Shown here piece by piece: positions 1 through 32,408 of a stretch of 32,408 bases of DNA. The notes beneath the pieces were generated by a model that was not told the DNA's origin, did not search any database, and was given only the letters and a program-made list of their open reading frames with translations. The stretch lies in the IMG/VR virus record IMGVR_UViG_3300047368_000064, positions 1 to 32,408 of that record. One strand, 5' to 3'. The position numbers were made by a program, and so were the translations under genes. Within the stretch, counting starts at the first letter, position 1. The number at the start of each line of letters is the position of its first letter. This DNA is from a virus.

Positions 1-689
1 ATTTATTTGGGGCGCACAGGTAGAAGCTGGAAACTATAGAACAAGCTATATTCCTAATCACGGAGTTAGTGGTGGTGTTACTCGTTTAGCAGACGTATGT
101 AATAACTCTGGGTCAGCACAAGACTTTAATTCAGAAGAAGGTGTATTGTATGCAGAAATAAGTGGTCTTGTTAATGGTGGTAGCGGTGACAGAACAATAT
201 CAATTAGCGATGGCAGTACACAAAATGCTATACAATTATTGTTGCATAATACATCAAATAGAATTAATTTCAGATTAAGAAGTGGTGGGAGTTTAGATGT
301 AAACATTTCAGATTTTACATTTGAGCAAAATGAAACTAATAAAATTGCTTGTAAGTATAAGTCAGGAGATTATGCTTTATGGGTTAACGGAGAAGAAAGA
401 GTTACATCTTCAAGCAGTAGTTTGCCATCAGCATTGTCTGTATTAGCATTCGACGATGGTTCTTTAAATGACTTCTACGGAAAAATAAGAGAAGTACAAG
501 TATTTACAGAAGCATTAACAGACGAACAATTAGAAAAATTAACAACTATATAATTATGAGAAAAATAGGAAAATACGAATTTAAAGATGAGGCTACTGCT
601 GATAGTAAAATAAAAGGTTTAGGAGTAGCTACTGATGATGAAGGTAACGAATACCCTACTCACGGACACGCTATCGTAAAATTAGGACA
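1..689. repeat. End repeat, left copy (near-identical flanks, divergent core)
   Basis: Bases 1-127 match 31723-31849 exactly, and 141-164 match again exactly. About 165-485 is diverged, then identity returns through the end of the fibre gene and into the next gene (556 onward against 32275 onward, one mismatch seen near base 656). The offset changes from 31722 to 31719, a single-codon indel. This indicates either a circular molecule whose contig ends overlap across a polymorphic site, or a tandem duplication. Confidence 0.85.
2..553 (+). CDS. Tail fibre/adhesin C-terminal part (5' end outside window)
   Basis: The reading frame is open from base 2 and has no start inside the window, so this is the 3' end of a longer gene. 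The ATG at 146 is internal: the frame upstream encodes FIWGAQVEAGNYRTSYIP, the same as the fibre gene at 30299-32272. The conserved front (to about base 127) is followed by a tip domain of about 130 residues of LamG/concanavalin-like flavour (GVLYAEIS, ISDGS, LWVNGEE, FYGKIREVQVF), ending in LTDEQLEKLTTI. Compared with the gene at the other end of the window, the outer segments are identical or nearly so while the core differs strongly. Probable role: distal receptor-binding part of the tail. It is followed after 2 nt by the small gene at 556. Most likely this is the other allele of the 30299 gene in a circular genome. Confidence 0.8.
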   Translation, partial: FIWGAQVEAGNYRTSYIPNHGVSGGVTRLADVCNNSGSAQDFNSEEGVLYAEISGLVNGGSGDRTISISDGSTQNAIQLLLHNTSNRINFRLRSGGSLDVNISDFTFEQNETNKIACKYKSGDYALWVNGEERVTSSSSSLPSALSVLAFDDGSLNDFYGKIREVQVFTEALTDEQLEKLTTI

Positions 690-924
690 TATTGTTTTAG
701 AGCAAGGCGAATACGACGAAGAGGGTAACGAAACTAAAGCACCAGTATTAAGTGATAAATACCATTTAGATGTAGCTTGGGATTTACAAGACACTTATGA
801 CGAAGAAGGTAATTTAATAAAAGCAGACCACCCATATGGATGGAAGTCAAGTGCTGTTACTATTTCTGATGGTAACGGAGTACATAGTTTCTATGGTGTG
901 GACTATCAAGAATTTAAGATATGA
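556..924 (+). CDS. Hypothetical fibre-associated protein (122 aa)
   Basis: I do not recognise a named family. The protein is acidic and soluble with no membrane segment. It contains two similar 'YDEEGN' turns (around residues 53-59 and 82-87) and ends in a Ser/Gly/Tyr-rich segment (SDGNGVHSFYGVDYQEF). It starts 2 nt after the fibre stop codon and overlaps the next small ORF by ATGA. Its position directly behind the fibre gene, repeated at the other end of the window (32275), suggests a fibre accessory, chaperone or tail-tip component, but that is inference from context only. Confidence 0.75.
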   Translation: MRKIGKYEFKDEATADSKIKGLGVATDDEGNEYPTHGHAIVKLGHIVLEQGEYDEEGNETKAPVLSDKYHLDVAWDLQDTYDEEGNLIKADHPYGWKSSAVTISDGNGVHSFYGVDYQEFKI

Positions 925-1019
925 TAAAAGGATTAAGATATTTAGCAGATAAATTAGAAGAGTTTAAGTTTTGGCTTATACTTAAATGGAATAACCTATT
1001 AAAGAGTTTGATGATATGA
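921..1019 (+). CDS. Small hypothetical protein (32 aa)
   Basis: The start overlaps the preceding stop as ATGA. The product is short and amphipathic (MIKGLRYLADKLEEFKFW and on) with alternating hydrophobic and charged residues. Its stop overlaps the ATG of the next ORF. It lies between the fibre accessory gene and the lysis genes; it could be a lysis-associated peptide or a translational-coupling leader. Function unknown. Confidence 0.4.
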   Translation: MIKGLRYLADKLEEFKFWLILKWNNLLKSLMI

Positions 1020-1180
1020 GCCTAAGCGATTTAAAAGTAGCTTGTTTAAATGCTATTTCTTTAGGTGTTAGTTTTACACACGTTGAGAACAGTTTAAAGG
1101 TTATACTGTTATTGGCTTCTATTGTATATACACTCCAAAAGATATACGTTAATCATAAAAAGAATGACAAAAAACTTTAA
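1016..1180 (+). CDS. Small membrane protein, possible holin/antiholin (54 aa)
   Basis: The 54-residue product has one clear hydrophobic segment at about residues 28-41 (LKVILLLASIVYTL), followed by a basic tail (KIYVNHKKNDKKL). Its start overlaps the preceding ORF by 4 nt and its 3' end overlaps the M15 peptidase gene by 17 nt. A tiny single-TM protein with a positively charged C-terminus directly before an endolysin is the usual look of a small holin, pinholin or antiholin. Because a second, larger membrane protein follows the endolysin, which of the two makes the lethal hole cannot be decided from sequence. Confidence 0.55.
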   Translation: MSLSDLKVACLNAISLGVSFTHVENSLKVILLLASIVYTLQKIYVNHKKNDKKL

Positions 1181-1535
1181 GTTAAAAGAGTTCGAGTGCA
1201 AGTGTGGTTGTGATATGCCTTTAGAGGTGTATGAAAACATAATTAAACTTTCAAATCAATTACAATTTCTTAGAGATTATACAGGTAGACCTATAACTAT
1301 TAATAGTGCTTATAGATGTCCTAAGCATAATAAAAAAGTAGGTGGGTCTAAAACATCACAACACTTATTAGGTAAAGCTGCTGATATAACTATACAGAGT
1401 TTAAAACCAGCAGAGGTGTTTATGATTATAGAGGACTTAATAGATATGGGACATATGTTACAGGGTGGACTTGGTTTGTATGATACGTTTGTACATTACG
1501 ATATAAGAAAGACTAAAGCAAGGTGGAATGGGTGA
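1164..1535 (+). CDS. Endolysin: M15A-family peptidase
   Basis: A zinc peptidase of the M15 (D-Ala-D-Ala carboxypeptidase / L-Ala-D-Glu endopeptidase) type that cuts peptidoglycan peptides at lysis. The signature SxHxxGxAxD is present as SQHLLGKAAD (Ser65 to Asp74, with His67 and Asp74 as Zn ligands), and the third ligand lies in HYDIR (His111). The N-terminal part has FKLKEFECKCGC, common in phage M15A proteins. I place the start at 1164 (MTKNFKLKEF): the ATG at 1122 would add 14 residues lying wholly inside the upstream membrane-protein ORF. Length 123 aa is normal for a one-domain phage endolysin. No signal peptide, so release needs a holin. Overlaps the holin gene by 8 nt. Confidence 0.9.
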   Translation: MTKNFKLKEFECKCGCDMPLEVYENIIKLSNQLQFLRDYTGRPITINSAYRCPKHNKKVGGSKTSQHLLGKAADITIQSLKPAEVFMIIEDLIDMGHMLQGGLGLYDTFVHYDIRKTKARWNG

Positions 1536-2004
1536 TTATAAGAAAAAGAACGGTACAACAAGAGTAGGCGATGCATTACGTTGGTTAGTTAAACAAGGTA
1601 AAGAAGTAGCACCTGATATATTAAATGTTGCTGGTAGTATTACTGGTATTGAACAATTAAAAGACTTAGCTAGTAAAATAGAAGGTAATACACAATTAAG
1701 TGAAACAGATAAGCAATTATTACTAGAAGAGCTAAGGTACGATATGATTGAAATGCAAGAGTCAACTAAACGCTGGGAAGCAGATATGAACTCTGATAGT
1801 TGGTTAAGTAAAAATATAAGACCTCTAAGCTTAGCTTTTTTAACGCTTACATTATTTATATACATAATACTAGATAGTTCCTTAGAAGTGTTTAAAATAT
1901 CACCTGAGTGGATAGATTTACTATCCTCTTTATTACTTTTAGTTTATGGAGGATATTTTGGAGCTAGAAGTGCTGAAAAAATTACAAAAAATTTTAAGAA
2001 GTAA
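1528..2004 (+). CDS. Holin, 3TM/GTA-type
   Basis: 158 aa. A soluble, partly amphipathic N-terminal half (to about residue 90) is followed by the sequence DSWLSKNIRPLSL and two strong hydrophobic segments (about 100-116, AFLTLTLFIYIILD, and 130-145, DLLSSLLLLVYGGYFG). It ends in GARSAEKITK and a Lys-rich tail. The order 'W..K..RP' then TM hairpin then 'GAR..EK' is typical of 3TM phage holins of the GTA_holin family. The gene overlaps the endolysin by 8 nt, so peptidase and holin are co-translated. It would form the membrane lesion that releases the M15 enzyme. It closes the late gene block; the AT-only region follows. Confidence 0.8.
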   Translation: MGDYKKKNGTTRVGDALRWLVKQGKEVAPDILNVAGSITGIEQLKDLASKIEGNTQLSETDKQLLLEELRYDMIEMQESTKRWEADMNSDSWLSKNIRPLSLAFLTLTLFIYIILDSSLEVFKISPEWIDLLSSLLLLVYGGYFGARSAEKITKNFKK

Positions 2005-2080
2005 TAATATTTAATTATATTTAATTATTATATATATTACGTATATAATAATATATATATAATATTATAATATACACACG
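2005..2080. other. AT-only spacer with 11-bp perfect inverted repeat
   Basis: Almost no G or C over about 70 bases between the lysis genes and the early genes. Bases 2024-2034 and 2042-2052 form a perfect 11-bp inverted repeat with a 7-base loop (TATTACG), followed by more alternating AT (2050-2072). Possible roles are a DNA-unwinding/origin element, a regulatory operator or a weak late terminator. No iterons or T-tract confirm any of these. Confidence 0.4.
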
Positions 2081-2081
2081 C

Positions 2082-2504
2082 GTGGCAAAAAGATCTAAAA
2101 GAAAAAAGCTTATAGATAAATTAGATAATGTTTTTAGTATATACATAAGAAAAAGATATGCTAAAAACGATATTGCTGAATGTTTTACTTGTGGTAAAAA
2201 AGATCATTGGAAAAAACTACAGTGTGGTCATTTTCAAAGTCGTAAAAACTACGCTACAAGATTTGGTACTTTAGATGATGATGATAAAATTACAGAATTA
2301 AATTGCCAAGTTCAATGTGCTGGATGTAATGTATTTAGATATGGTGAACAATATTTATTTGCAAAGCATTTAGACGAAAAATACCATAAAGGACTAGCTG
2401 ATGAATTATTTTTAAGATCAAAAAAGGTTGTTAAGTTTGATAATGTAGATTTAGAAATGTTAATAAATAAATATAAAGACTTAACAGATAAACTTGATAA
2501 ATAG
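2082..2504 (+). CDS. ninG: NinG-family recombination protein
   Basis: Matches the lambda NinG (Rap) family, a DNA structure-specific endonuclease acting on recombination intermediates. Visible features are a basic N-terminus (AKRSKRKKLIDKLD), a first metal-binding cluster CFTCG...QCGHF (Cys34, Cys37, Cys48, His50), the family motif GHFQSRKNYATRF, and a second Cys group NCQVQCAGCN (Cys75, Cys79, Cys82). The start is GTG at 2082; no ATG lies in frame upstream within the AT-only spacer. 140 aa. It stands just ahead of the annealing protein/SSB genes, so it is probably part of an early recombination module. Confidence 0.9.
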   Translation: MAKRSKRKKLIDKLDNVFSIYIRKRYAKNDIAECFTCGKKDHWKKLQCGHFQSRKNYATRFGTLDDDDKITELNCQVQCAGCNVFRYGEQYLFAKHLDEKYHKGLADELFLRSKKVVKFDNVDLEMLINKYKDLTDKLDK

Positions 2505-2506
2505 AT

Positions 2507-2514
2507 TATATTTG
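2507..2514 (+). promoter_or_regulatory. Putative -7 box (TATATTTG)
   Basis: A perfect match to the Bacteroidota -7 consensus TAnnTTTG, immediately after the ninG stop codon. The 15 bases TATATTTGTAGTATA starting here recur exactly at 2627, 120 bp downstream. No TTG lies at the expected -33 distance, so the promoter is uncertain. A transcript from here would run only about 75-80 nt to the terminator at 2565-2594. Confidence 0.35.
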
Positions 2515-2564
2515 TAGTATACGAATTGTCTTTGTTTTATGTTTAGATTGTAACCAATCAAATT

Positions 2565-2594
2565 AAGCCACTCTAAAAAGGGTGGTTTTTTTTT
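2565..2594 (+). terminator. Rho-independent terminator
   Basis: Stem CCACTC (2568-2573) pairs with GGGTGG (2580-2585) with one T-G pair, around the loop TAAAAA. The stem can be extended by AAG/TTT, and nine T residues follow. It separates ninG (and the possible short transcript) from the next promoter. Confidence 0.8.
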
Positions 2595-2626
2595 AGTTAA
2601 AAAGCTGTTTATATAATTTTTTTTTG

Positions 2627-2634
2627 TATATTTG
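2627..2634 (+). promoter_or_regulatory. Early promoter -7 box (TATATTTG)
   Basis: TATATTTG perfectly matches TAnnTTTG and is preceded by a T run (TTTTTTTTTG). A GTTTAT element lies about 20 nt upstream, as in the boxes at 3767 and 5540. The box ends 25 nt before the ATG at 2660, in a suitable position to drive the 2660-3709 genes. Confidence 0.6.
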
Positions 2635-2659
2635 TAGTATAAACATAAAATTTAAAGCA

Positions 2660-2875
2660 ATGGATTATAAAATGATTAGCCTATATGATAGGTTAAAACC
2701 CCACTACAAAAATGTTCTTACAAAGAAGAATGTTACAGAACCAAAATTAGTTAATTTAGTAGTAGAATCTCTTGAACAAGAAAGTTATGTAGCAGACTTA
2801 AAATATTCAAGTATTTTAAATATGCAATTTTTATTTGGTAATATAAATCCTTTTATTTATTTTAAAGATATATAA
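2660..2875 (+). CDS. Hypothetical early protein (71 aa)
   Basis: Family not recognised. Predicted small helical protein (MDYKMISLYDRLKPHY) with a central LVNLVVESLEQESYVADLKY segment. I start it at 2660: the in-frame ATG at 2624 lies inside the promoter -7 region and could not be in the message, while 2660 has an A-rich leader of the usual length. First gene after an early promoter, followed one base later by the coiled-coil ORF at 2877. Confidence 0.6.
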   Translation: MDYKMISLYDRLKPHYKNVLTKKNVTEPKLVNLVVESLEQESYVADLKYSSILNMQFLFGNINPFIYFKDI

Positions 2876-2876
2876 T

Positions 2877-3014
2877 ATGACACATATAGAAGACGTAAAA
2901 AGAGCAGCAAGCAATGATACTATAGATTATTTAAATGCAAGAATAGAAGCATTAGAAAACAGAGTAGAATACTTAGAATCAATTTTAGAAGTAGAATATT
3001 TAAACAGACAATAA
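2877..3014 (+). CDS. Small coiled-coil protein (45 aa)
   Basis: Too short for usual gene callers, but it fits the operon: it starts one base after the previous stop and its TAA overlaps the next ATG (TAATG). The sequence has leucine heptads (LNARIEALENRVEYLESIL) predicting a short parallel coiled coil, and is strongly acidic. Function unknown; possibly a dimerising partner or regulator of a neighbouring replication protein. Confidence 0.55.
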   Translation: MTHIEDVKRAASNDTIDYLNARIEALENRVEYLESILEVEYLNRQ

Positions 3015-3397
3015 TGAACAGAGAAAAATTAAAAGAACTTTACAATAAGTATAATTTAGCTAAAGAAGATTTTTTTAAGCATCAACATTATACTATTATA
3101 ACACGTCAAGGTATTGATAAAATACAAGCAATGGAACAAATTACAATTGATTATGAAGTAATTAAATGTGAACCAAACTTTGCTGTATTTAAAGCATACG
3201 CAGAAAAAGACGGTAAAAAAATTCAAACATTCGGAAGTGCAAAAAAAGGAGATAGTTTTAAAGACGGAAACACTAATAGTTGGTATGTTGCTGAAATGGC
3301 AGAAAAAAGATCAATGAGTAGAGCTGTTTTAAAATTAACTGGTTTTTATGAACTCGGAGTATTTGGAGAAGACGAATCAGAATCATTTAAAAAATAA
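3014..3397 (+). CDS. Putative ssDNA-annealing/recombination protein
   Basis: 127 aa. The C-terminal stretch WYVAEMAEKRSMSRAVLKL (about residues 97-115) resembles a motif seen in phage single-strand annealing-type proteins with an 'AEKRA..RA' helix. The middle (YEVIKCEPNFAVFKAYAEKDGKKIQTFGSAKKG) looks like a beta-sheet of the kind in Rad52/Erf-like folds. It is encoded directly before the SSB gene, the usual partner of an annealing protein, and near ninG. Fold-level similarity is inferred from motif and context, not demonstrated. It is short for a full annealase, so it may instead be an SSB-interacting accessory protein. Confidence 0.5.
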   Translation: MNREKLKELYNKYNLAKEDFFKHQHYTIITRQGIDKIQAMEQITIDYEVIKCEPNFAVFKAYAEKDGKKIQTFGSAKKGDSFKDGNTNSWYVAEMAEKRSMSRAVLKLTGFYELGVFGEDESESFKK

Positions 3398-3403
3398 TTA
3401 ATT

Positions 3404-3709
3404 ATGAGTGCAATTATCACATACTCTATAAGAGTAGACAAATTACCAAAAGAAAAGTTTATAGCTGGAAAAGACGGAGCTGTATACGTAAACCTCACTA
3501 TGTCAGTTAATGATGAAACAAGATACGGTAATAATACAAGTATCTATGTAAGTCAAACACAAGAAGAACGAGAAGCTAAAAAACAAAAAACTTATATTGG
3601 AAACGGTAAAGTTGTTTGGAACAATGGTAGTATTGTAAATGCAGAAAGAGAAAATCAAGAACAAGTGGTTGAGTCTAACACTGCTGAAACCGCTGATTTA
3701 CCTTTCTAA
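3404..3709 (+). CDS. ssb: Single-stranded DNA-binding protein
   Basis: 101 aa. The N-terminal part (about residues 1-75) has OB-fold-like beta strands: VYVNLTMSVNDETRYGNNTSIYVSQTQEERE, then KTYIGNGKVVWNNGS. It ends in a disordered acidic tail finishing ADLPF, a match to the SSB C-terminal tip (DDDIPF) that docks replication and repair proteins. Short for a bacterial SSB but normal for small phages. It follows the putative annealing protein by 6 nt in the same operon and is followed by a terminator, so the recombination unit 2660-3709 appears self-contained. Confidence 0.75.
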   Translation: MSAIITYSIRVDKLPKEKFIAGKDGAVYVNLTMSVNDETRYGNNTSIYVSQTQEEREAKKQKTYIGNGKVVWNNGSIVNAERENQEQVVESNTAETADLPF

Positions 3710-3736
3710 ATAAAAATAAAATAAAATATTTTTTTT

Positions 3737-3765
3737 AGAGAGGTTTATCACTTCTCTTTTTTTTT
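3737..3765 (+). terminator. Rho-independent terminator overlapping the next promoter
   Basis: AGAGAGG (3737-3743) pairs with CTTCTCT (3751-3757), a 7-bp stem with one G-T pair, with loop TTTATCA and eight T residues (3758-3765). The loop contains the GTTTAT element and the T-tract runs directly into the -7 box at 3767, so terminator and promoter share the same DNA. Confidence 0.75.
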
Positions 3766-3766
3766 G

Positions 3767-3774
3767 TATATTAA
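3767..3774 (+). promoter_or_regulatory. Early promoter -7 box (TATATTAA)
   Basis: TTTTGTATATTA matches the early box shared with 5540 and 8766. It ends 22 nt before the ATG at 3797 and probably drives the ATPase and sigma-like genes. Confidence 0.5.
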
Positions 3775-3796
3775 CAAAAACAAGACAAAATATAAT

Positions 3797-4660
3797 ATGA
3801 CAGAGAAAAAAACCACAGATAATATGCTAATGGAATTAATAAAGGAAGAGTGTTATATTGACACTAATGAATTTATGGAATATCCTCCTATAGCATTAAG
3901 TCTTGGTGAAACAACTATTCAAACCAAAAGTGGAGAAAAAACATTCCCAATTCCAATAGGCACATACGGTAACTTTTCATTTGTACAAGCACCGCCAAAA
4001 ACTAAAAAGACTTTTTTTATATCATTATTAGCTTCAGTTTATTTAAGTGGTGGTAATAATTTTGGTGGACAAATGTTAGGACATAGAGATAATAAATGTT
4101 TAATTCATTTTGATACAGAGCAAGGTCATTGGCATAGCCAAAGAGTATTCAAAAGAGTAAAAGACATGGCTAATATGCATGACTTAGGTTGTTATCATAC
4201 TTATGCCTTAAGAACTATAAACTATAAACAGCGTATGCAATTTATAGAATATTGTTTACAAGAAAATAAAGATAAAAATGGATTAATTATTATTGATGGT
4301 ATTGCTGATTTGGTTTCTGATGTAAATAATTTAGAAGAATCTAATTTATGTGTACAAAAAATAATGGAATGGAGTGCTAAATATAAATGCCATATAGTAA
4401 CTGTTATACATAGCAATTACGGTAGTGATAAACCAACAGGACATCTAGGAAGTTTTCTAATGAAAAAAACAGAGACACAAATTCAATTAGAAGCAAACAC
4501 AGTTAATAAAGAATGGATAACTGTAAGTTGTAAAAATTCAAGAGGATATGCTTTTGAAACATTTAGTTTTAGTATTAATGAATTTGGTCTACCATTTGTA
4601 GTTGGTGAGATATATGATCCACTTAAGTACTTTGTAACATCAAATAAAAAATTCACATAA
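3797..4660 (+). CDS. RepA-like AAA (AAA_25) ATPase, putative replicative helicase
   Basis: 287 aa, RecA/DnaB-fold ATPase resembling the RepA hexameric helicase group. The P-loop is degenerate: QAPPKTKKT at about residues 64-72 takes the place of GxxGxGKT, retaining Lys-Thr at the end. The acid residue follows strand 2 (HFDTEQ, Glu108), Walker B is GLIIIDGIADL (Asp167), and a sensor-like strand reads IVTVIHSN. The start at 3797 (MTEKKTTDN) is preferred over 3764, which falls inside the -7 region. Since no polymerase or primase is visible, this is the best candidate for loading or driving the host replisome on phage DNA. The sigma-like gene follows 4 nt later. Confidence 0.8.
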   Translation: MTEKKTTDNMLMELIKEECYIDTNEFMEYPPIALSLGETTIQTKSGEKTFPIPIGTYGNFSFVQAPPKTKKTFFISLLASVYLSGGNNFGGQMLGHRDNKCLIHFDTEQGHWHSQRVFKRVKDMANMHDLGCYHTYALRTINYKQRMQFIEYCLQENKDKNGLIIIDGIADLVSDVNNLEESNLCVQKIMEWSAKYKCHIVTVIHSNYGSDKPTGHLGSFLMKKTETQIQLEANTVNKEWITVSCKNSRGYAFETFSFSINEFGLPFVVGEIYDPLKYFVTSNKKFT

Positions 4661-4664
4661 TGAA

Positions 4665-5156
4665 ATGAAATCTTTAGTAGAGTTAGCTTATTTAAAGCAT
4701 AAAGATTGGATAAACATAGTAAAGTCATTTGGTTGTAATCCTAGTTTAGCAGAAGATGTTGTACAGGAAATGTATATACAAATACACTTAGACATACATA
4801 AAGGATTAGATATATCTTATAAAGATGATATAAACCACTATTATTGTTATAAAGTTTTAAGAGGTATTTATTTAAATATACATAAAAAAGAAGCTAAGAA
4901 AATTAAGATATATTTAGACCAAATAAAAGAAATAAAACAAATTGATGATCAAGGTATAGATGAGGTTGAATACGCTAAAAATAAAAACAAAGTAGATCAA
5001 ATACTTAATGACCTTTATTGGTATGATAGAAAAGTTTTTGAATTAATAGCAAGTGGAAAAAGCGTTGCTAGTTTAAGTAGAGAAACTGGCATCAGCTATA
5101 TATCACTTTATAATACTTATAGAACAACTAAAAAATTTATAAAAGATCAATTATGA
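4665..5156 (+). CDS. Phage RNA polymerase sigma-like factor (ECF type)
   Basis: 163 aa with the two-domain plan of ECF sigma factors. A region-2-like segment lies at about residues 14-40 (DWINIVKSFGCNPSLAEDVV, then QEMY; compare 'AEDVVQE.F' in ECF sigmas). A linker rich in charged residues follows (about 70-108). The region-4-like helix-turn-helix lies at about 111-160 (ILNDLYWYDRKVFELIASG, SVASLSRETGISYISLYNT). It probably binds host core RNA polymerase, or acts as a sigma-like regulator, to direct it to phage promoters; the five identical late boxes are the obvious candidates. It is encoded mid-early, as expected for an early-to-late switch. The small size and weak region 2.4 leave open a plain HTH regulator. 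Confidence 0.7.
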   Translation: MKSLVELAYLKHKDWINIVKSFGCNPSLAEDVVQEMYIQIHLDIHKGLDISYKDDINHYYCYKVLRGIYLNIHKKEAKKIKIYLDQIKEIKQIDDQGIDEVEYAKNKNKVDQILNDLYWYDRKVFELIASGKSVASLSRETGISYISLYNTYRTTKKFIKDQL

Positions 5157-5305
5157 AATTAGGAGATTTATTTTACTATTTTACTTATTACACAGGTATA
5201 CATTGGTTAGTTAAAAAAATTAGTAAATTATTAAATAAAGATTGCGGATGTGATAAACGCCGTGAAGAGTGGAACGATATAGATTTAGATTTATGGAACA
5301 AATAG
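5153..5305 (+). CDS. Small hypothetical protein with Cys-x-Cys motif (50 aa)
   Basis: Start overlaps the sigma-like stop (ATGA). An N-terminal aromatic/hydrophobic stretch (LGDLFYYFTYYTGIHWLV, residues 3-20) is followed by a basic segment and DCGCDKRREEWN. That CxC-KRR-E-W motif recurs in small proteins of Bacteroidota phages as far as I recall, with no known role. The N-terminus could be membrane-associated. Overlaps the next ORF by 13 nt. Confidence 0.6.
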   Translation: MKLGDLFYYFTYYTGIHWLVKKISKLLNKDCGCDKRREEWNDIDLDLWNK

Positions 5306-5490
5306 ATAAAGATAACTGGAAAAAGTTTAAAGCTGAGGTAAAAGATAAGCTTAGTCAAGAGCAATATAAGTTATTATGTACTTTACACGCTAAATACTAT
5401 AAACATAAATATAGTGAACCGTGTTCTTGTAATCCAAAACGTTTAATACAATGGATAGCAGAGATAGATAAGATATATGATAAATGTTAA
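5293..5490 (+). CDS. Small hypothetical protein (65 aa)
   Basis: A basic helical N-terminus (DKDNWKKFKAEVKDKLSQEQ) is followed by LLCTLHAKYYKHKYSEPCSC and NPKRLIQWIAEIDKIYDKC. Cys-x-Cys plus 'NPKR..QWI..ID' is shared with small phage proteins near DNA-packaging or replication genes, function unknown. I start it at the ATG at 5293; the upstream ATG at 5269 would deepen the overlap with the previous gene. Confidence 0.65.
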   Translation: MEQIDKDNWKKFKAEVKDKLSQEQYKLLCTLHAKYYKHKYSEPCSCNPKRLIQWIAEIDKIYDKC

Positions 5491-5539
5491 AGTTTTGTTA
5501 AAATAGTTAAAAAATTGTTTATAATGTTAAGTTGTTTTG

Positions 5540-5547
5540 TATATTAG
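5540..5547 (+). promoter_or_regulatory. Early promoter -7 box (TATATTAG)
   Basis: TTTTGTATATTAG with TTGTTTAT upstream (TTG at 5515-5517, 22 nt before the box) fits a Bacteroidota -33/-7 promoter. The box ends 18 nt before the ATG at 5566. Likely promoter for the small-protein block and, through overlaps, the DNA modification genes. Confidence 0.6.
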
Positions 5548-5565
5548 CAATATAAAACAATAGCA

Positions 5566-5703
5566 ATGAAAACAAGATTAAGAACAAACAAAGACAGAAC
5601 ATCATTTGAACTTTCAGTAATTAATAAATTAGGATGTGAAATATATTACTTCAATAACCTAGAAGAAGCTATTAACTATCAAAACAAAATAACAAAACAA
5701 TGA
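5566..5703 (+). CDS. Small hypothetical protein (45 aa)
   Basis: First ORF after the promoter at 5540, overlapping the next ORF by 4 nt (ATGA). MKTRLRTNKDRTSFELSVIN is followed by a short region ending in NNLEEAINYQNKI; it looks like a small beta-alpha domain. No family recognised. Confidence 0.55.
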   Translation: MKTRLRTNKDRTSFELSVINKLGCEIYYFNNLEEAINYQNKITKQ

Positions 5704-5855
5704 GAACACAACTAACAGACTTACGTAAAGAACTTAGAGACATAGAATCTACATTAAGTGCTAATATGCTTGTAAGAACATTACCAAAAGAAACAGAAAC
5801 TAAATTACTTAATAGAGCTCAATATATAAGAGACGTAATATTTAATATACAATAA
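5700..5855 (+). CDS. Small hypothetical protein (51 aa)
   Basis: ATGA overlap with the previous gene. Predicted two-helix protein (LTDLRKELRDIESTLSANM, then ETETKLLNRAQYIRDVIFNI). Function unknown; member of the early small-protein block. Confidence 0.55.
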   Translation: MRTQLTDLRKELRDIESTLSANMLVRTLPKETETKLLNRAQYIRDVIFNIQ

Positions 5856-5856
5856 A

Positions 5857-6045
5857 ATGAAAAAGACAAAGACAGGATTACATATCCAAACAAGAAAAAA
5901 CAGAATAGAAGTTTATACAGAAAAAGAACTTAAAGCTAAAGAACTTAAAAGAGAAAGACAAAGAGAAGTTGTTTTACAATTATGTTTATTTTTTGCATTC
6001 TTTATGTGTGCAGTATTAGGTTACTTAGTTGGAAGTCAAAGATGA
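5857..6045 (+). CDS. Small single-pass membrane protein (62 aa)
   Basis: A strongly basic N-terminal half (KKTKTGLHIQTRKNR, KELKAKELKRERQRE) is followed by a C-terminal hydrophobic helix (about residues 39-58, VVLQLCLFFAFFMCAVLGYL) and a short GSQR end. The arrangement predicts a tail-anchored inner membrane protein with its basic domain in the cytoplasm. Possible host-takeover or superinfection function; not recognisable further. Overlaps the next gene by ATGA. Confidence 0.65.
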   Translation: MKKTKTGLHIQTRKNRIEVYTEKELKAKELKRERQREVVLQLCLFFAFFMCAVLGYLVGSQR

Positions 6046-6317
6046 ATTTATTACAAAAACAATCTTATCAAGTTTGGTATTCCTTTTTAATAGATAAGTT
6101 ATTAGAATGGAAAAAACAAAAGCCAAACAATAAAGACATAACTAATTGCGTTAAAAGTATTACAGAGATTGGTATATTTACAAATAGATTACAAGTTGAG
6201 AATGATATATTAAATAAGAAAGTAAGTTTAATAATGTCTCAAAAGAATGAAATTATAAGTAAATTACAAGAACAATTAGAAGAATTAGAACATAAACTTA
6301 AACAATACGAATTATGA
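6042..6317 (+). CDS. Hypothetical coiled-coil protein (91 aa)
   Basis: N-terminal globular part (LLQKQSYQVWYSFLIDKLLE) and C-terminal coiled coil from about residue 45 (RLQVENDILNKKVSL, then IISKLQEQLEELEHKLKQYE). I start it at 6042, where ATG overlaps the preceding stop as ATGA; the ATG at 5982 lies inside the membrane-protein gene. Function unknown. Confidence 0.65.
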   Translation: MNLLQKQSYQVWYSFLIDKLLEWKKQKPNNKDITNCVKSITEIGIFTNRLQVENDILNKKVSLIMSQKNEIISKLQEQLEELEHKLKQYEL

Positions 6318-6514
6318 TTATTAATTATTGTGATGTAGCTTTATTTGTTGAATACAGTTACGAAGAAGCAGAACCACAAACTTGGGATTACCCAGGCTCA
6401 CCACATAGTGCATACATAGAAAGTGTAACTGTTAATGGTATTGACATCTATGATTTACTTTCTGAAGAACAATTACATGACATTGAATGTTTAATATTAG
6501 AAAGTTATGAATAA
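6314..6514 (+). CDS. Hypothetical protein (66 aa)
   Basis: Acidic small protein: VEYSYEEAEPQTWDYPGSPH, SAYIESVTVNGIDIYDLLSE. The pattern 'PG.P..a.IE.V.vNG.DI.dLL' is widespread in small conserved phage proteins of unknown role. ATGA overlap with the previous gene and an 8-nt overlap with the next. Confidence 0.65.
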   Translation: MIINYCDVALFVEYSYEEAEPQTWDYPGSPHSAYIESVTVNGIDIYDLLSEEQLHDIECLILESYE

Positions 6515-6635
6515 AAAGAAATATACACAACAACAAAGAATACTTAGACTAGAAAACATAGTATCACAAATGTATATAAAATTAGAAGCATTAAAGATTA
6601 TTATAGATAAACAGCAAACAGACGAAGAAGAATGA
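6507..6635 (+). CDS. Small helical protein (42 aa)
   Basis: A basic N-terminus (MNKKKYTQQQRILRLE) leads into a single amphipathic helix (NIVSQMYIKLEALKIIIDKQ) and an acidic tail (TDEEE). Overlaps neighbours by 8 and 4 nt. No family recognised. Confidence 0.5.
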   Translation: MNKKKYTQQQRILRLENIVSQMYIKLEALKIIIDKQQTDEEE

Positions 6636-6892
6636 ATATATTAGAAGAAGCAAATAAGATTATAAATAAACGTTCACAAGAAAAAGAACGTATGTATGGT
6701 CCATTTTCAGAAGGAATGGAAAGAGCAGCTATGATAGCATCAGGAGCTACTGGTAAAACTATTACACCACAAGATATGTATATGTGTCTTGTAGCTTTAA
6801 AGTTATCTAGACAATCTTATAATCACAAAGAAGACAATTTATTAGACGCCGTTGCTTATTTAGCAGCATTAAATAATTATAATAAAAAATGA
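6632..6892 (+). CDS. DUF6378-like protein (86 aa)
   Basis: ILEEANKIINKRSQEKERMY, then GPFSEGMERAAMIASGATGK, then TITPQDMYMCLVALKLSRQS and NHKEDNLLDAVAYLAALNNY. This fits the DUF6378 layout (YG-x-F, IA, 'ALKLSR', 'K-DN-x-DAxAY'), a helical family with weak resemblance to MazG-type all-alpha NTP pyrophosphatases. It overlaps the glucosyltransferase gene by ATGA, so it is translationally coupled to the modification cassette. A nucleotide-handling role is possible but not shown. Confidence 0.7.
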   Translation: MNILEEANKIINKRSQEKERMYGPFSEGMERAAMIASGATGKTITPQDMYMCLVALKLSRQSYNHKEDNLLDAVAYLAALNNYNKK

Positions 6893-8094
6893 AGATAGGT
6901 ATATTATTAGGAAGAGGTATTGAAGGTTGTGGCGTTACTAGGTTTGCAACTGAATTTCAAAACTATTTATTATCACAAGGGTATAACTGTAAATCTTATG
7001 CTACGTTAGATAAAAAATGGGGTAGAAAAAATACTCAGCAAACTAAAATAATAGAGTTTAAAAACGATAAAATAAATAATATAAAGCAACAATTAAATAA
7101 TTGTGATATTGTTTTTTATCAATCATTACCAAGTAAATCAAATTCTAATTCATATAAAGAAAAGTTTTTTAATGAACTTGTAGTTGGTGTTGATAAACCT
7201 ATTAAAATTATTTTTCAAAATGATCATAAAATACATTCTTTAAATAGGAATTACAATTTATGGGAAACAGTTAAAAAAATGGATTGTGCTTTTACTTTTG
7301 GTAAAGGAACTGTGTTTTATAAAAAAATAAAAGAAATTGGTATTAATACACCTGTTAAATTTTTTAATAATGGTCATGATTTTAGTAAGTTAGATTTTTT
7401 AATTAAAAAAGAACAAAGAAAAAAAATGTCTTATTTAGGTAGATTCGCTACATTTAAAGAGCCTGATAGAATGATTTATTTACAACCATTATTATCTAAA
7501 CATGAAATAATATGTGAAGCAAGAGGTATAGAAAAATCTATTGGAGCTAAAACAAAATTCTTTGTTACTAACTCTAAGGATTTAAAATCACCTGAACATA
7601 GTAATATTAAATATAGAAGTAAAAGTATTATAGATAGCCAAGACTTAGATCATTTACATGTTTATGGTCCTTATGATAGAATACCAACTTTAGAATTATT
7701 ATCTAACAATATGTTCGGTGCTAATTTTTTTAATTTAAAAAAGGAAGAGTATAGTAATATTATAGAATATTCTACTTTAGAAATGATAAACATTGGCATG
7801 ATTGTTGTTGTAGATAAACAATGGGCACAAAATAATTATCATATTCAAGGAGATAGTTTTTATGACTTAGATTGTTTTATATATAATGAAAGAGATAAAT
7901 ATCAAGAAACCGTTGAACAAATAGTTGAATTATCAAATAACAAACAATTAAGAAATAAAAAAAGGAACTTAGCTTATAATGTTGCTAAATCACATTGTGA
8001 TGTAAATATAGCTTTTAAAGATTTAATAGAAAAGTCTAAAACAGTTTCCAAGAAAAAACAAGTATACGAACCAAAACAAACTTTATTATTTTAA
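6889..8094 (+). CDS. DNA alpha-glucosyltransferase (T4 AGT / GT72-like)
   Basis: Predicted to move glucose from UDP-glucose to 5-hydroxymethylcytosine in DNA. 401 aa, against about 400 for T4 AGT. The N-terminus MKIGILLGRGIEGCGVTRF matches the T4 AGT N-terminus (MRI-I-ARGLEGCGVTKF) nearly residue for residue. Further matches by eye: NDHKIHSLNRN (Asp112-His113) with T4 'HDHSVLSLRRN'; WETVKKMD with 'EETVRRAD'; YLGRFATFK with 'WIGRTTTWK'; and IEYSTLEM-IGMIVVV (Glu293, Glu298) with 'LEYTHLEL-GTIPVF', keeping the five-residue Glu spacing of a GT-B donor site. The gene lies 2 nt before the dCMP hydroxymethylase gene, as expected for one pathway. A generic GT-B glycosyltransferase acting elsewhere is the alternative, but the specific N-terminal motif argues against it. 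Confidence 0.88.
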   Translation: MKIGILLGRGIEGCGVTRFATEFQNYLLSQGYNCKSYATLDKKWGRKNTQQTKIIEFKNDKINNIKQQLNNCDIVFYQSLPSKSNSNSYKEKFFNELVVGVDKPIKIIFQNDHKIHSLNRNYNLWETVKKMDCAFTFGKGTVFYKKIKEIGINTPVKFFNNGHDFSKLDFLIKKEQRKKMSYLGRFATFKEPDRMIYLQPLLSKHEIICEARGIEKSIGAKTKFFVTNSKDLKSPEHSNIKYRSKSIIDSQDLDHLHVYGPYDRIPTLELLSNNMFGANFFNLKKEEYSNIIEYSTLEMINIGMIVVVDKQWAQNNYHIQGDSFYDLDCFIYNERDKYQETVEQIVELSNNKQLRNKKRNLAYNVAKSHCDVNIAFKDLIEKSKTVSKKKQVYEPKQTLLF

Positions 8095-8096
8095 AT

Positions 8097-8738
8097 ATGT
8101 GGCAATTTCAAACCGTAACAGAAGCTTTTGAATATTACTATAAAAAGTTAGATTCACAACCTAGTGCTAATGGTACTAAAGCTTTATACAATCAAATATT
8201 TACTATATTAGATACTAATCAAAAAATAGTAACTACACCAAAACGTGGATTCAAATTAGACTATGCAGAAAAAGAATGGGAATGGTATTTATCTAAAAAC
8301 CGTGATGCTACTGAAATAGCTAAAGTAGCTAAGATTTGGTATAACCACATGGATGAACGTGGATATGTTAATTCAAACTATGGTTGGCAATGGAGTAGAA
8401 ACAATCAATTGGAATATGCTATAAAAGAATTAAAACGTGATAAGTATTCTAGACGTGCAGTAATAAGTATATATGATGGTAAAGAACATACTGGTTATTC
8501 TAAAGATACGCCTTGTACTTTATCAATACAATTTTATTATACGCCTGATTCAGATAAGTTACACATGACAGTATTAATGAGAAGCAATGATTTATGGTTT
8601 GGATTTTGTAATGATGCTTATTGTTTCTTAAAATTACATGAATTAGTTTCTAATAGTTTAAATAGTGAGCAAGGTTTTTATACACATTATGCTCATAACT
8701 TACATATATATGAACGTCACTATAATAAAAACATATAA
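8097..8738 (+). CDS. dCMP hydroxymethylase (T4 gp42-like, thymidylate synthase fold)
   Basis: Converts dCMP to 5-hydroxymethyl-dCMP with methylene-tetrahydrofolate. 213 aa. Thymidylate-synthase-fold motifs: NSNYGW (92-97), YSRR (phosphate Arg, 117-120), catalytic Cys140 in TPCTLSIQF, RSND (162-165) and LHIYERH (202-208). Two positions separate it from thymidylate synthase. The base-reading Asn is Asp173 in FGFCNDAY, as in T4 gp42 (FGFRNDYA). The His after the catalytic Cys is Thr141, as in gp42 (CTN). MRSND-FGF-ND and INSNYGW/VNSNYGW agree closely with gp42. It is shorter than thymidylate synthase (about 264 aa) and gp42 (246 aa), mainly at the C-terminus. It follows the glucosyltransferase by 2 nt, supporting a hydroxymethylcytosine pathway. 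Confidence 0.88.
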   Translation: MWQFQTVTEAFEYYYKKLDSQPSANGTKALYNQIFTILDTNQKIVTTPKRGFKLDYAEKEWEWYLSKNRDATEIAKVAKIWYNHMDERGYVNSNYGWQWSRNNQLEYAIKELKRDKYSRRAVISIYDGKEHTGYSKDTPCTLSIQFYYTPDSDKLHMTVLMRSNDLWFGFCNDAYCFLKLHELVSNSLNSEQGFYTHYAHNLHIYERHYNKNI

Positions 8739-8765
8739 ATATTTTTTTTATTAACAAGTTATTTG

Positions 8766-8773
8766 TATATTAG
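8766..8773 (+). promoter_or_regulatory. Early promoter -7 box (TATATTAG)
   Basis: TTTGTATATTAGC is the same as at 5540. It lies in the only gap in this block (8739-8797) and ends 24 nt before the ATG at 8798. No clear -33 TTG. Probably drives 8798-11399. Confidence 0.55.
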
Positions 8774-8797
8774 CTATATAATAATAAAACAAATACA

Positions 8798-9040
8798 ATG
8801 AATTTATATTACGGAGTTAAATACGAACATTTAGGTTACCACATTGATTTTCATGTTGGCAACAAATATTATGGATCTATTAAAATAGAAAAACCAGATA
8901 GAGAAGTTATTGGTTATTGTGGCAAACAAGAACATATTGCTGAAGAAACCATTATATTTAAAAATAAAAAAATTACTAAAGGTATGAAATACCACACTTA
9001 CTTATATCCTTTGTGTGGTAGATCTAACATAAAAATTTAA
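8798..9040 (+). CDS. Hypothetical protein (80 aa)
   Basis: Beta-rich small protein (YYGVKYEHLGYHIDFHVGNK, YYGSIKIEKPDREVIGYCGK) ending in YHTYLYPLCGRSNIKI, with Cys and His residues that could bind a metal (YCGKQEH, PLCG). No family recognised. First gene after the promoter at 8766; its TAA overlaps the next ATG (TAATG). Confidence 0.6.
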   Translation: MNLYYGVKYEHLGYHIDFHVGNKYYGSIKIEKPDREVIGYCGKQEHIAEETIIFKNKKITKGMKYHTYLYPLCGRSNIKI

Positions 9041-9777
9041 TGTATTACATATACCATATTGAAGGTGTAAAAGTAGGTTGTACTGTAAATCCTGCAAAAA
9101 GAATCGTAGTCCAACAAGGTTATTCAGACTTTGAAATATTAGCTAAAACAAAATGTATTGATGAAGCTTCTAAATTAGAATTTGAATGGCAAAATAAGTT
9201 GGGCTACAAAAATGATATAAGAACGTATAAACAAACAATTAATAATTTTATGATACATATTACTAAAACAACCGTTACATTTAAAAAGACATTTAATAAA
9301 AGCTTTGATAATTATACTTGGCCAACTAATATAGAATTAGATAGTGAATATAATATAGAGTTAAATGATGAAGTAAAAGAATATATTTTATCAAATAACT
9401 TTAAGTCAGCACATAACAATGAAAGATATATATATGTTCAGTCATTAAAAAACTTTTGGGATGTAATTAATAAACCAAAAGTAAATTTAGAAATATTTGA
9501 TAATATTAGAATGTGGGCAAAAGATAGAGGATTATATGATAAAGGTAATGCACAAACACAATATGTTAAATTAATAGAAGAAGCAGGTGAATTAGCACAA
9601 GCAATATTAAAACAAGATACAAAAGAAATAGAAGATGCTATTGGAGATATGGTTGTCGTATTAACTAACTTAGCACATTTAAATGCTATGAGTATAGAAG
9701 AATGCATACACTCTGCTTATAATGAAATTAAAAACCGTAAAGGTAAAATGCAAAATGGAACGTTTGTAAAAGAATAA
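9040..9777 (+). CDS. GIY-YIG-like / MazG-like fusion protein
   Basis: 245 aa, two domains. Residues 1-55 resemble a GIY-YIG endonuclease core: YYIYHIEGVKVGCTVNPAKR, with YIY and KVG in place of GIY and YIG, Arg21, and Glu47 in the later helix (EASKLEFEWQ). Residues 150-245 are a MazG-type NTP pyrophosphohydrolase: KLIEEAGELAQAIL with the EExxE motif (Glu180, Glu181, Glu184), then EIEDAIGDMVVVLTNLA (Asp199, Asp203). The linker (60-145) is unassigned. MazG enzymes turn dNTP into dNMP and PPi, so next to a dCMP hydroxymethylase this could act as the dCTPase that T4 supplies with gp56. The nuclease-like half could act on unmodified DNA. Both substrate assignments are inference. Confidence 0.75.
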   Translation: MYYIYHIEGVKVGCTVNPAKRIVVQQGYSDFEILAKTKCIDEASKLEFEWQNKLGYKNDIRTYKQTINNFMIHITKTTVTFKKTFNKSFDNYTWPTNIELDSEYNIELNDEVKEYILSNNFKSAHNNERYIYVQSLKNFWDVINKPKVNLEIFDNIRMWAKDRGLYDKGNAQTQYVKLIEEAGELAQAILKQDTKEIEDAIGDMVVVLTNLAHLNAMSIEECIHSAYNEIKNRKGKMQNGTFVKE

Positions 9778-10493
9778 TGATATTATTAATTGATGCAGAT
9801 AGTTTAGTTTATGCTTCTTGTTTAAGGGCTAAAAGTGAAGGCAGTAGTGATAAGTTTTATAGAGACATAGAAGATAGCATAGCTAAGTTTGATCAACAAT
9901 ATATGAAAATAGTTAATGACTTAGAAGAATTATACGATATAGAAAAAATATATACTTTTAATGGATCTAAAGGAAACTTTAGAAAGATACTAACTAAAAC
10001 ATATAAAGCTAATAGAAACGACACTGAGATACCACCTTTGTTATCTAAAATGCATGAGTTTGTTAGAAAAGAATATAATGGTTTATTTGCTTATGGTATT
10101 GAAACAGACGATTTAGTTGCTAAATATTGGTATGATATATCTAAAGAAGTAGGTAGAAATAAAGTAATGATAGTTTCTATTGATAAAGATTATAAACAAT
10201 TTCCTTGTTTAATGTATAATTATCATTTTAAACATAGAAAAGTTTATGATATAACAGAACAAGAAGCTATATATAATTTTTACGAACAAATGATTATTGG
10301 TGATGGTGCTGATAATGTTAACTATTTTAAAGGTAAAGGTAAAGCTTATGCTAAAAAACTTTATAAGTCATGTAATAGTAAGTTCTGTTATGTAAAGAAT
10401 TTATATAAGTTATTTATACAAGAATATAAAGGTAAAGCAAAACAAAAATATATAGAGTGCTATAACTTATTAAAACTAAGAACTAAATTATGA
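9777..10493 (+). CDS. FEN-type 5'-3' exonuclease / RNase H-like
   Basis: 238 aa. Matches the 5' nuclease (PIN-like) family of Pol I N-domains and T4 RNase H: LLIDADSLVYA (Asp6, Asp8), the arch/ssDNA threading segment KTYKANRNDTE, acidic cluster ETDDLVAKYW, SIDKDYKQFP, and a helix-hairpin-like GDGADNVNYFKGKGKAYAKK. It probably removes RNA primers or flaps during phage replication, or degrades host DNA. Start ATG overlaps the previous stop (TAATG). No polymerase domain is attached. Confidence 0.85.
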   Translation: MILLIDADSLVYASCLRAKSEGSSDKFYRDIEDSIAKFDQQYMKIVNDLEELYDIEKIYTFNGSKGNFRKILTKTYKANRNDTEIPPLLSKMHEFVRKEYNGLFAYGIETDDLVAKYWYDISKEVGRNKVMIVSIDKDYKQFPCLMYNYHFKHRKVYDITEQEAIYNFYEQMIIGDGADNVNYFKGKGKAYAKKLYKSCNSKFCYVKNLYKLFIQEYKGKAKQKYIECYNLLKLRTKL

Positions 10494-10726
10494 GTTTACA
10501 TTATAAAACAAAAGAAGGAATAGAAGTAATAGATGTTGTTAAAGCTTATGAATTAAACTTTAATAGAGGTAATATATTAAAATATGTTTGTAGAGCAGGT
10601 AAAAAAGGTTTTGAATATATGAAAAGCAACGAGATACAAGACTTAGAAAAAGCATTAGACTATTTACAACACGAAATAAAATACCTTAGAAAAGAACAAG
10701 AAGAAATAATAAAGAAAAATAAATAG
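10490..10726 (+). CDS. DUF3310 (SaV-like) protein
   Basis: LHYKTKEGIEVIDVVKAYEL, then NFNRGNILKYVCRAGKKG, then IQDLEKALDYLQHEIKYLR is the DUF3310 signature (HY, EVIDV, LNF-GN-KY-RAGKK, DL-KA-YL). This domain also occurs in T7 gp1.7, which has nucleotide kinase activity, and such proteins are often labelled nucleotide kinase; the isolated 78-aa domain lacks a P-loop and its activity is not established. ATGA overlap with the FEN nuclease gene. In a hydroxymethylcytosine phage, a hydroxymethyl-dCMP kinase is needed and no other viral candidate is visible. Confidence 0.85.
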   Translation: MSLHYKTKEGIEVIDVVKAYELNFNRGNILKYVCRAGKKGFEYMKSNEIQDLEKALDYLQHEIKYLRKEQEEIIKKNK

Positions 10727-10728
10727 TT

Positions 10729-10869
10729 ATGTATATAAATATTGAATTAAAAGAAACAGATAGAAAAGAATTTTATAAATTTACAATTAATGGCGTAAAA
10801 CTTGGAACATGGGAACAAGGCCAATTAAGATATTTAATAGAAAAGATAGATAGTAAAATAACAAGATAA
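10729..10869 (+). CDS. Small hypothetical protein (46 aa)
   Basis: Starts 2 nt after the DUF3310 stop and its TAA overlaps the next ATG (TAATG). MYINIELKETDRKEFYKFTI followed by NGVKLGTWEQGQLRYLIEKI predicts a compact beta-beta-alpha protein. No family recognised. Confidence 0.55.
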   Translation: MYINIELKETDRKEFYKFTINGVKLGTWEQGQLRYLIEKIDSKITR

Positions 10870-11399
10870 TGACATTAGAACAATTAAAAGACGAGTTACA
10901 TAATTACTACCAATTTGATATAGCAACTAAAAGTAGAAAACGTGAAATAGTATATGCTAAAAAAGTATTTTGTAAGATAGGTTACGAACTAGGTTATACT
11001 TATGACAAAGTAGCAGCTGTATTAAACTCAAATCATGACTTAGCAATATATCATGCAAGTACTATAAATTCTATAGAAGATAGAGATAAAATGATATTTG
11101 ATAAAATAATAGATGACTATAGTTTATTTATTAAAAAATTCAATGCTCAAAAAAAACGTATAATAATTAAAGGCATACAAGATAACTTAGAAAAACAAAA
11201 AGCAGAAGAATACAAAGACCTTATAACAGAAATAAACAAAACAATAATAAACTGGGATAGAAATAGTATAAGAGAATTTATAGATACCAGACTAAAAGTA
11301 TACGATAAAGCTCTAACTAATAAGATTAAACAAAAAGAAATAGCTAAAGTTCCAGGCGCAAGACTAATTAGAAAAGTAAAGAACACACTGTTGAGTTAA
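10869..11399 (+). CDS. DnaA domain IV-like DNA-binding protein
   Basis: 176 aa. Residues about 20-75 (TKSRKREIVYAKKVFCKIGY, ELGYTYDKVAAVLNSNHDLA, IYHASTI) follow the DnaA C-terminal DNA-binding domain: 'SRKREIVYAR' helix, 'Y....VA..LN..H....HA' helix-turn-helix with the conserved H-x(n)-HA. The rest (80-176) is Lys-rich and helical with no AAA+ motor. It could mark an origin by binding DnaA-box-like sites, regulate transcription, or assist packaging. It lies just upstream of the terminase genes, across a late-type promoter at 11417. Confidence 0.65.
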   Translation: MTLEQLKDELHNYYQFDIATKSRKREIVYAKKVFCKIGYELGYTYDKVAAVLNSNHDLAIYHASTINSIEDRDKMIFDKIIDDYSLFIKKFNAQKKRIIIKGIQDNLEKQKAEEYKDLITEINKTIINWDRNSIREFIDTRLKVYDKALTNKIKQKEIAKVPGARLIRKVKNTLLS

Positions 11400-11416
11400 A
11401 ATTATCTACAAATGTT

Positions 11417-11424
11417 TATATATT
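11417..11424 (+). promoter_or_regulatory. Late promoter box abutting start codon (TATATATT)
   Basis: GTTTATATATTAGTATGAAC: the box TATATATT ends exactly 3 nt before the ATG at 11428. Four further late genes (12961, 20053, 21262, 23512) have the same layout and spacing. A start of transcription at or next to the A of ATG would make a leaderless mRNA. Confidence 0.5.
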
Positions 11425-11427
11425 AGT

Positions 11428-11784
11428 ATGAACAAAACTGAACAACATAAAAAAGCTATAATAGCAGCTTTAGAAAAATCATTAGGTGTAGTAACAGAAG
11501 CATGTAGAAAAGTAGGAGTAGGTAGAACAACATTCTATGGTTGGTTAAAAGATGACAAAGAATTTGCAGCACAAGTAAAAGACGTACAAGATATAGCGTT
11601 AGACTTTGTTGAATCAAAGCTATTTGAGAACATTAGAGACGGCAAGACAAGTGAGATGATATTCTACTTAAAAACAAAGGGAAAGTCACGTGGTTACATC
11701 GAGAGACAAGAAATAACAGGTGCAGACGGATTACCTAACAACTTCAAAGTAGAAATAATTGACAACACAAAAAGTACAGACTAA
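11428..11784 (+). CDS. terS: Terminase small subunit
   Basis: 118 aa DNA-recognition subunit of the packaging motor. N-terminal helix-turn-helix (about residues 8-45: HKKAIIAALEKSLGVVTEAC, RKVGVGRTTFYGWLKDDKEF), central helical oligomerisation part (ALDFVESKLFENIRDGKTSE, MIFYLKTKGKSRGY) and a flexible tail. The motif 'T..AC.K.GV.R.TFY.W...D..F' followed by 'E..L......G......FYLKTKG..RGY' is characteristic of phage small terminases. It overlaps the large subunit by 26 nt. Confidence 0.88.
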   Translation: MNKTEQHKKAIIAALEKSLGVVTEACRKVGVGRTTFYGWLKDDKEFAAQVKDVQDIALDFVESKLFENIRDGKTSEMIFYLKTKGKSRGYIERQEITGADGLPNNFKVEIIDNTKSTD

Positions 11785-12925
11785 CATTGTTTATAGGCAT
11801 TTACTTAATAGCCAAGACAAGATTGTAGTACAGCAAGGAGGTACACGTAGTGGTAAGACATACAACGTACTTTTGTTTATCATATTTGAATACTGTTTAA
11901 AATACCAAAGTAAAACTATTACTATATGTAGAAAGACATTTCCAAGTGTTAGAGCTACAGTAATGCGCGACTTTATAACTATATTAAAACAATATGGATT
12001 ATATAGAGAAGAACACCATAATAAATCTAATAGTGAATATAAGCTTAATAATAACTTAGTTGAGTTTATAAGTGTAGATCAACCACAAAAAATTAGAGGT
12101 CGTAAAAGAGATATATTGTTTATCAACGAAGCTAATGAATTAGACTTTGAAGATTGGCAGCAATTAGTATTTAGAACACAAGAAAAAATAATATTAGACT
12201 ATAACCCTTCAGATGAATACCATTGGATATACGATAAAGTATTAGTTAGAGATGATGTAGAGTTTTATAAGACTACTTATTTAGATAATCCTTTTTTAGA
12301 TAAGTCTATTGTAAAAGAAATAGAATTACTTAGAGAAACAGATGAGCAATATTGGCAGATATATGGATTGGGTGAAAAAGGTATTAGTAAAGCAACTATA
12401 TTTAATTATGTTGAGGTACCACATGTACCACACGATGCTGAGTTAGTTAGTTATGGAGCAGATGCAGGATATACAAATGATCCTAGTACATTAGTTAGTG
12501 TTTATAAGAAAGATCATAACTTATACATAGAAGAACACTTATACCGTACTATGATGACAACTACAGATTTAAGTAACCACTTCAAAGAAGTAATAGAAAA
12601 CAAAAGAAGTCCTATATACTTTGATGCTGCAGAACCTAGATTAATTGATGAGCTACGAAGAATGGGACATAACATACAACCAAGCTTAAAAGGTAGAGAT
12701 AGTATAAATGCAGGTATTGACTTATTAAAAAGATATAAGATACATATAACAAGCAATAGTGATAATGCTATTAGAGAGTTTAGAAACTATAAATGGTTAG
12801 AAGACAAGACAGGTAAATTAACTAATAAGCCAGTAGATAAAAACAATCATATAATAGATGCAGTTCGTTACGCTACATATTCTATAATGAGTAGACCAAA
12901 CTTTGGTAGATATGCAGTACATTAA
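11759..12925 (+). CDS. terL: Terminase large subunit
   Basis: 388 aa packaging ATPase/nuclease. Walker A is QGGTRSGKT (26-34), Walker B plus catalytic Glu is ILFINEA (119-125), and the coupling region follows (DYNPS, about 147-151). The RNase H-like nuclease part has GADAGYTND (Asp235), YFDAAEP (Asp289, Glu292) and NNHIIDAVRYA (His364, Asp367). These are all the acidic positions expected of a Terminase_3/6-type protein, and the length is near the family norm. The start appears to be TTG at 11759; there is no ATG or GTG in frame before the conserved QGGTRSGKT, and the coding region overlaps terS by 26 nt. The type of DNA end (headful or cos) cannot be read from this alone. Confidence 0.93.
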   Translation: MTTQKVQTNIVYRHLLNSQDKIVVQQGGTRSGKTYNVLLFIIFEYCLKYQSKTITICRKTFPSVRATVMRDFITILKQYGLYREEHHNKSNSEYKLNNNLVEFISVDQPQKIRGRKRDILFINEANELDFEDWQQLVFRTQEKIILDYNPSDEYHWIYDKVLVRDDVEFYKTTYLDNPFLDKSIVKEIELLRETDEQYWQIYGLGEKGISKATIFNYVEVPHVPHDAELVSYGADAGYTNDPSTLVSVYKKDHNLYIEEHLYRTMMTTTDLSNHFKEVIENKRSPIYFDAAEPRLIDELRRMGHNIQPSLKGRDSINAGIDLLKRYKIHITSNSDNAIREFRNYKWLEDKTGKLTNKPVDKNNHIIDAVRYATYSIMSRPNFGRYAVH

Positions 12926-12949
12926 TCTCAAAAATAATTTAAAAAAGTT

Positions 12950-12957
12950 TATATATA
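12950..12957 (+). promoter_or_regulatory. Late promoter box abutting start codon (TATATATA)
   Basis: GTTTATATATAAGTATGAAA: box ends 3 nt before the ATG at 12961. Same layout as the other late boxes, with TATATATA in place of TATATATT; an A/T block AATTTAAAAAA lies just upstream. Confidence 0.45.
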
Positions 12958-12960
12958 AGT

Positions 12961-13617
12961 ATGAAAGTTAATTTAAGAATACCAACTACTTTAAATGACG
13001 TTACGCTAAAGCAGTATCAAGAGTTCTCAAAACTTGAAAGCAAGTTAGATGAAACTAACGACGCTACAATACAGTTAAAGATAGTAGAGATATTTTGTAA
13101 CGTACCAGAAATAGTAGTTAGAAATATGAAAGCTACAGATATAGCAGAAGTTTGTGAAATCATAAATGGTATGTTTGATGTACAGCATCAGTTAATAAAT
13201 AGGTTTACACTTAATGGTGTAGAGTATGGTTTTATACCTGAGTTAGATGATATGTCATTTGGAGAATATATGGACTTAGATACTTTTATAGGAGATAACG
13301 ATAATTTACACAGAGCATTAAATGTATTGTTTAGACCAATAGAACATAAAAGAGGTAATAGATATAAGATAAAAGAATATAACCCAGATACAAGTGAAGA
13401 AGCAAAAGAGTTTCCATTAGACGTAGTATTAGGTGCAATTATTTTTTTTTACAATTTAGGCAAGGACTTATCGATGGTTATGCTGAACTCTTTGGGCAAG
13501 AAGAACGAGAAGGCTTTAGCTCAACATCTGCTTTCACAGCCAAATGGGGATGGTTTAACGCACTCTATGGAATCTCTAACGGAGATATTACAAAATTTGA
13601 AAATATCACTAAACTAA
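12961..13617 (+). CDS. Tail assembly chaperone, zero-frame product (gpG-like)
   Basis: 218 aa. Position between terminase and tail genes, a helical composition and an overlapping -1 frame extension give the layout of a lambda gpG/gpGT-type tail assembly chaperone. Conserved-looking parts are VTLKQYQEF (about residues 14-22), a helical middle, and LDVVLGAIIFFYNLGKDL (about 153-170), after which the -1 frame also codes. The zero-frame tail after the slip site (about 55 residues) has less AT-rich third positions than the rest of the genome, consistent with dual coding. It would coat the tape measure before tail tube polymerisation. I infer the function mainly from the frameshift and neighbours. 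Confidence 0.7.
   Translation: MKVNLRIPTTLNDVTLKQYQEFSKLESKLDETNDATIQLKIVEIFCNVPEIVVRNMKATDIAEVCEIINGMFDVQHQLINRFTLNGVEYGFIPELDDMSFGEYMDLDTFIGDNDNLHRALNVLFRPIEHKRGNRYKIKEYNPDTSEEAKEFPLDVVLGAIIFFYNLGKDLSMVMLNSLGKKNEKALAQHLLSQPNGDGLTHSMESLTEILQNLKISLN
13443..13449 (+). promoter_or_regulatory. -1 ribosomal frameshift slippery site (T TTT TTT)
   Basis: Bases 13442-13450 are nine T residues. In the zero frame they read ATT TTT TTT TAC, giving the heptamer T TTT TTT of the X XXY YYZ type, where both tRNAs can re-pair in -1. The -1 frame is open from 13398 to 13703. Confidence 0.65.
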
Positions 13618-13703
13618 ACGTACATCAATGTTTAACGTATTTAGAATATACAAAAGAGAAAAACGATATAGAAGCAGCAAAAATTAAAAACAAATTTAAA
13701 TGA
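13443..13703 (+). CDS. -1 frame extension of tail chaperone (gpGT-like T domain)
   Basis: The -1 frame downstream of the slip site encodes about 86 residues: LQFRQGLIDGYAELFGQEER, then STSAFTAKWGWFNALYGISN, then TKLNVHQCLTYLEYTKEKND, ending KIKNKFK. It has no ATG, GTG or TTG between its upstream stop (13395-13397) and the conserved FTAKWGW part, so it cannot easily be a separate gene. The pattern F-x-KWGW-Y-x-x-GD, 'F..ITKL.V..CL.YL...KEK' is familiar from Bacteroidota phage tail genes. Third positions are AT-rich as in real genes here. Its TGA overlaps the next ATG (ATGA). The fused product would be made in a minority of translations; a homopolymer sequencing error merging two halves is the alternative. 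Confidence 0.7.
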   Translation, partial: FFLQFRQGLIDGYAELFGQEEREGFSSTSAFTAKWGWFNALYGISNGDITKFENITKLNVHQCLTYLEYTKEKNDIEAAKIKNKFK

Positions 13704-14170
13704 GCCAAACAGGGATAAGAGGATTTTATCAATTAACAGAAACTATAAAAACACAACTCTTAAGTGATGTTAACGTAAACACAGTAACAACAGGAGATAT
13801 ATTTGACATAGACTTATCTAAGCAAAGTATATTTCCTTTATGCCATATTATCATAAACAACGTTATTACACAAGAACAAGTATTGTTATTTAATATAACT
13901 GTTATGGCTATGGATATAGTAGACGAAAGTAAAAGTGAAACAACAGACATATTTGTAGGTAACAACAACGAGCAAGATGTACTTAATACACAATTAGCTG
14001 TATTGAATAAATTAGTAATGGTATTACGTAGAGGTACATTATATAGTGATAAGTTCCAATTAGAAGGAGATGCAACATTAGAACCTTTTTATGAAAGGTT
14101 TGATAATAGACTTGCTGGCTTTGCCGCTACTATGGATATTGTAATACATAACGATATTGATATATGTTAG
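13700..14170 (+). CDS. Putative tail terminator / tail completion protein
   Basis: 156 aa. GFYQLTETIKTQLLSDVNVN, TVTTGDIFDIDLSKQSIFPL, CHIIINN, then VLLFNITVMAMDIVDESK and a C-terminal EPFYERFDNRLAGFAATMDI ending NDIDIC. The layout (short helix, beta sheet with 'FP.CHI.I..', final 'RF.NRL.G' and 'N...IC') fits tail-terminator or tail completion proteins in Bacteroidota phages. It lies between the tail chaperone and a gp10-like gene, overlapping by 4 and 7 nt. Assigned from pattern and position only. Confidence 0.6.
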   Translation: MSQTGIRGFYQLTETIKTQLLSDVNVNTVTTGDIFDIDLSKQSIFPLCHIIINNVITQEQVLLFNITVMAMDIVDESKSETTDIFVGNNNEQDVLNTQLAVLNKLVMVLRRGTLYSDKFQLEGDATLEPFYERFDNRLAGFAATMDIVIHNDIDIC

Positions 14171-14670
14171 CTGACCAGTATTTAAGAGACGAATTAAATA
14201 AGTTTGCTAAGTATGTTATACAACAATCACGTAGCAATCTATCTAAGGGTAAAAAGAATGTTTCTAAGGAACTTTATAATTCTTTAGGATATGAAATAAG
14301 TCAAAGTGGCTCAACAATATCCTTGGGCTTTGATATGGTCGATTACGGTAAGTTTCAAGATAGAGGTGTTAGTGGTACAGAAAAGAAATATAACACACCA
14401 TATAAATACACAAACAAAATGCCACCAGCTAAGGCATTTGACAAGTGGGCTGTTAGAAAGGGAATAGCACCACGAGGTAAAGGTGGTAAGTTTGAAAAAA
14501 GAAAAGGATTGAATTTTGCAATAGCTAAATCAATATATAAGAAAGGAATAAGACCAAGTATGTTTTTTACAAAGCCTTTTGCTGCTGCATTTAAGAGATT
14601 GCCAGATGAATTAGTAGAAGCATACTCAATAGGAATAGAGAAACAAATACAAGTAAACATAAGCAAATGA
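14164..14670 (+). CDS. HK97 gp10-like neck/tail protein
   Basis: 168 aa, basic. Helical start (LRDELNKFAKYVIQQSRSNL), then strands around ISLGFDMVDYGKFQDRGVSG, where 'Y..F...G..G' is the gp10-like signature for head-tail joining or tail completion proteins. A loop PYKYTNKMPPAKAFDKWAVR and a C-terminal region PSMFFTKPFAAAFKRLPDEL follow. It overlaps the previous gene by 7 nt and the next by 4 nt. Probably bridges the head-tail connector and tail terminator. Confidence 0.65.
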   Translation: MLADQYLRDELNKFAKYVIQQSRSNLSKGKKNVSKELYNSLGYEISQSGSTISLGFDMVDYGKFQDRGVSGTEKKYNTPYKYTNKMPPAKAFDKWAVRKGIAPRGKGGKFEKRKGLNFAIAKSIYKKGIRPSMFFTKPFAAAFKRLPDELVEAYSIGIEKQIQVNISK

Positions 14671-15782
14671 GCAAAATAAACGTAAGAAGTCCATATTACA
14701 TATATGATACAGTTGCTAATTTAACAAGCGATAAAATAGATATATACATATATACTGGAACACAAGGTAGTAGACCGTCTACACCTACATATCAATTAAC
14801 TAGTAATGCAATTGATGACAAGGTTACTTTTGAAATAAGTGAATTAATAAAAGATTATTTTACAAATAATTTTGATGGAGATTACGTTAGTGATTTCTTT
14901 TGGGTAGATTATGAAATATATAGAAGCGTTAGTGGAGGTGCTTATGTTAGTCAAGGAATGGTATTAAACAAAGGTTTTTATGGATATGGATTTTTTGAAG
15001 ACGGTGCAAACCCACAGAACTCACAAGGTCTGTTACAATCTAATACTACAATAGTAAAGTTAGATGATGCACCAGCTACAATAGCAGTAGACACTTCAAC
15101 AACAACTCAAGTAACATACGAGCTAAACGGACAACAAGTATATACTAAAGCTATAAGTTCAAGCACAAATAGTAATGCACAAATAGAATACGTTACAAGT
15201 GGTATAAATGGCTCTGATGAGTTTGAGGATAGAGTAATACAAGATGGTGGTATATTTGAAGGTAGTGATTGTTTAAGTAAGTTTTCTAAAGAATATACAT
15301 TGTTTGACTTTGATACGATATATGTAGATACTACAAGTGGTGTTACTAAGCTAACAGTTAAAAGCGAAAGCGAATGTAAGTTTACACCATACAAAGTAAC
15401 ATTCATAAACAAGTTTGGTGCATTACAAGATATATGGTTTTTTAAACGTACTAATGAAACACTAACTACAAAGCAAGAAAAATACAAACGGAATACAGTT
15501 GTTAACGGTTCTTATGATATTAGCAAACATCAAAACAAAACACTTACAAAGAATGGTAAAGAGAAACTAACTTTAAATACAGGATATTATCCAGAATCTT
15601 ACAATGACGTTTTCAAAGAAATGCAATTAAGTGAAGATTGTTGGATAGAGATAAACTCAAAAACATTACCAATACAAGTAACAAGTAGCTCTTTAGCATA
15701 TAAGACACAATTAAACGACAAGATAATAAATTACACAATAGAAGTTGAATTTGCTTTTGACACTATAAACAACATACGTTAA
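14667..15782 (+). CDS. Tail structural protein (371 aa), unassigned
   Basis: Begins MSKINVRSPYYIYDTVANLT, followed by alternating strands (DKIDIYIYTGTQGSRPSTPT), an acidic middle and a C-terminal beta-rich part ending YTIEVEFAFDTINNIR. The 'INVRSPYYI' start is shared, as I recall, with tail-tip or baseplate-like proteins in Bacteroidota phages. A short Cys pair lies at DCLSKFSKEY and ESECKFTPYK. It overlaps both neighbours by 1-4 nt and lies upstream of a large tail-tip protein, so a distal tail or baseplate role is likely. No enzyme motif. Confidence 0.6.
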   Translation: MSKINVRSPYYIYDTVANLTSDKIDIYIYTGTQGSRPSTPTYQLTSNAIDDKVTFEISELIKDYFTNNFDGDYVSDFFWVDYEIYRSVSGGAYVSQGMVLNKGFYGYGFFEDGANPQNSQGLLQSNTTIVKLDDAPATIAVDTSTTTQVTYELNGQQVYTKAISSSTNSNAQIEYVTSGINGSDEFEDRVIQDGGIFEGSDCLSKFSKEYTLFDFDTIYVDTTSGVTKLTVKSESECKFTPYKVTFINKFGALQDIWFFKRTNETLTTKQEKYKRNTVVNGSYDISKHQNKTLTKNGKEKLTLNTGYYPESYNDVFKEMQLSEDCWIEINSKTLPIQVTSSSLAYKTQLNDKIINYTIEVEFAFDTINNIR

Positions 15783-18106
15783 TGCAGATAATAGAACTAT
15801 ACATATTAGATACTAGGGTAGATTTATTTGAAGATGAAAGTATTTCTATAACTGATACTATACAAAATGTAAAAGATATAAGTAAAATATTTACACCTTT
15901 CTCACAACAGTTTAATTTACCAGCTTCTAAAACTAATAATAAGTTATTTAAGCATTATTATAATTTTGAGATAGACGGATCATTTGATGCTAGATATAAA
16001 GCTAATGCAGAAATAAAACTTAATGGTGTTACTTATAAAGTAGGTAAGATAAGATTAAATAGTGTAAGTTTAAAGAATAATGCACCTAACTCTTATAAAG
16101 TAGTTTTTTTTAGTGACACTATAGAACTAAAAGAAGTACTAGCAGAGGATCTATTAAGTGATCTAACTTATGACGATGCAATGAGCTTTACTTATGATAA
16201 TGATAATATATATTCAAGATTTACTACTCTAAATGGTGATGTAGTTGTTCCTTTAATTACACATAGTGCTAGATTTCAAATGCACAGTAATGGTAAATAC
16301 GAAGATTTAAATAATAATAAATTAACTTATTTAGATTTAAAACCAGCAGTAAAAGTTAAAAAGGTTATAGAGGCAATAGAGACTTCTTATCCAGAGATAG
16401 AATTTAGTAGTAACTTTTTTAATAGTAATGATTTTAATAATATCTATTTATGGTTACACAGAAATAAAGGATATATCTCTAATGCAACAGAAGGAGGAAG
16501 TATATTTACAATTACTAATAGATTACATTTAACAACTACGCCATCACCTACTTGGAGTTTGTCAACTGGTACAGAGCAAAGACCATTAATAGGTGGTAAT
16601 AATATTGGAGGAGGTACAAGTACTGCTGTAGAGCAAAGATATTTATTTAGCTATACTTTAACTACATCAAGCACTGATCCTTACACTGTAATAATAGGAG
16701 ATGCTGGTCAATATATAAATGAAACTTTAGAAAACGGAGGTAACTTTTCTGGAACATTTAATATTAGTGTAGGTAATATTTTTGGATTTACACCAAATCC
16801 TCTAAACATACCATTTACTGTTTCAAGTACTAATACATTTACTATGGTACAAGGTTTAACAGTATCACTTCAACAGAGAGATGGTTTCTGGGCTGGAACA
16901 CCTTGGACAACTGTGTCTACTGGTGTTTATACAGCGAATACTAATGCTATCACAAATACATTTAGAGTTGGCGATAATATGCCTAAAATGAAAGTGTTTG
17001 ACTTTTTAATAAACTTGTTTAAGATGTTTAACTTAACAGTATATAAAGATAATGGAGTTTTACAAGTAGAAACACTAAATGATTTTTATAATGCTGGTAA
17101 AAGATACGACATTACTAAATATGTTGATATGTCTAAAAGTGATGTAGGTAAATTACTTCAATATAAAAACATGTCTTTTAATTTTAAAAGCAAAGAAACA
17201 CAATTAATACAATTTTCAGAAGAATTACAAGGTTATCCATTTTCAGAAGAAAGTTATGGTAATGATCAATATGACGGTGGTGATTATAAAGTAGAAGTTG
17301 ATTTTGAGAAAATGATGTATGAAAGGTTATATTTAAATCCACCAAACGGAACAACTTTAACTAATGTTTGTCAAGGATCAATGCTTGATAAAGACAATAA
17401 TCCAACAATAGGCAAACCTTTATTATTATATATTAAAAATACTAATGATCCAGATGGTAGAATTGTTTGGCACGAATTACCTGGTGGAGGTAATACACCT
17501 TTGACTAATTATAAAAGACCATCACAAATATTTGACAACACTTCTGGAGATACATCTTTAAACTTCGGGGAAGAAAGAGATGAATTTTTTCATGAAATAG
17601 TAGGACAAAATTTATTTAGTAAATATTATTTAGATTACATACAAAGCATTTTTGATGTTAAAGGAAGAAAATTAAAAGTAAGTGCTTATTTACCTTTACA
17701 TATATTACTAAAGTATAAGTTAAACGATAGGTTTATAATATCTGGCAAAAGTTATAGAATCAATAGTATAAAAACAAACCTATTAACTAACAAAAGTGAT
17801 TTAGAACTAATTAATGATTTATTTAGTGTAAGTCAATTAGAGAGTGGTACAAATCCTAATGCGCCAAGATTAGCAGCACCAACAGTAGATGTTGTAAGCA
17901 CTACATTTATAACATTAAGTTGGACTGCAATAAGTGGAGTTGTAGGATATAAAATTTACATTGATGATGTTTATATTACAACAATAACAGGCACTACTCA
18001 TAAGTTTACACCATTATTAAGTGGTATAACTTACAAGCTAGGTGTTCAAGCATCTTATACTAATTTTGATGCAGAAATAACTAATACATTTGAAACAACA
18101 TTATGA
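15782..18106 (+). CDS. Large tail-tip / baseplate protein with C-terminal FN3-like domain
   Basis: 774 aa. The N-terminal part (to about residue 130: IELYILDTRVDLFEDESISI, TDTIQNVKDISKIFTPFSQQ, FNLPASKTNNKLFKHYYNFE) is typical of Bacteroidota phage tail proteins in which 'F..FSQ.F.LP.S..N...F.HYYN' recurs. The middle is beta-rich. Residues about 695-774 form a fibronectin-III-like domain (APTVDVVSTTFITLSWTAIS, GVVGYKIYIDDVYITTITGT, ITYKLGVQASYTNF). FN3 domains in tail tips commonly give weak binding to cell-surface sugar. Encoded directly before the tape measure, which is a usual place for tip proteins in this lineage though opposite to lambda order. Confidence 0.7.
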   Translation: MQIIELYILDTRVDLFEDESISITDTIQNVKDISKIFTPFSQQFNLPASKTNNKLFKHYYNFEIDGSFDARYKANAEIKLNGVTYKVGKIRLNSVSLKNNAPNSYKVVFFSDTIELKEVLAEDLLSDLTYDDAMSFTYDNDNIYSRFTTLNGDVVVPLITHSARFQMHSNGKYEDLNNNKLTYLDLKPAVKVKKVIEAIETSYPEIEFSSNFFNSNDFNNIYLWLHRNKGYISNATEGGSIFTITNRLHLTTTPSPTWSLSTGTEQRPLIGGNNIGGGTSTAVEQRYLFSYTLTTSSTDPYTVIIGDAGQYINETLENGGNFSGTFNISVGNIFGFTPNPLNIPFTVSSTNTFTMVQGLTVSLQQRDGFWAGTPWTTVSTGVYTANTNAITNTFRVGDNMPKMKVFDFLINLFKMFNLTVYKDNGVLQVETLNDFYNAGKRYDITKYVDMSKSDVGKLLQYKNMSFNFKSKETQLIQFSEELQGYPFSEESYGNDQYDGGDYKVEVDFEKMMYERLYLNPPNGTTLTNVCQGSMLDKDNNPTIGKPLLLYIKNTNDPDGRIVWHELPGGGNTPLTNYKRPSQIFDNTSGDTSLNFGEERDEFFHEIVGQNLFSKYYLDYIQSIFDVKGRKLKVSAYLPLHILLKYKLNDRFIISGKSYRINSIKTNLLTNKSDLELINDLFSVSQLESGTNPNAPRLAAPTVDVVSTTFITLSWTAISGVVGYKIYIDDVYITTITGTTHKFTPLLSGITYKLGVQASYTNFDAEITNTFETTL

Positions 18107-18243
18107 TAAAGAATATATTAGAACTTTTAAAATACGCAAACGGAGAAACAGAAAACATCCGTATAGCACAAGGTAAATATAAACTACCATTAACTATAAA
18201 AGAGGGATATAAAGCACTTAAACAAGAAATACAATGGCGATAG
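18103..18243 (+). CDS. Small hypothetical protein (46 aa)
   Basis: Squeezed between the tail-tip and tape measure genes with a 4-nt (ATGA) and a 10-nt overlap. MIKNILELLKYANGETENIR, IAQGKYKLPLTIKEGYKALK and a short tail. Family not recognised; the overlaps favour a real, coupled gene. Confidence 0.55.
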   Translation: MIKNILELLKYANGETENIRIAQGKYKLPLTIKEGYKALKQEIQWR

Positions 18244-20018
18244 AAAAAACAATAGAAATTAAAACTAACACTAAAGGTGCAGAACAAGGCTTTGATAAAC
18301 TTGCTGATGCTATTAAAGAGTTAAATGAAAGCTTTAATAAGTTTAGTAAAACAACAGAAGAAGGCTTAGAAGATATTAGCAAAACTTCTAAAAACACAGA
18401 AAGTGGTGTAGGAAGAATTTCTAAAGGTTTTAGAGGCTTAGGGATAGCTATAAAAGCAACTGGTATTGGTTTATTTGTTGCAGCAGCCAGAAAACTTGGA
18501 GAAGTTTTTATGCAAAACCAAACAGTTTTAGATAGTTTTAATACAGTATTTGAAGCTATAAGTATTGCATTTAATGATTTTGTTACTTTTGTAGTAGACA
18601 ATGCTGGTCAAGTTGTAGATTTTTTCAAAGCTATATTTGAAAACCCTGTTGAAAGTATAAAAAGTTTTGGTAAAGCTATTAAGGCTAATATTATTGAAAG
18701 ATTAAAAAGTGCTTTAGATGTTTTAGGGTTTTTATCAAGTGCAGTTAAAAAAGTATTTAGTGGAGATTTTAAAGGTGCATTAGAAGATGTTAAAGCTGCT
18801 GGTAAAGAAAGTATCGACGTTATTACTGGTGTTAATGACACTTTTGATAAGGGTGTTGAGTTTGTAAACAAAAATAAAGATGCAATAAAAGGTTACATAA
18901 AAGAAACAATTAAATCAGCTAAAGAAAATGTAAACCTTGCAAATGCAGCTAAGTTAGCAGCAGCAGAACAATCACTACTTGTAGAAAAATATGATATACA
19001 AGCAGAGCAACTAAGACAAATAAGAGATGAGGAACGTAATAGTATAGAAGAACGTAGAAAAGCTAATGACCAATTATTAGAAGTATTAGAACAACAAGAA
19101 CAAGCTATGTTAGCTCAAGCTAATATGCAAATAAAGTCTGCTCAAGCAGAATTAGCTAAAAACAAATCTATAGAAAATCAAGTAGCTCTTACAGAAGCTT
19201 TAGCAAATAAACAAGGTGTTTTAGCACAAATAGAAGGTTTTAGGTCAGAACAAAAAGCAAATGATTTAGCTTTAGATAAAGAAGAAGTAGAATTAATTAA
19301 TAGTAAGTTAGAAAGTGAAAGCCAACTTGCAATAGAAAGAGAAAGGTTTAATGCAGAAGAAATCACTAATGAATTAGCAAGGTTAGAAAAGTTAAAAGAA
19401 ATAAATGATTTAGAACAACAGCAAGAACAAGCAAGATTACAAGCTATTGTAGATAATGCTAATGCTGGAACACAAGCTAAGATAGATGCACAAATAGCTC
19501 TTGACCAGTTTATGGAACAATCAAGACAAACAGATGCTCAATTAGATAGACAAGTAAAAGATGCTAAAATAAAAAATGCAGAGCAAGTAAGTGGTGCTAT
19601 TGGTCAGTTAGCTTCTGTAGCTGGAGAAGGTACTGCTGCTGGTAAAGCTTTGGGTGTTGCTTCTGCTACAATAGATACTTATGTAGGTGCAAATAAAGCA
19701 TTGGCTCAAGGTGGATTTGCTGGTATTGCTCAAGCTATAGCTATTATTGCAACAGGTTTAGTTAACGTTAAAACTATATTAAGTACAAAAGTACCAAAGC
19801 CTTCTGTTGGTGGTGTTACAAGTAGTGGTGGAGAATCCACTCCTGCATTACCTGCTCCTCCATCATTTAATATTGTAGGTGCTACTGAAACAAGTCAATT
19901 AGCAGATGCTATAGGTGGTCAAACACAACAGCCAGTACAAGCTTATGTAGTTGCTAATGATATAACAACAGCGCAAAGCTTAGAAAACAACATTGTAGAA
20001 GGTGCTACATTAGGATAA
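18234..20018 (+). CDS. Tail tape measure protein
   Basis: 594 aa, almost wholly helical. Residues 1-60 form an amphipathic coiled coil (IKTNTKGAEQGFDKLADAIK, ELNESFNKFSKTTEE). A hydrophobic patch follows at about 70-90 (LGIAIKATGIGLFVAAARKL), then long Gln/Glu/Ala-rich coiled coil (about 225-450, RQIRDEERNSIEERRKANDQ, EQQEQAMLAQANMQIKSAQA), then a second hydrophobic segment (about 460-520) and a Pro/Ser/Gly-rich end. This is the standard layout of a tape measure that sets siphovirus tail length and helps DNA entry. At about 1.5 angstrom per residue it predicts a tail near 90 nm. Last gene before the late box at 20042. Confidence 0.85.
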   Translation: MAIEKTIEIKTNTKGAEQGFDKLADAIKELNESFNKFSKTTEEGLEDISKTSKNTESGVGRISKGFRGLGIAIKATGIGLFVAAARKLGEVFMQNQTVLDSFNTVFEAISIAFNDFVTFVVDNAGQVVDFFKAIFENPVESIKSFGKAIKANIIERLKSALDVLGFLSSAVKKVFSGDFKGALEDVKAAGKESIDVITGVNDTFDKGVEFVNKNKDAIKGYIKETIKSAKENVNLANAAKLAAAEQSLLVEKYDIQAEQLRQIRDEERNSIEERRKANDQLLEVLEQQEQAMLAQANMQIKSAQAELAKNKSIENQVALTEALANKQGVLAQIEGFRSEQKANDLALDKEEVELINSKLESESQLAIERERFNAEEITNELARLEKLKEINDLEQQQEQARLQAIVDNANAGTQAKIDAQIALDQFMEQSRQTDAQLDRQVKDAKIKNAEQVSGAIGQLASVAGEGTAAGKALGVASATIDTYVGANKALAQGGFAGIAQAIAIIATGLVNVKTILSTKVPKPSVGGVTSSGGESTPALPAPPSFNIVGATETSQLADAIGGQTQQPVQAYVVANDITTAQSLENNIVEGATLG

Positions 20019-20041
20019 AAACAAAAAAAATTAAAAACTAT

Positions 20042-20049
20042 TATATATT
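20042..20049 (+). promoter_or_regulatory. Late promoter box abutting start codon (TATATATT)
   Basis: CTATTATATATTATTATGAG: box ends 3 nt before the ATG at 20053, after an A-rich block (AAAAAAAATTAAAAA). It precedes the protease gene and starts the head gene unit. Confidence 0.45.
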
Positions 20050-20052
20050 ATT

Positions 20053-21078
20053 ATGAGAATAGTAGAACTTATTTTAGACGAAGAACAAGAGATAGGGATA
20101 GAAGCTATATCAGTAGTAGAAAACCCAGCAATAGAAGAAGATTTTATTGCACTTAAATCACAAGAATTTAAACTTGCTGAGGTAGATAAAGAGAAACGTA
20201 TATTAATGGGTGCTTTATTAATACCAAATAAGCCTATATATAGACGAAACGGAGAAGATGAGTATTATATATATTTTTCTAAAGATACTGTCTTAAAAGC
20301 ATCTCAAATGTATTTAATGCAAGGTAAACAAAACAATTCAACATTAGAACATCAATATCAAATAAACGGGTTAAGCCTGGTTGAATCTTGGATTGTAGAA
20401 GATAAAGTACATGATAAATCAGTTAAATATGGCATGGATCTTCCCTTAGGAACTTGGGTAGGTGCTGTAAAAGTTAACAACGATAAAATTTGGGATGAGT
20501 TTGTTAAAACAGGTAAAGTTAAAGGTTTTTCTATTGAAGGATATTTTGCAGATAAAATGGATCGTCCTAAAGAAGCAATAAAAGATTTTAGTAGTGATAA
20601 AGTACTACAGGATATCGAACAAGGTGAAGCTGAATATTTATTAAACGAAGTAAAAGCTATTTTAAAAGACGAGCAAATAGATTTAGAATCGTATTCTGAT
20701 TATCCTGCTGCTGTAAAAAATAATGCTAAACGTGGATTAGAACTTAATAAAAAAGTTAATAATAAATGCGCTACACAAGTAGGAAAAGTAAGAGCACAAC
20801 AATTAGCACAAGGTAAAGCTATAACAGAAAAAACTATTATGCGTATGTACTCGTATTTGTCTAGAGCAGAAGCTTATTATGACGAAGGAGACAGTAAAGC
20901 TTGTGGTACTATATCTTTTTTATTATGGGGTGGTAAAGCTGGAAAACGTTGGGCTGAAAGTAAATTAAAAGAATTAGACTTAATAGATTTAAAAGCTCCA
21001 TGTCATGACGGTTACGAACAATATGGAATGAAAATGAAAAATGGAAGATTAGTACCTAATTGTATACCAATAAAATGA
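20053..21078 (+). CDS. Prohead protease, XkdF-like, with extra C-terminal domain
   Basis: 341 aa. The N-terminal part (RIVELILDEEQEIGIEAISV, VENPAIEEDFIAL) and MGALLIPNKPIYRR, then LEHQYQINGLSLVESWIVED with a candidate catalytic His100, then GTWVGAVKVNNDKIWDEFVK and VKGFSIEGYF with candidate Ser160, match the XkdF-type serine prohead protease. Residues about 205-310 form a separate domain (VKNNAKRGLELNKKVNNKCA, QLAQGKAITEKTIMRMYSYL, GTISFLLWGGKAGKRWAE), which in other Bacteroidota phages is attached to portal or protease proteins. It would cleave scaffold and capsid during head maturation; scaffold and capsid genes follow directly. Confidence 0.8.
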   Translation: MRIVELILDEEQEIGIEAISVVENPAIEEDFIALKSQEFKLAEVDKEKRILMGALLIPNKPIYRRNGEDEYYIYFSKDTVLKASQMYLMQGKQNNSTLEHQYQINGLSLVESWIVEDKVHDKSVKYGMDLPLGTWVGAVKVNNDKIWDEFVKTGKVKGFSIEGYFADKMDRPKEAIKDFSSDKVLQDIEQGEAEYLLNEVKAILKDEQIDLESYSDYPAAVKNNAKRGLELNKKVNNKCATQVGKVRAQQLAQGKAITEKTIMRMYSYLSRAEAYYDEGDSKACGTISFLLWGGKAGKRWAESKLKELDLIDLKAPCHDGYEQYGMKMKNGRLVPNCIPIK

Positions 21079-21221
21079 GAAAGCTAATTAAGAAATTTAT
21101 AACACCAAGTAAAACAAGTCCTAAAGGTGGGAGAAGAGGTTGTTTATGTAGAGACAAAGATACATACTCAATTAAGTGTTGTGATGGTAGTATACAAGCA
21201 CAAGGAATAGGAAAAGTATAA
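21075..21221 (+). CDS. Small Cys-rich protein (48 aa)
   Basis: ATGA overlap with the protease gene. MRKLIKKFITPSKTSPKGGR is followed by RGCLCRDKDTYSIKCCDGSI and QAQGIGKV. The CLC...YS-KCCDG...QGIG motif is one I recognise as recurring in tiny ORFs near capsid genes of Bacteroidota phages; role unknown. The four Cys residues could bind metal or form a compact disulfide-stabilised structural peptide. Confidence 0.7.
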   Translation: MRKLIKKFITPSKTSPKGGRRGCLCRDKDTYSIKCCDGSIQAQGIGKV

Positions 21222-21250
21222 ATGAAAATACAAAATTAATTTTTAACCCT

Positions 21251-21258
21251 TATATATT
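21251..21258 (+). promoter_or_regulatory. Late promoter box abutting start codon (TATATATT)
   Basis: CTTATATATTAATATGAACA: box ends 3 nt before the ATG at 21262, preceded by AATTTTTAA. Gives the scaffold and capsid genes their own start of transcription. Confidence 0.5.
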
Positions 21259-21261
21259 AAT

Positions 21262-21873
21262 ATGAACACAAATGATATGATTAGTAAAATCAAAGATGTT
21301 CTAAACTTATCCGAAGAAGTTAAGTTAGAACAAATGAAACTTGAAAATGGTGCTGTTTTAGAAGCAGAATCATTTGAGTCTGGTAAAGAAATCTTTATCG
21401 TTACAGAAGATGAGAAAGTAGCTGTACCAGTAGGAGAATACGAAATGGAAGATGGTCGTATTCTAACCGTAGCAGAAGAAGGTCTTATTGCTGAAATTAA
21501 AGAAGCTGGAGAAAAACCAGAAGAAGAAGTAGAAGCAAAAGAAGAAGAAGAAAAAGAAGAAATGGGATATGCTACTAAAGAGGAACTAGCAGAAGTAAAA
21601 GAAATGATTGAAGAAATCAAAGCTATGTTAGAGCCAAAAGAAGAAATGAGTGCTGATGAATTAGGTAACTTAATGACAGAAGAACTTGCTAAACACGAAA
21701 AAACAGAATTAAGCGAAGTGCCTGAGGAAGTTGAAGTAGAATTAAGTGAGCCAGCTGCTGAACCAATTAAACCTAACCCAGAAGCTAAAAATGTAAAACA
21801 CAATTTCAAGTTTGCTACAAAAAGAAAATTAAGTACACTTGATAAAGTAATAAATAAAATAATTAACAACTAA
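21262..21873 (+). CDS. Capsid scaffold-like protein
   Basis: 203 aa, strongly acidic. N-terminal domain (LSEEVKLEQMKLENGAVLEA, ESFESGKEIFIVTEDEKVAV, PVGEYEMEDGRILTVAEEGL), then a Glu/Lys-rich disordered and coiled-coil middle (about 90-135), and a basic C-terminus (FATKRKLSTLDKVINKIINN) able to touch the capsid protein. Acidic helical protein plus a basic C-terminal clamp directly before the capsid gene is the classic scaffold arrangement. The protease at 20053 would degrade it. The reverse strand is also open here, a shadow of Glu/Lys codons. Confidence 0.8.
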   Translation: MNTNDMISKIKDVLNLSEEVKLEQMKLENGAVLEAESFESGKEIFIVTEDEKVAVPVGEYEMEDGRILTVAEEGLIAEIKEAGEKPEEEVEAKEEEEKEEMGYATKEELAEVKEMIEEIKAMLEPKEEMSADELGNLMTEELAKHEKTELSEVPEEVEVELSEPAAEPIKPNPEAKNVKHNFKFATKRKLSTLDKVINKIINN

Positions 21874-21885
21874 AAATTAAATAAA

Positions 21886-22806
21886 ATGCCAAATCCAACA
21901 ATTACTGGTTCTTCATATGCTGGAGAATTTGCTGGGAAGTACTTAGGTGCTGCCCTATTATCTGCTTCAACATTAGATGCTGGGGCTGTAACAATTTTGC
22001 CTAACATTAAGTATAAAGCTGCTATGAAAGTAGGTGCTTTTTCTAACTTGGTTCGTTCTGCTGATTGTGATTTTGATTCAACTACTTCTGGTCTTACATT
22101 GACTGAGAAAGTATTAACTCCAACTGAGTTACAAGTAAACTTACAAATCTGTAAAAAAGAATTACATTCTGATTGGGAAGCTGCTCAAATGGGATTCTCT
22201 GCTTTCGATAGCCTACCTCCACTATTCTCTGATTACGTTATTTCAAGAGTAGCTGCTGAAGTAGCTAACGCTACAGAAACTTCTATTTGGCAAGGTGCTG
22301 CTGGAGAAGGAAACTTTGACGGCTTTGACGCTTTATTAACTGCTGATGGTGGTGCTGATGTAGCTTCTACAACTGTTGATAGCTCAAACGTAATTGCTCA
22401 ATTAGGTGCTATTGTAGATGCTGCTAATGCTGCTATATTAGGAAAAGAAGATTTAACTCTTTATATCTCTACAAATATGGCAAGAGCATACATTCGTGCT
22501 TTAGGTGGTTTTGCTTCTAACGTAGGTGCTAATGGTGTTGACAACAAAGGTACTACTTGGTATAACGGAGGTGCTTTATCTTTTGAAGGTATCAACGTAT
22601 TTGTAGCACAAGGTTTAGCTAACAACACAGCTGTATTAGCTCAGAAGTCTAACTTATTCTTCGGAACTGGTTTATTAAACGACAGAAACGAAGTTAAAGT
22701 TATTGATATGGCTGACATAGACGGATCTCAAAACGTAAGAGTAGTAATGAGATATACTGCTGGTGTACAATACGGAGTTAGAGGAGATATTGTCCTTTAT
22801 TCATAA
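21886..22806 (+). CDS. Major capsid protein
   Basis: 306 aa, expected HK97-like fold. Contains GEFAGKYLGAALLSASTLDA, an N-arm/E-loop-like part (NLVRSADCDFDSTTSGLTLT, EKVLTPTELQVNLQICKKEL), the spine-helix region (YVISRVAAEVANATETSIWQ, GAAGEGNFDGFDALL) and a late beta part (LTLYISTNMARAYIRALGGF, FFGTGLLNDRNEVKVIDMAD) ending in RYTAGVQYGVRGDIVLYS. Codon use is noticeably richer in GCT, TCT and AAC than neighbouring genes, as expected of the most strongly expressed gene. A terminator follows at 22830. Confidence 0.88.
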   Translation: MPNPTITGSSYAGEFAGKYLGAALLSASTLDAGAVTILPNIKYKAAMKVGAFSNLVRSADCDFDSTTSGLTLTEKVLTPTELQVNLQICKKELHSDWEAAQMGFSAFDSLPPLFSDYVISRVAAEVANATETSIWQGAAGEGNFDGFDALLTADGGADVASTTVDSSNVIAQLGAIVDAANAAILGKEDLTLYISTNMARAYIRALGGFASNVGANGVDNKGTTWYNGGALSFEGINVFVAQGLANNTAVLAQKSNLFFGTGLLNDRNEVKVIDMADIDGSQNVRVVMRYTAGVQYGVRGDIVLYS

Positions 22807-22829
22807 TAATCAAATTAACTAACATAAAG

Positions 22830-22859
22830 AGGGTGGGCAAAAACTGCCTACCCTTTTTT
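22830..22859 (+). terminator. Strong rho-independent terminator after capsid gene
   Basis: AGGGTGGGCA (22830-22839) pairs with TGCCTACCCT (22845-22854), a 10-bp stem with one G-T pair and an AAAAC loop, followed by five T residues. It would stop or attenuate transcription between the capsid and tail tube genes. Confidence 0.9.
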
Positions 22860-22876
22860 ATTAAAACAAATTAAAT

Positions 22877-23416
22877 ATGTCATGTGCAATAACAAAAGGT
22901 AGAGGAGTTGGATGTAAGACTGCCTTTGCTGGAATTAAAAATATTTACATCTTAGATTATAGTGCTGCTATTGCTGCTTTAAGTGATTCAAGTGGAACTA
23001 TAACCTTACCAACTGATGCTTCTGCTGAGTTCTTTAAGTTCGAAGTAAAAGGAGGTCAGTCATCTCTTGAAACTACTGTTACAAGTTCTAGAGAAAATGG
23101 AACTACATTTTACGAAAGTACATTAAACGTTACTTTTCAAATATTAGACGTAGCAACACAAGAAGAGATTAAACTTCTTAATAGAGGTAGAGCGCATTAC
23201 GTTGTGGAATTATATCCTAACGGTGCTGGAGTTACTAAGTACTTATTAGTAGGTAAAGACAATGGTGCTGAAATTACTGGAGGTACAATTGTAAGTGGAG
23301 CTGCTCCTGGAGATTTACAAGGATTTACATTAACTGCTGTTGCAACTGAGGTATTTCCTCCGTTCTTCTGTACTGTACCAGATGTAAGTGCTACTACTTC
23401 AATAGACCCAGCTTAG
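22877..23416 (+). CDS. Major tail tube protein (putative)
   Basis: 179 aa, beta-rich. MSCAITKGRGVGCKTAFAGI, KNIYILDYSAAIAALSD, FFKFEVKGGQSSLETTVTSS, RENGTTFYESTLNVTFQILD, ATQEEIKLLNRGRAHYVVEL, and a C-terminal beta part (TAVATEVFPPFFC). The order of a Cys-containing N-terminal arm, long beta hairpins and 'F......R..G...Y...L...F' is characteristic of tail tube proteins. It is isolated between two terminators, which suggests that its high output is set separately. Spacing to the capsid gene is 70 nt. Confidence 0.7.
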   Translation: MSCAITKGRGVGCKTAFAGIKNIYILDYSAAIAALSDSSGTITLPTDASAEFFKFEVKGGQSSLETTVTSSRENGTTFYESTLNVTFQILDVATQEEIKLLNRGRAHYVVELYPNGAGVTKYLLVGKDNGAEITGGTIVSGAAPGDLQGFTLTAVATEVFPPFFCTVPDVSATTSIDPA

Positions 23417-23438
23417 TAGTTTATTTATATTTAAAATT

Positions 23439-23467
23439 AGCCTTTCTTTTTAGAGAGGCTTTTTTTA
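23439..23467 (+). terminator. Rho-independent terminator after tail tube gene
   Basis: AGCCTTTCT (23439-23447) pairs with AGAGAGGCT (23452-23460), 9 bp with one T-G pair and loop TTTT, followed by a T-tract (23461-23466). Ends the tail tube transcript. Confidence 0.9.
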
Positions 23468-23500
23468 TTTGTAAACTATACAAAATATTTAATTTTTGTT

Positions 23501-23508
23501 TATATATT
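23501..23508 (+). promoter_or_regulatory. Late promoter box abutting start codon (TATATATT)
   Basis: GTTTATATATTATTATGAAG: box ends 3 nt before the ATG at 23512, after AATTTTTG. It restarts transcription after the terminator at 23439 and leads into the portal gene, which supports a promoter role for this motif. Confidence 0.55.
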
Positions 23509-23511
23509 ATT

Positions 23512-23862
23512 ATGAAGTTAATAGGTACAAACGGAAATAAAACTTTTAAAGTTATACCTCGTCAATTTATTGATGGTACAATTACTGTAAATCTTACAAG
23601 CGAAAGTACAGGAACAAATGTAAACTTAACACCTACTGCATCAACTGATCGTAATTATATGACATTTGTAGCAGCTTTTGGTACATTAACTGAAGGTGAT
23701 TTTTATATGCTTGAAATAAAAAATGGTAATACGGTTATATATAAAGACAAAGTGTTTTGTACAAATCAAACTGTAAACCAAACAAACAATGATTACTATT
23801 CTGTAAATAGTGGAGAATACACTACAGAGAATAGCTTTGATAACGATTACATTATATTATGA
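23512..23862 (+). CDS. Hypothetical structural protein (116 aa)
   Basis: Beta-rich, Ig-like pattern: KTFKVIPRQFIDGTITVNLT, YMTFVAAFGTLTEGDFYMLE, IYKDKVFCTNQTVNQ, ending YYSVNSGEYTTENSFDND. This short 'IYKDK.FCTNQ' domain is found beside capsid or portal genes in Bacteroidota phages as I recall; it may decorate the head. Overlaps the portal gene by ATGA. Confidence 0.65.
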   Translation: MKLIGTNGNKTFKVIPRQFIDGTITVNLTSESTGTNVNLTPTASTDRNYMTFVAAFGTLTEGDFYMLEIKNGNTVIYKDKVFCTNQTVNQTNNDYYSVNSGEYTTENSFDNDYIIL

Positions 23863-25679
23863 ACGATTTAAGAGTAGTTAATTTAAGCACTTATACAAGT
23901 CCAGAGATTGTAGAGAAATCTAATAAGGAATGGGTAAGCTATGGTGCAGATAATAATTATTTTGCTTATTTGATAGACAGATACAACGGAAGTCCTACAA
24001 ACAATGCTATTATAAATGGTATTAGCGAAATGATTTATGGAAAAGGCTTAGATGCTTTAGACAGCAATCGAAAGCCAGAGGCATACGCTAAGATGATGTC
24101 TTTATTTCACAAAGATTGTGTGCGTAAATTATGCTACGATTTAAAACTTATGGGTCAATGTTCTATGCAAGTTATATACTCTAAAGACAGAAAGACTGTA
24201 GCAAGAGTAGAACATATACCTGTAGAAAACTTAAGAGCAGAAAAATGCAATGAAAAAGGTGAAATAGAAGCTTATTATTACTCTGATGATTGGAGTAAAG
24301 TTAAAAAAGTTAATGATTGCACTCGTATACCTGCTTTTGGGCACTCTAGAGAGTCTATTGAAATAGTTTATGTAAAACCATATAGAGCAGGATATAAGTA
24401 TTACTCAAGTCCTGATTATCAAGGTGGTTTACAATATGCAGAGTTAGAAGAAGAAATAAGCAACTATCATTTAAACAACATTCTTAATGGTCTTGCACCA
24501 AGTATGTTAATTAACTTTAACAACGGAACTCCAAACGCTGAGGAACGTCAAATGTTAGAGAATAGAATATATCAAAAATTTAGTGGAAGTAGTAATGCAG
24601 GTAAATTCATACTTGCGTTTAACGACAATCCAGAAAGTGCTGCAACTATAGAGCCAATACAATTAAGTGATGCACATAACCAATATCAATTTTTATCAGA
24701 TGAAAGTGGTAAAAAGATAATGGTAGCGCATAGGGTAGTTAGTCCTATGTTATTAGGTATTAAAGATAGCAGTGGTTTAGGTAACAATGCAGATGAGTTA
24801 AAGACTGCATCTATACTTATGGATAACACAGTTATAAGACCTTTTCAGACACTTTTAATAGATGCGTTTGATAGTATATTAGCTTATAATAATATTGCTT
24901 TAAAACTATACTTTAAGACTTTACAACCATTAGAGTTTACAGACTTAGAGAACGTAGAGGATGAAGAAACAAAAGAAGAAGAAACAGGAGTTAAGTTAGC
25001 TAAGGAATTACCAGAAGATTTAGGTAGTGATATAGCAGATGCTTTAATTGACTTAGGACAAAGCGAAAAAGATATTTTAAAAACTTTTGATGTAATTGAT
25101 GAAAGAGAAGTTAATTATGAAGAAGAAAATGGTTTAGATGAAGTTATTGCAGACTTAAATAAGCCTAAAGAAAAAAGTACTTTAGCTAAAATATGGCAAT
25201 TTGTAAGTACAGGTAGTGCAAAACCTTATAGAGAAAGTGAACAAGATGGTACAAGTAAACAAACTAAAGAAGAAGGTAACGAATTTTTAGTTAGATATAT
25301 GTATAGTCCACAAAGATATAGTAAAAACTCAAGAAAGTTTTGTAAAAAAATGGTTGATGCTAAAAAGGTATATCGTAAAGAAGATATTATTTCTATGGAT
25401 AAAAAAGTAGTTAACGCTGGTTTTGGTAAAGGTGGAAGTGATACTTATTCTATATGGTTATATAAAGGCGGTGCAAGATGTCAGCATAAATGGTTAAGAA
25501 AAACGTATGTACGTAAAGATGGAGCTAAAGGATTAGGAGATGCAATAACTACTACTGAAGCAAGGTCAAGAGGTTTTAAACCAGAAGCAAATGCAAAAGA
25601 AGTACCTGTAGCACCAAAAGACATGAAGTATAAAGGTTATACTGCTGAGTATTGGAATAAAATGAAATTTAAAAACTAG
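23859..25679 (+). CDS. Portal protein with C-terminal extension
   Basis: 606 aa. The N-terminal 350 residues have portal features: WVSYGADNNYFAYLIDRYNG, then SPTNNAIINGISEMIYGKGL, a wing/stem region, EEEISNYHLNNILNGLAPSM, and HRVVSPMLLGIKDSSGLGNN, matching the 'R...P.ll.g......LG' helix that lines portal channels. The region after about residue 415 is acidic. Residues 465-606 form an extra domain (NEFLVRYMYSPQRYSKNSRK, FCKKMVDAKKVYRKEDIISM, YSIWLYKGGARCQHKWLRKT) with Cys and His residues that could hold a metal; this seems a lineage-specific addition. It lies about 11 kb from terL, unlike the usual terL-portal order. Confidence 0.82.
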   Translation: MNDLRVVNLSTYTSPEIVEKSNKEWVSYGADNNYFAYLIDRYNGSPTNNAIINGISEMIYGKGLDALDSNRKPEAYAKMMSLFHKDCVRKLCYDLKLMGQCSMQVIYSKDRKTVARVEHIPVENLRAEKCNEKGEIEAYYYSDDWSKVKKVNDCTRIPAFGHSRESIEIVYVKPYRAGYKYYSSPDYQGGLQYAELEEEISNYHLNNILNGLAPSMLINFNNGTPNAEERQMLENRIYQKFSGSSNAGKFILAFNDNPESAATIEPIQLSDAHNQYQFLSDESGKKIMVAHRVVSPMLLGIKDSSGLGNNADELKTASILMDNTVIRPFQTLLIDAFDSILAYNNIALKLYFKTLQPLEFTDLENVEDEETKEEETGVKLAKELPEDLGSDIADALIDLGQSEKDILKTFDVIDEREVNYEEENGLDEVIADLNKPKEKSTLAKIWQFVSTGSAKPYRESEQDGTSKQTKEEGNEFLVRYMYSPQRYSKNSRKFCKKMVDAKKVYRKEDIISMDKKVVNAGFGKGGSDTYSIWLYKGGARCQHKWLRKTYVRKDGAKGLGDAITTTEARSRGFKPEANAKEVPVAPKDMKYKGYTAEYWNKMKFKN

Positions 25680-26195
25680 ATGGCAACAGTATTATTTATA
25701 AATAGAACAGATTTAGTTAAAAACTCTATTATTGACGGTAATGTTGATACTGATAAATTTATTCAGTTTATCAAGGTTGCACAACAAATAGACATACAAA
25801 ATCTTTTAGGAACTGATCTTTATAATAAAATTAGTTCTGATATTGCCTCAGGTGCATCAGGAGGTACAGGTTTAACTGGAAATTATTTAACATTAGTTAA
25901 TACTTATGTGCAACCAACGTTAATCTGGTTTGCCCAAATGAATTATATACCATTTGCTGCTTATCAAATAAAAAATGGTGGTGTATTTAAGCATAGTAGC
26001 GAAACAGCACAAAACGTAGATAAGAACGAAGTAGATTATTTAGTAGGTAAAGCAAGAGAGTATGCTAATTACTATTCAACAAGATTAGTAGATTATTTAT
26101 GTTTTAATGACAACTTATTTCCAGAGTATAACTCTAATAGTGATGATGATATTTACCCAGATACAGACACAACGTTTAAAGGGTGGGTACTATGA
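25680..26195 (+). CDS. Head-tail connector-like protein (DUF6712)
   Basis: 171 aa, helical. FINRTDLVKNSIIDGNVDTD, KFIQFIKVAQQIDIQNLLGT, DLYNKISSDIA, then VQPTLIWFAQMNYIPFAAYQ, then VDYLVGKAREYANYYSTRLV. 'I..AQ..DI..LLG..LY..I' and 'P.L.W.....IPF..Y...' are the DUF6712 signature, a gp6-like adaptor of Bacteroidota phages. Starts directly after the portal stop codon, as an adaptor ring that docks on the portal would. Confidence 0.78.
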   Translation: MATVLFINRTDLVKNSIIDGNVDTDKFIQFIKVAQQIDIQNLLGTDLYNKISSDIASGASGGTGLTGNYLTLVNTYVQPTLIWFAQMNYIPFAAYQIKNGGVFKHSSETAQNVDKNEVDYLVGKAREYANYYSTRLVDYLCFNDNLFPEYNSNSDDDIYPDTDTTFKGWVL

Positions 26196-26296
26196 GATAT
26201 AAGGTAAAAGAAACAAACCTTACTAAACTAAAGAAATATATAGAGGTCATAAAGAAACAAGTAAGCGACAAAAAAGAAAAGAATGAGCAATCCTAA
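26192..26296 (+). CDS. Small basic protein (34 aa)
   Basis: ATGA overlap with the connector gene and a 14-nt overlap with the first fibre gene. MRYKVKETNLTKLKKYIEVI, KKQVSDKKEKNEQS is a single Lys-rich helix. Function unknown; it may only serve to couple translation. Confidence 0.4.
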   Translation: MRYKVKETNLTKLKKYIEVIKKQVSDKKEKNEQS

Positions 26297-27518
26297 ATTA
26301 GCATTAATACCAAGCGGATATAAGGCTGAAAAGCTATATTCTATATTACCTAATGATGGTAGTGGTGATTTTACTTTTGACAGAGCTAATGGCTTTTCTA
26401 CAAGAGTCCGTGAAGATGGTCTTATAGAAGAGGTGTCTAATGATACACCAAGATTAGATTGGTTAAATAGCGATTGTCCAGTGTTATTGTTAGAGAATGA
26501 AAGCACAAACAGATTAACGTATTCAAGTGATTTTGATAACTGGAGTAAAGTAAATATAACAATTGCTTCTGATAGTCAAATATCTCCAAGTGGAGAATAT
26601 AATGCAGACACTATAACAAGAAACTCTGCATTAAGTTCGTATGTTAGTAAGTCATTTTCTAAACCAACATCAAGTGAATTAGATATGACACTATCTGTTT
26701 TTGTTAAACAAAACGTTGGTGATTTCTTTGCTATGAGGAGTCAAGGCTTTTATCCATCAAGAGCAGATATTATATTTCAGTTTAGTACAAAGACTTTTAC
26801 AACATCAGTATCTGGAACTAACTTTACAATAGAAAGCACAAGCTACGAGGATTATGGTAATGGGTGGTATCGTTTATCAGCTAAATTTAATACAGATGCT
26901 TACCCTACTTTAGCTTGTTTATTTTCAGCAAGAAGTTTAAGTGGTCAAGTAGATAGTACTGATTCGTCAAGCGATTCAAGTGTTTACTTGTGGGGTGCGC
27001 AATGTGAGTTAGGCGATTTAAGTTCGTTTATTCCTACAACAACATCAACACAAACACGCTTTGCAGAATCTTGCACAGATGCTGGAGATGCTACTATATT
27101 TAACGATTCAGAAGGTGTACTCTATGCCGAAATAAGTGCTTTAGATGATGATTTAACTTTTAGAACTATTGCTTTAAGTGATGGGACTACAAACAACAAT
27201 GTTGGTTTTGGGTATAGAAATAATTCAAATGTTATATATACATTTTTAAAATCAGATATAAATTCAGGCTCGTCAGTAACAGTTAGTAATATTACGTCAT
27301 TTAATAAAGTAGCGTTAAAAATAAAATCTGGATATTATTCTATGTGGGTTAATGGAGTTGAAGTTTATACAAGTCCAACCGCATTTATATTAAGCGGATT
27401 AAATCAGTTATCATTTGACAATGGGGGTGGTGGTGCTAAATTCTACGGAAAAGTAAAAGATTTAAGATATTACGATACAGCATTAACAGATGCAGAATTA
27501 ACAGAATTAACAACATAA
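26283..27518 (+). CDS. Tail fibre/adhesin 1 (411 aa)
   Basis: First of three related fibre genes. The N-terminal 75 residues hold TFDRANGFSTRVREDGLIEE and NDTPRLDWLNSDCPVLLLEN. Next is a jelly-roll-like module (STNRLTYSSDFDNWSKVNIT to about residue 250, ending SVYLWGAQCELGDLSSFIPT). The C-terminal tip (about 275-411) is concanavalin/LamG-like: GVLYAEISALDDDLTFRTIA, LSDGTTNNNVGF, YSMWVNGVEVYTS, LNQLSFDNG, FYGKVKDLRYYDTALTDAEL. The same order recurs in 27520 and 30299. Probable surface-sugar or receptor binding. It contains only the common core and no CBM-like repeats. Confidence 0.75.
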   Translation: MSNPKLALIPSGYKAEKLYSILPNDGSGDFTFDRANGFSTRVREDGLIEEVSNDTPRLDWLNSDCPVLLLENESTNRLTYSSDFDNWSKVNITIASDSQISPSGEYNADTITRNSALSSYVSKSFSKPTSSELDMTLSVFVKQNVGDFFAMRSQGFYPSRADIIFQFSTKTFTTSVSGTNFTIESTSYEDYGNGWYRLSAKFNTDAYPTLACLFSARSLSGQVDSTDSSSDSSVYLWGAQCELGDLSSFIPTTTSTQTRFAESCTDAGDATIFNDSEGVLYAEISALDDDLTFRTIALSDGTTNNNVGFGYRNNSNVIYTFLKSDINSGSSVTVSNITSFNKVALKIKSGYYSMWVNGVEVYTSPTAFILSGLNQLSFDNGGGGAKFYGKVKDLRYYDTALTDAELTELTT

Positions 27519-27519
27519 T

Positions 27520-30297
27520 ATGGCAAACGAAATATATCATAGAAGTAATTGGGGAAATGCAGTAAATGATAAATACTGGGCAGATGTTTACGAGAAATAT
27601 TCTGCTACTAATAAAATGTATGTACGATCAGACTATTACGAGAATAGCAACGAAACAGACAAACTAATGGCTGATATATACCCAAAGCCAAGTATATTAC
27701 TAACACCTACTGCATACGATAATGGGTCTTTACATAGTGTTAAGCCTGTTAAAACTTTTGGTAGTGAACTTGTTACTAATGGTACGTTTGACACAGATAG
27801 CGATTGGATTAAATCAACTGGTTGGACTATAAGCGGTGGTAAGGCAATAGCAACTTCTGCTTCAAGTGGCTCACAACTATATCAAAACGGTTTAATTGTA
27901 GGAAAAAAATACGAAACAACTTTTACAATAACAGACTTAACTTCAGGAAAATTTAGAGTTTTATTTGGAGATGGAGGTAATACAAGTGGAGATTTTACTT
28001 CAACAGGAACTTACACAGTTACTTTTACAGCAGCTGGTAGCACTAGACTTGGAGTTAGAACAGTTGGAACAACAACAGGCTCAATAGACAACATAAGCGT
28101 AAAAGAAGTAACAGAAGCAGACTTTGACTTTACAAGAGGCTCAAGTGCGACAAGAGTAAACGAAAAAGGACTTATAGAAGATGTACAGATATTAAGTGGG
28201 AATTTAGTACAAAACGGAGATTTCTCACAAATAGGCAGCGAAGAAGTTACTAATGGCGATTTTGCTACAGATAGCGATTGGACAAAACAATCAAATTGGA
28301 CAATAGCTAATGGTTCTGCTAATTCAAATGGTTCAGGTTTAATTTATCAGACATCTGTTTCTTATGTTGATGGTAAAATTTATAAAGTAACATTTGATGC
28401 AAACATAACAAGTGGTGGGGGTACAGTTAGATTAGGTAATACAACATCGTCAACATCTTTTACAAATGGTGCAAATGAATTTTATTTACAAACAGATGCA
28501 AGTAATACAACGAGGTATATTTTCTTTCAAGGTAATAGTCTTGTAGGCTCAATAGACAACGTATCAGTCAAAGAGGTCGGACAGAATTGGACTGTTACAA
28601 ATGGTAATATATCAGATAAATACAATGCGTCAATGACTGCTTATCAAAGTGGTATAAAAATTACACCTTTTGTTAAAACTGGTACTTATAAAGTTGTTTT
28701 TGATTTAGTCGTAACAAGTGGAAGTTGTAAGTTTGATGCTGGTGGTGGTAACGATGAAATATATACAACAAGCGGCACAAAAGAAATATTAATTACAAAT
28801 CCAATTAAATTTGAGTTTAATGCTTTTAATTTAGGTTGGGTTGGAAGTTTAGACAACGTATCAGTAATAGAAATAACAGACGACACAGACTTACCAAGAA
28901 TAAACTATACTAACTTTGATTATGAAGATGTTTTAGGAGATGAGCTTATTACTAATGGCGATTTTAGTAATTGGACTAATGACAACCCAGATAATTATAA
29001 TGTTTTAAATGAAAATGCAAATAATTATGTAACAGAAAGTAATGGTCAATTGCGTATGGTTTCTGATAATTCAGCAACAATAGCTATTAGACCAGAGCCA
29101 AATACTATGCTTACAGTTGGAAAAATTTACAAAGTTTCTGTTGATTTAACTTTTACAACAGGTACTCTTGATATTTCTGGAGTTCAATTTAATACAAGTG
29201 GAACAAAAGTTTTTAATTTAACTGCACCAGCTACTTATTTACAAATAGCAAAAGCAAGTGTTTTAGATGTATTAATAGACAACGTATCTGTTAAAGAACT
29301 TACAGAAGATGTAGTAGTACCTTATAGTGGTACTGGTAGTCTTTTACTTGAGCCACAGAGTACGAACAAATTAACGTATTCAGAAGATTTTAGTCAATGG
29401 AGTAACACAGGTGTTACAATAACACCTAATGAATCTATTTCTCCAGATGGAAATTTAAATGCAACAAAAGTTATTGGTGATGGTACAAATGGAATTTATA
29501 AGCAAGAAAGTAATGCAACTGGTTTAATTTCTCGCTCAATATATATTAAAAGTGTTGTGGGTAATGTTAATGTAATATTAAAAGACCCTACATTAACAGT
29601 TACATCTAAATCAGTATTAGTAACAGAAAATTGGCAAAGGTTTGAACTTGTAGAGAATAATGGACACGGAAGTTCTTCTGGTATATGGGTAGATGATATA
29701 CCAAGTAGCGGTATTTACATTTGGGGAGCACAACTCGAAGAGCTATCATACCCAACTTCTTATATACCAACAAACGGAAGCACAGTTACAAGATTAGCTG
29801 ATGTATGCAACAATGCTGGTAGTAGTGATTTAATATCTTCAACATCTGGAGTTTTATATGCAGAGGGTTATTTTGAACAAACAGGATTAACTAATGGTTT
29901 GTTTGCTATTTCTGATGGTACTTTTAATAATTTTTTGATGGTTAGGTTTGGTCCAATTAATAAACTTCAAATAGAATCAACTGGTGGTATCAATATTATA
30001 GAGCCTAATGCAAGAAATTCTGGTAATTATAAAATAGCAGCAAAATATGATTCTAATGGAGTACAGTTGTGGGTAGATGGTTATAAAGTTATAGAAACAT
30101 CATCTCAATCAACAATGAGTGGAATAAATCAATTAATGGTTGGTAAAAGTCCATACGGAAATATAGTTGGTTATAAAAACAAATGCGTTGCAGTTTTTAA
30201 AGAAGTATTAGACAATGACCAATTAGAAAGACTAACAGGCGAGGGGTACGAATCATTCAACTTATTAGCACAAGCTAACAACTATACAATAATATAA
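27520..30297 (+). CDS. Tail fibre/adhesin 2 with CBM-like repeats (925 aa)
   Basis: The largest fibre gene. A unique N-terminal head (residues 1-75, IYHRSNWGNAVNDKYWADVY) likely attaches to the tail. Then come about four carbohydrate-binding-like jelly-roll repeats, each opening with a form of 'ELVTNGTFDTDSDW' and closing with 'GSIDNISVKEV': about bases 27757-28110, 28200-28580, 28580-28870 and 28936-29310. The shared core follows (LLLEPQSTNKLTYSEDFSQW to YIWGAQLEELSYPTSYIPTN, 29341-29800), then a LamG-like tip. FTRGSSATRVNEKGLIEDV appears once between repeats. It starts 1 nt after the previous stop. Role: multivalent binding to host polysaccharide. Confidence 0.75.
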   Translation: MANEIYHRSNWGNAVNDKYWADVYEKYSATNKMYVRSDYYENSNETDKLMADIYPKPSILLTPTAYDNGSLHSVKPVKTFGSELVTNGTFDTDSDWIKSTGWTISGGKAIATSASSGSQLYQNGLIVGKKYETTFTITDLTSGKFRVLFGDGGNTSGDFTSTGTYTVTFTAAGSTRLGVRTVGTTTGSIDNISVKEVTEADFDFTRGSSATRVNEKGLIEDVQILSGNLVQNGDFSQIGSEEVTNGDFATDSDWTKQSNWTIANGSANSNGSGLIYQTSVSYVDGKIYKVTFDANITSGGGTVRLGNTTSSTSFTNGANEFYLQTDASNTTRYIFFQGNSLVGSIDNVSVKEVGQNWTVTNGNISDKYNASMTAYQSGIKITPFVKTGTYKVVFDLVVTSGSCKFDAGGGNDEIYTTSGTKEILITNPIKFEFNAFNLGWVGSLDNVSVIEITDDTDLPRINYTNFDYEDVLGDELITNGDFSNWTNDNPDNYNVLNENANNYVTESNGQLRMVSDNSATIAIRPEPNTMLTVGKIYKVSVDLTFTTGTLDISGVQFNTSGTKVFNLTAPATYLQIAKASVLDVLIDNVSVKELTEDVVVPYSGTGSLLLEPQSTNKLTYSEDFSQWSNTGVTITPNESISPDGNLNATKVIGDGTNGIYKQESNATGLISRSIYIKSVVGNVNVILKDPTLTVTSKSVLVTENWQRFELVENNGHGSSSGIWVDDIPSSGIYIWGAQLEELSYPTSYIPTNGSTVTRLADVCNNAGSSDLISSTSGVLYAEGYFEQTGLTNGLFAISDGTFNNFLMVRFGPINKLQIESTGGINIIEPNARNSGNYKIAAKYDSNGVQLWVDGYKVIETSSQSTMSGINQLMVGKSPYGNIVGYKNKCVAVFKEVLDNDQLERLTGEGYESFNLLAQANNYTII

Positions 30298-30298
30298 T

Positions 30299-32272
30299 AT
30301 GGCAGTAAAATTAGGAAATGGTAAATGGGCAATAAAAGAAGATAAGCTATTAGCATATAACGATAATAGTGGTAGATTCTTTAATAAAGAGTTTGATTTT
30401 TCAAGAGGATCAAGTGCTACTTATGTCGCTAAAGATGGTTTAATTAAGACTGCTGGACTACAAGCAACTAATCTTGTAAACAACGGAGATTTTAGTGAGT
30501 TAGGAAGCGAAATAATTACACCTGATGCAAATAGAGATTTTTCAAGTAATACAGGATATTGGACTTTAGAAACAGGTGTGACTATTGCAAATGGCAAGAT
30601 AAACTTTACTGACGCAGCGAATAATAGGTCTTTTTACAAGTTAAACTTAATTACTAGTGGTAAAACTTATAAATTAGAAATAACAATTAGTGGGTATGTT
30701 AAGGGTTTTATAGATTCAAACAATGGTAATAATTTTACATTTCCAAGTTCTAATGGCACACACACAGTTTATTTTGTTGGAGGTAATCCACACCTTGTCA
30801 TTGGTGCAAATGGCACAACAACTCTTTCTATTGACAATATATCTGTTAAACAAGTAGATCCAAACGATTATTGGACTTTAGGAACTGGATGGAGTATTGG
30901 AGATGGTAAGGCAATAAGTACAAATTCAACTAATAGTAATTTAGAAAATGATTCTATAAGTATTGCGAATGGTAAACAATATAAGTTTACTTTTGAAATA
31001 ACTGATTTTACTGGTAATGGTTTTGTAAGACCACAGCTTGGAGCAGTTGGTGCTGTTGTTGGCACGTATGTTCAAGGCAATGGTGTGTATTCGCAGATTT
31101 TAATTGCAAACAATAATTTTGATAGAATAGTATTAAGAACTGGAGGTGGAGATGGTTTCAATGGCTCTGTATCAAACATATCAGTTCAAGAAATACAAAC
31201 AGACACACCAAGAATAGACTTTAGTGATTCAGTTAATGGTGCATTACTTTTAGAACAAAGTTCTACTCAATTAATACAGTATAGCGAGGATTTTAGTCAA
31301 TGGAGTGGTATTAATTCATCAAGAGCATCTATTTTAAAAAATCAAGTTATATCTCCAGATGGAAGCATAACTGCAGATAGATTGAGTGATGCAGATAATA
31401 GTTCAAACTATCATAATTTGTTTCAGTATTTAACATTTACAAGTGGTAATCCTTATGTTTTTTCTTTTTTTGCAAAAGCTGGGACAAGTGATTATGTAAA
31501 TTTTTATTTAGATAATGGACATTGCGCTTTTCAATTTTCAACTAAAACTCTTTCTGGTGCTAATTCTTCTAATTGTACATATACAGAATTTGAAAATGGT
31601 TGGTATTTACTAACTTTTTATAAGTCATCTTTATCTTCAACAAGTAGACCAATTAGTATTTATACTGGAGGAGGTACTTCTGATAGTGATGGTTCTTACA
31701 TAGGAAATCCGAGTAAAAATGTATTTATTTGGGGCGCACAGGTAGAAGCTGGAAACTATAGAACAAGCTATATTCCTAATCACGGAGTTAGTGGTGGTGT
31801 TACTCGTTTAGCAGACGTATGTAATAACTCTGGGTCAGCACAAGACTTTTCAGAATCTGGTGTATTGTATGCAGAAATAAGTGCTTTAGCTAATGATTTG
31901 ACTGAAAGAAGAATAACAATATCAGACGGAACTACTTCTAATAGAGTAGCTATTGAATATACATTAAGTTCTAATCAAATAAAAGGCAGAGTAGTTTCTT
32001 CTAGTTCTACATCTGCAAATATGAATTTTACAGCAAGTAGTATAGTAGATTTTAGTAAAATAGCAATTTCATATAAACAAAATGAATTTAATTTATGGGT
32101 AAATGCAACTAAAGTTGCGACAGATACAAGCGGAAACGCACCTATTGGATTAAATAAAATATCTTTTGACAATGGAACAGGTAGTAATGCTTTTCACGGA
32201 AACGTAAGAGAACTACAAGTATTTACAGAAGAATTAACAGACGAACAACTACAAAAATTAACAACTATATAA
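30299..32272 (+). CDS. Tail fibre/adhesin 3, alternative-tip allele (657 aa)
   Basis: Third fibre gene. N-terminal FDFSRGSSATYVAKDGLIKT, two CBM-like repeats (bases 30481-30860 and 30866-31197, closing IDNISVKQV and VSNISVQEI), the shared core (LLLEQSSTQLIQYSEDFSQW to FIWGAQVEAGNYRTSYIPNH), and a LamG-like tip (GVLYAEISALANDLTERRIT, FNLWVNATKV, FHGNVRELQVFTEELTDEQL). Its last 550 bases are the counterpart of bases 1-553, with matching flanks and a different tip core, one codon shorter. Followed 2 nt later by the second copy of the small gene. Confidence 0.75.
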   Translation: MAVKLGNGKWAIKEDKLLAYNDNSGRFFNKEFDFSRGSSATYVAKDGLIKTAGLQATNLVNNGDFSELGSEIITPDANRDFSSNTGYWTLETGVTIANGKINFTDAANNRSFYKLNLITSGKTYKLEITISGYVKGFIDSNNGNNFTFPSSNGTHTVYFVGGNPHLVIGANGTTTLSIDNISVKQVDPNDYWTLGTGWSIGDGKAISTNSTNSNLENDSISIANGKQYKFTFEITDFTGNGFVRPQLGAVGAVVGTYVQGNGVYSQILIANNNFDRIVLRTGGGDGFNGSVSNISVQEIQTDTPRIDFSDSVNGALLLEQSSTQLIQYSEDFSQWSGINSSRASILKNQVISPDGSITADRLSDADNSSNYHNLFQYLTFTSGNPYVFSFFAKAGTSDYVNFYLDNGHCAFQFSTKTLSGANSSNCTYTEFENGWYLLTFYKSSLSSTSRPISIYTGGGTSDSDGSYIGNPSKNVFIWGAQVEAGNYRTSYIPNHGVSGGVTRLADVCNNSGSAQDFSESGVLYAEISALANDLTERRITISDGTTSNRVAIEYTLSSNQIKGRVVSSSSTSANMNFTASSIVDFSKIAISYKQNEFNLWVNATKVATDTSGNAPIGLNKISFDNGTGSNAFHGNVRELQVFTEELTDEQLQKLTTI

Positions 32273-32408
32273 TTATGAGAAAAATAGGAAAATACGAATT
32301 TAAAGATGAGGCTACTGCTGATAGTAAAATAAAAGGTTTAGGAGTAGCTACTGATGATGAAGGTAACGAATACCCAACTCACGGACACGCTATCGTAAAA
32401 TTAGGACA
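31723..32408. repeat. End repeat, right copy
   Basis: Counterpart of 1-689. Exact match over 31723-31849, diverged tip core (about 31885-32205), near-exact match again through the fibre stop codon and the first 134 bases of the following gene. Confidence 0.85.
32275..32408 (+). CDS. Fibre-associated protein, partial second copy
   Basis: Same start as the 122-aa gene at 556 (MRKIGKYEFKDEATADSKIK and on); the window ends after 44 complete codons. One synonymous difference is visible (CCT versus CCA in the Tyr-Pro-Thr stretch). Its presence after the fibre gene here, as at the left end, is the main sign that the sequence closes on itself. Confidence 0.8.
   Translation, partial: MRKIGKYEFKDEATADSKIKGLGVATDDEGNEYPTHGHAIVKLG

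Follow-up and report, generated by a model that had tools for sequence, protein, structure and literature searches.

Identification of the gene

The open reading frame (ORF) at positions 8097 to 8738 of the IMG/VR virus record IMGVR_UViG_3300047368_000064 is best explained, with good confidence by comparison with known enzymes, as the gene of a folate-dependent dCMP 5-hydroxymethylase supplying an exchangeable tailoring enzyme encoded just upstream, in a marine phage that probably infects Flavobacteriia. The whole stretch of 32,408 nucleotides is referred to here as the window. To judge from its residues, the gene product very probably makes 5-hydroxymethyl-dCMP, letting the virus disguise its own cytosines. 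The following features, all on the plus strand, were considered.

6632..6892, plus strand: DUF6378 gene, conserved, bounding the exchange slot on its left
6889..8094, plus strand: homologue of T4 DNA alpha-glucosyltransferase (AGT), the exchangeable gene, 401 aa (PF11440, phrog_2888, PDB 1xv5)
8097..8738, plus strand: predicted dCMP hydroxymethylase of thymidylate-synthase fold, 213 aa, ATG start, no C-terminal tail past the HxYxRH core
8505..8507, plus strand: codon of Asp137 (T4 Asp145; Leu in ThyA, Glu in the RB69 dCMP hydroxylase)
8514..8519, plus strand: codons of catalytic Cys140 and of Thr141 (T4 Cys148 and the next Thr)
8589..8591, plus strand: codon of Asp165 (T4 Asp171; Asn in the flavin-dependent RB69 enzyme)
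8613..8615, plus strand: codon of Asp173 (T4 Asp179, E. coli ThyA Asn177)
8798..9040, plus strand: conserved small ORF separating the hydroxymethylase gene from the MazG gene, without family match
9040..9777, plus strand: MazG-like nucleotide pyrophosphohydrolase domain; the N-terminus is possibly GIY-YIG-like (score under the cut-off)

The 213-aa protein reads P-C-T at residues 139-141 and N-D at residues 172-173. Pfam assigned only Thymidylat_synt (PF00303; 88 bits against a cut-off of 24.3), and the PHROGs label was 'thymidylate synthase', the name that the preliminary description had expected from automatic annotation. Homologues in Bacteroides fragilis phages (51%) are, however, deposited as dCMP hydroxymethyltransferase, and the NCBIfam thymidylate synthase models scored far under their own cut-offs. 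Membership of the superfamily is indicated by the PF00303 score above the gathering threshold, by Cys140 and by the paired phosphate-binding residues Arg119 and Arg120. The best sequence match in the PDB was T4 gp42 (E 5e-17). Scanning with SPO1 gp29 as query found no viral relatives, and no host-linked relative turned up in a genome scan.

Active-site residues

An alignment made with MAFFT placed Cys140 in a column that holds Cys in T4 gp42, E. coli ThyA and SPO1 gp29. Thr141 fell into the His column (Thr in T4 gp42, Asn in SPO1 gp29, His in ThyA) and Asp173 into the Asn column (Asp, Asn and Asn, respectively). The preliminary description had claimed that both changes are common to this protein and T4 gp42, and had named an Asp173 lying outside the Asn column as one of two observations that would speak against its reading; the alignment, repeated with more references, bore out the claim, and on this half the reading stood. 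The protein agrees with T4 gp42 at E60, I80, W81, S93, Y95, R119, R120, D137, C140 and T141, and also at D165, F168, N172, D173, H203, Y205 and R207. Among the IMG/VR relatives, Cys140, Thr141 and Asp173 were invariant wherever covered (77, 77 and 76 of 77 loci), as was Asp137 (77 loci, 76-77 per column), while each of these four residues was encoded by two to four synonymous codons. Pairwise dN/dS between the hydroxymethylase gene and its relatives was about 0.04-0.2. In a further 80 of 80 T4-gp42-like IMG/VR proteins, six columns held S, Y, D, C, T and D.

Family models label the protein a thymidylate synthase, but an ordinary thymidylate synthase, or else a dUMP hydroxymethylase, is most improbable. 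At columns 137/141/173 thymidylate synthases have L/H/N and the dUMP-type hydroxymethylases (SPO1, Bordetella CN1, a Yuavirus, a Kuttervirus) D/N/N. Column 173 is Asn in each of the five dUMP-type enzymes and in the two thymidylate synthases compared, where this protein has Asp; all five dUMP-type enzymes carry one additional residue directly before this Asn, an insertion missing here, and the protein lacks the C-terminal tail of thymidylate synthase. Columns 137, 141 and 173 speak against both readings.

The combination D/T/D at these columns was common to the window protein, T4 gp42 and the homologues in BF503P2 and in Enterococcus, Lactobacillus, Agathobaculum and Chryseobacterium phages. 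Since Maribacter phage Molly_4 has D/T/N, Thr141 by itself is no diagnostic mark; since the RB69/HY126 enzyme has E/T/D, Thr141 and Asp173 together are insufficient to establish hydroxymethylation. The pair is thus, as far as these alignments go, a signal of cytosine reading and not of hydroxymethylation. MetaGPA had already published the change of Asn177 to Asp, together with position 147, as markers of modified-cytosine phages (PMC8670742). Of the preliminary description, the assignment of both columns held, and so did Asp173 as the residue separating this protein from every tested thymidylate synthase and dUMP hydroxymethylase; the dCMP hydroxymethylase reading stood as the best explanation, but the two residues alone do not prove it, since MilA and the RB69/HY126 enzyme share them.

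The call of a hydroxymethylase needs Asp137, Ser93, Asp165 and Tyr205 in addition, residues on which the preliminary description was silent, and the neighbouring DNA glucosyltransferases. In T4 gp42 the hydroxyl comes from a water activated by Asp145, another task of placing a water falls to Ser94 and Tyr96, and a pterin water network is formed by Asp171, Tyr218 and Arg220, with the folate activated by Glu60 (PMC6400193). The corresponding residues were all found in the window protein, both for the water (D137, S93 and Y95) and for the folate (E60, D165, Y205 and R207). A dCMP methylase giving 5-methyl-dCMP is a very unlikely alternative. Mutants of thymidylate synthase with Asn229/Asn177 changed to Asp methylate dCMP, according to work cited in PMC8670742, but Asp137 and the missing C-terminal tail fit hydroxymethylation, the site of T4 gp42 being controlled by no such tail (PMC6400193), and 5-methylcytosine would offer no hydroxyl to the adjacent glycosyltransferase.

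Two side observations concern other enzymes of this fold. In Molly_4 (L185:348-1427 and upstream) the Thr141/Asn173 enzyme stands beside a gene annotated as beta glucosyl transferase, and glucosylated hydroxymethyluracil is a candidate modification there. A second gene in BF503P2 (L080:5109-5915, 268 aa) is divergent and has D/T/D, but in it Leu is aligned to the catalytic Glu60 and Leu also occupies the conserved Gly column 169; it may have altered chemistry or be a degenerate copy.

Clade and predicted structure

In the tree, one clade (support 100/98) united the window protein with its relatives, among them the protein of the Bacteroides phage; the T4 group (100/99) and the dUMP group (97/99) each formed a clade apart. 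The tree did not fix the deep order of these clades or, with it, the deep placement of the window protein. The best call is a dCMP hydroxymethylase in a clade of its own, distinct from that of T4. It has the gp42 residues compared above and would work like gp42, with which it may or may not have a common origin. The separate clade and the overall identity to T4 gp42 of about 27% count against the preferred explanation. The window protein is also 33 residues shorter than gp42, with which it has in common the fold (PDB 1b49, 6a9b), the catalytic Cys, the cytosine-reading and water-activating Asp residues, the folate and phosphate residues, and a gene beside that of a DNA glucosyltransferase. BF503P2 protein WAX07047 ('deoxycytidylate 5-hydroxymethyltransferase') belongs to the same clade, with about 50% identity and all key residues. 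Unlike the window, BF503P2 is a phage of a sewage-derived B. fragilis system, and the 16.6 kb of it covered by the analysis yielded no homologue of the slot enzymes.

The AlphaFold2 model (mean pLDDT 82.7) was weak near residues 94-99 and 130-136, two active-site loops, a further point against the preferred explanation. A fold search with this model matched MilA, T4 gp42 and the HY126 enzyme. MilA, a CMP hydroxymethylase, outranked T4 gp42, which likewise counts against the preferred explanation, and has the same D-x-x-C-T and Asp residues as the window protein. MilA works in antibiotic synthesis, whereas the phage gene adjoins DNA glycosyltransferases, and in sequence T4 gp42 is the better match; a ribonucleotide hydroxymethylase like MilA can hardly be expected here.

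The HY126 match brought to light, through the fold search only, a flavin-dependent dCMP C5-hydroxylase, RB69 ORF048c/HY126 AfhB, as a further alternative; the sugar would then sit on 5-hydroxycytosine. This enzyme, deposited as riboflavin-dependent monooxygenase and dCMP hydroxylase (PDB 9iqc, 9iqu) and described as 5-hydroxy-dCMP synthase (PMC13390438), has the thymidylate-synthase fold, the Cys-Thr, the cytosine-reading Asp and a sugar-transferase partner, and Mosigvirus DNA contains arabinosyl-5-hydroxycytosine made via 5-hydroxy-dCMP synthase (PMC13390438). The window protein, however, sides with T4 against RB69 at S93 (Thr in RB69), D137 (Glu), D165 (Asn) and Y205 (Phe), and again at W81 and F168 (both Val). 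Moreover, the slot in 34 related loci holds a homologue of T4 beta-glucosyltransferase (BGT), and the T4 enzyme acts on 5-hydroxymethylcytosine (hmC). Such a hydroxylase is therefore unlikely.

Gene neighbourhood

The start of the AGT homologue overlaps the stop of the DUF6378 gene, and its own stop lies 2 bp ahead of the hydroxymethylase ATG. It matched PF11440 over the cut-off, phrog_2888 (4e-66, across residues 1-378) and PDB 1xv5 (9.6e-24, in two blocks). By its sequence it is a full-length homologue of T4 AGT, with sugar and linkage predicted. AGT-based models also picked up RB69 ORF003c, a candidate arabinosyltransferase (PMC6024577). Enterococcus phage vipetofem and Lactobacillus phage ATCCB likewise have a beta-glucosyltransferase homologue next to their D-type relative.

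Downstream of the hydroxymethylase gene follow the small ORF, the MazG-like gene and a 5'-3' exonuclease gene. The product of the MazG-like gene is a candidate for a dCTP-removing enzyme. Ahead of the MazG-like domain this protein has an N-terminal region whose GIY-YIG-like match (MUG113) stayed under the threshold, and in several relatives the MazG part stands alone. Unlike T4 with its gp1 kinase, gp56 dCTPase and phage DNA polymerase, the window had no recognised phage dNMP kinase or T4-type dCTPase in its scanned ORFs and no recognised phage polymerase, absences that also count against the preferred explanation but apply to this 32.4 kb contig, which may be incomplete; DNA polymerase A was not found in any of the 12 related contigs searched. 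The terminase was closest to Flavobacterium phage terminases (38%), and the only DNA similarity to isolates covered a few hundred bases of Tenacibaculum phages; from these two matches a host among the Flavobacteriia appears likely.

Exchange of the upstream gene

The contig L002 is 98.3% identical to the window across most of positions 1900-6893 and 98.7% identical across 8096-12169, and the two hydroxymethylase proteins are 100% identical. Between these flanks the window has the AGT homologue and L002 a homologue of T4 BGT. The window form of the junctions is present in the window and in IMGVR 3300030395_000690, the L002 form in the pair 3300017781_000658 and 3300017782_001474; with two contigs for each junction, the assembly chimerism considered as a source of the difference is argued against. 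As read from the sequences, the exchange between the window and L002 is recent and gene-precise. Exchanged along with BGT was a short ORF (L002:5864-6000) that separates it from the hydroxymethylase gene in L002 and is missing in the window. Clean replacement was found in seven further pairs with flanks about 82-99% identical (L037/L038, L031/L050, L011/L021, L012/L017, L015/L016, L046/L053 and L041/L043), the left flank of L012/L017 being just 90 bp long because L017 begins there. Parsimony on the hydroxymethylase tree needed 21 changes of slot type; many branches are weakly supported, and the pairs are therefore the firmer evidence.

The contents of the slot, defined as the region between the DUF6378 gene and the hydroxymethylase gene, were recorded in 78 records (the window and 77 relatives). 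An AGT homologue was present in 12 and a T4 BGT homologue in 34, three of the latter with a cytidylyltransferase. Family B occupied 17 slots, once with an FkbM-type methyltransferase and once with a UDP-galactopyranose mutase, and family C three. Eight records held a PLP-fold enzyme set plus one or two genes without assignment, and in four the slot was truncated or without assignment. AGT and BGT occurred together in none of the sequence stretches examined around the slot.

The assignment of the commonest alternative gene as a BGT homologue is firm (PDB 1bgt, E 1.2e-9; hhalign 99.3%, E 3.4e-20). For family B, no solved structure matched by sequence, but the AlphaFold2 model of this family (pLDDT 88) matched T4 BGT and other GT-B enzymes with a TM of about 0.45; by structure, only this family gave a T4 BGT-like GT-B fold. 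Comparison of the profiles of slot families B, C, K, PP and PLP with AGT, BGT and each other gave no confident link, the top score being 30%, for BGT with C.

Several arrangements in individual slots were observed. In L046 (3861-5865) the family B transferase is followed by UDP-galactopyranose mutase, and the family B homologue in Erwinia phage FBB1 (L090) likewise stands beside a UDP-galactopyranose mutase; the pairing in both suggests galactofuranose transfer, which would give galactofuranosyl-hmC. A three-gene set lies 5' of the hydroxymethylase homologue in L062 (3285-5995; also L063-L069) and comprises a phrog_13881-like protein with an NFFGG motif, a 303-aa protein without assignment and a PLP-fold enzyme (PF00291). 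It might serve a non-sugar cytosine hypermodification. The phrog_13881-like protein has homologues in Tenacibaculum phage PTm1 and in T4-like phages of Aeromonas, one of which, phiAS4, has it next to a family B homologue. A cytidylyltransferase-like gene just 5' of the BGT homologue (L020:4442-5065, with PF01467, and L033:4643-5056) has an N-terminal extension fused to it in L020, which L033 encodes as a small ORF of its own. The donor may be CDP-linked.

It is on balance probable that these uncultured marine, probably flavobacterial, phages have a hot spot beside a conserved dCMP hydroxymethylase gene, at which complete, non-homologous tailoring enzymes are swapped and the cytosine chemistry comes to differ. 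The enzymes at this spot would be an alpha-glucosyltransferase, a beta-glucosyltransferase, a GT-B-like enzyme with or without UDP-galactopyranose mutase or methyltransferase, a fourth family and the three-gene PLP set, these last two without assignment. A search of open-licence papers found no description of such an exchange slot in these phages. T4 carries both its glucosyltransferases, the homologues of the window slot gene and of the commonest alternative, at separate loci, whereas here they are alternatives at one locus. T2, T4, T6 and RB69 are, like these phages, relatives with different cytosine sugars, but here the difference can be one gene between flanks of 98-99% identity and was seen repeatedly.

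Proposed mechanism and biological meaning

By analogy with T4 gp42, Cys140 would attack C6 of dCMP, and Asp173 would read and protonate the cytosine; in gp42, Asp179 serves cytosine recognition and N3 protonation, and the role of Cys148 comes from the same work (PMC6400193). Methylene-tetrahydrofolate would donate the carbon, and water activated by Asp137 would complete the hydroxymethyl group. As in T4, the hydroxymethyl-dCMP would then be phosphorylated and used in DNA synthesis; host enzymes or genes beyond the contig are assumed for these steps, the record having shown no recognisable kinase or polymerase of the phage. After replication the DNA glycosyltransferase encoded in the slot would decorate hmC, the AGT homologue doing so in the window and the BGT homologue or other, mostly unassigned, enzymes in the relatives. 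The hydroxymethylase would thus be the fixed core and the tailoring enzyme an exchangeable allele, and swapping the single slot gene would switch the mark with the supply of hmC unchanged. Selection on the allele may plausibly come from host type IV restriction enzymes and DNA glycosylases recognising one sugar or linkage, a pressure suggested by the defence literature: Brig1 attacks alpha-glucosyl-hmC only, and GmrSD enzymes attack several forms (PMC13216743).

The enzyme appears to be an ordinary, well-supported new member of the dCMP hydroxymethylases, and what sets the locus apart is the exchangeable slot. dCMP hydroxymethylation, already known, would be extended to a compact phage group (records of about 30-40 kb). 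The slot matters more than the enzyme, as it provides natural phage pairs differing in one DNA-decorating gene. The slot families without assignment offer concrete candidates for novel modifications of cytosine, and the pairs would permit a direct test of whether host defences drive changes of DNA sugars.

Follow-up and report, generated by a model that had tools for sequence, protein, structure and literature searches.

The late promoters of phage T4 consist of an AT-rich −10-like element, TATAAATA, that is read by the sigma-family protein gp55; they lack a −35-type element, and T4 late mRNAs have leaders. TATAAAT is quoted in the literature as the T4 late consensus, and the phiKZ-type late promoter (TATG) is read by the non-virion RNA polymerase. 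Later gene classes of the Thermus phages phiYS40 and P23-45 reportedly use leaderless mRNA. For leaderless genes of Deinococcus-Thermus, PMC12340547 describes a −10 motif located a few bp before the ATG that acts as a promoter, with spacing requirements, and that is strengthened by an added −35 element. In phiEco32 and phage 7-11, phage sigma factors (gp36 and gp47, respectively) steer the host RNA polymerase to a few late promoters. Those of 7-11 have two parts (GTAAtg-16-aCTA), and relatives whose sigma factors have diverged differ in consensus while their promoter positions remain similar (PMC8948821). The word "leaderless" occurs 0 times in that text.

Shine-Dalgarno sites are absent in flavobacteria, which prefer A at position −3; their sigmaA promoters carry a −7 element, TAHHTTTG, together with AT-rich motifs near −18 and −28, and in F. 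johnsoniae 87% of the transcripts with a probable promoter have a leader longer than 10 nt (PMC6847099). In F. psychrophilum, leaderless messages make up 5.5% of the mRNAs of 890 CDSs. For phages of flavobacteria, a search of open-licence literature yielded no paper that deals with leaderless late promoters or with sigma factors and their late promoters.

The window analysed here is a stretch of 32,408 nt with 30% G+C (IMG/VR virus record IMGVR_UViG_3300047368_000064, positions 1–32,408), which appears to derive from a member of an uncultured virus family infecting marine flavobacteria, with many relatives in IMG/VR (596 by terminase). An earlier note on this DNA described five boxes, each ending 3 nt before the ATG of a late gene, and all five are present where it placed them (Table 1). 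The pattern TATATATWNNNATG occurs five times in the window, always on the + strand, against a mean of 0.32 and a maximum of 2 in 100 dinucleotide shuffles, so that the observation is confirmed and lies far from chance. TATATATW alone is only mildly enriched (42 copies against 21.4 expected, with 1 of the 100 shuffles equally high), and the signal is therefore the spacing to the ATG. Each of the five genes does follow a gap, of 28, 35, 34, 183 and 95 nt, respectively, and where a terminator was said to precede one box there is a terminator-like hairpin with a T run; the number of terminators in the scan (3) is not above that in shuffles (mean 3.5). A scan of the window with the sigma-70 consensus was uninformative, giving 65 promoter-like sites against 66.4 in shuffles. 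The five boxes are probably the −10 halves of leaderless late promoters that start at the A of the ATG and are read by an ECF-type sigma factor of the phage, a reading built on sequence comparison.

Table 1. Candidate promoters and associated features of the window.
Feature	Position	Strand	Details
Early box TTTGTATATTTG	2623..2634	+	25 nt before ATG 2660
Early host-like box TTTGTATATTAA	3763..3774	+	22 nt before ATG 3797; heads AAA-ATPase/sigma operon
ECF-type sigma factor, 163 aa, proposed reader of late promoters	4665..5156	+	Early region; TIGR02937, phrog_1740, predicted fold
Early box TTTGTATATTAG	5536..5547	+	18 nt before ATG 5566
Early box TTTGTATATTAG	8762..8773	+	24 nt before ATG 8798
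Candidate late promoter 1	11397..11427	+	AAAA 11398-11401; TATATATT 11417-11424; predicted +1 = A of ATG 11428; terminase small subunit operon
Candidate late promoter 2	12930..12960	+	AAAA 12931-12934; TATATATA 12950-12957; ATG 12961; g218 (phrog_32199 protein), head of tail operon
Candidate late promoter 3	20022..20052	+	AAAA 20023-20026; TATATATT 20042-20049; ATG 20053; XkdF-like protease (PF14550)
Candidate late promoter 4	21231..21261	+	AAAA 21232-21235; TATATATT 21251-21258; ATG 21262; scaffold-like protein, then capsid-like protein
Terminator-like hairpin with T run	23439..23460	+	40 nt upstream of fifth late box (23501)
Candidate late promoter 5	23481..23511	+	AAAA 23482-23485; TATATATT 23501-23508; ATG 23512; g116 (116-aa protein), then portal

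The A/T block that had been noted upstream of the boxes is present, but its most regular feature had been overlooked: an AAAA fixed at −30 to −27 in all five window boxes. This AAAA is as conserved as the box itself and is its partner half. The full element, which shortens to the two-part form CWAAAA-N14-TTATATAT, reads (C/T)(A/T)AAAA at about −32 to −27, N14 and TTATATAT at −12 to −5, followed by T(−1) and A(+1). The search pattern demanded neither the AAA at −30 to −28, found in 62 of 67 distinct boxes, nor the T at −1, which 64 of the 67 have. These promoters would resemble those of T4 in their AT-rich, −10-like late element and in its recognition by a sigma-family phage protein, here a proposed one; unlike the single TATAAATA of the gp55 type without an upstream element, TTATATAT is here accompanied by the AAA. 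As is typical of leaderless genes, the window late boxes are −10-like and keep a fixed, short spacing to the ATG. In Deinococcus-Thermus, however, this arrangement is genome-wide and belongs to the host sigma factor RpoD (TANNNT), whereas here it marks a late class of a phage, with an element fixed at −30 and a candidate phage sigma factor. P23-45 also differs, in that it uses the host sigma factor with the phage inhibitor gp39 and not a phage ECF sigma factor. As in phiEco32 and 7-11, a shared element lies upstream of late operons and a phage-encoded sigma factor is proposed to read it; transcription of those phages starts 6–9 nt from the element, and the hosts and phages are different.

The element recurs in relatives. 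In the best 80 of the 596 terminase relatives (840,998 bases, the window itself not included), the distance from box to ATG peaks at 3 nt with 86 cases, against 1–10 cases at each other distance from 0 to 14 nt and 2 cases at 3 nt on the reverse strand; a second peak of 26 cases is found at 15 nt. The element precedes the tail-operon, protease, scaffold and pre-portal genes at 123 of 126 homologous junctions: g218, 74/75; protease, 21/21, all leaderless; scaffold, 16/18; and g116, 12/12, one with a 2-nt leader. The terminase small subunit gene has the box at 9 of 54 junctions. At ten other late genes it was found at none of the 320 starts with a readable ATG (47 further cases, with no ATG near the aligned start, were left out of this count), and the element thus sits at operon heads only. 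A pattern-first blind scan of IMG/VR yielded at least 162 matches in at least 118 loci; among the 162 matches listed, 160 open an ORF of at least 60 codons or run off the contig and 144 adjoin homologues of five window genes. When the ATG was shifted by 1 nt, 48 matches were obtained, of which 11 open such an ORF, and 2 of 48 loci are related. That the boxes are chance products or coding coincidences of an AT-rich genome in which TATATATW alone is common is thus extremely improbable and is rejected: the shuffles, the distance peak, the fixed AAA, the junction counts, the IMG/VR scans and the concerted variants described below are all contrary to it.

Because flavobacteria prefer A at −3, and A occupies this position in 93% of 69 boxes, the element might instead be a Kozak-like or AT-rich ribosome site. 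This is very unlikely, since the element remains intact with its AAAA partner 12–41 nt upstream of the ATG, since every readable start of the ten further late genes lacks it although these too have to be translated, and since translation explains neither the AAAA-N14 spacing nor the link to the sigma factor; the leadered variants and the operon-internal genes without the element lead us to reject it. At g218, the complete two-part element is displaced upstream by 12 nt at 19 of 75 junctions, so that about a quarter of them have a 12-nt leader and leaderlessness is not essential there. In all 29 distinct leadered boxes (ATG 2–41 nt further down, at +2 to +41), which are related sequences, +1 is A, and the fact that it stays A argues for a promoter over a ribosome site. 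This set omits two T-rich boxes with the ATG at +28, which have C at +1 and a base other than T at −1; five with the ATG at +31, which are codons of the protease gene and have C or T at +1; two more, at +43 and +50, both with A at +1; and eight that lack an ORF, in which +1 is T four times, G twice, and A and C once each. A at +1 is also common from base composition alone.

According to the earlier note, late transcription begins at the A of the ATG or close to it. This is supported by the fixed two-part spacing, the independence of the element from the ATG, T(−1)A(+1), the location at operon heads and the co-variation with the sigma factor, and the A of the ATG is most likely +1. Bacterial start sites may scatter by a few nt, and a promoter whose start is variable or lies a few nt off (e.g., −1 to −6, with a very short leader) would accommodate this, as it would the 6–9 nt reported for phiEco32 and 7-11, which allow +1 to about +4 here. 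Such an offset is quite unlikely: T(−1)A(+1) is kept where the ATG lies elsewhere, and a start inside the ATG would leave an mRNA without its start codon. All five window late genes lack an in-frame ATG in the next four codons, so that an mRNA begun beyond +1 would be left without a start codon.

The proposed reader of the late promoters is encoded in the early region. It matches TIGR02937 (sigma70-ECF) over 14–163 with an E value of 2.2e-8 and 33.9 bits, below the NCBI curated cut-off of 42.9, and Pfam Sigma70_r2 with an E value of 0.026; 18 of 18 members of the set of homologues match TIGR02937. The predicted structure has a mean pLDDT of 82.7 and a pTM of 0.51, which leaves the domain arrangement uncertain, and its best PDB matches are ECF sigma factors (6dv9, E 3.9e-4). 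It aligns with sigmaE (1or7) with Z 10.3 and an rmsd of 13.6 over 147 residues, the domains being placed differently, and with sigmaE region 4 (2h27) with Z 9.8 and an rmsd of 2.3 over 65 residues. By profile and model, the protein is predicted to belong to the sigma-70/ECF family, with sigma2 and sigma4. A search against the phages collection gave no match, and the single match of its profile to PDB sequences (a proteasome subunit, E 0.082) was taken as chance. The gene was found in 20 of 20 relatives' records and is the only one of 17 early-region genes tested (2660–11399) with a homologue in 10/10 long relatives' records. The protein encoded at 10869–11399 was set aside as a late factor because it has a homologue in just 2 of these 10 records.

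Alternatively, leaderless late promoters could be recognised by a sigma factor of the host, whether primary or ECF, acting by itself or together with a further activator from the phage. The AT-rich motifs near −18 and −28 of host promoters (PMC6847099) would fit this and may mean that sigma region 4 is not what reads the AAAA; the phage sigma factor is tied to the box by sequence co-variation. This alternative is nevertheless unlikely. None of the five late boxes matches TAHHTTTG (the TTTG is missing, and a host-type identity is rejected), while the phage early boxes (TTTGTATATTWR), which lie 18–25 nt from their starts as had been claimed, resemble that element. The late promoters share with flavobacterial sigmaA promoters upstream motifs that are AT-rich and spaced by roughly one turn of the helix, and differ from them in that host mRNAs are mostly leadered. 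Also against a host factor are the presence of the sigma gene, alone among the early-region genes tested, in every long relative's record and the fact that box type tracks the phage sigma factor.

The −10 boxes differ among four clades, and variants are concerted, the same one recurring at several junctions of a record: (A/G)CGTTATA in G012, and ACTATATA in G013, G016 and G017. The main-clade matrix gave no match in G011, G012 or G019; a looser pattern found clade variants at 1, 9 and 1 places, respectively, one of the nine in G012 being without the CGTTATA box. For the 29 records with both a sigma gene and a readable g218 box (L082, whose 58-aa sigma frame is broken by TAA, was omitted, and L033 and L085 gave no g218 start), 3 changes on the sigma tree, the fewest possible, account for box type, and the TerL tree requires 5. 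Partial Mantel correlations of box with sigma, given each of seven other genes, were 0.56–0.85 (permutation p 0.001; shared ancestry is not removed), and those of box with the seven genes, given sigma, were never significant. By these sequence comparisons, box type follows the sigma gene and not the seven other genes. The four natural sigma/box pairs form a ready set for working out DNA choice by ECF region 2 and region 4.

In the scheme favoured here, the host-like early promoters would first yield the ECF-type sigma factor, which may then bring the host RNA polymerase to the late promoters. Region 2 of this factor would read the −10 box that differs between clades, and region 4 the AAAA element that stays constant. 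Transcription would start at the A of the ATG, so that the late mRNAs (packaging, tail, protease, scaffold/capsid and portal operons) would be leaderless and presumably translated from the 5'-terminal AUG. With a little more confidence than doubt, we see here an exchangeable module of ~34 bp in which start codon and start site are fused with the promoter and the phage ECF sigma factor initiates on the A of the ATG; the virion programme would be leaderless in a mostly leadered phylum, and the modules at all operon heads would change in concert with the exchange of sigma genes between phages. This would provide a clean transcription programme for an uncultured phage family, predicts the exact 5' ends of virion mRNAs, names a candidate promoter reader, and raises the question of how the ribosomes of a phylum without Shine-Dalgarno sites cope with abundant leaderless mRNA. 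The median gap before these late genes is 35.5 nt (70 measured of 75 cases), about the length of one promoter, and leaderlessness may thus simply save space.

Five copies of TATATATWNNNATG, which the earlier note had placed 3 nt before the ATGs of late genes, were confirmed at these positions, all on the plus strand; shuffles gave 0.32. The shuffle comparison in the window locates the rarity in the fixed 3-nt spacing to the ATG, the box alone being common. The motif search in related phage genomes that the note had called for showed that this spacing recurs: in the best 80 of at least 596 IMG/VR terminase relatives (72-95% identical), the box-to-ATG distance has a sharp maximum at 3 nt (86 cases) and a second at 15 nt (26 cases), and the reverse strand of the same 80 has neither peak (2 at 3 nt, 6 at 15 nt). 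The box near the ATG stands, but the element extends further than described, with AAA also fixed at -30 to -28. Among 67 distinct boxes from the window and relatives, collected through TATATATWNNNATG alone, 62 carry this AAA and 64 have T at -1; three of the five boxes lacking AAA end in TTTTG and resemble coding sequence. A per-position profile comes from 69 distinct, longer sequences in which T at -1 was required. The consensus reads (C/T)(A/T)AAAATAATTTAAAAAnGTTTATATATTAnT directly followed by ATG; its upstream part occupies about -32 to -27, and 14 nt separate it from a -10-like part at -12 to -5. A matrix built from the 62 AAA-bearing boxes found 70 forward sites and 1 reverse site in 21 records, and 1 in 63 simulated sequences; it was trained on the same family, and its counts are therefore descriptive and give no independent test. 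Exactly five sites each were found in the window and in the relatives' records G002, G003, G005, G006, G007, G009 and G010 (27-33 kb). A looser pattern not requiring TATATAT gave 75 forward and 2 reverse matches in the same 21 records, with 3.15 expected.

Features of the window discussed in the text
Feature	Position	Strand	Basis
ATG after late box, TerS (terminase small subunit) operon	11428	+	TATATATWNNNATG
ATG after late box, g218 (phrog_32199, head of tail operon)	12961	+	TATATATWNNNATG
ATG after late box, XkdF-like protease	20053	+	TATATATWNNNATG
ATG after late box, scaffold	21262	+	TATATATWNNNATG
ATG after late box, 116-aa gene	23512	+	TATATATWNNNATG
ECF-type sigma factor	4665-5156	+	TIGR02937, phrog_1740, predicted structure
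Large right-end gene	26283-27518
Large right-end gene	27520-30297
Large right-end gene	30299-32272

The element marks operon heads. In a junction survey of 81 records it precedes g218 in 74/75 cases (a 12-nt leader in 19, none in 55), the protease in 21/21, the scaffold in 16/18 (of the others, one had no ATG found and one is a miss), the 116-aa gene in 12/12 (one with a 2-nt leader) and TerS in 9/54. Ten other late genes with a readable ATG have it in 0/320 cases in these records; 47 further cases without an ATG near the aligned start lie outside the 320. Where TerS lacks the element, several whole contigs have a box before another gene there, e.g., one of 188-196 aa. Box-holding gaps have a median of 35.5 nt, about the element's own length (70 of 75 cases measured). 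An independent test is provided by a pattern-first scan of IMG/VR with AAA-N15-TTATATATTANTATG, chosen without reference to these phages. Among the matches listed, 162 lie in 118 new loci, and 160 of them start an ORF that either reaches 60 codons or runs off the contig; 144 directly precede homologues of the five genes listed above (116-aa gene 51, scaffold 39, g218 34, protease 19, TerS 1), 18 precede other genes, and at 13 of the 118 loci none of 16 window proteins had a homologue. In a control with the ATG shifted by 1 nt there were 48 matches in total, of which 11 started an ORF of this kind, and 2/48 control loci had any homologue of the 16 proteins. In loci L138, L147, L210, L216 and L238, whose contigs have no homologues of the 16 proteins, the exact pattern precedes a conserved ~420-aa protein (severed by the contig end in L138); perhaps a late promoter resembling this one is used by a further group of phages.

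The data mark the element as a promoter; the ribosome-site reading is rejected because the whole element persists upstream when the ATG lies further down. In leadered homologues the two-part element is intact and the ATG is set further downstream by 12, 14 or as much as 41 nt. Among the 29 distinct leadered boxes with the ATG at +2 to +41, +1 is A in all and -1 is T in 28; outside this set are two at +28 (T-rich, -1 not T, +1 C), five at +31 (protease codons, +1 C/T), one at +43 and one at +50 (+1 A), and eight without an ORF (+1: T 4, G 2, A 1, C 1). T(-1)A(+1) is a frequent initiator pair in bacterial promoters, and because it is kept in leadered boxes it is part of the element and not of the codon. 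In leaderless copies the +1 A coincides with the A of the ATG, where transcription would start; a start further downstream would cut the start codon off the mRNA, and all five proteins lack another in-frame ATG in the four codons that follow. At the g218 and TerS-region junctions of relatives, leaders come in discrete lengths, mostly 12 or 14 nt (12 distinct boxes for each), with one box at 2 nt, one at 10 nt and three at 40-41 nt.

The gene at 4665-5156 encodes an ECF-type sigma factor; it comes after an AAA-ATPase gene, downstream of the host-like early box at 3763. TIGR02937 matches 18/18 homologues (window protein E 2.2e-8, under the curated cut-off) and phrog_1740 17/18, and the top structural matches of the model (mean pLDDT 82.7, pTM 0.51) are ECF sigmas. 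A homologue is present in 20/20 relatives' records, and among 17 early-region genes tested (2660-11399) only the sigma gene has one in 10/10 long relatives' records. Box type and sigma vary in concert. The -10 box has four types (TTATATAT, CTATATAC, TGATATA and CGTTATA), and in the records where several boxes are seen (G012, G013, G016, G017) most boxes of a record share one type. On the sigma tree 3 changes, the fewest possible, account for the four types, against 5 on the terminase tree; the sigma minimum is not to be over-read, because the TGATATA and CTATATAC groups sit on long sigma branches and there is little support (41/0) for the 'main' group. Loci L040 and L048 (96/98), and L054 and L057/L073 (97/96), are close on the terminase tree, yet their sigmas and boxes differ. 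When each of seven other genes was controlled for, box and sigma had partial Mantel correlations of 0.56-0.85 (permutation p 0.001 each); with sigma controlled for, box and each of the seven gave -0.45 to 0.23, none significant. Shared ancestry weakens all the permutation tests. With borders set by eye, sigma region 4.2 is 67-81% identical between box types, AAAA being common to all, and region 2.3/2.4 is 27-52% identical, the -10 box varying. Such a pattern is compatible with region 4 as the reader of AAAA and region 2 as that of the -10 box. The phage sigma would be the factor recognising the late boxes, and the early versus late timing of expression is presumed. Record G012 (L102-L104, 47.7 kb) has two sigma genes, and its CGTTATA-type late boxes also come in two sets; it is either a tandem of two related phages or the result of a join in the assembly.

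Phages phiEco32 and 7-11 are described as using their own sigma factors at few late promoters, whose consensus varies with the sigma (PMC8948821), and in Deinococcus-Thermus bacteria -10 boxes adjoining ORFs are reported to serve leaderless genes (PMC12340547). Leaderless mRNA is put at 5.5% in F. psychrophilum (PMC9723704), and leaders >10 nt at 87% of transcripts with a probable promoter in F. johnsoniae (PMC6847099); on these accounts leaderless mRNA is the exception in Flavobacterium, whereas the phage late class is predicted to be leaderless. The AR9 paper describes leaderless transcripts as frequent in phages (PMC5312081). Because of the phiEco32/7-11, Deinococcus-Thermus and AR9 cases every part has a precedent, and what appears new is the combination: the open-licence literature searched held no phage ECF-type sigma with a fixed leaderless late regulon and concerted exchange.

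The window (32,408 bases, 29.8% G+C) is an IMG/VR virus record, and its terminase, XkdF-like protease and portal-like genes lie on the plus strand throughout. The nearest terminases in the phages collection, from Flavobacterium phages, are only 38% identical. Three MAG contigs match among GTDB genomes, labelled Winogradskyella (84%), Flavobacteriaceae (71%) and Epsilonproteobacteria (61%); phage contigs in MAGs can bear wrong taxon labels. These labels and the host-like early boxes point to marine Flavobacteriaceae as the probable host. Contigs G002, G005 and G009 are likely complete because direct repeats of 99-127 nt terminate them.

The ORFs called with TTG starts at 2624 and 3764 begin within early promoter boxes, and the true starts are likely ATG 2660 and ATG 3797, which leaves 2624-2659 and 3764-3796 ahead of them. 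A dense AT array with repeated TATATATA (2020-2080) lies directly 5' of the NinG-like gene at 2082, and is absent from the late boxes found by the matrix scan of 21 records. The protein at 10869-11399, upstream of TerS, presumably resembles DnaA domain IV; a Pfam search of it gave no match. The first ORF (1-553) enters from the left edge and its end resembles the large right-end genes, with which it probably forms an array of related tail/adhesin genes severed by the record's ends.
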